A DNA stretch of 64,000 nt from Tahibacter aquaticus (GTDB lineage Bacteria; Pseudomonadota; Gammaproteobacteria; Xanthomonadales; Rhodanobacteraceae). Shown piece after piece: positions 1 to 64,000 of the stretch. Location: contig NZ_SNZH01000009.1 of assembly GCF_004363655.1 (NCBI RefSeq), positions 186,792 through 250,791 on the forward strand. Direction: 5' to 3'. A program made the position numbers and the translations under genes. The notes beneath the pieces were generated by a model that was not told the DNA's origin, did not search any database, and saw nothing but the letters and a program-made list of their open reading frames with translations. The first letter of the stretch is position 1. The number at the start of each line of letters is the position of its first letter.

Positions 1-1176
1 TGGAGCAGTCGTATTCAAAGCGGGTGATCCGTAGTGAGAGAGGCGCGGCCGTCGGGGCGCCGCCTGCAGGGCGGGTTACCCTGCCTGGCGAGCTGCCACC
101 GTGGCCGAGGGTCAAGCCCGATAGTCTGACGGAAAACCTGGCGATGCAGCAAAAAGAGAGCCCGCTGCAGGCCGTCACTGCTGGACAGATGGGCCCAAGG
201 TGTTGGCCGGCAAGTACCACCAGGCCTGCGCCGGTGGCGCTGTCGATCATGTTCCGCCGTACCGGTATCGACTCGCCAGAGAGCCGCCGCAAGGGCCGCA
301 CGGCACCGTGCCAGGGTGCCGCCGCGGTCTGAATCTCGATACCCAGGCTGCAGCATTGTTGCGAAATGATGTCGGCGCCCGGGGGAATGTCACGAACGTC
401 GGCTCCGGTGCGGGCCGCCGCGATTCCAGAACGGGCGGTTGGCGACAGGCCTCGTTCAACGCGAGGGGAGGGCGGCCGGACTGCGCTCCCCGGAGGGGAT
501 ATCGATATTCGTCGCGCGGCGCCGGCACGCCAAAGAACGTGTTGATGGCAAGGCGCTCTGGCGCCTGAGATGGACCAGGCCGAGCACAACGGCGGCGGCT
601 GATTCCGCTCGCCCATGGGACAGGGGGCTGGCTCGGCCCGGCTCCAGTGCTCGGATAGCCAAGAAGCCCGCATGTCGTCGAGTAACCCCTTCATTCCAGC
701 GAGGCCTGCAGTGGAGCCGGCACCTGTGCTTGCCCGCCGATGGACGGCAGCAGGCGATCCGCAGGCACGTCCCAGTCCACTGCGGGAACTGATAGGGCAA
801 TGGCCGTTTGTACGCTGAGCACAGCACGTGTCGAGGGGTACGCCGAATACCGCCGCATCCATCAGCCGCGGTAGGTCGCGGTAGGAAGTGTCATTGTGCC
901 GGCGGCCGCGCGCGATCCAGCGCGTGCTGTTGCCGCGTACGCGTGTCTTTCGCCGCGTGATCGCTGCCTCTTGGAGCGGGCCGGAATCACGCGATGGTGC
1001 CGATCCGCTTCTTGACAACAGAGCCTGGCGGTTCTTTCTTGCCGGTTTTTTCAGCGGTAGAGAAAGGCAAAAGACTACTATTGGCTAGGTGAATAAAAAA
1101 TACTTGGCGACATATTTTCCGCGTGCGATGATCCGCCGCTCAGCGCAGGATTCGGCCTGATTTCCGCCGGGGGACA
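1..1176. other. Gene-poor leader region upstream of the PKS operon
   Basis: No open frame here has a recognisable family, a good ribosome-binding site or convincing codon bias; several overlapping short frames on both strands are typical GC-rich noise. The last ~100 bases before the PKS1 start are much more AT-rich than the surroundings and probably hold the operon promoter. A TTGACA hexamer lies at 1012-1017, but I see no good -10 box at the right distance, so I do not call a promoter. The region could hold decayed coding sequence from the left flank of the cluster, which I cannot show. Confidence 0.5.
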
Positions 1177-3297
1177 ATGACACAGACTCAGTCAATCGCC
1201 GGGCGGGTGTCGGCTACGCCGCAAGTGCAGGATGATCCCGTCGCGATCGTCGCACTGGCCTGCAACTATCCTGGCGCGCCCGACATCGCGTCGCTTTGGC
1301 GACTGGCGATCGATGGCCGCAGCGCGCTCGGGCCCGCTCCGGCAGGGCGCTGGTTCGCAGTACCGCCGCGCGGTGGTTTTGTCGATGGTGCCTATCCGCA
1401 GGCGTTCGACGCGCCGTTCTTCGACCTTTCTCCAGCCGAGGCGCTGGCGCTCGATCCGCAGCAGCGGCTGCTGCTCGAAACCGGCTGGCGTGCGCTGGAA
1501 GATGCCGGAATATCGACCGAGCCCGAAGCGGGCAAGCCGATCGGCGTCTTTGTCGCCATCAGCACCACCGACTATCAATGGGCGCAATTGTGGAATCCCG
1601 GTGCGGGCAGGGTAGATCCGTTCACCGCGACCGGTCTGTCGTTCGCCGCTGCGGCCGGGCGGCTTTCCTACAGCTTCGGCTTCACCGGGCCGAGCATGGC
1701 GATCGACACGGCGTGTTCCTCCTCGCTGGTGGCGCTGCATCAGGCGCGCCGCGCCATACTGAATGGCGAATGCGAGGCGGCTTTGGTCGCTGGGGTGAAC
1801 GCCTTGCTCACGCCCAATCTGTTCGGCTGCCTGGGCTCGCTCAACCTGCTTTCGCCGGACGGCGTTTGCCGCGCTTTCGATGGCGCGGCAAACGGCTATG
1901 TCCGCGCCGAAGGCTGCGGCGCGGTGGTACTCAAGCCGTATTCGGCGGCGCTGCGCGACGGCAATCGCGTCGTCGCGCTGCTGCGCGGCTCTGCGGTCAA
2001 CCAGGACGGGCGTAGCGCAAGCCTCACGGCACCCAGCGGCGTGGCGCAGCGCAAGGTGATCGCTGCCGCGCTGGCCGATGCCGGACTGACGCCCGCGGAT
2101 ATCGACTATGTCGAGGCACATGGCACCGGCACGCCGCTGGGTGATGCAATCGAACTCAACGCACTTGCGGACAGCTATGGCGCAGACCGCGTGGCACCGC
2201 TGCTGATCGGGTCGGTCAAGGTCAACATCGGCCATCTCGAGGCCGGGGCAGGGCTTGCGGGCGTGATCAAGACGCTGCTGGCGCTCGAACAGGCAATGGT
2301 GCCGGGCCATCCGCGTTTCTCGGCGCCGACGCCGCATCTCGATTGGGCAAGCGCGGGCCTCGCCGTGCCGACCGTCGCGACGCGCTGGCCCGCGACCGGG
2401 CGCGTGCGCCGCGCCGGCGTAAGCTCGTTCGGGTTCAGCGGGACCAACGCGCATGTGATCCTGGAAGCCGCACCCGAGCCGCCGCCGCGTGCCGAGGCGA
2501 TGGGCACCGAAGCGACGAGTAGCGTTGTGCTGCCGGTTTCGGCGCGCAGCGCGGTGGCGCTGGCGGAAAGCTGCGCCATGCTGGCGGATTGGCTGGAGGC
2601 CGAGCCGCGCGACCTGCGCGACGTGGCGTTCACGCTCTGTGTCGGGCGCAATGCCTTCGGCCACCGGCGCGCCGTGACCGGCGACGATTGCGCCGCGCTC
2701 GCCCGCGCGCTGCGTGGCGAGCCGGTGCAAACGCAGAACGAGCGGCTGGTTGAACTCGCGCGCCGCTGGGAGGCGGGCGAGCCGGTCGACTGGAGCCGGC
2801 TGTTCCGCGACGGCACGGCCCGGCTGACGGCACTTCCCGGCCATCCGTTTCATCCGCAGCGCTACTGGCCCGATACGGCGATGCCCGTCGGCAGCGCCGA
2901 AGGCGTCCGCGTCGAGGCGCCGCTGCCGGTGGCACGCCCGGCCTGGCTGGCGCTCGTTGCCGAGCACGCACGCACGGTGCTGGGCCTGCCTTCGTCCGCG
3001 CCGCTCGCGCCCGATGTGGCGCTGGTCGACCAGGGCTTCACGTCGCTGCTCGGACTCGAACTGCGCCGCGTGCTGGAGGCGCGCACCGGCCGCAGCCTGC
3101 CGGCCGGGCTGCTCTACGACTATCCGACACCAGCCCGCATCGCCGGGCTTCTCTGCGGCGACGCGCCCATGCCCGCACCGCGTCGCGCCGCGACGGTCGC
3201 CGAACCCGCGGCGGGCGAAAGCGACTTCGACTTTCTCGACGGATTGTCCGCCGAAGAACTCGCCGATCTCATTGACCGCGAAGTGGATCGTTTATGA
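1177..3297 (+). CDS. Type I PKS, AT-less KS-ACP module (PKS1)
   Basis: A 706-residue polyketide synthase with one ketosynthase and one acyl carrier protein. The KS (about residues 20-445) has an intact triad: Cys180 in TACSSS, His315 in HGTGT and His353 in NIGHLEA, so it is a condensing KS, not a decarboxylating loading KS. The ACP is at about 590-665 with Ser623 (GFTSLLGLEL) as the phosphopantetheine site. Between them are only about 145 residues, resembling the KS-AT linker (DLRDVAFTL) joined to a post-AT linker (VDW..LF, HPFHPQRYW). The AT is therefore absent, as in trans-AT modules, and malonyl must be loaded by another AT, possibly that of PKS2. No KR, DH or ER is present. The ATG at 1177 follows a GGGGGA ribosome-binding site, and the stop overlaps the next start (ATGA). 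An acidic C-terminal tail ([10 protein letters not shown]) may be a docking element. This is probably the first elongation step of the acyl chain. Confidence 0.93.
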   Translation: MTQTQSIAGRVSATPQVQDDPVAIVALACNYPGAPDIASLWRLAIDGRSALGPAPAGRWFAVPPRGGFVDGAYPQAFDAPFFDLSPAEALALDPQQRLLLETGWRALEDAGISTEPEAGKPIGVFVAISTTDYQWAQLWNPGAGRVDPFTATGLSFAAAAGRLSYSFGFTGPSMAIDTACSSSLVALHQARRAILNGECEAALVAGVNALLTPNLFGCLGSLNLLSPDGVCRAFDGAANGYVRAEGCGAVVLKPYSAALRDGNRVVALLRGSAVNQDGRSASLTAPSGVAQRKVIAAALADAGLTPADIDYVEAHGTGTPLGDAIELNALADSYGADRVAPLLIGSVKVNIGHLEAGAGLAGVIKTLLALEQAMVPGHPRFSAPTPHLDWASAGLAVPTVATRWPATGRVRRAGVSSFGFSGTNAHVILEAAPEPPPRAEAMGTEATSSVVLPVSARSAVALAESCAMLADWLEAEPRDLRDVAFTLCVGRNAFGHRRAVTGDDCAALARALRGEPVQTQNERLVELARRWEAGEPVDWSRLFRDGTARLTALPGHPFHPQRYWPDTAMPVGSAEGVRVEAPLPVARPAWLALVAEHARTVLGLPSSAPLAPDVALVDQGFTSLLGLELRRVLEARTGRSLPAGLLYDYPTPARIAGLLCGDAPMPAPRRAATVAEPAAGESDFDFLDGLSAEELADLIDREVDRL

Positions 3298-6200
3298 CCG
3301 ACCTGCCTGAAAAGCCTGCGGACACGCTCAAGAAGACATTCATCGCACTCAAGCGCGCGCAGGCGCGCGTCGAGGCACTCGAAGCGCGGCGCGCCGAACC
3401 GATCGCGATTGTCGGCATCGGCTGCCGGCTGCCGGGCGGCGCCGACAGCCCCGCTGCGCTGTGGGACCTGCTATGCCGCGAGACCGACACCGCGCGCGCT
3501 GTCCCCGCCGACCGCTGGCCGGAGCAGAGCTTCTACAGCCAGTCGGCCGATGCCTCGGGCCGCACCCACGCCGCGCGCGCGCATTTCCTCGATGGCCATG
3601 TCGATGCGTTCGACGCTCCCTTCTTCGGCATCTCGGCCAAGGAAGCGGTGGCGATGGACCCGCAGCAGCGGCTGCTTCTGGAGCTGGGCTGGGAAGCCCT
3701 TGAGGACGCCGGGATCGATCCGGCCTCGCTGCGCGGCACGCCGACGGGCGTGTTCGTCGGTATTTCGAGCGACGACTACGCCCAGGCGCACCGCCATTCG
3801 GGACGGCTCGATCTGATCGACGGCTATTCGCTCACCGGCACCTGCCTCGCGCCGGCGGCCGGGCGGATGTCCTACACCTTCGGCTTCGAAGGGCCGAGCA
3901 TGGCGATCGACACGGCATGCAGCTCATCGCTGGTCGCCGTGCATCTCGCCTGCCAGAGCTTGCGCAGCGGCGAGACCGACGTCGCGCTGGCGGCAGGGGT
4001 TAACCTTATCCTTTCGCCGGTATTCCACATTGCCTCCTCCAAGCTCGGCACCATCTCGCCGGACGGACTGTGCAAGACCTTCGACGCCTCGGCGGACGGC
4101 TATGGCCGCGGCGAAGGCTGCGGCGTGATCGTGCTCAAGCGGCTGGCCGACGCTCGCACCGATGGCGACCGCATCCTCGCGGTGATCCGCAGTTCGGCCG
4201 TCAACCAGGACGGCAAGAGCAACGGCCTGACCGCGCCCAACGGCCTCGCGCAGGAGCGCGTCATCCGCGAAGCGCTCGATCGCGCGGGGCTGGCGCCCGA
4301 AGACATCGGCTATATCGAGGTGCATGGCACCGGCACGTCGCTCGGCGATCCGATAGAAGTCGAGGCGATCGGCCGTGTCCAGGCCAGCCGCCCCGCCGAT
4401 CGCCCGGTCGTGCTCGGCACGGTCAAGTCGAACATCGGACATCTGGAGGCTGCGGCAGGCATCGCGGGCCTGATCCGCGCCGTCGAGATTCTGCGCCGCG
4501 GCGAGATTCCGGCGCATCTGCATCTGGACAATCCCAGCCCGCACATCCCCTGGGGCGCCTATCCGTTCGAGGTCCGCACCGAGCGCAAGGCATGGGTCGG
4601 CGAAGGACCGCGCCGCGCCGGCGTCAGCTCTTTCGGCTTCAGCGGAACAAATGCACATGTGATCCTGGAACAGGCGCCCGAGGCCGCGCCTGCAGTTGCC
4701 GCCCAGGCAGTTGCCACGCCTGCCGTGGCCGAGTCGGGACCGGTGCTGCTGCCGCTTTCCGCGCGCACCGCAGAGGGGCTGGCCGAGCTGGCCGCGCGCT
4801 GGCGCGACTGGCTTGCGGCAGGTCATGCGCCGCTGGCCGATGCCGCGGCCACCGCGGCGGCGGGGCGCAGCCATCTGGCGCAGCGGCTGGCAGTGGTCGG
4901 CGCGGATACGCAGGAAGTCGCGGCGGCAATCGCCGCGTTCCTGGACGGCAAGCCGGCGCGCAACCTGGCGAGCGGCAGCGCCGGTACGAGGCCCAAGATC
5001 GCCGGCCTGTTCACCGGCCAGGGTTCGCAATATCCAGGCATGGGCCGCGATCTCTACGACAGCGAGCCGGTGTTCCGCGCGACGATCGATGCCTGCGATG
5101 GCGCGATCGGTGACCGGCTCGGCAAGCGGCTGCTCGACCTGCTCTACGGCGCAGACACCAGCGATGCCGAATTGCAGCAGACCGGCTTCGCCCAGCCGGC
5201 GATTTTCGCGGTCGAACTGGCGCTCTATCGGCTGTGGGAAAGCTGGGGCGTAGTGCCCGATCTCGTCTGCGGGCACAGCATCGGCGAATTTGCCGCGGCG
5301 CATGTCGCGGGCATCCTCGGCTTCGAGGACGCAATCGACCTGGTCTGCGCGCGCGGACGGCTCATGCAGAGCCTGCCGGCAGGCGGGACCATGGCGGCGG
5401 TTTTCGCCAGCGAGAGTGTGGTCGCGAGCATGCTCGCGCCCGGCAGTGGCGTCTCGATCGCGGCCGTCAACACGCCCAACGATGTGGTGGTCTCCGGGCC
5501 CGAGACGGCCGTCGCCGAACTGGTAGCGCGGCTCGCGGCAAGCAGCATCGGCGTGCAGTCCCTGCGCGTGTCGCACGCGTTTCATTCGGCGCTGATGCGC
5601 CCGATCGTGGCCGAGTTCGCGAGACTCGCCGAACGTCCGGCAGGAGAAGCAGTACTGCCTTTCTTCTCGACCGTTTCCGCGGCGCGCATGGCGCCGGACA
5701 AGCTCGGCGCGCGGTATTGGGGCGCGCAGATCGAAGCGCCGGTGCGTTTCGCGGCGACGGCGCAGGCGATGGCGGCGGAAGGCGCGACCGTCTTCCTCGA
5801 ATATGGCCCCGCGGCAGTGCTCGCCGGGCTGGCGCGGCAGTCGGTCGAGGGCGAAGGGCTGCAGTTCCTCGGCTCGCTGCAGCGCGGCGGCGACGGGCGG
5901 CGCGCGATGCTCGGCAGTCTTGCGCGGCTGTATGCCCAAGGACTCGATCCCCACTGGAAGGCCGTGGTCACACCGGCGCGCGCCGGGCGTGCCGCGATCC
6001 CGACCTATCCGTTCCAGCGCAAGCGCTACTATCGCGCGCCCATCGTCGATGCCGGTCGCCATGCGGGTGCCGCGGGCGCGGCAAGCGGCGGACATCCCTA
6101 TCTCGGCCAGCGCATCCATTCGCGCCTGCTGCCCAAGGGCGCGGCGCTGCACCAGGCGCTGTTCACCGCGGAAAATCCCGCGTTCCTCGTCGAGCACCAG

Positions 6201-9200
6201 ATTTTCGGCAAGATCATCTCGCCGGCCGCAGCGCATCTGTCGATGGCGTTCGCTGCCGCGGGCGGCGGCGCGAGTCTGGAAGATGTGTCGTTCACTGCAC
6301 CGCTGGTGGTCGACGCCGAGGCCGCGCGCATCGTGCAGCTCGCAATCGAAGGCGACGGCGTCGGCTACAGCCTGGCGAGCCAGCCGGTGGACAAGCCCGG
6401 CGATGTCTGGACCGTGCATTCTGCCGGGCGCATCGCCGCACCCGCCACTGCACCCGAGGCGCTGGATCTGGCGGCCATCCGGGCGCGCTGCTCCGGCACG
6501 ATGGCTCCGGCCGATTTCTATGCGCTGATCGAGACGCTCGGCTACCGGACCGGAGCGCATTTCCAGTGCATCCGCGAGATCGCCAAGAGCGCGGGCGAGG
6601 CCTTGTGCAGGATTGTCGCGGTCGACGCGATCGATGCCGGTGCGATCCACCCCGGATTGATCGATTCGATGCTGCAGACCGTGCTGCCGGCCTGCGAGAG
6701 CGATGCCGCGCACATGCTCGACGGCGAGAGTGTGCTGATTCCGCTGCACATGGCGCAGGTGGCGATTCACGGCAGCCTCGATCAGCCGCTGTGGTGCCAC
6801 AGCCGGGTGGCGGTCGCGGGCGAACTCGTCAAGGCGCAGCTCACCGTGTGCGATGAAGCCGGCGTGCCCGTACTCGCGATCGGCGACTTCCTGCTCAAGC
6901 GCACCGACCGGGCGACGCTCTACCAGGAGCTGGGCGATGGCGATCGCGCACTGGTCCATGCCATCGACTGGCAGCCCATCACGCTGGCCGCGCCCGCAGC
7001 GGCGCCGGACGGCTGGATCGTGTTCGCTGACCAGGATGGCTGGGGCAGCGCCGTCGCTGCACGGCTGCTGCAGTCGGCGCTGCCGTGCCTCGAACTGAGG
7101 CGCGGCGAGGCGGAACCGGCCAGGTTCGCCGAGGTCGCGACCGCCTGGGCGGCCGGGCACGGCGTCGAGCGTGCCAACATCCTGTTTGCCTGGGGCGGCG
7201 CTGGCGCCGATCCCGAGGCCGAGACCTGCGGGACGCTTGCGGCGCTGCTACCCGCGGTGCAGGCGCTGGGCAGCGGCACAACGCCGCTGCGCGCGCGGCT
7301 GTGGCTGCTCAGCCGGCAGGTCCAGCAGGTGGTGCCCGAAGATGGCGGCGCTGCGCTGCCGCTGCTCGACGGCGGGGCGCTCTGGGGCATGGGCCGCGCG
7401 ATCGCCAACGAAATGCCGCATATCTGGGGCGGGCTGCTCGATGTCGAGGCGAAGCCCAGCGATGCCGGCGCCGCGGCGATCGTCGCCGCGGCACTGAGTC
7501 CCGCGGGCGAGGATCAACTGGCGATCCGCCGCCATGGCCAGTGCTTCGCCGCGCGGCTGGTACCCGCCGTACCGGCGCCTGCGCTGCCCGAGCTGGGCGA
7601 AAGCGAGCGCTATCGGCTCGACAAGGGACCGCGGCGCACCCTCGACGATCTGCGCTTCGAACGGCTTGCGCGCAGCGCGCCGCGTTCCGGCGAAGTCGAG
7701 ATCGAAGTGCTCGCGGCGGGGCTCAATTTCCGCGACGTACTCAACGCACTCGGCCAATATCCGGGCGAAGCCGGGTTGCTCGGCTTCGAGGCCGTCGGAC
7801 GCGTGACCGCGCTGGGGCCCGATGTCGCCGGGCTGGCGATCGGCGACAGCGTGATCGCGCTCGCCGCACCAGGCTGCATCGGCAGCCATGTGACGGTCAG
7901 GCGCGCGCTGGTGGTGCGCAAGCCCGAGGCGCTGAGCGCGGCCGAGGCCGTGGCTCTGCCGGCGGCGCTGCTCACTGCCTATTACGCGCTGCATCATCTG
8001 GGCGGCATCAAGGCCGGCGACCGGGTGCTGATCCACGCCGCGGCCGGCGGCGTCGGCATGGCGGCGGTGCAGCTCGCGCTCGCCGCGGGTGCTGAAGTGT
8101 TTGCCACTGCCGGTGCGCCCGAGAAGCAGCAGTTCGTGCGCGACATGGGCGTTGCGCATGTGATGAGTTCCCGCACGCTCGACTTCGCCGATCGGATCCG
8201 CGCGATCACCGGCGGCCGGGGCGTCGACATGGTGCTCAATTCGCTCAGCGGCGACTTCATTACCGAAAGCTTCGGCGTACTCGCAGCGGGCGGGCGCTTC
8301 CTCGAAATGGGCAAGATCGGCATCTGGGACGAGGCGCGTGTGCAGGCGCAGGATCCGAGCTGGGTCTATCGCCCGTTCGACCTCGCCGCCGTCGCACTGG
8401 AAGATCCGGCGACGCTGGTGGCCATGTTCGACGGGCTGCTGGAGGAAGTGGCGGCCGGCCGGCTGGTGCCGCTGCCGGTCACGGTCTTCCCCATGGCCGA
8501 TGCCGAACAGGCGTTCCGTTTCATGGCGCAGGCGCGGCATATCGGCAAGATCGTCCTCAGCCGCGAGCAAGAATCGCGGCGCACACGCCTGGCAACGCGG
8601 GGCGTACATGGCGACGCGCACTATCTGATCACCGGCGGGCTAGGCGCGCTCGGGCTGCGCGTGGCGCAGCGGCTGGTGGAGGAGGGCGCACGGCACCTGG
8701 TACTCAGCGGCCGCCGTGGCCCGGGCGAATCGGCGCGTTCGGCAATCGCCGAACTCGAAGCCGCCGGCGCGCGCGTGACCATCGTCGAGGGCGATGTCGC
8801 CGTGGCGGACGATGCGGCGCGCATGGTCGCAGCGGCGTCCAGCCCACCGCTGGCCGGCGTGATCCACGCCGCAGGCCTGCTCGAAGACGGCATGATTGCC
8901 GATCTCGATGCCGACCGGCTGGCGCGCGTCCTGGCGCCCAAGGTGGCGGGCGGGTGGAATCTGCATCGCGCGACCGAGACGCTGGACCTCGATTTCTTCC
9001 TGCTCTTTTCCTCGGTCGCGGCGATCATCGGCAACCTGGGGCAGGGCGCCTATGCCGCAGGCAACGCCTTTCTCGACGGCCTCGCCAGCTGGCGCCGCCG
9101 GCGCGGGCTGGCGGCGACCAGCCTCAATTGGGGGCCCTGGGCCGAAGCAGGCATGGCGGCGGCGCTCAAGAATGATCGTTTCGCCGCGATGGGCATTCGC

Positions 9201-9776
9201 CAGCTCGCTCCGGCGCAGGGACTGCGCACGATGCTGCGGCTGATCGGCGAGTCGCCGATGCAGGCCGTGGTGGCGGAAATCGACTGGGCCGCCTATGGCA
9301 GGGCGCAGGGAATCGCCGGCGGCAGCGGACTTTTCGCCGCCGTGGTGGACGCACCGGACGCCGCTGCCACCGCGTCCGCCGAGGGGCCGGCCGCGCGCGA
9401 CATCCTGGCCGAGCTTGCGGCTGCGCTACCCGCGCAGCGCGAGGGCGTGATGCGCACTTATCTGCAGGAACTGGCGCGCCAGACGCTTGGCTATGGCCGC
9501 GGCGAGACGATCGCCCCGGACAAGCCGCTCGCCGAGCAGGGCTTCGACAGCCTGATGTCGGTGGAGATGCGCAATCGGCTCAATCGCGCATTGGGGCGCA
9601 AGCTTGCGGCATCCTTGCTGTTCGACTATCCGACGCTGGACCGCATCGGCCGGCACCTGCTCGACAGCCTGCTGCCAGCCGAGGTGGCCGCCGCCGCGCC
9701 GAGTGCGGCGGACATCCTCGACGAGATCGAGAGCCTGATCGGGCGATCGTCCGTGCACACCGCGGCGGAATCGTAG
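3294..9776 (+). CDS. Type I PKS, fully reducing KS-AT-DH-ER-KR-ACP (PKS2)
   Basis: A 2160-residue complete reducing module. An N-terminal helical docking-like segment is followed by: KS (about 35-460, Cys209 in TACSSS); AT (about 560-890, Ser662 in GHSIGE, with HAFH at 761-764, the malonyl-type signature); DH (about 930-1210, His968 in an HxxxGxxxxP motif and a DSMLQ motif); ER (about 1440-1750, nucleotide loop GGVGMAAVQ near 1582); KR (about 1770-1960, ITGGLGALG and catalytic Tyr near 1919 in [10 protein letters not shown]); ACP (about 2050-2125, Ser2086 in GFDSLMS). All active-site residues I can check are present, so the module should add a fully saturated two-carbon unit. It may act iteratively or serve PKS1 in trans (inference). 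It overlaps PKS1 by four bases and abuts the transporter gene. His and Tyr codons are strongly biased to CAT and TAT, unlike the PUFA genes further right. Confidence 0.95.
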
Positions 9777-11420
9777 GTGCCACAGACACTGCTATCGCTG
9801 CTCGCACGCGAAACCGGCGACATCCGGCGCGATCTGCTCATCGCGCTGCTGATCTCGGCTGCAGCGAACACCGGAATCCTGGTCATCATCAACCAGGCTT
9901 CCGCCTCGGCCGCCGAAGGGGTGGGCGACCTGCGCCTGCTGGGCATGTTCATCGTGGCGATGGCGCTCTACGTGGTCGGGCTGCGCTTTACCTTCGGCGT
10001 AGCCACGCGGGCGGTCGAGAGCATGCTCGCGCAGATTCGCCAGCGTCTCATGCGGGGCATTGCGCATGCCGATCTGCTGGCGCTGCGCCGGCTGCGCGAA
10101 GGACGCCTGCTGCAGTCGATCTCGCAGGACACGATCGTCATTTCCGAATCGCAGGGGCTGCTCGTGGCGGCCGCGCACTCGGCGCTGATGGTGGCGATGA
10201 CCGGCGTCTACGTACTCACCGTGTCCTGGCCGGCTTTCCTGATCGTGGTCGTGGTGATCGCTGCGGGCGCAGTGCTCTATCTCGCCCGCAGCAAAGAACT
10301 CGATCAGCTTGCCGCGCGCAGCTCGCGGCTGGAAGCCAGTTTCCTCGGCAAGATGAGCGACATGATCAAGGGGCTGCCGGAAGTGAAACTGAGTACCGCA
10401 CGGCGCGAGGCGCTGCTCGGCGAACTCGATGGCGTCGGCCAGGAGTTGTGCGAGGTGAAGGTGCGCACCACCAGCGTGTACAACGCCAATGCGATCTTCT
10501 CGCAGTCCTTTTTCTACGCCCTGCTCGCCGTGATCGTGTTCGTGCTGCCGGCGCTGATCGACAGTTTCGCGCCCCAGGCGCCGAAACTGCTTTCCTCGGT
10601 ACTTTTCATCTTCGGGCCGCTGTCGACGCTGATCACGGCAGTGCCATCGATCGGCCGCGCCGACCGCGCGGCGGCGTCGCTGCTCCAGCTCGAAGCCGAG
10701 ATCGGGCGCGCCGGAACACCGCCGCCCGCGCCCGGGCCGGTGCCCAGGCCGCTGGGCATGACCCAGGCCATCGAGTGCCGCGGGCTGCAATTCCACTATC
10801 CCGGTGAAGCGGGCGAGACCTTCAGCATCGGACCGATCGACCTGAAGCTGCCCCAGGGCGAGATCGTGATGTTCGTCGGCGGCAACGGCAGCGGCAAGAC
10901 CACGCTGCTCAAGGTGATCGCGGGACTGTACAAGCCCAGCGCAGGCCAGCTGCTGTTCGATGGCAAGCCCGTGCCGCCGGACGGACAGCAGCGCCAGCGC
11001 GAAACGTTCGGCGCGATCTTCAGCGATTTCCACCTGTTCCCGAAGCTCTACGGTATCGAGGCGGACGATGCGGCGATCGCGGCCGAGTTCGAGGCGATGC
11101 GCCTGACCGACAAGCTCAGTTATTCCGAGGAGGGCTTCTCGACGCGCGACTTGTCGACCGGCCAGCGCAAGCGCGTGGCGATGGTCGTCGCCATGCTGGA
11201 GAACCGGTCTATCCTGATCTTCGACGAATGGGCCGCCGAGCAGGATCCCGAATTCCGTGCGCATTTCTACGAGGAACTGCTGCCGAGGCTGAAGGCGAAG
11301 GGCAAGACGCTGCTCGTTGCCACTCACGACGACCGTTATTTCGACATCGCCGACATGGTGGTGAAAATGGAGCTGGGCCGTCTCGTCTCGACGCAGCGGC
11401 GAGGAGAGGCCAAGTCATGA
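9777..11420 (+). CDS. Cyclic/lipopeptide export ABC transporter (fused membrane and ATPase domains)
   Basis: A 547-residue half-size exporter of the SyrD/PvdE-like peptide transporter family. The N-terminal part (about 20-310) has several long hydrophobic segments, expected to be six membrane helices. The ATPase domain has Walker A GGNGSGKTTL near 369-378, signature LSTGQRKRVAM near 459, Walker B ILIFDEWAAEQDP near 478 and a switch histidine in LVATHDDRYF. It starts at a GTG immediately after the PKS2 stop with no spacer, so translation is coupled. Family knowledge: these proteins move nonribosomal peptides or siderophore precursors from the cytoplasm to the periplasm. In this context it most likely exports the lipopeptide to the periplasm, where the signal-peptide-bearing hydrolase at 14408-16297 could act on it. 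Confidence 0.93.
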   Translation: MPQTLLSLLARETGDIRRDLLIALLISAAANTGILVIINQASASAAEGVGDLRLLGMFIVAMALYVVGLRFTFGVATRAVESMLAQIRQRLMRGIAHADLLALRRLREGRLLQSISQDTIVISESQGLLVAAAHSALMVAMTGVYVLTVSWPAFLIVVVVIAAGAVLYLARSKELDQLAARSSRLEASFLGKMSDMIKGLPEVKLSTARREALLGELDGVGQELCEVKVRTTSVYNANAIFSQSFFYALLAVIVFVLPALIDSFAPQAPKLLSSVLFIFGPLSTLITAVPSIGRADRAAASLLQLEAEIGRAGTPPPAPGPVPRPLGMTQAIECRGLQFHYPGEAGETFSIGPIDLKLPQGEIVMFVGGNGSGKTTLLKVIAGLYKPSAGQLLFDGKPVPPDGQQRQRETFGAIFSDFHLFPKLYGIEADDAAIAAEFEAMRLTDKLSYSEEGFSTRDLSTGQRKRVAMVVAMLENRSILIFDEWAAEQDPEFRAHFYEELLPRLKAKGKTLLVATHDDRYFDIADMVVKMELGRLVSTQRRGEAKS

Positions 11421-11470
11421 AACAGCGTTTGCCGCGATTGCCCCGCGCGTTCCAGATCCCGGAGAACTGA
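11417..11470 (+). CDS. Possible 17-residue mini-ORF in the operon junction
   Basis: The ATG at 11417-11419 overlaps the stop of the ABC transporter gene (ATGA), and an in-frame TGA at 11468-11470 ends one base before the GTG start of the SPFH gene. The encoded peptide is MKQRLPRLPRAFQIPEN, basic and with no recognisable family. A GGAGAGG purine stretch lies just upstream and could serve as a ribosome-binding site. It may be a coupling peptide that passes ribosomes from one gene to the next, or a chance frame. A RiPP precursor seems unlikely because no maturation enzyme is beside it. Confidence 0.3.
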   Translation: MKQRLPRLPRAFQIPEN

Positions 11471-11471
11471 C

Positions 11472-12362
11472 GTGTCCGACGAAACGCTGCCGCCGCTCAC
11501 TGCCTCGCGCGAAAGCCGCGTCGATACAGGGGTCGCTGCCTATCTGGGCGTTTCCAAGCGCCGGTTCCGCCTCTGGGTGAGCGGATTGCTCGCCGTGCTG
11601 CTGCTGCTGCTGCTGTGGCACCGCATCTTCATTCCGATCGGCTCGGGCGAATCGGGCGTGCTTTGGTCGCGCCTCGGCGACGGCACGATCATGGATCGGC
11701 GCTATACCGAAGGCTATTGGATGATCTGGCCCTGGAACCGGATGGCGGTCTACGACCTGCGCTACCAGGAAATGCATGGCAAGGCCGATGTGCGGACCAG
11801 CGACGGGCTGCATGTGGCAATGGACGTGACCATTCGCTATCGCCCGCGCGCCGACGACCTGCCGATGCTGCACCAGGCCGTGGGTCCGCGCTATCGCGAG
11901 ACCGTGCTGTGGCCCGACACGATCGCCGCACTGCAGCAGATCGTGGGCGGCTTCAAGCCCGAGGAGCTGACCGTGTCTGGCGAGACCGATCTGGCCCAGC
12001 GCGTCGAGGCCCTGGCGCGCAGCTCGATCGAGCGGCGCTGGGTCGATCTGGATCGCGTGCTGATCACGCGCGTCACCTTGCCAGAGCGCGTACAGGTGCA
12101 GATCCAGGAGAAGCTGGCCGACGAGCAGAAGCTGCTCTCTGCAAACCTGAAGCGGCAGACCTGGTCGATCGAGGCCGAGGGTGCGCGCGAATTCCAGGCC
12201 CGCAGCGGTACTCCGCTGGTCAAATGGCGCAGCATCGACGCGCTGGAAAAGCTCGCGCAATCGCCCAACGCCAAGGTGGTGGTGCTGGGCGGCGGCAAGG
12301 AGATGCCCTTCGTTCTGGATGCCGGATCAGTCGAAACCAAAGGCGTCGAGAAACAGCCCTAA
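11472..12362 (+). CDS. Membrane-anchored SPFH/band-7 (prohibitin-like) protein
   Basis: A 296-residue protein with a short cytoplasmic N-terminus, one strong membrane segment (about 34-53, rich in Leu) and an SPFH/band-7 domain (about 55-230). Typical features are the strand after the helix (GESGVLW), repeated beta strands, and a helical region with ALARSSIERRW followed by a charged stretch (QIQEKLADEQKLL). The GTG start at 11472 is preceded by GGAG. Family knowledge: SPFH proteins form membrane-associated rings that organise membrane microdomains or regulate proteases (HflK/HflC, stomatin). As the last gene of the PKS/transporter operon it might organise the export machinery or protect the membrane from the lipopeptide; this is inference. 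Its last 36 bases overlap the convergent asparagine synthetase gene. Confidence 0.85.
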   Translation: MSDETLPPLTASRESRVDTGVAAYLGVSKRRFRLWVSGLLAVLLLLLLWHRIFIPIGSGESGVLWSRLGDGTIMDRRYTEGYWMIWPWNRMAVYDLRYQEMHGKADVRTSDGLHVAMDVTIRYRPRADDLPMLHQAVGPRYRETVLWPDTIAALQQIVGGFKPEELTVSGETDLAQRVEALARSSIERRWVDLDRVLITRVTLPERVQVQIQEKLADEQKLLSANLKRQTWSIEAEGAREFQARSGTPLVKWRSIDALEKLAQSPNAKVVVLGGGKEMPFVLDAGSVETKGVEKQP

Positions 12363-14183
12363 GGTCAGCACGAGCATCAGCACATCGGTGTCGAAGGTCG
12401 CGTTGGGGCGTGCGCCGCCCTGCATTTGTTGCGCGCGCAGCCGCTGCACCGTATCCGCGTCGAAGATGTTCTGCCGGCGGATCGTCTCGGGCGAAAGCAG
12501 TTCTTCCACCCAGGGAATGCGCTGCTGCAGCAGATAGGCGGCGCCAGGCGCCACGAAGCCGAACTTCTCGCGCCGTGCCAGCTCCGGCGGCAAGTGGCGC
12601 AGTGCGACCTGGCGCAGCAGCCATTTCTCGGTACCGTCGCGCACCAGCAGGCCGGGCGGAACTCGCGTCATGAAGTCGATCAGTTCGGCGTCGAGGAACG
12701 GATAGCGCGCCTCGACCGAATGCGCATAGGCAACACGGTCGCCATGATCGGCAAGCAGGTGATCGGCCATGCGCAGCTTGAAATCGGCATACGAGCGCTG
12801 GTGCAGCCGGTTGCGCCCGATCATCCGTGCATGATCGACCGCGGGTTCGCGCGTTGCGTCGAAATCGGCGAGCCGCGCGGCGACGTCGGCGCTGTACAGG
12901 CCCGACTTGGTTTCGCGGAACAGCGCATAGTCGCGCTCGTAGAAGAAGCCCGCATCGCCCCAGAGTTCGGCGCGCAGCTCGTCTTCGAGCATCGCTTCCA
13001 GTCCCTCGGCCACGCCCCGCGGTTCGCCGGCGGCATCCAGGCGATAGCCGACATAGCCGCCGAACAATTCGTCGGCACCTTCGCCGGTCAGCACCACCTT
13101 GTGCCCGCTGTCGCGCACCAGCTGCGAGAGCGCGAGCGAGCAGGTGTCGTAGGACTCCTTCAGCGGCGCCTCGGCGGCGACCACCGCGTCGCGTAGCCGG
13201 CGCGCGATCTCGTCGGCGGAGAATTCGATTTCGTGATGGACAGTGCCGAGTGCCGCCGCCATCGCCCGCTGCGGGGCGCGCTCGTCGATCGTCGCATCGG
13301 GGAAAGTGATCGAGAAACTGTGGAACACTTGGTCGGGCGCGGCCTTGCGCGCCAGCGCGCCGATCAGGCTCGAATCGAGCCCGCCGCTGAGATAGAGCCC
13401 GACTGGAACATCTGCCGCGAGCCGGCGCGCGACCGCAGCGCGCAGCAAGGCGTCGACCTGTTCGACATGGTCGCCGGCATCCGCGGGGGCGGGCGCCGGG
13501 TCGGTGGGATAGACCAGGTCCCAATACTGGCGCAGCCGCGTGCCCGACGCGTCGGCGACCAGCAGATGGCCTGGCGGCAGTGCCTCCACGCCTTCGAACA
13601 TCGTGGTCGGGCTGCGCATGCCGGGAAAGGTCAGGATCTGGTCGAGCGCGCGCAGGTTGAGGCGGCGCTCGATTTTCGGATGGGCGAGCAGCGCCTTGAT
13701 TTCGGAGCCGAACAGCAGCGCATCGCCGACGCGCGCGTGGAACAGCGGCGCGATGCCCGTCTGGTCGCGACCGAGAATCAGCCGGTGCGTGCGCGCGTCA
13801 TACAGCGCGAAGGCGAACTGGCCGTTGAGCCGGTTGGCGAAATCCAGCCCGTATTCCTCGTACAGATGCACCACCACTTCGACATCGCAGCGTGTGCGGA
13901 AGCGATGGCCGCGCGCCTCCAGCTGCGCGCGCAGCTCGCGGTAGTTGTAGATCTCGCCATTGACGATCGAGACGATCTCGCCCGTGGCGTTGCTGTGCGG
14001 CTGGTTGCCCGTCGCCAGGTCGATGATCGACAGGCGCGTGAACCCCATCGCCACGCCGGGGGCGGCGAAGTTGCCGCCCTCGTCGGGACCGCGGTGGCGC
14101 AGCGCCGCCGCCATGGCGGCGCACGCTGCGACTTGCGCCGGTCGCGAACGATCGGCGCTGAAGATTCCTGCAATGCCACACAC
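12327..14183 (-). CDS. asnB: Glutamine-hydrolysing asparagine synthetase homologue (AsnB family)
   Basis: A 618-residue two-domain amidotransferase. The protein begins MCGIAGIF, so Cys2, the glutaminase nucleophile, is intact after initiator removal. RHRGPDE, NGEIYNYRELR and GRDQTG are typical of the class II glutaminase half (1-210). The synthetase half carries the ATP-binding loop SGGLDSS near 262-268 and the conserved TGEGADELFGGY. It starts at a GTG (14183) with GAGGGTG upstream. It normally converts Asp and Gln to Asn and Glu. None of the adenylation domains in the neighbouring NRPSs shows the Asn code, so it may instead amidate the acyl chain or peptide, or make malonamyl-type starters as related enzymes do in some polyketide pathways (inference). 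The active glutaminase and the absence of a leader protease argue against a lasso cyclase. It lies downstream of the hydrolase gene on the same strand. Confidence 0.9.
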   Translation of the reverse strand: MCGIAGIFSADRSRPAQVAACAAMAAALRHRGPDEGGNFAAPGVAMGFTRLSIIDLATGNQPHSNATGEIVSIVNGEIYNYRELRAQLEARGHRFRTRCDVEVVVHLYEEYGLDFANRLNGQFAFALYDARTHRLILGRDQTGIAPLFHARVGDALLFGSEIKALLAHPKIERRLNLRALDQILTFPGMRSPTTMFEGVEALPPGHLLVADASGTRLRQYWDLVYPTDPAPAPADAGDHVEQVDALLRAAVARRLAADVPVGLYLSGGLDSSLIGALARKAAPDQVFHSFSITFPDATIDERAPQRAMAAALGTVHHEIEFSADEIARRLRDAVVAAEAPLKESYDTCSLALSQLVRDSGHKVVLTGEGADELFGGYVGYRLDAAGEPRGVAEGLEAMLEDELRAELWGDAGFFYERDYALFRETKSGLYSADVAARLADFDATREPAVDHARMIGRNRLHQRSYADFKLRMADHLLADHGDRVAYAHSVEARYPFLDAELIDFMTRVPPGLLVRDGTEKWLLRQVALRHLPPELARREKFGFVAPGAAYLLQQRIPWVEELLSPETIRRQNIFDADTVQRLRAQQMQGGARPNATFDTDVLMLVLTLGLFLDAFGFD

Positions 14184-14315
14184 TTATGGGTCACCCTCGT
14201 ATTGTGTTCCGTCAATAAATCGAAGTCTGGATCTGGATGGTTGAGCCCCCTTGAGACTAGGGGGTGAAGAGCGACGGCTCACAACCGCAGGTTCTGATGC
14301 CCGACGGGTCGGTTG

Positions 14316-14344
14316 GCCAAATGCTTGCGCAGCAAGCATTTGGC
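14316..14344. repeat. Perfect 13-bp inverted repeat with 3-nt loop
   Basis: The arms 14316-14328 (GCCAAATGCTTGC) and 14332-14344 are exact reverse complements around GCA. It lies in the 224-bp gap between the PBP-like hydrolase and the asparagine synthetase genes, 64 bases after the hydrolase stop. It has no U-tract on either side, so it is not a canonical intrinsic terminator. It may be an mRNA 3' stabilising hairpin, an attenuator between the two genes, or a dimeric regulator's operator in front of asnB. Confidence 0.6.
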
Positions 14345-14407
14345 GCGGTTGTGGAGAAATGCGGCTGGGCACAGCAGCTGTGATGTGGATACTTGTACAT
14401 ACCTTTA

Positions 14408-16297
14408 CTAATTCGTCTGGAATTTCCAGGTGGGTCCGATCACCAGCGGCATGATCTTCTCGTCCGGGGCGACCGTGTCGACGCGCCAGTAGTAGGTCGT
14501 GTTGGGCTTGACTGCCAGCTCGGCGCTGACGCCACTCACCGTGCTGCGCTCGGTGCCCGGATGATGTTCTGCGCTGGCACTATCGACCGCGGCCTGGTCG
14601 GTGCCCCAGTAGACATCGTAGCTCTTGCCGTAGATGCGGCCTGCCTGCCATTTGACGGCGACCTTGCCGCCTTCGACGCGCGCCGCCTTGGCATCGCGCT
14701 CCGGCGACGGCGTGGTAACGGCTGAGCTGACCTGCGGCATGATGGCGTCGAGCATTACCGCTTCGCACTGGCCGGCCTCGGCGGTGGAGATCGCCGGGTC
14801 GCGCGGCAGCACGCAGGTGTCGTCCCAGGTGTTGGTCGCCAGTACGAACGAGGTCTGCTGGTCGTAGAAGTAATACAGCAGTGTCTTGTAGCCCGGGAAC
14901 GCGCCGCCGTGGCCGCGCGCGGTGCCATAGCTGCGTTCAGGCTGCATCAGGCCGCCCACGCCGTATTGCATCGGCTGCCAGCCGATATGGATGTCTGCCG
15001 AAACGAACGTGTACCACTTGTTCTTGGTGCCCTGGTTGAGCAGCGTGTCGGTGCGGAACATCGCATCCTCGAACTTGAGCAGGTCCCAGGGCGTGGAGAC
15101 GATCGCGCCGGCGGTCCAGGCATAGGTCGGGTTGGTGTCGGTGACATCGCACCAGTCGCTGTAGACCTGCGCCGGATAGGGGACGGAGCCCCATTTGGTG
15201 TAGCCGTGCATGGTCGGCAGATTCTTGGTGTCGGTCGCGAAATAGGTGTCCTTGAGACCGGCGACGTCGAACACTTCGCGCTTGATCACTTCCTCTGCGC
15301 TCAGCCCGGTGACTTTTTCGGCGATCAGGCCGAGCAGGATGTAATTGGTGTTCGAATAATCCCAGGCCGGATATTGCGGCGGTGCCGGCGGCGCGCTCGC
15401 GAATACCGAGATCCAATACGGATTGGGGTAGGTCGCGCCGGGTGCGAACGTCGGCGCCACGGGCGGCACGCCATAGGGTTTCTGATCCTTGGGCACGCCG
15501 GTGGTCGAGACGGCCGCGATCAGCTCCTCGGGTTTGAAACTGCGCTGCGGCGTGATCTGCGGCGAGAAGCCGACATTGTCCCAGCCCAGATAATTGGCCA
15601 CGCCGGACGTCATCTGCAGCAGGTTGGAAACAGTCAGGCTGCCGATGCCGGGAATGCCCTTCACCGTGGCGTTGTCGCCGAGATAGGTGAGCACCGGCGC
15701 GGTCAGCTGGATCTTGCCCTGCTGCTCCAGCCGCAGGATCGCCTGGGCCAGGAACGCCTTGCTCACGCTGCCGACGCGGAAATGCAGGTCGGGCGACATC
15801 GGCTGCTTGGTGGCGAGATTGGCGACGCCGCCGACGCCTACCCGTATGCCCCAGTCGGGCGAGCGCACGATGATCACCGCGCCGGGGATTCCGCCATTGG
15901 CCACCAGCGTGTCGATGGTCTTCTGCCAGGTCGCGGGGAAGGGGCTGTAGGGAATGGCATTGGAGCTGCGGCGCAGCAGCGCCTTCGCGCTCGTCGGCGG
16001 CGGCGGCTGGCACACCGCCGGCGGGTAGCCGATGGGAGTCGGCAGCGTCGGCGGTGGCGCGACCGCCGGGACCTGTTTCAACTGCCTCGTCGGCGCTGCC
16101 TCCTGGGCCGGCGCAGCTTCCTGGGCAGGCATCGCGGCCGTCAGCGTCGGTGGCGGCGCGGCCGCGGGGATTTGTTTCAACTGCCTCAGCGGTACGGTGT
16201 GCTGGGCAGGCGCTGGCGGCGCGGCCACACCCAGCGCAATCAGGGGCAGGGTGACAAGCACGGGATGGCGGAGTCGATTCCGGAAGCGGGTGTTCAT
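14408..16297 (-). CDS. Exported PBP/beta-lactamase-fold serine hydrolase, candidate lipopeptide release or maturation enzyme
   Basis: A 629-residue PF00144-type protein. A signal peptide (about 1-32, ending APPAPAQ) is followed by an Ala/Pro-rich stretch holding two near-identical repeats (RQLKQIPAAAPPPTL and RQLKQVPAVAPPPTL). The catalytic domain is at about 115-535: Ser177-x-x-Lys180 (SVSK), Tyr314-Ser-Asn316 (YSN) and His463-Gly-Gly (HGG). A C-terminal beta-sandwich resembling fibronectin type III (about 550-629) ends it. The ATG at 16297 overlaps the NRPS2 stop (ATGA), so the gene is translationally coupled to the last NRPS. Family knowledge: this fold includes D-aminopeptidases, esterases, the SurE-type stand-alone cyclase that offloads peptides with C-terminal D-residues, and the periplasmic ClbP-type maturases. 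NRPS2 ends in an E domain without TE, the usual context of the SurE type. The signal peptide, however, places this enzyme in the periplasm, where it would act after export. Confidence 0.88.
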   Translation of the reverse strand: MNTRFRNRLRHPVLVTLPLIALGVAAPPAPAQHTVPLRQLKQIPAAAPPPTLTAAMPAQEAAPAQEAAPTRQLKQVPAVAPPPTLPTPIGYPPAVCQPPPPTSAKALLRRSSNAIPYSPFPATWQKTIDTLVANGGIPGAVIIVRSPDWGIRVGVGGVANLATKQPMSPDLHFRVGSVSKAFLAQAILRLEQQGKIQLTAPVLTYLGDNATVKGIPGIGSLTVSNLLQMTSGVANYLGWDNVGFSPQITPQRSFKPEELIAAVSTTGVPKDQKPYGVPPVAPTFAPGATYPNPYWISVFASAPPAPPQYPAWDYSNTNYILLGLIAEKVTGLSAEEVIKREVFDVAGLKDTYFATDTKNLPTMHGYTKWGSVPYPAQVYSDWCDVTDTNPTYAWTAGAIVSTPWDLLKFEDAMFRTDTLLNQGTKNKWYTFVSADIHIGWQPMQYGVGGLMQPERSYGTARGHGGAFPGYKTLLYYFYDQQTSFVLATNTWDDTCVLPRDPAISTAEAGQCEAVMLDAIMPQVSSAVTTPSPERDAKAARVEGGKVAVKWQAGRIYGKSYDVYWGTDQAAVDSASAEHHPGTERSTVSGVSAELAVKPNTTYYWRVDTVAPDEKIMPLVIGPTWKFQTN

Positions 16298-19200
16298 GCG
16301 TGCTGTCCTTCTGTCGGTTGGGAAATACGCACCCGCGGCGATGGCGCTGCGGGTGTGCTCGAAATCAATTCGGCAAAGCGCCGGATCGCCGCAGGCGAAT
16401 CGCAGCGCGGCGTGTAGCGGATGGCGGCGGCCAGCCGGCCGCTGTTGCGCCACGCTTCGATCTCGATCGCGCGGGTGCGGCGCAGGCCCGTGACGACGAC
16501 GCCGGCAAGGCGGTCGCTGAGAGCGAAGGGGGCATCGGCGGCGGGATCGACGTCGCCGAGGTAATTGACGGCGATCGCGGGCTCGGCGGGCGCGAGCGGA
16601 TCGGTGGCGAGCCAGCGCAGCACGCTCCAGCCCACGCCCTGCGACGGCACGTCGCGCAGCGCGGCCTCGATTGCCGTGGGCGAAGCGCCGCAGGCGAGCC
16701 GGAACGGATATTCGGCCGTGAACCAGCCGACGGTGCGGCTGAGGTCGAGCGTGCCGCCTGGCACATGCCTGCCGTGACTCATCAGCGTGACGCACGCCTC
16801 GTCGCAGTCATCGCGGTCCGCCAGCGCCGGGCCCAGGCGCGCGAGCAGCGCTGCGAGCACGCCGCGTTCGGACATGCCGGCTGGCATCGGACCGAGGTCG
16901 AGGGTGACGATTTCAGTCTCGTCATAGCCATGTTCGGGCGCAGGCCACGACGGTGTGCGGGCGATGGATTTCCAATAGGCGCGTTCCCGCCCGACATCCG
17001 ACGCTGGCAGGGCCTGCGCCCAGTCGCGCCAGCTGGCGCTGACCGGCGGCGCGACGCCGACCAGCGCATCGGCCAGGTCTTCCAGCAGGATGCGCCAGCT
17101 CATCGCATCGACCAGCAGGTGGTGCGCCGCCAGCAGCAGATAGTCGCCGTCGTCGAGCCGGTACTGCGTCGCGACGAACAGCGGCGCGGCCCCGCCAGCA
17201 CCGCCCGGTGCATGCGCCTGGGCATCGGCAGCAAGTGCCGCCTTGCCAGCGCCGCGCAGATCGACACTGCGCCAGGCGAGCGGGGTAGCGGCAGGCTGGA
17301 TCTCGGCGCTCCAACCGGTTGCGCTGTGCGCGAAGCGCAGCCGCAAGGCATCGTGGCGCTGCCAGAGTGCCGTCACCGCTTCTTCCAGCGCCTCGGCCGA
17401 GCCCATGCGCAGCAGCACCTGGTGCGTCAGCCGCGCGCGGCCGTCGGGATCGGACTGGAAATGCCGAAGCTGGATCGGCGTGAGCGGGACCGGCCCCGCG
17501 ACCGAACTGGCCGGCGCCGCGGCGGTGCCGCTCCCCAGTCGCGCAATTGCGGCGATGCTGTCCGCTGCAAGCAGCGCGGGCAGCGTCAGTCCCATGCCCT
17601 CGCGCCGCAGTCGCGCAAGCAGGCGGATCGCGCGCAGCGAATCGCCGCCGCTGCTCGCAAAGCCGCTGTCCGGCGCATAAGGGCCACCGCCCAGGATCGC
17701 GGCAAAGGCGTCGGCGATACGCGCTTCCTCGCCTGTCAGCGCGCGCGCTGCCGGTGTCTGGCGGGTGTACAGGGCGGCCAGCGCGCGCCGGTCGACCTTG
17801 CCTGCGATGGTGGTCGGCAGCTCCGGCACTGGCACGACGGCGGCCGGGACCATCCAGCCGGGCAGCAGTTGCGCCAGCTGCCGGCGCAGCGCATCGCCAT
17901 CGATCGGTGCAGCGGCAACGACGAAGCCGATCAGCCGGCCCTGCACGACCGCCACCGCCGCCTGCACCACACCCGGCAGTGCGCGCAGCATGGCCTCGAC
18001 TTCGCCCAGCTCGATTCGGTGTCCGTTGAGCTTGATCTGCCCGTCGATGCGTCCGGCATAGAGGACCTCGCCGTCGCCGCGCAGCACGCCCGTGTCGCCG
18101 GTGCGGTAGAAACGCTCGCCGCCGACCTCGGGGAAACGCTCGGCGGTCAGTTCCGGCCGCCCGACATAGCCGCGCGCAAGCCCGTCGCCCGCCAGCCAGA
18201 TTTCGCCGGGCGCGCCCAGCGGCATGTGCCGGCCGCGGCGGTCGCGGATCGACATAGCTGTATTGGCGATGGCGCGGCCGACAGGAATGCCCTGGGCATA
18301 GCCGGCCTGCGCATCAATGCGGTGCCAGCTCGCGCAGACCGACGCCTCGGTCGGGCCATAGGCATTGAACGCGGCCAGCGTGCGCGCAAGGCGGCGCATG
18401 TCGGCACTGTCGGGTGGCTCGCCGGCGGTGATCAGCACGCGCACCGGGCCCAGCGAGGCCCCGTCGAGCGCACGCAGATACGAAGGCGGCAGCGTCGCGA
18501 CCGTGATCCGCTCGGCTTCGAGCAGGGCCAGCAAGGCCGCGCCATCGCGGATCGCCGCATCCGGGGCGATGACCAGCCGCGCACCGGCGAGCAGCGCCAT
18601 GAAAATCTCGGACAGCGATGCATCGAATGTGCAGGAGGCGAACTGCACCACCGAATCCCCGGGCTGCACGCCGAAGCCGTCGATCTGCGCAAGGATCATG
18701 TTGACGAAGCCGCGATGCGGCACCGCCACGCCCTTGGGCTGTCCGGTCGAGCCCGAGGTGTAGATGACATAGGCCACATCGTCGGGCGCGGCCGGTGAAG
18801 GCGCGCGCTCCACCGCGTCCGCACCCGCCAACGTGTCCGCGCGGGCAATGAGCGCGGCGAGACCCGGCGCCAGCGCTTCGGCGCGCGCCAGGCCGGCCGC
18901 GTCGGCGAGGACGCGCCGGCAGCCCGAATCCGCCAGCATCATCGCGATCCGCGCATCGGGGAGCGCAGGGCTGAGCGGGAGATAGGTCGCGCCGGCCTTG
19001 AGAATGCCGAGCAAGGCCACGATCCGCGCCGCGCTGCGCGCGCAGAGCAGCCCGACCACGTCGCCGCGGACTATGCCGTCGCCGCGCAACCGCGCCGCCA
19101 CGCCTTCGGCGGCACGGTCGAGCGCGCGGAAACTGAGCGCGACGCTGGCATCGGCGAGCGCGGGGGCGTCGGGCGTGCGATCGACCTGGCTGTGCCACAG

Positions 19201-20572
19201 CGACACCAGCGTCGCCGCGGCATCCCGCGCGATGGCCGGGCCGCGCGCAGCGGCATCGAGTTGCGCGCGCTCGCTGGCCGGCAGCAGGTCGATGTCGGAA
19301 AGCAGCGCGTCGGGCGCAGCGAGCAGCGCCGCCACCAGTGTTTGCCAGTGCGTCGCCACGCGCGCCATCAGCGCGGCGTCGATGCGGCTCGCATCGAATT
19401 GGAACGTGACGCGCAGCTCCGCGTCGTCATGCACGAGGATGCCGAAATCGTAGTTGGCGCGCTCGGCGGCATGCGTCGCCACCACCTGGAAGCCGGTGTC
19501 GGTCGCCGTATCGCCGGCGGGGAAATTCTCCAGTACGAGCAGATGATCGAGCAGCCCGGCCGGCAGCGCCGACGCCGCCTGGATCGTCGCAAGCCCGACA
19601 TGGTCGTACGCGCTGCCCGCGTCGGACTGCTGCTGCAGCCGGGCGAGCAGCGCGGCGAGCGTGTCGCCGTCTTCCAGCTGTACGCGCACCGGCAGCGTGT
19701 TGACGAACATGCCGACCAGCCGCTCTATCCCCGGCGTGGCGATGTTGCGTCCCGACGTGACAATGCCGAACACCACGTCGTCGCGCCCGCTCCAGCGCGT
19801 GAGGATCAGCCCCCAGATCGCCTGCAGCAGCACGCCCAGCGTCGCGCCGTTGCGCCGCGCCAGTTCGCGCAGCGCGCTGGAGTCGGGCGCGGGCAGCCGC
19901 ACGCCCTGTTCGGCCATCTGCGCTGGCGCGCCGCCGCGCGCCAGTCGGGGCAGCGTGGCGACCGTGTCATAGCCCGCCAGCAGCGTGCGCCAGTGCGGCA
20001 GGGCGGTTGCTTCGTCGCGCAAGGCCGCTTCGGCCATGAAGCCGTCCGGATCGGTCGCGGCTGCGAGCGCGGCGGGTGCGCCGCGCAGCGCCGCGGCATA
20101 CAGCGCCGTGAATTCCTCCATCAGCACCGCGCCCGACCAGCCGTCGAGCAGGATGTGCGGATGGCTCCAGACCAGCTCGAAACGCGCCGGGCCCAGGCGG
20201 AACAGCGCGACGCGGATCAACGCGTCCCGGCGCAGGTCGAAGCCGCGCGCGGCATCGGCCGCGCACCAGCCGGCGATGGCCGCGGCATCGGCGTCGCGCG
20301 CCTCGAATGCGACGCGCTGCTGCTTGAGCACGATCTGCAGCGGCTGCGCGGTGCGCTCCCAGTCGAACACCGATCGCAGCAGGGCGTGGCGTACGAGCAG
20401 GCCGTTCCACGCCGCCTCGCAGGCGGTGGCGTCGATCTCGCCGTCGATCTCGAAGCGCACCTGGCGGTGGTAGGGCGAGGCGCCGGGGGACTCAAGCTCG
20501 TGAAACAGCATCCCCGCCTGCAGCGGAGTCAGGCGATAGACGCGCTCGACGGCGTCGCGGGACAGGCTGGGC

Positions 20573-20580
<8 letters not shown>
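16294..20580 (-). CDS. NRPS terminal module C-A-T-E (NRPS2)
   Basis: A 1428-residue single module. C domain at about 10-440; its core motif reads PHILLDGWS, so the first His of HHxxxDG is Pro but the catalytic second His remains. A domain at about 470-950, with YTSGSTGQPKG near 603. T domain with Ser981 in SGGDSLRAI. E domain at about 1020-1420, with HHLLVDAMSW near 1150 and RTVGWFTAEYP. The specificity code read by alignment to GrsA is D-A-L-T-I-A-A-V-C(-K), close to Phe/Tyr-type pockets, so a D-aromatic residue is likely but not certain. No thioesterase or reductase follows the E domain. The ATG at 20580 lies inside the NRPS1 stop region (8-nt overlap); a longer upstream frame reading into NRPS1 is not needed. 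Its stop overlaps the hydrolase start by four bases. Confidence 0.93.
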
Positions 20581-35995
<15,415 letters not shown>

Positions 35996-36120
35996 TGCGC
36001 CCCCGGCGGACAAGCATCCAGGTCGAAAATGGCGTACATCGGACACGCGAAAGCGTGCCGCGATACCGGATCACAACGCGTGCGATCAGGCCCAGCACCT
36101 GGAACCTAGTCTCTGAATGG

Positions 36121-36149
36121 CCAGCCGGCGCGCGGCGCGCACCGGCTGG
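36121..36149 (-). terminator. Strong hairpin between the small gene and NRPS1
   Basis: The arms CCAGCCGG (36121-36128) and CCGGCTGG (36142-36149) pair perfectly, and the intervening GCGC segments can extend the stem. It lies about 16 bases after the stop of the 111-residue gene and well before the NRPS1 start. There is no U-run after it in the - direction, so full termination is doubtful. It may act as an attenuator or 3' stabiliser that sets a higher level for the small gene than for the megasynthase. Confidence 0.4.
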
Positions 36150-36164
36150 AGAAAAGGCTTAGCC

Positions 36165-36500
36165 TCAGGCCTTGCCCGACGCGGTCGGCGGTGCCGCTGG
36201 CGTCTTGTTGATCCTTTCGTTGGCCGCATTGAACGCGGCGCTGGCATCGGTCATCAGGCTCGAACCGGTGGTCGCCAGCTTGTACGAATTGACGCGCAGG
36301 CCGATTGCAGCGAGCGCGCCGAGGATCGGCATCGTCGGTGCAAGCACCGCCACTGCCGCAAAGGTGCCGACGAGCGTGGCCACGCCGACGCCGAGGTTGC
36401 CGGCAACGATATTCGAAGCTCCGGGAACCAGAACCTCGGCTGCCACCAGCGCGGTCTTGGCGAGCGCGGTATTGCCGTCTGTAGTCTGTGTGGTTTGCAT
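36165..36500 (-). CDS. Small hydrophobic protein preceding the NRPS operon, family not recognised
   Basis: A 111-residue protein starting at the ATG at 36500 with AGGACAG upstream. The N-terminus is polar (MQTTQTTDGNTALAK). It is followed by a Gly/Ala/Val-rich hydrophobic core (about 14-75) with small-residue motifs such as NIVAGNLGVGVATLVG and ILGALAAIGL, which could form two membrane helices. A polar tail ends in PAAPPTASGKA. I see no signal peptidase site and do not recognise the family. It is the first gene in the direction of the NRPS1-NRPS2-hydrolase operon, with a 170-bp gap holding a hairpin. It could be a small membrane immunity, export or tethering factor, or a host gene unrelated to the cluster. 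Confidence 0.65.
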   Translation of the reverse strand: MQTTQTTDGNTALAKTALVAAEVLVPGASNIVAGNLGVGVATLVGTFAAVAVLAPTMPILGALAAIGLRVNSYKLATTGSSLMTDASAAFNAANERINKTPAAPPTASGKA

Positions 36501-37532
36501 CTGCTGTCCTTTCCGAAGAGTTCGACGAGTCTTTCGCGGAGTCATGCAATCGCAACGATAACTGTAGAAGTCACTACACTTTCGTGGTGGATAATAGCGG
36601 GATAAAGATAAAATGCAACAAGCAATTTTAGACAAGTATCCGGCGCGAGGACGGCTTGGAGATCACGCCGGAGACGCCATCCCGCAACGCGCCGGCAACA
36701 GGCCGCACTAACCGCGACGGCATGGCGATTCGCCCGTCGATTCGTGGCGCGGCCGTTGCCGAAAAGACTTTCAAATGGCCGCAAAATAGGCGTTTTTTGT
36801 ACCGGAAACGCGATCGCAGGCATTCAACAGACAAGAAGACACGCCACGCCTGCCTGGGCGTTGTCTGGTCATGCCGCCCGGGATTCGGAACGAACAGCGA
36901 ACCCCTGGGGCAATGCTATACATAGTATAAAAAGTAATTCCGACGCATCGCATTGCAGGGCTGCTCCCCGGGTGCCGCGAAGCTTCCCGAAAGCGCAACC
37001 TTGCCGCCACGGAATCCCGCGGTCAGCCAGAAGCCCGGGTGAGGTTGCTGCCTGAACTCAGGATTGAGCGAAATCCTCCCGTGGGCGGACTTGCCCCGGC
37101 TACGCGCGTGGCCCCGATCAGGTCCCGGAGCCACGCATGACGCCTGCAGGGGATACAAAGCGGAAACCGGGGGCCAAAGCTGTCACAGGGGGGTGACGGC
37201 ACCGTTTCAGGCCCGCCGAGCCACCGGGCGGCCCGCCCCGCGCTCACGCCAGCCAGCCATCAAACCCGGGGCCGTTCGGGTCAGGCCGATGCGCCGACTG
37301 CGTCGTCAGGCCGGAAGTGATGTGCCAGGACGCGGCATTGCGCTAGCCGGAATGCCGCAATCGAGAGGCAACACAGCGGGTCGGGCGCCAGACGCCCGGC
37401 GATGGCTCGTAGGCGGTGGAGACGAAATTCGCCGGGCGAAGTCCGCGAACACAGGCCAATTCCTCTTTTCTGCGCCTCAGTGGCACCTTTGATGCATGAC
37501 TGTCCATTCTTTCTCAGGGGGAAAGAAATCCA
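36501..37532. other. Intergenic region at the right edge of the PKS-NRPS cluster
   Basis: About 1 kb without a supported gene separates the - strand NRPS operon from the + strand secreted-protein gene. It contains the AT-rich promoter patch at 36560-36640 and another AT-rich island at 36915-36940 with the dyad TATAC-ATA-GTATA (36917-36929), a plausible promoter element. GC-rich hairpins occur further right (37085-37260). This is where codon usage changes from cluster-like to host-like, so it may mark the boundary of an acquired segment. Confidence 0.5.
36607..36635 (-). promoter_or_regulatory. Candidate promoter for the small gene / NRPS operon
   Basis: In an AT-rich patch within GC-rich DNA, the - strand reads TTGTCT (36635-36630), 17 bases, then TTTATC (36612-36607), a weak sigma-70-like pair about 107 bases upstream of the ATG at 36500. 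An imperfect dyad TGTAG...CTACA follows downstream of it near 36560-36577 and could bind a regulator. Confidence 0.25.
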
Positions 37533-40500
37533 ATGAACCGCACGCTTGCAGCACTCTTCCTTACGCTGTCGTCCGCTTTTGCCGTCGGTGCGACGGAGCA
37601 GGGCCTTTCGGAACACGATGCGACCCGGCCGGCTTCGGCATCGGCAGGCAAGCCGACCGAGACGCGAATGCGTCTGTCCGGCACCTCGAATATCGATCTG
37701 CGCAACCTGGCCAAGGGCTCCCCGGTCAGGCGCGATGCCGCAAAGCCTGACGATCCCGAATTCGCGCCGCGCCAGCTGACTGGCGCCGTAAGCTCGGATC
37801 CCGCGAATGCCGTACCGGTTGTCGGCGCGGCAGCGCCCGCGCCGATCGCCAACTTCGACGGCCTGGATTTCGCGAACTTCGGCGCGACCTATCCGCCGGA
37901 CGCCAACGGCGATGTCGGCCCGGTCCACTATATCCAGGCCATCAACGCGTCGATCGGCATCTTCCGCAAGTCGGATGGCTTTCGCGTCGCGGCGTTCACC
38001 CTCGATACGTTCATGAGCCAGGGCAGCTTCGGCAATCTGTGCGACACGAACAACCGGGGCGATGCGGTCGTGCTTTACGACACGTTCGAGGACCGCTGGG
38101 TCATTACCGACATCGCGTTCACGCTCGACGGCTCGGGCAATGTCATCAGTCCGCCGGGGGCTTTCCAGTGTTTTGCGGTGTCGAAAACCGGCGATCCGGT
38201 CTCGGGCGGCTGGAACTACTACTCGATCCCGATCGCGGGCGGCATCAACGACTCGCCAAAGCTCGGCATCTGGCCCGACGGCATCTACATGTCGGCCAAC
38301 CTGCTCAACCTTCAGTCGCCGAACGCGTTCATCGCGCCGCGCGTCTACGCGCTGAACAAGGCGCAGATGTATGCCGGGCAGCCGTCCGTGCAGATCGTCT
38401 CGTTCGACGCGCCGTCGGCGGATTTCTCGCTGCTGCCGAGCAACGCCCGGCTGCAGACCGGCACGCCAACGGCCGGCACGCCTAATTACTACGTGTCCAC
38501 ATGGCAATTTCTCAACGGTTTGACCGTCTATAAATTCCACGTGGACTGGGACCGGATTGGCCTGTCGAGCTTTACCGGCCCCGACGTGCCGCTGGCGGCG
38601 ACGAGCTGGCCGAATGCCAGCGTCGCCAATGCACCGTCGCTGGGCGGCAACACGCTCGATGTGGTACAGATCCGCGCGATGGCGCAGGCGCAATACACCA
38701 ACCTGGGCGGTGCCGAATCGGTATGGGCGACGCACACTGTGCGGCGCGCCAACACGACCGGTTTCGCCGCGCCGCGCTGGTATCAGGTGAATGTCACCGG
38801 CGGCACGGTCGCGGCAAACCTGCCGCAGTCGGCGACCTGGGATCCGGACGGCGCCAACGTGATGCATCGCTTCATTCCGAGCCTTGCCATCAATCGTGCG
38901 GGCGACATGGCGCTCGGTTACAGCACGTCGAGCAGCACGACCAAGCCGGCGCTCAATTACGCCGGCCGACTCGCCGCAGACCCGATCAATACGTTCAGCC
39001 AGACCGAGCAGCTGCTGATTCAGGGCACCGGCACGCAGACCGGCACCTGCGCCGGCGGCACCTGCACGCGATGGGGCGAGTACAGCGCGATGGCGCTGGA
39101 TCCGGACGGCTGTACGTTCTGGATGACGGGCGAGTACTACGCTGCCGACGGACTCAACTATCAGACGCGGATCGGATCGTTTTCCTATCCGTCGTGCACG
39201 CCGGTTGGGGCGGGCGGTACCGTATCCGGCACCGTGACGGCCGCCATCGGCGGCGCTCCGCTGAATGGCGCGACCGTTTCGCTAGGCAGCCGCACCACGA
39301 CGACCGATGCAGCCGGTGGGTATTCGTTTGCAGCCATTCCGGCCGGAACCTATCCGGGCATCAGCGCGAGCTTCCCCGGTTGCGTTACGGGCGCGGCGAG
39401 CAACATTGTGGTAAACGACGGAAACACCACAACGCAAGATTTCGCACTGAGCGCGGCGGCCGAAACCGCCTGCCTGACCGACACGGCGCAGTCCGACTTC
39501 CAGGCGGGCGTGCTCACGAACGTCGATGCAGCCACGAACCCTGGCGATCTCCTTCTCGCCGGCGGGGCCAATGTCGACCAGCAGAACGCGTCATTGGGCA
39601 CGAGCGGCGTCGGCATTACCGTGACGACCTGGGGTGGGCAGACGTTCACGCCGTCGGTCACCGGCCTGATCAAACGGGTCGATGTCAATCTGTTCTGCAG
39701 CGGCTGTACCGGCACCGTGCCGAATCTCACCCTGAGCATCCGCGCCACCAGTGGCGGCCTGCCGACGGGCGCGGATCTCGCCTCCGGAACGATCGCCGGA
39801 TTCAACGGCGGCGCCAGTGCGTACTACACCGCGAATCTGGCGACACCCATCGTACTCAACGCCGGGACGCAGTACGCGTTCATTGTCCGTCCGACGGCCA
39901 ACCCGTCGCCGGGCACCTATGCCTTGACGCGCAGCGGCACGGCAACCGCGGGCGCCGATGTCTATGCCGGCGGCACGCGCATCGCCGGCGCGACGAGCGG
40001 AACGGTCTGGTCGATACCGCTGACCGGGGGAATCAATACCGATACGGGATTCAAGGTCTACATCGATACCGGCTATCGCGCGTCGGGCGACCTGATCTCG
40101 TCGATCAAGGACGCCAATCCCGCTCCGGGACACGTGCCGAACTGGTCGACACTGTCCTGGAACGCGACGGTCCCGACGAATACCAGCCTGCGATTCCAGG
40201 TTGCCGCGAGCAATTCCTTCTCGGGGCCGTTTGTATTCGTCGGGCCGGACGGCACCGCCGCCACGTTCTTCACCACGAGCGGTGCGTCGCTGAGTCAGTT
40301 CGACAACAACCGCTACCTGCGCTATCGCGCATTCCTGGCGACCACCGACAGCACCGTATCGCCGACGCTCAACGACGTCACGATGTGCCATACCAACCCC
40401 TGCATCCCGCCGCCGACACCGACGGTCACGCCGGGCGGGCCGACGACGTTCTGCGCCGGTGGCAGCGTTTCGCTGACGTCGTCCAGCGCCAGCGGAAACC

Positions 40501-42095
40501 AATGGAACCTCAACGGCAGTCCGATCGGCGGCGCCACGTCGCAGACCTACATCGCCACCGCGTCGGGCGACTACACGACCACGACGACCAATGCCTTCCT
40601 GTGTGCTAGCGCGTCGTCGGCGATCACGACGGTGACCGTCAATGCGTTACCGCCCACGCCGACGATCACGCCCGGCGGCCCGACCACGTTCTATGCCGGT
40701 GGCAGCGTCACGCTCACTTCGTCCAGCGCCAGCGGCAACCAGTGGTATCTCGACGGCAATCCGATCGGCGGCGCAACCAACACGCAGTACGTTGCCACAG
40801 CGAGCGGCAACTACAGCGTCACGGTCAGCAGTTCCGGCTGTTCGAGCACGCCGTCCGCTGCGATCGCGGTCACCGCTATGCCGCCGCCGGATCTCGCGAT
40901 CAGCCTGACCAATGGCGTGACCCAGGTGAACCCGGGCGGCACCACGACGTATACGATCCAGGCATCCAACAACGGACCGAGTCCTGCTCCGGGCTCGACG
41001 GTAGCCGACACCTTCCCGGCTGCGCTGACCTGCACCTGGACCTGCGTGGGGGCGGGCGGTGGCAGTTGCACGGCGAGCGGTTCCGGCACTATCAACGACA
41101 GCGTCAATCTGCCGGTTGGTGCAACTGTGGTTTATACGGCAATTTGTACAGTGTCCGGTTCTGCTTCGGGCTTGCTCAGCAACACCGCGACGATAAGCGC
41201 GCCGGCCGGCGCGACCGATCCGACACCGGGCAACAATTCGGCGACCGACACGGACAGCCTCGTGGCGGTGGCCAACCTCGCGCTGACGCTCACCGACAAC
41301 CGGCAGTTCGCGCAGTTGGGCTCCACGCTGAACTACGTCATCACCGTCACCAACGCCGGACCAAGCAACGCGACAGCCACAGTGACCGATGCGCTGCCGC
41401 CGCAACTGGATAGCGGTAGCTGGACCTGCGTCGGCACGGGCGGAGCAGTCTGCGCCAGCGGCTCCGGCAATACGCTCAGCGACACGGTCACCCTGCCGGT
41501 GGGCGGCCAGGCCTCGTACCTCTACTCGGCCACGCTCGTGGCGAGCGGTGCCAACGACCAGATCGTCAACACCGCATCGGTCGCGCCGCTGGTTGGCACG
41601 GACCCGGCACCGGCCAACAATTCGGCCAGCGATACCACCATCGTGCCGATCTTCCGGGACGGCTTCGATGGTCCGTCGTCCCTGCAGCCGAAAGCCATCG
41701 GCGAGGGCAGCGATTTCGTCGCGGCAACGCTGCGCATCGACGCGAGGCTGCTGCATGCACTGAGCATCGCACCGAGCGTGATTGCCAGCGGGCGAGCTGC
41801 CGATGGCAGCGCGCTGTTCACGGTGGAATTCGCGCGCCTGGGCAACCAGATAGCCCTGCGCATCTCCACCACCGACAGCCTCGGCGCAGGCGAACGATCG
41901 GCATGGCGAACGATCAATCTCGATCAGCGTCTGCTGTCGTTCGCCTGGCAGTTGGCTGCCGATGGAAACGCCGCCTATCTGACCATCAATGGCGATGCGG
42001 CCTTCGTTCTGGACGCCAGCGCTTCCCGGCCACTGACCGAACTCTGGATAACGGCAGAAAATGACGTGCCCTGGCTGGTCTTGCTGGCCCACTGA
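37533..42095 (+). CDS. Large secreted multidomain protein with Ig-like and DUF11 repeats and an internal DGFD motif
   Basis: A 1520-residue exported protein; the ATG at 37533 follows a GGGGGAAAG ribosome-binding site, and the signal peptide is about 1-20 (ending AVGA). The N-terminal ~550 residues resemble a large secreted beta domain (PPDANGDVGPVHYIQ, GEYSAMALDPDGCTFWMTGEY). Then come a carboxypeptidase-regulatory-like domain (about 565-645, VSGTVTAAIGGAPLNGATV), a beta domain ending in TDTGFKVYIDTGY, two near-identical Ig-like repeats beginning PGGPTTF (about 968-1110), and two DUF11-type repeats (about 1120-1370) with NNGPSPAPGSTV and TNAGPSNATATV. IFRDGFDG follows, then about 140 further residues. 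In my experience the DGFD/DGFE motif closes many secreted Xanthomonadales proteins; here it is internal. Function is unknown; a cell-surface or adhesion role is plausible. A strong terminator follows. Confidence 0.85.
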   Translation: MNRTLAALFLTLSSAFAVGATEQGLSEHDATRPASASAGKPTETRMRLSGTSNIDLRNLAKGSPVRRDAAKPDDPEFAPRQLTGAVSSDPANAVPVVGAAAPAPIANFDGLDFANFGATYPPDANGDVGPVHYIQAINASIGIFRKSDGFRVAAFTLDTFMSQGSFGNLCDTNNRGDAVVLYDTFEDRWVITDIAFTLDGSGNVISPPGAFQCFAVSKTGDPVSGGWNYYSIPIAGGINDSPKLGIWPDGIYMSANLLNLQSPNAFIAPRVYALNKAQMYAGQPSVQIVSFDAPSADFSLLPSNARLQTGTPTAGTPNYYVSTWQFLNGLTVYKFHVDWDRIGLSSFTGPDVPLAATSWPNASVANAPSLGGNTLDVVQIRAMAQAQYTNLGGAESVWATHTVRRANTTGFAAPRWYQVNVTGGTVAANLPQSATWDPDGANVMHRFIPSLAINRAGDMALGYSTSSSTTKPALNYAGRLAADPINTFSQTEQLLIQGTGTQTGTCAGGTCTRWGEYSAMALDPDGCTFWMTGEYYAADGLNYQTRIGSFSYPSCTPVGAGGTVSGTVTAAIGGAPLNGATVSLGSRTTTTDAAGGYSFAAIPAGTYPGISASFPGCVTGAASNIVVNDGNTTTQDFALSAAAETACLTDTAQSDFQAGVLTNVDAATNPGDLLLAGGANVDQQNASLGTSGVGITVTTWGGQTFTPSVTGLIKRVDVNLFCSGCTGTVPNLTLSIRATSGGLPTGADLASGTIAGFNGGASAYYTANLATPIVLNAGTQYAFIVRPTANPSPGTYALTRSGTATAGADVYAGGTRIAGATSGTVWSIPLTGGINTDTGFKVYIDTGYRASGDLISSIKDANPAPGHVPNWSTLSWNATVPTNTSLRFQVAASNSFSGPFVFVGPDGTAATFFTTSGASLSQFDNNRYLRYRAFLATTDSTVSPTLNDVTMCHTNPCIPPPTPTVTPGGPTTFCAGGSVSLTSSSASGNQWNLNGSPIGGATSQTYIATASGDYTTTTTNAFLCASASSAITTVTVNALPPTPTITPGGPTTFYAGGSVTLTSSSASGNQWYLDGNPIGGATNTQYVATASGNYSVTVSSSGCSSTPSAAIAVTAMPPPDLAISLTNGVTQVNPGGTTTYTIQASNNGPSPAPGSTVADTFPAALTCTWTCVGAGGGSCTASGSGTINDSVNLPVGATVVYTAICTVSGSASGLLSNTATISAPAGATDPTPGNNSATDTDSLVAVANLALTLTDNRQFAQLGSTLNYVITVTNAGPSNATATVTDALPPQLDSGSWTCVGTGGAVCASGSGNTLSDTVTLPVGGQASYLYSATLVASGANDQIVNTASVAPLVGTDPAPANNSASDTTIVPIFRDGFDGPSSLQPKAIGEGSDFVAATLRIDARLLHALSIAPSVIASGRAADGSALFTVEFARLGNQIALRISTTDSLGAGERSAWRTINLDQRLLSFAWQLAADGNAAYLTINGDAAFVLDASASRPLTELWITAENDVPWLVLLAH
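40432..40862 (+). repeat. Tandem in-gene duplication encoding two Ig-like repeats
   Basis: Two consecutive copies of roughly 215-240 bases, starting near 40432 and 40672, encode matching stretches (PGGPTTF.AGGSV.LTSSSASGNQW.L.G.PIGGAT). They are still very similar at DNA level, which points to a recent duplication within the gene. Confidence 0.8.
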
Positions 42096-42111
42096 TTGTC
42101 ATTGCGGGTAG

Positions 42112-42158
42112 CGCCAGCGGGTCCGGCATGTGCCGGGCCCGCTGGCGTCGTTCTTTTT
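42112..42158 (+). terminator. Intrinsic terminator of the 1520-residue protein gene
   Basis: The arms CGCCAGCGGG (42112-42121) and CCCGCTGGCG (42138-42147) with inner arms CCGGCA/TGCCGG give a stem of about 17 pairs with a TG loop. It is followed by TCGTTCTTTTTC, a good U-tract. It lies 17 bases after the stop codon. Confidence 0.88.
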
Positions 42159-42473
42159 CAAGCCGCCCACTGATTTACGAATCAACAGTCTGTAGCGCAG
42201 GCGAGCAAGCGGCTTCCGCCGCCGGCGCCTCGTACATCAGTCCCGTGCGGGTTCAGCGGTGGGGGCCTGCCTGGTTCCCGCGCATCGCGGCATCGTACCG
42301 GCTCGGCATCCGGATGTATGGAAAAAACAGCAATTGTCGCCAGGCATCAGTAAGAATCGTTGCTCGGATGCTGCGACTGGTTGTTTTTACAGAAGATGCA
42401 GTCTGCTCCCTGACTTAAAGAGAGCTCAGCTTGTTGTCGAAACGACGCATTTCACGGCATTGTTACGCCCCGG

Positions 42474-42500
42474 CAAAGCCACGGGCCTGCGGCCCGTGGC
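42474..42500 (-). terminator. Hairpin terminator of the PA-domain gene
   Basis: The arms GCCACGGGCC (42478-42487) and GGCCCGTGGC (42491-42500) are perfectly complementary around TGC. In the - direction the hairpin lies about 20 bases after the stop and is followed by only a short TTTG, so termination may be partial. Confidence 0.6.
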
Positions 42501-42518
42501 GGCTGGCGTCAAGCCACG

Positions 42519-43979
42519 CTAGGGCACTACAAAAGGACAAGGGTTCGCGTCGAAACCGTCGGCATGCACGATCTGATCGGGGTTGGTACTCCAGCCGATG
42601 TCCTTGAGCAGGTCCAGGGTGATATCGAAACCGGTGAGCATTCTGCGGCTGATATAGCGGTTTTCCTGCATCAGCAGATTGGGAAACATGTCGGCCGTGA
42701 ACATCGAGTTCACCAATTTGAAGTTTGCGGGATTCGGCGCGTTCAGGCGCAGAAAACCGCCCTGCGTACCCGCCAGCTTGGTGGGATCGCCTACCGTGAG
42801 GTTCACGCCGCCGGCGAGATTGGCGCGAAGCGACGTGCCCAGCGCCTGGGTGATGCCAACGGTCGCAATGGTGATGGTGGGATCGGTGCCGCCCAGCGGG
42901 GGCAGGTCGGGATCGACATTGTTCTGCACGATCACGGCTCGTGCGCCCGCGTTCTGTGCATTCTTTACTTTGATTACAAATTGGCAAGCGCCGCGTTCGA
43001 CGAGCGCGATCTTGCCGGTCACCTGCGCCGCGTTGGTCAAAGGCTGGCAAGCGTCATTGATGGTGCCGCCACCACTGGTGTCGCCGTCCGTCACCAACAC
43101 GAGGCTGCCTGTTATGCCGCTCTTGGGCAGCCCTGGCCCGAAGTCCGGCATGGCGACCGGATTGCTGCCGGCGATAGCCGCCGGCGAATTCACCGTGAGC
43201 AAGAGCGCGGCGCCCAGATAGGCGCCTTGCATGCGATTGGCGTTCTTCCCCACCCAGGTGAGATTCGGGTCGTTCGACGCCGAGTCGAAGCGCTCCGAGC
43301 CGTCCATCTCGACCCAGCGCTTGCCCGTCGCGGCATCGCGCATGTACCAGGACCAGACATCCGGGCGTTGATTGTCATCGCAGCAAAACTCGCCGCTGCT
43401 CGGATCGGTCAGCGAAATGAAGCCCAGGCCATGCGCCAGCCGTTTCACCACTAGCGGTAACAGCGGAATCTTGTCGCCCGGTACAGGCACGGCAGCATCC
43501 ACGCCGTACCACCAGCCGGTAGTACCCGTCAGGCAGCCGTTGTCGATATCCGAGTTCATGCTGATGGTGATGTCGTTGTGGGTCGGATCCAGGTCGCCGA
43601 ACGCCATGGCATTGGCCTGGGCGATGACGTACCAGGTGTCGGCAAGGGCCTCGGGGGCGAAGTCAGCGTAGAGACTGAGGGGAAAGCCCGAACCCAGCAC
43701 GGCGCTGTTGCCGCTGCACTGGTCGGGTTCCATGCTTGCCTCGACGCGAATGGGGACGATGGAGTTCAGTACAGCGCCCCATTGATCGGTGGCTTTCTGA
43801 AACACGTACTGGCGCTGCGCACCCAATGTGGTACCGGGATTGCCCGCCACGGGGTCCGCTGGCGTGTCGTCGTCGAAACCCTGGCCGGCAACGATGACGA
43901 AGTTCGCGCCAGCGTGTGCCTGCAGCGCGGCACACAGCAGCATCAGCACCGCCCAACGACGCAAGCCATTAGCGATCAT
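42519..43979 (-). CDS. Secreted PA-domain protein with a degenerate zinc-protease motif
   Basis: A 486-residue exported protein; start at the ATG at 43979 with GGAG upstream, signal peptide about 1-23 (MIANGLRRWAVLMLLCAALQAHA). The N-terminal half looks like the secreted metalloprotease-like family that carries HELGHGLGF, but here the motif reads KRLAHGLGF (Lys179, Arg180, His183): the first zinc-binding His and the catalytic Glu are lost. A protease-associated (PA) domain lies at about 330-400 (GKIALVERGACQFVIKVKNA). The C-terminus has DGFDANPCPFVVP, the DGFD-type ending seen in the large secreted protein nearby. The gene overlaps the stop of the small upstream exported protein by 11 bases. 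It is probably not a protease; it may bind or sequester a partner, or be decaying. Confidence 0.85.
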   Translation of the reverse strand: MIANGLRRWAVLMLLCAALQAHAGANFVIVAGQGFDDDTPADPVAGNPGTTLGAQRQYVFQKATDQWGAVLNSIVPIRVEASMEPDQCSGNSAVLGSGFPLSLYADFAPEALADTWYVIAQANAMAFGDLDPTHNDITISMNSDIDNGCLTGTTGWWYGVDAAVPVPGDKIPLLPLVVKRLAHGLGFISLTDPSSGEFCCDDNQRPDVWSWYMRDAATGKRWVEMDGSERFDSASNDPNLTWVGKNANRMQGAYLGAALLLTVNSPAAIAGSNPVAMPDFGPGLPKSGITGSLVLVTDGDTSGGGTINDACQPLTNAAQVTGKIALVERGACQFVIKVKNAQNAGARAVIVQNNVDPDLPPLGGTDPTITIATVGITQALGTSLRANLAGGVNLTVGDPTKLAGTQGGFLRLNAPNPANFKLVNSMFTADMFPNLLMQENRYISRRMLTGFDITLDLLKDIGWSTNPDQIVHADGFDANPCPFVVP

Positions 43980-44259
43980 TTTGCATCTCCGTCTGCAGCG
44001 GTCCTGCATTGCGAATTTCCAGGCTGCCGTCGGCGCGGCGGTGCGCAACCGTGGGCATGGCGTAGCGCGTATCCACGTGTTTCAGCTTGCTGGCGTTGGG
44101 CCGCTGCAGCAGCGGCGGCGCGCGCTCCGCTGCGGCAGGGAGGGGCGCCTGCGGGCGGGAATTCGCCGGCGCGGCGGCTGGCGCGGAATCCGCGGCCAGC
44201 ACGCCGCAGGCGGCACTCAGCGAAAGGCAGCAGACAACGATTCGAAGGAGGCTGGACAT
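43969..44259 (-). CDS. Small exported protein coupled to the PA-domain gene
   Basis: A 96-residue protein with a signal peptide (about 1-23, LLRIVVCCLSLSAACGVLAA) and an Ala/Pro-rich mature part ending KHVDTRYAMPTVAHRRADG. The stop overlaps the start of the PA-domain gene by 11 bases, so the two are translated together. I do not recognise the family; it may be a periplasmic partner or a separate propeptide-like partner of the following protein. Confidence 0.7.
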   Translation of the reverse strand: MSSLLRIVVCCLSLSAACGVLAADSAPAAAPANSRPQAPLPAAAERAPPLLQRPNASKLKHVDTRYAMPTVAHRRADGSLEIRNAGPLQTEMQNDR

Positions 44260-44814
44260 AGTTGGCTCGACGATGGGTGAGGTAGGAAAACCGGCGTAGA
44301 CCTTCGTCCACGTTTCTTGAGACGGCCGCGTGCTTCCCACCGCAGTCAGCGGTGATGCCTCGCACGGGTTTCAAGGCTTCCCCGGCGGCGCTTCGCGCTC
44401 GAGGACTCATCACGCACTCCCATTCGCGGCGTCTGTATCGGCTTGAACGACAGAACGACCGGAATTGCGCCCCCTATGCCCAAGAAAATTTTGGGCTCCA
44501 TCGCAACCGCATCGGCTCGGTGGCCGATCGCGCACCAGTGCGTGAGCGGTCTGGCAGCCACCGCAGGGTGTCGCAGTGCGTGATGCAGAGGGTTCGTGGC
44601 CGCAATCACCCGGGGCCTGCAAGGCCCGGTGCACCTGGCCGGATGTCGGTGCGCGCAAACGCGGCCAATTGCGCCAGGTCGCTAGGAATCGATAGCTGGT
44701 GACATGGCGATAGTCTGGGCGGGCAGGAAACTGACAGCGTTACCGCGCAACGAGGCATCGGCAAGAACGGTCAGGCCCGGCGACAACCAGCAACGCATCG
44801 AGGACACGCAACGC
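44260..44814. other. Intergenic region between the PA-domain unit and the TetR gene
   Basis: The 555-bp stretch has short overlapping frames on both strands, none with a family match or ribosome-binding site I trust. It probably contains the promoter of the - strand two-gene unit and the end of the tetR transcript. Confidence 0.45.
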
Positions 44815-45399
44815 TCAGGACAGGAACCCGTGCTCCAGCCCGTCGAGCGCTTCCTGGCCGAGCCGCGCGAGATCGGGCTTGCCGTCTTTTTCGTACCAGT
44901 AGCGCATCGTCGCGCGGATGACGCCGATCGCGGCGCCGGCCATCAGGCGCGCACGGCGCTCGGCAGCGGCGCCGCGGCCGAAGCGGCGGCGGAACGTCGC
45001 GGCCATGGCGGTCTCCCAGTCGCAGTCGATCTCGTGTTCGCGCGCGGCGAGCGCGGGCACGGAGTCGACCAGGCGCTGCTGCGCGAGGATCGCCTCGCGG
45101 TTGGCCGAGTATTCGTGCGCGAAGGTCTGGCAGATCGCGCGCAGGCCGTCGACCGGGTTGGGCGAGTGACCGGCACCGTCGAGCAGGGCGAGGAAGCGCT
45201 CGAAGCGCTCGGTCCGGTGCGGAAACGCGAGCGCTTCCTTGTTCTCGAAATAGCGGAAGAAGGTACGCCGGCTCACACCGGCGTCGGCGCAGATCTCGTC
45301 GATCGTGGTCTGCTCGAAGCCGTGGCGGTGGAAGCGGCGGTTCGCCGCGGCCACCAGCGCCTGACGGACTGCGGCCTTCTTTGCTTCTCGCAGTGGCAT
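44815..45399 (-). CDS. TetR-family transcriptional regulator
   Basis: A 194-residue protein with the N-terminal TetR helix-turn-helix (about 10-58; TTIDEICADAGVSRRTFFRYF). The rest is the helical ligand-binding domain, with no recognisable ligand signature. It starts at the ATG at 45399 with GGAG upstream. It is divergent from the PUFA-type operon with a 47-bp gap, the usual arrangement of a local repressor. A candidate operator overlaps the pfaD start, so it likely represses that operon and itself in response to an acyl or hydrophobic signal (inference). Confidence 0.92.
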   Translation of the reverse strand: MPLREAKKAAVRQALVAAANRRFHRHGFEQTTIDEICADAGVSRRTFFRYFENKEALAFPHRTERFERFLALLDGAGHSPNPVDGLRAICQTFAHEYSANREAILAQQRLVDSVPALAAREHEIDCDWETAMAATFRRRFGRGAAAERRARLMAGAAIGVIRATMRYWYEKDGKPDLARLGQEALDGLEHGFLS

Positions 45400-45457
45400 T
45401 TCCGCTCCAGCACGGCTATAACGGCGATCCTCTAAAATGCCACTGAGTGCCAGTTTT
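45392..45457. promoter_or_regulatory. Divergent control region with candidate TetR operators
   Basis: The 10-bp arms AGTGGCATTT (45392-45401) and AAATGCCACT (45435-45444) are exact inverted copies flanking the intergenic space. The segment 45434-45457 is itself an imperfect dyad (AAAATGCCACT and AGTGCCAGTTTT halves). Such paired dyads overlapping both divergent starts are typical TetR operators; the identity of the bound protein is inferred from position. Confidence 0.5.
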
Positions 45458-47099
45458 GGCTAGTGTTCCCCCGATTGACCCCCACGCGCCGGCGCGTTGG
45501 CGCGGCGGCGCGCCGGTGTTCGCGCCGGCTGAGCTCGCGGGCGCCTGCGCCCAGGTGCGCCGCACCGCCGTCGTCATCCGCGACGATCGCGACGGCCGGC
45601 TCGGCGTCGGGCTCGACGGCGCGCTGGTCGCCGCGGGCGAAAGCGGCGCCTGGCCGGTGCTCGGCCTGTTGCCGCCGCTGTATCCCGAGTGGCTTGGCGA
45701 CCGCACCTTCAACGAGACGCACGGCACGCGTTTTCCCTACGTCGCCGGTGCGATGGCGAACGGCATTGCCACGACCAGGCTCGTGATCGAAATGGCGAGC
45801 GCGGGTTGCCTCGGCTTTTTCGGTGCCGCGGGTCTGTCGCTGGCGCGCGTCGAAGCCGCGGTCGACGAACTGGCCCGCGAACTCGATCCGCGCGGACTGC
45901 CCTGGGGCGCGAACCTCATCCACAGCCCGAGCGAGCCCGCGATCGAAGACGCGGTCGCGGACCTGTTCATCCGGCGCGGCGTGCGCTGCGTCGAAGCGTC
46001 GGCGTTCATGGGTCTCACGCCGGCGATCGTGCGCTACGCGGCCAGCGGCCTCACGGTCGACGGCGCCGGCACTATCGCGCGCCGCCATCGCGTGCTGGCG
46101 AAGGTTTCGCGCGAGGAAGTGGCGAAGCAGTTCATGGCGCCGATGCCGGTCGCGCTGCTCGATGCGCTGGTCGCGCGCCAGCAGCTCACGCGCGCCGAAG
46201 CCGATCTCGCCGCACGCGTGCCGCTGGCCGAAGACATCACCTGCGAAGCGGATTCCGGCGGCCACACCGACAACCGTCCGCTGGCCGCGTTGCTGCCGAC
46301 CATCATGGCGCTGCGCGACCGCATCGTGGCCGGCCAGCGCTATGCGCGGCCGATCCGCGTCGGCGCGGCGGGCGGCCTTGGCACGCCGGGTGCGCTCGCG
46401 TCCGCCTTCGCACTCGGCGCGGCGTACGTGCAGACCGGCTCGGTGAACCAGGCTTGCGTGGAGTCGGGTCTCGGCGCCGGCGCGCGCGCGATGCTCGCGC
46501 AAGCCTCGATGGCCGATGTGATCATGGCGCCGGCGGCTGACATGTTCGAGATGGGCGTCGACGTGCAGGTCCTGCGCCGCGGCACGATGTTTGCGGTGCG
46601 TGCGAAGAAGCTCTACGAGATCTACCGCACGTATTCGTCGCTCGACGCGGTTCCCGCCGCCGAGCGGGCGAAGATCGAGAAGGAGATGCTGCGTGCCGGC
46701 TTCGACGAGGCGTGGGCCTCGACGCGCGCATTCTGGTCCTCGCGCGATCCGTCGCAGGTCGCGCGCGCCGAATCCGATCCGAAACACCGCATGGCGCTGG
46801 TGTTCCGCTCGTACCTCGGCCTCTCCAGCCGCTGGGCCATCGAGGGCGTGAACGAGCGGCTGAGCGATTTCCAGATCTGGTGCGGCCCCGCCATGGGCGC
46901 GTTCAACACCTGGGCCGCGGGCAGTTTCCTCGAAGCCCCCGCCCAGCGCACCGCGGTGCAGGTCGCGTTGAACCTGCTCGAAGGCGCCGCGGTTGTCACG
47001 CGCGCGCAGCAGCTGCGTACCTTCGGATTGCCGATCCCGCCATCCGCGTTCGATTTCCGTCCGAGGCCTCTTAGTGTCCTGTCCGATGAGTTCACATGA
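45447..47099 (+). CDS. pfaD: PUFA-synthase trans-acting enoyl reductase (PfaD-like)
   Basis: A 550-residue FMN-dependent enoyl reductase of the PfaD/2-nitropropane-dioxygenase fold. Conserved PfaD blocks include YVAGAMANGIATTRLVIEM, NLIHSPSEPAIE, VEASAFMGLTP, ADSGGHTDNRPL, IRVGAAGGLGTP, TGSVNQACVE, ADMFEMGV and YLGLSSRW. It acts in trans on the ACPs of the following megasynthase to saturate selected double bonds. The GTG start at 45447 is needed to include the N-terminal block around PARWRGG; no strong ribosome-binding site is visible and the start lies in a candidate operator. The final eight residues (SVLSDEFT) and the stop are encoded by the left end of a repeat element at 47073-47234, so the native C-terminus has been replaced. 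Confidence 0.93.
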   Translation: MPVLASVPPIDPHAPARWRGGAPVFAPAELAGACAQVRRTAVVIRDDRDGRLGVGLDGALVAAGESGAWPVLGLLPPLYPEWLGDRTFNETHGTRFPYVAGAMANGIATTRLVIEMASAGCLGFFGAAGLSLARVEAAVDELARELDPRGLPWGANLIHSPSEPAIEDAVADLFIRRGVRCVEASAFMGLTPAIVRYAASGLTVDGAGTIARRHRVLAKVSREEVAKQFMAPMPVALLDALVARQQLTRAEADLAARVPLAEDITCEADSGGHTDNRPLAALLPTIMALRDRIVAGQRYARPIRVGAAGGLGTPGALASAFALGAAYVQTGSVNQACVESGLGAGARAMLAQASMADVIMAPAADMFEMGVDVQVLRRGTMFAVRAKKLYEIYRTYSSLDAVPAAERAKIEKEMLRAGFDEAWASTRAFWSSRDPSQVARAESDPKHRMALVFRSYLGLSSRWAIEGVNERLSDFQIWCGPAMGAFNTWAAGSFLEAPAQRTAVQVALNLLEGAAVVTRAQQLRTFGLPIPPSAFDFRPRPLSVLSDEFT

Positions 47100-47234
47100 A
47101 TCCTCGCACCTGTGCTCGGCCGCGACGCGTCGTTGCGCCTCCTCGCCGTACTGCCAGTACGACTCGTCGGCGCGCCTGGATTCACGACCGATGCCGGGCG
47201 CGATCCCTTCAAGCAACTAACCGGACAGGACACT
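47073..47234. mobile_element. About 162-bp MITE-like element with inverted ends
   Basis: The left end AGTGTCCTGTCCG (47073-47085) and right end CGGACAGGACACT (47222-47234) are exact inverted copies, with similarity continuing inward for about 20 bases. The interior holds a further hairpin around CGTACTGCCAGTACG. There is no coding capacity. The left end supplies the last eight codons and stop of pfaD; the right end supplies the AGGA ribosome-binding site of pfaA. The size, ends and internal dyad suggest a non-autonomous transposable element. I see no clear target-site duplication and no second copy in the window. Confidence 0.65.
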
Positions 47235-47237
47235 CGC

Positions 47238-53228
<5,991 letters not shown>

Positions 53229-53232
53229 TCGC

Positions 53233-56200
53233 ATGATCGAGCCCGTTTTCGAGCCCGTCGCCATTGTCGGACGCGCCTGCGTGCTGCCCGGTGCGTTGAA
53301 CCCGGCCGCGCTCTGGGACGCCGTGGTCAACGGACGCGACCTGGTCACGCGCGTGCCCGCGGATCGCTGGCGTCTCGCCCCCGGGCACGCGTTGTGCGCG
53401 CCCGAAGCGCCGCAGCCGGATCGCACGTGGTCGGATCGCGGCGGCTACGTGGAAGGCTTCGCGTCGATCTGGAATCCGCAGGGCTTCGCGGTTGCGGCAG
53501 CCGAGCTGGAGGGGCTGGACCCGCTGGTGCACTGGACGCTGCACTGCGCCCGCGAAGCACTGCGCGAGACACGTTCTGCGGGACGCGTGGGCGCAATCTT
53601 CGGCAACCTCGGTTTCCCGACCGCGCACATGGCCGCCTTCTGCGAGCAGGTGTGGACTGGCGAGGGCGATGTCGATCCGCGCAATCGCTTCATGAGCGGT
53701 GGCACCGCGGCCATGCTCCAGCGCGCGCTGGCGCTGCAGGCCGGCAGTTTCTGTCTCGACGCCGCGTGCGCATCGTCGCTGTACGCCATCAAGCTCGCCT
53801 GCGACGCGCTGCACGATGGCCGCGCCGACGTGATGCTCGCCGGAGCGGTACAGCGCGCGGACGATCTTTTCCTCCACGTCGGCTTCTGTGCGCTCGGTGC
53901 GCTGAGCAAGTCCGGGCGTTCGCGGCCGTTTCATCGCGACGCCGATGGGCTGGTGCCGGCCGAAGGCGCGGCGTTCCTGGCGCTGAAGCGCCTGGCCGAC
54001 GCACGCCGCGACGGCGACACGATCCATGGGCTGATCCGCGGCATCGGGCTGTCGAACGACGGCCGCGGCAAAGGTTTCCTGGCGCCGAGCGAAGAGGGGC
54101 AGCGGCGCGCGATCAGCGCGGCCTATGCGGCCTCGGGGATCGAGCCGACGCAGGTTTCGCTGCTCGAATGCCACGCCACCGGCACGCCGGTGGGCGATGC
54201 CACGGAGTTGCGCAGCAGCGCAGGCGTGTTCGCGCAGGCGCACAACCTGCCGATAGGCTCGCTCAAATCCAACCTCGGCCACCTCATCACCGTCGCGGGT
54301 GCGGCGGGCCTGATCAAGCTGCTCGAAGCGATGCACAACCGCGTGCGCCCGCCGACCGTGCAGTGCGGCGATCCCACGCCGGCCTTGCAGCAGACGCCGT
54401 TCCGCGTGCTGCACGACGCCGAGCCGTGGACCAGCGACGGCCCGCGCGTCGCAGCAATCTCTGCCTTCGGCTTCGGCGGCAATAACGCGCACCTGATCGT
54501 TTCGGAAGACGACAACCGCATCGGTGGCGAGCGCGTCGCTGCCGTCGCGCGCCCGGTCGCGATCGTCGGCATCGGCGCGAAGGTCGCCGATGCGCCTGAT
54601 CGTGCCGCGTTTGCGCGCGCGCTGTTCGCCGACCATGCAGCGCGCGATGGCGCAACGGATTCAGACGCTGGCGCAGCGCGCGACGGCCGCATGGACTACG
54701 TCGAGCTCGATATGGAGGGTCTGCGCTTTCCGCCGCGCGACCTCGAACAGGCGCTGCCGCAGCAACTGGCGCTGCTCGCGGCCGCCCGCGAGGCGCTCGC
54801 GGAGACGACGCCGCTGCCGCGCGAACGCAGTGCGGCGCTGGTCGGCCTGGAGCCCGACCCGGAAGTCGCGCGCCACGGTGCGCGCTGGCGGCTCACCAAC
54901 GGCCGTGACGACGACTGGGCGGCACGCGCACGCGCCACGCTGGTGCCGGCGCTCGAGGCCGCCGCGGTGCTGGGCTCGATGCCGAACATCCCCGCCAATC
55001 GCCTGAACTCGCAATTCGACCTCGGCGGTCCGTCGTTCACGCTGCAGGCGGGTGCTGCCTCAGGCACACACGCGCTGCGCATCGCGGCGCGTGCGCTCGC
55101 ATGCGGCGAGCTCGATGCGGCCATCGTCGGCGCGGTCGATTTCGGCTGCGAAGCGGTGCACCGTGCGGCGAGCAGGGAAGGGGAAGTGCCCGGCGACGCG
55201 GCGGTGGCCTTGGTGCTGAAGCGGCTCGAAGACGCGCAGCGCGATGGCGATCGGGTCTATGCCCTGATCGACAATGACACGCTGGTGGATGATGCCTTCG
55301 TCAGTGCGACCACCGTCGCGACCGACGCGCCGCCGTCGCGACTGCGGTCGCTGCTGCAAGCACGCTTTGGCTACGCGCAGGCCGCTTTCGGACTGCTCGA
55401 AACCGCCGCCGCGGCGCTGGCGCTGCATCATCGGCGCGACTTCGACGGCGCGCCGTGGCTCAGCGCCGGGCCCCGCCGTGCGGCGAATCTGGTCGAAGCC
55501 TCGGCGCATCCACGCCGTGCCGAACACGCCGTCGCGCGATTGCATTGTTTCGCCGGCGCCGACAAGGCTGCAGTGATAGCTGCGCTGAAGCAGGATAGGC
55601 GCGGTCTGGACGGCCCCGCACGCTGCGTGCTCGTCGCGACCGACGCGTCGCTGGCCACGGTGCGTGCGCGAGCAATTGCGCACCTGGAAACAGGCGCGCC
55701 CGCCGGGCGCGGCGTGTTCTTCCGCGCACAGCCGATAGTCGGCGAGATCGCCTTCGCGTTTGCCGGTGCAGGCGCGTCGTACCGCGGCATGGGCCGCGAC
55801 CTGCTGCTGCACCTGCCGCAACTGCATGAGCCTCTGCGCGCGCGCAGTCAGCGCCTGGCGACCGCACTCGATGGGTCCTTCGCGGCGGGCGACGCGGCGC
55901 CGAGCGTATTCGAGCAGCTGTGCGGTTCCTCGGCGCTGTCGCAGCTGCATCTGGCCTTGAGCGAAGGTTTGCTCGGCCTCCAAGCCGATGCATGGCTCGG
56001 CTACTCCTCGGGCGAGACAAATGCGTTGATCGCGGCGGGAGTCTGGAATGATCCCGACGCGCTGATGAGTGACATGGAATCGTCCGGGCTGCTGGAGCGC
56101 GAGCTGGCCGGCCGCTTCGATGTGCTGGCGCGCGCGTGGGGCGAACCCGCGGCGTGGGAATGCTGGACCGTCGCCGCGTCGCTGGATGAAGTGCGCCGTG

Positions 56201-59200
56201 CGCTGGCGGGCCTGGACCGCGTGCACATCGCCATCGTCAACGACGACGCGAGCTGCCTCGTCGCGGGCGCCGCGGTCTCGTGCGCCCGCGTGGTCGAACG
56301 GCTTGGCGCGGCGCGCTGCCTGCAGCTGGACTATTCGCTCGTGGTGCATGTGCCCGAGCTGCGCGGCGTGGAGCGCGCCTGGCTGGCCGTGCATCGCCGC
56401 GCGACATCGGCGCCGCGCCACGGGCGTGTCTACAGCACAGCGAGTGGCCGGCCCTATGCGCCGGACAGCGAGGCCTGCGCCCAGGCGATTCTTGCGCAAG
56501 CGGTGGACACCATCGACATCCGTGCGCTGGTCGACAATGCCTGGAACGACGGCGTGCGCGTGTTCATCGAACACGGGCCAGGCGGCACCTTCGGCCGCGC
56601 GATCCGTCACGTGCTCGGCGCGCGCGAGGCGCTCGTGGTGAGCCTCGACCGCCAGGGCGACGGCATCGAGACCGTGCTCGGCGCGACCGCAGCGCTGCTC
56701 GCCGCCGGTGTGGCGGTGGATCACCAGGCACTCGAAGCCGCGCTCGCGCCGGTGCCGCGCATCGAACCCAAGCGTCCGCGCCGCTTCGACGCACACCCGC
56801 CGCCGGTGAACCTGCCGCCGCGCGAGCAACCGTTGCAGACAATGGCGCCCGCGCCGCAGCTGCCGGCGATCCTCGAACGCCTGATCGTCGCCCCCCCGAT
56901 TCTTGAACAAACCATGCGCGAACCTGCAGCTGTCGCGTTGCCCGTCGCGGCGCCGGCACGCGTCGCATCACCCCTGGTGCGCGCGACGCATCCCGCGCTC
57001 GAAGGCATCCGCGCCGAGCTTGCGCGACTGGCCGCGGCGCAACAGGCGTTCACCGAAGCGCAGACCCGCGCGCACGCGCAGTTCCTTGCCGTGCAGGCCA
57101 AAGCGACCGACGTGCTGTTGCGCGCGGGACGACAGGGCGCGAGCCCGCTTGCGATTCCGTTGCCGTCAGTCCCCCCCGAAGCGAAGCGACACCCGCGCAG
57201 CGGGCCGGAAGAGCGAGACACTGCCTGGCCGATCAAGCGGGAAACCCGCGACGCTGCTGTCCCGACGCCAGGGCAAAACCGCTCGGCCCCCGCTTTTGCA
57301 GCGGTGACCGAACGCGCCGTGCGCTTCACGCGCGATGACCTCCTGGTCCACGCCGACGGCAACATTTCAGCGATCTTCGGCGCGCCATTCGCCGCGCAGG
57401 ACGGCTTCACGCGGCAGGTCCGCATGCCGCGTCCCCCGTTGCTGCTCGCCGACCGCGTGACCGCGCTCCACGCCGAGCCGATGAGCATGGGCAAGGGCTC
57501 GATCACCACGCAGACCGACATCGGCGCCGAGCCCTGGTACCTGCACCAGGGCCGCATGCCGGGCGGCGTGATGGTAGAGGCAGGGCAGGCCGACCTGATG
57601 CTGATCTCCTGGCTCGGCGTCGACGCGCTCAACCAGAGCGAGCGCGTCTACCGCCTGCTCGGCTGCGAGCTCACCTACCACGGCGAGTTGCCGCGCACCG
57701 GCGAGACGATCACCTTCGACATCCACCTCGACGGCCACGCCGCACAGGGCGACGTGCGCCTGATGTTCTTCCACTACGACTGCATGAACGGCAGTCGCAA
57801 GCAATTGACGGTCAGAAACGGCCAGGCCGGATTCTTCACCGATGCCGAACTCGCGGGCTCGGCGGGTTGCCTGTGGACACCGGAAGGCCAGGAGATCGTC
57901 GCCAACCCGCGCCTCGATCCGCCGCGCGCGACGAGCACGCAGACGCGCTTCGATCGCGCCGCCCTTGAGGCGTTCGCCAACGGCGACACGCCGGCGTGCT
58001 TCGGTACCGGCTTCGAGCTGGCGCGCACGCACACGCGCAGCCCACGCATCCAGTCCGGCGACATGCTGCTGCTCGACCGCGTGAGCGTGTGCGAGCCGCG
58101 TGGCGGCCCCTGGGGGCGCGGGTACCTCAGGGCCGAGCTGGACATCGATCCATCGCGCTGGTTCTTCGACGGGCATTTCAAGAACGATCCGTGCATGCCC
58201 GGCACGCTGATGCTGGAAGGCTGCCTGCAGGCGCTCGCGTTTCATCTCGCCGCCTGCGGCTACACGCTGGAGCACGACGGGGCGCGCTTCGAGCCGGTGC
58301 CCGAACTCGCCTACAAACTGCAGTGCCGCGGCCAGGTGATCCCGAGCGCCAAGCTGCTGGTGACCGAGGTGTTCGTCGAGGAGATAGCGGCGGGGCCGGT
58401 GCCGACGATCTGGGCCGACCTGCTGTGCACCGTCGATGGATTGAAGGCGTTCCACGCGCGGCGCCTTGCCCTGCGCCTGGTGCCGGATTTTCCGGCCGCG
58501 GACAGCGAGGGCCTGCTCGCGTCGGCGCTCGGCCGCCCGTCGCGCGCGTTCGGGGCCATGTACGAGCGCTTCGACGGCACGCTGCGCGCGCCGCGCCTGC
58601 CGGCACCGCCGTACCTGTGCATGAGCCGCATCGCGGGCGTCGACGGTACACCGGGCGAGAGGCGCGCCGGCGCGCGCGTGGTGGCCGAATACGACGTGCC
58701 GCACGACGCCTGGTATCTCGACGCTGCCGGCGTGGCGCCATTCGCGGTACTGCAGGAAGCCGCGCTGCAACCCTGCGGCTGGTTGTCGAGCTGGGCCGGC
58801 TGCGCGCTGGCCAGCGAGGAAGCGCTGCGCTTCCGCAACCTGGACGGCCGCGGCACCCAGCATTCCGAATTGCGCGGCGGCGAGACGCTCAGCACGGAAG
58901 CCACGCTCACGTCAGTGTCCGCGTCGGGCGGCATGATCATCGTCGCGTTCGACGTGCGCTGCACGGCCGGTGCGCGCGAGGTCTACACGCTGAAGACGGT
59001 ATTCGGCTTCTTCCCGATCGCCGCGCTCGCGGCGCAGGCCGGCTTGCCGCGCAGCGCGCTGCACGAGGCGCTGCTAGGCCGCGAACCGAACGCCGGGCGT
59101 ACGCTGGACGAACCATCGATGCTGCGCATGATCGACCGCGTCGATGGTGTCTGGCCCGAGGCGATTCGCGCCTGCAAACGGGTCGATGCCGGCGAGTGGT

Positions 59201-59514
59201 TCTTCAAGGCCCACTTCTTCCAGGACCCCGTGCAACCCGGTTCGCTCGGCGTACAGGCGATGCTGCAGACGCTGGAGCAATGGCTGCGCGCGACACGCGG
59301 TACATTGTCCGGCGTCGTGGCGCCGCTGCTCGGCCGCGAGCACACGTGGAAATACCGCGGGCAAGTGCTGCCGCACCACCGCGACGTGACGATCACCCTG
59401 CAAGTGACCGAAACCGGCCCCGACTACGCCGTCGCCGACGCGAGCCTGTGGGTCGACGGCGAACGGATCTACGAGGCGAGCGGCATCGGCCTGCGCCTTC
59501 GCGATCAGGGATGA
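53233..59514 (+). CDS. pfaC: PUFA-type synthase subunit KS-CLF-AT-DH-DH (PfaC-like with fused AT)
   Basis: A 2093-residue subunit. KS with Cys179 (DAACASSLYA) and CHATGTPVGD. A second KS-like domain near 603 reads QAGAASGTHA in place of the Cys motif, so it is a chain-length factor. An AT with AGASYRGMGRD and GYSSGE (Ser925) follows, the domain carried by a separate PfaB in marine bacteria. A long linker (about 1165-1360), then two FabA-like double hot-dog dehydratases: HQGRMPGG and HFKNDPCMPG (near 1647), then HFFQDPVQPG (near 1993). KS-CLF-AT-DH-DH matches Pfa3 of myxobacterial PUFA synthases but lacks the C-terminal AGPAT. The linker contains two C7 tracts (56891-56897, 57171-57177) and an unusually charged stretch. 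The release enzyme is unknown. Confidence 0.94.
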   Translation: MIEPVFEPVAIVGRACVLPGALNPAALWDAVVNGRDLVTRVPADRWRLAPGHALCAPEAPQPDRTWSDRGGYVEGFASIWNPQGFAVAAAELEGLDPLVHWTLHCAREALRETRSAGRVGAIFGNLGFPTAHMAAFCEQVWTGEGDVDPRNRFMSGGTAAMLQRALALQAGSFCLDAACASSLYAIKLACDALHDGRADVMLAGAVQRADDLFLHVGFCALGALSKSGRSRPFHRDADGLVPAEGAAFLALKRLADARRDGDTIHGLIRGIGLSNDGRGKGFLAPSEEGQRRAISAAYAASGIEPTQVSLLECHATGTPVGDATELRSSAGVFAQAHNLPIGSLKSNLGHLITVAGAAGLIKLLEAMHNRVRPPTVQCGDPTPALQQTPFRVLHDAEPWTSDGPRVAAISAFGFGGNNAHLIVSEDDNRIGGERVAAVARPVAIVGIGAKVADAPDRAAFARALFADHAARDGATDSDAGAARDGRMDYVELDMEGLRFPPRDLEQALPQQLALLAAAREALAETTPLPRERSAALVGLEPDPEVARHGARWRLTNGRDDDWAARARATLVPALEAAAVLGSMPNIPANRLNSQFDLGGPSFTLQAGAASGTHALRIAARALACGELDAAIVGAVDFGCEAVHRAASREGEVPGDAAVALVLKRLEDAQRDGDRVYALIDNDTLVDDAFVSATTVATDAPPSRLRSLLQARFGYAQAAFGLLETAAAALALHHRRDFDGAPWLSAGPRRAANLVEASAHPRRAEHAVARLHCFAGADKAAVIAALKQDRRGLDGPARCVLVATDASLATVRARAIAHLETGAPAGRGVFFRAQPIVGEIAFAFAGAGASYRGMGRDLLLHLPQLHEPLRARSQRLATALDGSFAAGDAAPSVFEQLCGSSALSQLHLALSEGLLGLQADAWLGYSSGETNALIAAGVWNDPDALMSDMESSGLLERELAGRFDVLARAWGEPAAWECWTVAASLDEVRRALAGLDRVHIAIVNDDASCLVAGAAVSCARVVERLGAARCLQLDYSLVVHVPELRGVERAWLAVHRRATSAPRHGRVYSTASGRPYAPDSEACAQAILAQAVDTIDIRALVDNAWNDGVRVFIEHGPGGTFGRAIRHVLGAREALVVSLDRQGDGIETVLGATAALLAAGVAVDHQALEAALAPVPRIEPKRPRRFDAHPPPVNLPPREQPLQTMAPAPQLPAILERLIVAPPILEQTMREPAAVALPVAAPARVASPLVRATHPALEGIRAELARLAAAQQAFTEAQTRAHAQFLAVQAKATDVLLRAGRQGASPLAIPLPSVPPEAKRHPRSGPEERDTAWPIKRETRDAAVPTPGQNRSAPAFAAVTERAVRFTRDDLLVHADGNISAIFGAPFAAQDGFTRQVRMPRPPLLLADRVTALHAEPMSMGKGSITTQTDIGAEPWYLHQGRMPGGVMVEAGQADLMLISWLGVDALNQSERVYRLLGCELTYHGELPRTGETITFDIHLDGHAAQGDVRLMFFHYDCMNGSRKQLTVRNGQAGFFTDAELAGSAGCLWTPEGQEIVANPRLDPPRATSTQTRFDRAALEAFANGDTPACFGTGFELARTHTRSPRIQSGDMLLLDRVSVCEPRGGPWGRGYLRAELDIDPSRWFFDGHFKNDPCMPGTLMLEGCLQALAFHLAACGYTLEHDGARFEPVPELAYKLQCRGQVIPSAKLLVTEVFVEEIAAGPVPTIWADLLCTVDGLKAFHARRLALRLVPDFPAADSEGLLASALGRPSRAFGAMYERFDGTLRAPRLPAPPYLCMSRIAGVDGTPGERRAGARVVAEYDVPHDAWYLDAAGVAPFAVLQEAALQPCGWLSSWAGCALASEEALRFRNLDGRGTQHSELRGGETLSTEATLTSVSASGGMIIVAFDVRCTAGAREVYTLKTVFGFFPIAALAAQAGLPRSALHEALLGREPNAGRTLDEPSMLRMIDRVDGVWPEAIRACKRVDAGEWFFKAHFFQDPVQPGSLGVQAMLQTLEQWLRATRGTLSGVVAPLLGREHTWKYRGQVLPHHRDVTITLQVTETGPDYAVADASLWVDGERIYEASGIGLRLRDQG

Positions 59515-59590
59515 GAGTGCACGGCCAGGCCGTCGCTGCGCCGATCGCGAGGCATCACCGGGAAACCGCAGCCTCGACCCGATGCGCCAT

Positions 59591-59618
59591 TGCACCGCCC
59601 GGCGAACCGGGCGGTGCA
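59591..59618. terminator. Bidirectional hairpin after the PUFA operon
   Basis: The perfect 12-bp arms TGCACCGCCCGG (59591-59602) and CCGGGCGGTGCA (59607-59618) enclose a CGAA loop. It lies 76 bases after the pfaC stop and 37 bases from the stop of the convergent M35 gene. The U-tract is weak on both sides, so it may work in both directions with partial efficiency. Confidence 0.6.
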
Positions 59619-59655
59619 GTCCTTCAGGGAAGGCGTCAAACCATCGGCAGCCGTA

Positions 59656-60720
59656 TCAGTTGCCGTTGTTCGCGTTGTTGGCGAAGTAGTGGTAGTTGTC
59701 GGCGTTGCGCGCCGCCGACGCCGGATTGCTGACCGCCAGGTTGTGCGAGTTCGTCGTGCCGTAGGTCACGTCGTCGGTGTTGGCCACGACGTCGAAATGG
59801 CTGACTTCGTGCACGAGGATGCTGCCCTTGGAGTAGGGCGCCCCGGCATTGGGATAGCCCCAGTACGACGAGCAGAGGTGAATGCGGTACGGCTGGTTCG
59901 GATAGACGTACGCAATGGCAGTCGGCGCCGCCGGGCAGGTGCAATTGAACACGAACGGCTGCGTCGACAGCGCGTTGTAGATGCGCGTGAAGTTCGAGCG
60001 TACCGTCGAATAGCGCGACGCGTTGTACGTACCGAACCACCAGGTGTAGCGCGTGCCCGTGCTGCCGGCGTTGAGGTAATTGCGCGACGTATTGGCGTAG
60101 GTGGTCGCCTGCGAGCGAGCGGCGGGCATCGCGTTTTTCTGCGTGGTCGAGCAGCTTTCAAAGCTGTTGGTTGCGGCGAGCAGGCCGGGGCTGGCCTTCA
60201 GCGCCGGCGCGTCGAACGCATCGACCGCCGTGTCGACGTGGATCGCGGTTGCGGCCGCCCGGTCGAAGTCGAGATAGCCCGCCTCAAGGCCGCCCTTGGC
60301 CCCCTGGCCGACTTCGGCGATCACATCACGCGCATCCCGCGCATAGCGCACCTCGTACTGGCCGCCGGCCTTCATGTCGTAGTACGCCGTGAGGTCGACC
60401 TCGGCCGCGAGCGTGGCGCCCGGCGCGAGTTCGACATAGTCGGCTGCCGTCGGCGCCGTGCGCATGGCCAGAACACCGTCATAGGCGACAGGCTCGCCGT
60501 TCTTGGTCACCTGGAACAGCTCGCTGGAAAGGCCGTCGAGCGGCGTCTGCCAGCGCAGCACATGCAGGGTGCGGTCGGTGTGGTTGGTCAGCGAATAGTG
60601 GATCTTGCCGCTGCCGTAGTCGCTCTTGGCGAGCGGTTCGGACAAGGCAACGTCGAGCCCGGCAGCGCTAGCGGTGCCCATGAGGCCGAGTGCAACCAGT
60701 CCTGCGAGAAGTTTGTACAT
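59656..60720 (-). CDS. Secreted M35-type (deuterolysin/peptidyl-Lys) metalloendopeptidase
   Basis: A 354-residue exported protease precursor. Start at the ATG at 60720 with a strong GGGAGGA ribosome-binding site; signal peptide about 1-19 (YKLLAGLVALGLMGTASAA). The propeptide (to about 170) is a beta-rich domain (DVALSEPLAKSDYGSGKIHY). The catalytic domain has His304-Glu305-x-x-His308 (VHEVSHFD), the aspzincin continuation TDDVTYG (the Asp as third zinc ligand) and a C-terminal NADNYHYFAN, matching the peptidyl-Lys endopeptidase branch of M35. It should degrade external proteins. It is divergent from the metzincin/caspase unit across a 334-bp region. Confidence 0.9.
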   Translation of the reverse strand: MYKLLAGLVALGLMGTASAAGLDVALSEPLAKSDYGSGKIHYSLTNHTDRTLHVLRWQTPLDGLSSELFQVTKNGEPVAYDGVLAMRTAPTAADYVELAPGATLAAEVDLTAYYDMKAGGQYEVRYARDARDVIAEVGQGAKGGLEAGYLDFDRAAATAIHVDTAVDAFDAPALKASPGLLAATNSFESCSTTQKNAMPAARSQATTYANTSRNYLNAGSTGTRYTWWFGTYNASRYSTVRSNFTRIYNALSTQPFVFNCTCPAAPTAIAYVYPNQPYRIHLCSSYWGYPNAGAPYSKGSILVHEVSHFDVVANTDDVTYGTTNSHNLAVSNPASAARNADNYHYFANNANNGN

Positions 60721-61054
60721 TGGTTTTCCTCCCAAAATCATTGTTGTAGATAATGAATGTCGACTGGCGCACAGTCCCCCGTGACCGTGCGCCAGAGTGG
60801 AAAACACGAAAAAGCAAGGATGTTCGCCTCAGGGGCGATAGAACCAAAAGGCATACCGGAGAAACGGAAAGCGGCCCGGTTGAATTGCTGCATTGCGTCG
60901 AAGACACGCCCGGCGTGGAAGTTGACCTGGCCTCGATAGTTGGTGCGCCGGCTCTGGGAGTTTCGGGACGCTGGCAACACTTTTGTAGCGAAGATCGATC
61001 TCTATCCACGGGCATGATCACTGCCCGTTTCGTCGGTCCAACCGGAGAACTGAG
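60721..61054. promoter_or_regulatory. Divergent intergenic region with a 9-bp inverted repeat
   Basis: The region must hold promoters for the M35 gene (-) and the metzincin/caspase unit (+). A perfect inverted repeat CTGGCGCAC (60764-60772) and GTGCGCCAG (60787-60795) with a 14-nt spacer lies 44 bases upstream of the M35 start. It could be a leader hairpin or operator. I cannot assign -35/-10 boxes with confidence. Confidence 0.4.
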
Positions 61055-61768
61055 ATGAGCGAAGGCAACAGGGCACAGTGGGTTTGCGCGACGCTGGACG
61101 TGGACGGCGGCGAACGTCTGGTCGGACCGTCGACCTCATTGGTGTCGATGGGCGTGGCGGCGAAGAACAAGCTATGGGAGCCGGGCACTGAGCTGAAGGT
61201 ACGGTTCCTGGAAGGTACCGACGCGCTGCATGCGCGGGTGATGGAAGCGGCTCGATCGTGGCTGGTCGATGGCGTCCGCCTCAATCTGGTCAAGGCCAAG
61301 AGTGGCGAAAAGGCTCAGCTGCGCATCGCCTTCGACGCCAGTGACGGCTCCTGGTCGTATGTCGGCACCGATGCCCTGGGCATCCGCCAGACCCAGCCGA
61401 CGATGAACCTGGGCTGGGCTACCTTGCAGACGCCCAAGGAAGATTTCTGGAGCGTCGTCATCCACGAATTCGGCCACGCGCTGGGCCTGCTGCACGAACA
61501 CAATCATCCTGAGGCGCGTATCCAGTGGAGCAGACCTGCGGTCTACGCCGATCTCGAAGGACCGCCCAACGAGTGGACCAAGCAACAGGTCGACGACAAT
61601 GTCTTCGCCAAGTTCGATGCGTCCGAGGTCATTACGACGAATTTCGACAAGGCATCGGTGATGATCTATACGATTCCGTCGAACTGGACGACCGACGGCA
61701 AGAGTTTCATGCCGTCGTGGAAGTTATCGGCCGGCGATGAATTGACCATCAAAAAGCTCTACGCCTGA
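61055..61768 (+). CDS. Apparently cytoplasmic metzincin-type zinc metalloprotease
   Basis: A 237-residue protein with the extended metzincin motif HEFGHALGLLHEHNHP (His137, Glu138, His141, His147) and a Met-turn SVMIY (Met203), so an active astacin/ZnMc-like catalytic core is expected. The N-terminal ~110 residues form the usual upper sub-domain (LNLVKAKSGEKAQLRIAF; TQPTMNLGWAT). There is no signal peptide or lipobox, which is unusual because most bacterial metzincins are secreted. Start at the ATG at 61055 with GGAG upstream. It is followed within 12 bases by an unknown gene and then a caspase-like gene, so the three likely form one transcription unit. An intracellular effector or activator protease in a conflict system is plausible but inferred. 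Confidence 0.85.
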   Translation: MSEGNRAQWVCATLDVDGGERLVGPSTSLVSMGVAAKNKLWEPGTELKVRFLEGTDALHARVMEAARSWLVDGVRLNLVKAKSGEKAQLRIAFDASDGSWSYVGTDALGIRQTQPTMNLGWATLQTPKEDFWSVVIHEFGHALGLLHEHNHPEARIQWSRPAVYADLEGPPNEWTKQQVDDNVFAKFDASEVITTNFDKASVMIYTIPSNWTTDGKSFMPSWKLSAGDELTIKKLYA

Positions 61769-61780
61769 GCGGCCGGTGTA

Positions 61781-62284
61781 GTGGCCTGGCGCCTGGAACA
61801 CGACGTGCTGATACACGATGCATTGCGGGTAAACCTGCAACGCATCGCGGCGTCGCATTGGCGCGCCGATGCGCGACTGCGCAGCTGGGGACCAGCGCCG
61901 CTGCATGCGGACGGCGAAACGGTGTCTGTTCCCTGCGCCGAAGGGACGGTTCTGTGGCTGGGTGCCTGGATGGAAGATGCGCCGACCGTCGCCCGCATCG
62001 TGCTGGACGATCCGGTCGATGGCAGCAGCGGCGAGTTGTCCACGGACAATGGCTACCAGTTGTGTGCCCTCGTCGATGCCTCGGGACAGCGGCAACCCAT
62101 CGGCCTGCGCGGCGAATCGTTGCAACGGCGTTTGCGCCTGCAGGTGTATCGGGAGCACGGGCACGGCCGGACCCTGGCGGCGCTGGACCTGGTGTTGTTG
62201 CAGCCGGCGGCCTGGGAACGGCTGTCGGGGCGCGAGGCGCCGGGCCCTCTGCGGGAGCCGCCGCTGCCGCCGCGGCTGGGCTAG
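61781..62284 (+). CDS. Unrecognised 167-residue protein between metzincin and caspase genes
   Basis: The GTG start at 61781 lies 12 bases after the metzincin stop. The product is soluble, mostly beta-strand by appearance (DGETVSVPCAEGTVLWLGAW; LRLQVYREHGHGRTLAALDL), with a Pro-rich end (REPPLPPRLG) and no membrane segment or catalytic motif I can recognise. Its position between two proteases suggests a regulator, inhibitor or adaptor. The downstream gap to the caspase-like start is 76 bases. Confidence 0.65.
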   Translation: MAWRLEHDVLIHDALRVNLQRIAASHWRADARLRSWGPAPLHADGETVSVPCAEGTVLWLGAWMEDAPTVARIVLDDPVDGSSGELSTDNGYQLCALVDASGQRQPIGLRGESLQRRLRLQVYREHGHGRTLAALDLVLLQPAAWERLSGREAPGPLREPPLPPRLG

Positions 62285-62360
62285 CCCATGGGAGCCCGGA
62301 AAATTGCAGGAGCATGCCCGGTGCGAGCTGTTTCCATTTGTCTAATTTGAGGTAATTCTC

Positions 62361-64000
62361 ATGGCATTGGAGAAAGTGGACAACACGATCGGCCTGTGGC
62401 GCGACCCGGCCTGGACCTTCGGCATGCCTGGCGTGTACGCGATCGTGACCGGCATCAGCAAGTATCCGCACCTGAAAAATGGGGGTGCTGTTGCGCCGAA
62501 TACCTTCGACCTGGGCCAGCTGGTTTCGTCAGCGACCACGGCAGCGGATTTTTTCGCCTGGCTGCGCCGGGGTTTCCTGCGCAAGGATCTCCCCGTCGTC
62601 TGGTGCTATCTGCTGCTTTCGCCGGGCGAAGACGAACTGCCGCTGCTCGATCCGGCCATTGGCACACACTACGCCACTCCCGACAACGCGACGCTGCAAA
62701 GGGCAATGCAGATGTGGGCCGGCAACGTACCCGCAGGTGCCAAGGCCCGCGACAGCCGCACGCTGTTCTTTTTCAGCGGCCACGGCGTGCAGTCCAATGC
62801 GGTACCGTTGATATTGCCGTCGGACTATCTCGATCCTGCGTTCGGTGCGCCGATGTTCGAGAACTGCGTCAGCGTGGACGAGTTGCGTGCCTGGGCCGAA
62901 ACCCATCCTGCCACCGAACATATTGCGCTGATCGATGCCTGTCGTAACGAGTTCTCGCCCCTGGCATCCAAAGGCGCCACTGCGAAAACGGTGCTGCCGC
63001 GCAACGCGCCGGGCCACAGCGGGCCCAGATCCACCGTGGCGTTGTATTCGACCTTGCCGACGGCACAGTCGTACCAGGTGCCCGGCGAACGCCAGACATT
63101 CTTCGGCAGGGCCGTGATGGAGCGCCTGGCCGGTGCTGCACGCGATGAAAGCCTCGCTGTGCAGTTCCTGGAACTGTTCAGTTATGTGCGTCCGCGCATT
63201 CACGAGCTGATTCGTCTGGCCGGCGGATCGCCCGCGCAGCAGACCGCGCAGCAGCGCCTGTACGGTGACGACGATTTCGTGGTCACCGAGTTTCTGCCCC
63301 CACCGGCGGTCGAGCCGGCAGGCGACGATTCCGGCGTGGGACCCGAAGACGGCAACGGCACGGGTCTGGAATCCATGCAGCCGACGAAACCGGCAGCCGT
63401 GCGACGCAGAATCAGTCTGTCCGAGCGGGTGGGCAGCGACCGTTCAACGCGCCTGACCGCAGCGGAAGCGGCGTCCGAGTCGCTGTTCGACGCAGCCCGT
63501 GTCGATACGCCCATCAGGCTGAGCGATCTCGCGCTGCCCGGAGAGGCGTACCGGCGGTTCGGCCACGAATACGCCTCGGAAATCTGGCGCAAGGGCGGGG
63601 TCACGCTCTATACCGCCGACGCGCAGCCGGCGGATCCCGATCGGCTGAAGATTCGCGCCGTGGAACGCGATGCGCTTAGCAGTCTTGTGCGCGTCGATTT
63701 CCTGCTCGCACCCGGCGACGAGGCACTGTTCCTGGCGCTTGACGACCCGGACTCTGTGCAGCGTCAGCGCCTGGTCATGCCGCTGCCGCGAGATCCGCAC
63801 AGCGACGTACCGTACCGACTCACGCTGACTATTCTGAAGTCGGACAACGAGGCACAGCCACGCATCCAGAAAGCCGATCTGCGGCTCGGTCCGGGCACCG
63901 GCACCGGCAGTCCGTACTATGACTATCTTTGGGATCTGACCCAGCAGTCGGAATTCGGCAGCCTGCTCGAAGCGGCCAGGCGCGCTGATCCGGCCATGCT
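62361..64000 (+). CDS. Caspase-like (C14/metacaspase-type) protease, truncated by window end
   Basis: The frame opens at the ATG at 62361 and runs without a stop to the last base, giving at least 546 residues. The N-terminal caspase-fold domain (about 20-300) has the catalytic dyad His141 in FFFSGHGVQ and Cys194 in ALIDACRNEF, and an initial strand VYAIVTGISKYP. After about 310 there is an acidic Gly-rich linker, then a region of unknown fold (ISLSERVGSDRSTRL; RLSDLALPGEAYRRFG), possibly a recognition or effector-associated domain. No signal peptide is present. Family knowledge: bacterial caspase-like proteases often sit in phage-defence or programmed-death cassettes. The co-directional metzincin and unknown protein support such a cassette; the missing C-terminus prevents assignment. 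Confidence 0.85.
   Translation, partial: MALEKVDNTIGLWRDPAWTFGMPGVYAIVTGISKYPHLKNGGAVAPNTFDLGQLVSSATTAADFFAWLRRGFLRKDLPVVWCYLLLSPGEDELPLLDPAIGTHYATPDNATLQRAMQMWAGNVPAGAKARDSRTLFFFSGHGVQSNAVPLILPSDYLDPAFGAPMFENCVSVDELRAWAETHPATEHIALIDACRNEFSPLASKGATAKTVLPRNAPGHSGPRSTVALYSTLPTAQSYQVPGERQTFFGRAVMERLAGAARDESLAVQFLELFSYVRPRIHELIRLAGGSPAQQTAQQRLYGDDDFVVTEFLPPPAVEPAGDDSGVGPEDGNGTGLESMQPTKPAAVRRRISLSERVGSDRSTRLTAAEAASESLFDAARVDTPIRLSDLALPGEAYRRFGHEYASEIWRKGGVTLYTADAQPADPDRLKIRAVERDALSSLVRVDFLLAPGDEALFLALDDPDSVQRQRLVMPLPRDPHSDVPYRLTLTILKSDNEAQPRIQKADLRLGPGTGTGSPYYDYLWDLTQQSEFGSLLEAARRADPAM

What the first reader, a model, noticed from the sequence alone, without database searches (positions are those of the whole stretch)
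14408..20580. Assembly line ends in E domain with no TE; translationally coupled PBP-like hydrolase as release or maturation enzyme
NRPS2 stops after an epimerization domain, and the next gene overlaps it by ATGA and encodes a PF00144 serine hydrolase with SxxK, YSN and HGG. This is the context of SurE-type stand-alone cyclases acting on C-terminal D-residues. The protein nevertheless has a signal peptide, which would put a release enzyme on the wrong side of the membrane. It may instead be a periplasmic D-specific peptidase (ClbP-like in location) or a new topology for PBP-type offloading.
Basis: partly seen in the sequence, partly recalled or inferred. Interest (0 to 1): 0.8.

Follow-up and report, generated by a model that had tools for sequence, protein, structure and literature searches.

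The report
Exported D-peptidase-like enzyme beside TE-less NRPS
A bacterial peptide-making assembly line without the usual release enzyme is coupled to a gene for a secreted enzyme related to D-amino-acid-specific peptidases, which most likely trims or destroys the exported peptide outside the cytoplasm rather than releasing it from the assembly line.

Summary
The features are real. NRPS2 (16294-20580, minus) is C-A-PCP-E without thioesterase; the next gene (14408-16297) overlaps it by ATGA and encodes an S12 (PF00144) hydrolase with SVSK, YSN, HGG and an export-signal-like N-terminus. Pair, overlap and signal recur in a congener; the catalytic part is under purifying selection. Against SurE-type release: the enzyme looks exported; by profile and tree it belongs with alkaline D-peptidase and R61; an S12 gene with a signal-like N-terminus also follows an assembly line that has its own thioesterase. 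The premise of a C-terminal D-residue is weak: the terminal E domain lacks the Glu of EGHGRE (Met; Ala in the ortholog), while 12 of 14 E domains examined keep an acidic residue. In another order, a third such gene adjoins a TE-less, E-terminated NRPS with the same last-residue code. Best reading: an exported D-peptidase-like hydrolase acting on the product after transport, as maturase or self-protection.

The parts
14408..16297 (-). Exported S12/PF00144 serine hydrolase, 629 aa: signal-like 1-31, P/A-rich linker with two RQLKQ[IV]PA repeats, catalytic domain 125-493, C-terminal part about 530-629 weakly FN3-like
16205..16297 (-). Export-signal-like N-terminus (n-region RFRNRLRH, hydrophobic stretch, APA|Q)
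   Evidence: by hydropathy and eye, no trained predictor available
16294..16297 (-). ATGA: stop of NRPS2 overlapping start of the hydrolase, conserved in L009
15767..15769 (-). Codon of nucleophile Ser177 (SVSK); Tyr314 of YSN at 15356-15358; His463 of HGG at 14909-14911
16294..20580 (-). NRPS2: C-A(DASTIAAVCK, Tyr/Phe-like)-PCP-E, no TE
16780..16782 (-). Met1267 where E domains carry the catalytic Glu of EGHGRE (TLMSHGRH); Ala in the ortholog
20573..36046 (-). NRPS1: KS-AT-ACP-AMT-C-A(Thr-like)-PCP-E-C-A(unassigned)-PCP-C-A(Phe-like)-PCP; its E domain keeps the Glu (codon 27383-27385)
12327..14183 (-). AsnB-type glutamine-dependent asparagine synthetase (TIGR01536 over cut-off), downstream on the same strand
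9777..11420 (+). Cyclic peptide export ABC transporter (TIGR01194, 308.4 bits, cut-off 286.2): possible route of the product to the periplasm
1177..3297 (+). PKS: KS-ACP
3294..9776 (+). PKS: KS-AT-DH-ER-KR-ACP, possible maker of the acyl starter (inference)

Best explanation
The gene encodes an exported, soluble serine hydrolase of the alkaline D-peptidase/R61 branch of peptidase family S12, probably co-expressed with a hybrid PKS-NRPS. It acts on the finished peptide after release and transport to the periplasm, probably by the TIGR01194-type ABC exporter of the same cluster. It most likely cuts (or transacylates) at the carbonyl of a D-residue. The best predicted D-residue is D-Thr next to the beta-amino-acyl unit, because the first E domain looks intact; the last residue may not be D. 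The cut either matures the product or destroys product that returns (self-protection). It is not the enzyme that offloads the chain. Shown: gene overlap, conservation in one congener, signal-like N-terminus, catalytic motifs, subfamily. Inferred: export, periplasmic action on this product, the cut at a D-residue, and the choice between maturation and protection.
For: ATGA overlap and signal-like N-terminus kept in the G303 ortholog; purifying selection on the catalytic part (0.14). Nearest solved relatives of the protein alone: alkaline D-peptidase 97.0 bits, a DD-carboxypeptidase 80.7, a Streptomyces S12 peptidase 77.1, R61 74.8; 6ksu (recalled as SurE) 36.8, ClbP 33.9, Ulm16 28.7. With a profile of the window, G479 and G706 enzymes: 243.8, 217.3, 189.8 and 194.2; D-amino acid amidase 139.2, ClbP 104.4, 6ksu 78.1. 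Tree: 23 of 48 rows, split 98/95, with R61, 3wwx and alkaline D-peptidase. A cyclic peptide exporter over its cut-off is in the cluster. S12 genes with signal-like N-termini adjoin assembly-line genes in two genera of one family of another order: G479 (12 nt before an E-terminated TE-less NRPS) and G706 (22 nt behind a KS-AT-ACP-TE gene). G706 shows that such an enzyme coexists with a canonical release domain. D-stereospecific peptidases are reported as strongly associated with clusters for D-residue peptides and cleave bogorol and tridecaptin (passage of PMC9231227).
Against: No other release enzyme was found for the TE-less line, so the hydrolase is the only hydrolase seen in the operon. The three NRPS-associated enzymes do not form one clade, so the association may be repeated recruitment or chance. 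Of 19 neighbourhoods opened, 12 have no assembly-line gene next to the S12 gene and 2 carry no annotation. Ortholog in only 1 of 7 other genus genomes. No NCBIfam family reached its cut-off for this protein (25 of 42 families shown). D-specificity is inferred from kinship only. The 32 signal codons show dN/dS near 1, too few to judge. The G706 N-terminus has no 19-residue window of 1.6 or more; its signal is read by eye.
Confidence: 0.55

Rival explanations
1. Ordinary secreted beta-lactamase-fold esterase or cell-wall DD-peptidase that happens to lie in the operon and has no role in this pathway.
For: The genome has 27 PF00144 places, several with signal-like N-termini by eye; it groups with R61, a DD-peptidase; 12 of 19 neighbourhoods of relatives lack an adjacent assembly-line gene; ortholog in 1 of 7 congeners.
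Against: ATGA overlap with NRPS2 conserved in the congener; recurrence beside assembly lines in G479 and G706; of 21 own-genome paralogs in the tree, 20 fall outside its 23-row group and the 21st has a long, unsure branch.
Confidence: 0.2
2. Periplasmic transpeptidase/cyclase: the chain leaves the line as a linear ester or amide (the AsnB-type enzyme could supply an amide), is exported, and the S12 enzyme closes the ring outside the cytoplasm, as R61-type enzymes do transpeptidation.
For: TE-less line; R61 is named carboxypeptidase-transpeptidase in the PDB; AsnB-type gene next in line; exporter of the cyclic peptide family.
Against: Would need an activated C-terminus, expected to be D, while the terminal E domain lacks its Glu; no precedent in the listings (capped lists); AsnB may simply supply Asn.
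Confidence: 0.1
3. ClbP-like prodrug peptidase removing an N-acyl-D-residue cap.
For: S12 enzyme with export signal in a PKS-NRPS cluster with exporter; a predicted D-residue (Thr) close to the N-terminal acyl part.
Against: No TM domain suggested; YSN instead of YxS/T; the line starts with KS-AT-ACP-AMT and a Thr-like module rather than an N-acyl-Asn module.
Confidence: 0.08
4. SurE-type PBP thioesterase that offloads the PCP-bound peptide, with the apparent signal not used.
For: Position directly after an E-terminated, TE-less NRPS is the SurE context; SxxK, YSN and HGG present; in G479 an S12 gene adjoins a TE-less NRPS with the same last A-domain code and an E domain that keeps its Glu.
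Against: Signal-like N-terminus here, in the ortholog and in the two distant cases; no lipocalin-like domain recognised, C-terminal part only weakly FN3-like; weak similarity to 6ksu and Ulm16; the G706 line has a TE; the terminal E domain lacks Glu.
Confidence: 0.07

Closest known systems
Alkaline D-peptidase / R61 DD-peptidase branch of peptidase family S12 (4y7p, 1cef, 3wwx)
   Same: SxxK, YSN and HxG motifs, best sequence scores and common group in the tree; secreted like R61 and alkaline D-peptidase (recalled)
   Different: Long P/A-rich N-terminal linker, a weakly FN3-like C-terminal part, an insert before YSN (alignment), and operon position after an NRPS
D-stereospecific resistance peptidases of NRP clusters (BogQ type)
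   Same: Peptidase gene in a cluster predicted to make a D-residue peptide (PMC9231227 passage)
   Different: No direct sequence comparison was possible; BogQ is described as D-Orn/Lys-specific (PMC6095874 passage), which this cluster does not suggest
PBP-type thioesterases (SurE, PenA, Ulm16)
   Same: PF00144 fold, gene next to an E-terminated TE-less NRPS
   Different: Signal-like N-terminus; no lipocalin-like domain recognised; 36.8 bits to 6ksu (recalled as SurE) and 28.7 to Ulm16 against 97.0 to alkaline D-peptidase
ClbP-family prodrug peptidases
   Same: S12 fold, non-cytoplasmic by signal, PKS-NRPS cluster with exporter
   Different: No C-terminal three-helix TM domain suggested, Asn in YSN, no N-acyl-D-Asn loading module

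Membership tests
Peptidase family S12 / PF00144 | PF00144 over cut-off with SxxK and Y-x-N | tested here: met
   161.8 bits against 27; motifs
Alkaline D-peptidase/R61 branch | Groups with these enzymes rather than with other S12 enzymes | tested here: met
   23 of 48 rows, split 98/95, with 4y7p, 1cef and 3wwx (root is midpoint only; SurE and ClbP not in the tree); ranking
Alkaline D-peptidase/R61 branch | D-stereospecific hydrolysis | not testable with these tools
   needs an assay
PBP-type thioesterase (SurE) | Stand-alone enzyme encoded with a TE-less NRPS ending in E | tested here: met
   but the E domain lacks Glu
PBP-type thioesterase (SurE) | C-terminal lipocalin-like domain (PMC11735501, passages) | tested here: inconclusive
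   Pfam shows only PF00144 in the whole protein and a sub-cut-off match to PF16656 in the last 100 aa (E 0.026); no structure model
PBP-type thioesterase (SurE) | Acts in the cytoplasm on PCP-bound peptide (no export signal) | tested here: not met
   Signal-like N-terminus here and in the ortholog; from sequence only
PBP-type thioesterase (SurE) | C-terminal D-residue of the substrate | tested here: inconclusive
   Terminal E has Met/Ala for the catalytic Glu
ClbP prodrug peptidase | C-terminal three-helix TM domain | tested here: not met
   Highest 19-residue hydropathy window after residue 60 is 1.26
ClbP prodrug peptidase | Ser/Thr two residues after the catalytic Tyr (position 188) | tested here: not met
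   YSN, Asn316; rule from PMC9889268 passages
ClbP prodrug peptidase | Asn331 for D-Asn recognition | not tested
   ClbP sequence was not aligned here
ClbP prodrug peptidase | N-acyl-D-Asn loading module | tested here: not met
   Line begins KS-AT-ACP-AMT; first A code Thr-like
D-stereospecific resistance peptidase | Cleaves the cluster's own D-residue peptide | not testable with these tools
   product unknown

The most novel reading that the evidence does not exclude
A TE-less assembly line in which the terminal E-family domain has given up epimerisation but stays under selection (dN/dS 0.24) as a release or docking domain, with the final ring closure or trimming done outside the cytoplasm by an exported S12 transpeptidase: offloading and cyclisation split across the membrane.
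Probability: 0.07. Interest if true: 0.85.

Novelty: new variant of a known kind. Interest (0 to 1): 0.45.

Why it matters
It warns against annotating every PBP-like gene behind an E-terminated NRPS as a SurE-type cyclase: an export signal, the S12 subfamily and the state of the terminal E domain need checking first. S12 enzymes with export signals but no TM domain next to assembly lines, seen here in the window's genus and in two genera of another order, fall outside the published survey of prodrug peptidases, which required at least two TM helices (PMC9889268 passages), and could mark new periplasmic maturation or self-protection steps. How this line releases its product is an open, testable question.

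Tried and rejected
SurE-type release: rejected as the leading reading because of the export signal, the subfamily, the TE in G706 and the Glu-less E domain. ClbP family: rejected on TM domain, YSN and loading module. Alternative internal start giving a cytosolic form: in-frame starts exist (codons 13, 24, 40, 56, 73, 95, 132, 141, 144), but the ATG at codon 1 has the AGAAGGA stretch and the overlap; TTG codons 40 and 73 were also flagged with a Shine-Dalgarno-like stretch, so this is not fully excluded. A hidden TE in the left flank: of five proteins scanned three match an SDR, a kinase and an ECF sigma factor and two match nothing. Ortholog hunt: 1 of 299 order genomes, the own one, at 1e-30; 2 of 8 genus genomes at 1e-15, own included; 4 of 369 class genomes at 1e-12, own included; 3 of 398 phylum genomes with the three-sequence profile at 1e-50, own included; with the G479 enzyme, 5 of 42 genomes of its order at 1e-25, G479 included. 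In the large samples at most three or four candidates per genome were scored. The automatic reading of A-domain codes was partly wrong and was replaced by reading printed segments by eye (for the second A domain); the positions of the ten-residue code and the Thr, Phe and Tyr assignments are recalled.

Rows dropped: ORFs without a match at E 1e-5 to the three-sequence profile were left out of the tree, so 21 of the 26 other own PF00144 places are in it. Tree rows were chosen for similarity to the window protein or as own paralogs. SurE and ClbP are absent from the tree because their sequences were not printed in full in any output. In one search only rows over 90 bits were printed; rows without an HGR-type motif were taken as C domains and left out of the count of 14, except the L009 row, whose motif is; L047 repeats the domain of L039 and was counted once; two ortholog pairs are among the 14. 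The neighbourhoods of the nine IMG/VR loci and of most own paralogs were not examined.
Full report
What is there. The window lies in a 7.27-Mb genome whose genus holds G303; the G303 contig that carries the pair matches record JAAFHE010000388.1, titled Lysobacterales bacterium, in length and place. On the minus strand an operon-like run reads NRPS1 (20573-36046), NRPS2 (16294-20580), the S12 hydrolase (14408-16297) and an AsnB-type gene (12327-14183). NRPS1 and NRPS2 overlap by 8 bases, NRPS2 and the hydrolase by ATGA. [quoted passage not shown] NRPS1 is KS-AT-ACP-aminotransferase-C-A-PCP-E-C-A-PCP-C-A-PCP; NRPS2 is C-A-PCP-E (E assigned). Codes read by eye with recalled positions are Thr-like (DFWNIGMVHK), unassigned (DVRHLALLAK), Phe-like (DAWTVAAVCK) and Tyr/Phe-like (DASTIAAVCK). 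The predicted chain is a beta-amino acyl unit, Thr (D if E1 works), X, Phe and Tyr/Phe.

No thioesterase. Pfam found no PF00975 in the cluster genes scanned. The whole genome has four PF00975 places, all on other contigs.

The terminal E domain looks inactive. In the alignment to PvdL printed by HMMER the NRPS2 stretch TLMSHGRH stands against QLEGHGRE. The ortholog reads TLASHGRH. The HHxxxDG motif is HHLLVDA. Of 14 distinct E domains in the DNA I held, 12 keep an acidic residue there (11 Glu, 1 Asp); the two exceptions are this domain and its ortholog (the L076 motif is because the pattern caught another stretch). The profile used to find them was built from five Glu-bearing E domains, so odd E domains could be missed. 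A passage of PMC7551626 states that the His of HHxxxDG and the Glu of EGHGRE form the epimerisation active site. The domain is nevertheless retained: dN/dS 0.24 over 376 codons, against 0.19-0.23 for the other NRPS2 domains. The C domain of NRPS2 falls in a 10-row group (SH-aLRT 99) that holds all five C domains in the tree known to follow an E domain, and five that start a protein or contig, although NRPS1 ends without E. I cannot explain this.

The hydrolase. 629 aa; PF00144 at 125-493, 161.8 bits. SVSK at 177, YSN at 314, HGG at 463. The first 31 residues look like a Sec signal ending in APA|Q; the next part is Pro/Ala-rich with two RQLKQ[IV]PA repeats. The last 100 residues give only a sub-cut-off match to PF16656 (E 0.026; its FN3-like fold is recalled) and resemble a planctomycete protein (L010, 32% over residues 530-628). 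No hydropathy window after residue 60 exceeds 1.26. No NCBIfam family reached its cut-off; class C beta-lactamase, D-aminopeptidase and AmpH models are among the weak hits.

Conservation. In G303 the NRPS1 ortholog (85-97% by domain) and the NRPS2-hydrolase pair lie on two contigs. The hydrolase part available (248 codons aligned) has dN/dS 0.31: 0.14 in the catalytic part, 0.41 in the linker, about 1.0 in the 32 signal codons, too few to judge. Elsewhere orthologs were not found: 1 of 299 order genomes, the own one, 2 of 8 genus genomes, own included.

Relatives. Against solved structures the protein alone scores 97.0 bits with alkaline D-peptidase, 80.7 with a DD-carboxypeptidase, 77.1 with a Streptomyces S12 peptidase, 74.8 with R61, 36.8 with 6ksu (recalled to be SurE), 33.9 with ClbP and 28.7 with Ulm16. 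A profile of the window, G479 and G706 enzymes gives 243.8, 217.3, 189.8, 194.2, 78.1 (6ksu) and 104.4 (ClbP); Ulm16 is not among the 60 shown of 143. A 48-row tree puts it in a group of 23 rows with R61, 3wwx and alkaline D-peptidase (98/95; midpoint root); its place inside is not supported (87/53). Of 21 own-genome paralogs in the tree, one (long branch) is in that group. SurE and ClbP are not in the tree.

Other assembly lines. The last A domain has the same code as NRPS2, and that E domain keeps its Glu. On another contig G479 has the best match, outside the own genome, among 369 class genomes to the aminotransferase domain of NRPS1 (49%). It also holds a TE at the end of an NRPS-length frame on contig C133, so its pathway may be split. 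In G706, of the same family as G479, an S12 gene follows by 22 nt a KS-AT-ACP-TE gene (thioesterase E 4.5e-31) behind an NRPS with a Phe-like A domain before its E domain; its signal is read by eye, since no 19-residue N-terminal window reaches 1.6, and one window at residue 168 does. The three enzymes are not a clade, which suggests repeated recruitment or chance. Of 19 neighbourhoods of relatives opened, 5 have an NRPS/PKS-type gene as immediate neighbour (window, G303, G479, G706, and a Streptomyces plasmid, L023, convergent), 12 do not, and 2 records carry no annotation there. They were chosen for similarity and are not a random sample; contexts in unannotated genomes were judged by BLAST against the window's own domains only.

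Interpretation. If the enzyme is exported, as its N-terminus indicates, it cannot meet a PCP-bound chain in the cytoplasm. The exporter of the cluster gives the product a way out, where an S12 enzyme of the D-peptidase branch could cut it. Two known uses of such enzymes are prodrug activation (ClbP; PMC9889268, passages) and resistance peptidases associated with clusters for D-residue peptides (PMC9231227, passage). The enzyme fails three ClbP tests (no TM domain suggested, YSN rather than YxS/T, no N-acyl-Asn module). Its kinship fits a D-stereospecific peptidase, but specificity is untested, and cell-wall DD-peptidases are in the same group. [quoted passage not shown] none was recognised, but without a structure this is inconclusive. 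I put 0.55 on post-export processing or protection, 0.2 on a bystander, 0.1 on periplasmic cyclisation, 0.08 on ClbP-like cap removal and 0.07 on SurE-type release.

What remains open. The release step of this line; the role of a retained, Glu-less E domain; the identity of residue 2; the role of AsnB; whether the hydrolase is made with NRPS2. In the listings I saw no paper on an exported PBP-like hydrolase as an NRPS release enzyme. Those lists were capped (20 of 507, 20 of 4,457, 6 of 6, 20 of 36, 15 of 22, 15 of 3,461, 12 of 28, 12 of 12), show titles and starts of abstracts, and the library lacks most subscription papers, so this is no proof of absence. Of the papers named here I saw passages only, none in full.

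Noticed in passing
window 16780-16782 and 17119-17121: Terminal E domain of NRPS2 lacks the catalytic Glu (Met; Ala in the ortholog) while keeping the His of HHxxxD, yet is under purifying selection like the rest of NRPS2.
   Followed up: yes
window about 19258-20547: The C domain of NRPS2 groups with C domains that follow E domains, although NRPS1 ends without one; its motif reads HPHILLDG instead of HHxxxDG.
   Followed up: partly
window 45447-59514: A separate cluster of PUFA-synthase-like genes (NMO/FabD-insert protein, KS-AT-ACP-KR-DH, KS-FabA).
   Followed up: no
window 12327-14183: AsnB-type gene in an NRPS operon in which no A-domain code was read as Asn; role unknown.
   Followed up: no
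L112 (Gloeocapsa sp. PCC 7428 plasmid): An S12 hydrolase of the same branch lies a few genes from an AMP-binding/PKS and TonB siderophore-receptor cluster.
   Followed up: no
L023 (Streptomyces sp. NBC_01006 plasmid): An R61-like serine hydrolase gene sits 22 nt from a convergent condensation-domain gene.
   Followed up: no
L078 4318-12261 (G479 C75): NRPS with an FkbH-like region by eye after the first C domain (no Pfam hit for it), between an S12 gene and a TolC-like gene.
   Followed up: partly
window 14408-16297, residues about 37-85: Two copies of RQLKQ[IV]PA...APPPTL in the linker of the hydrolase.
   Followed up: no
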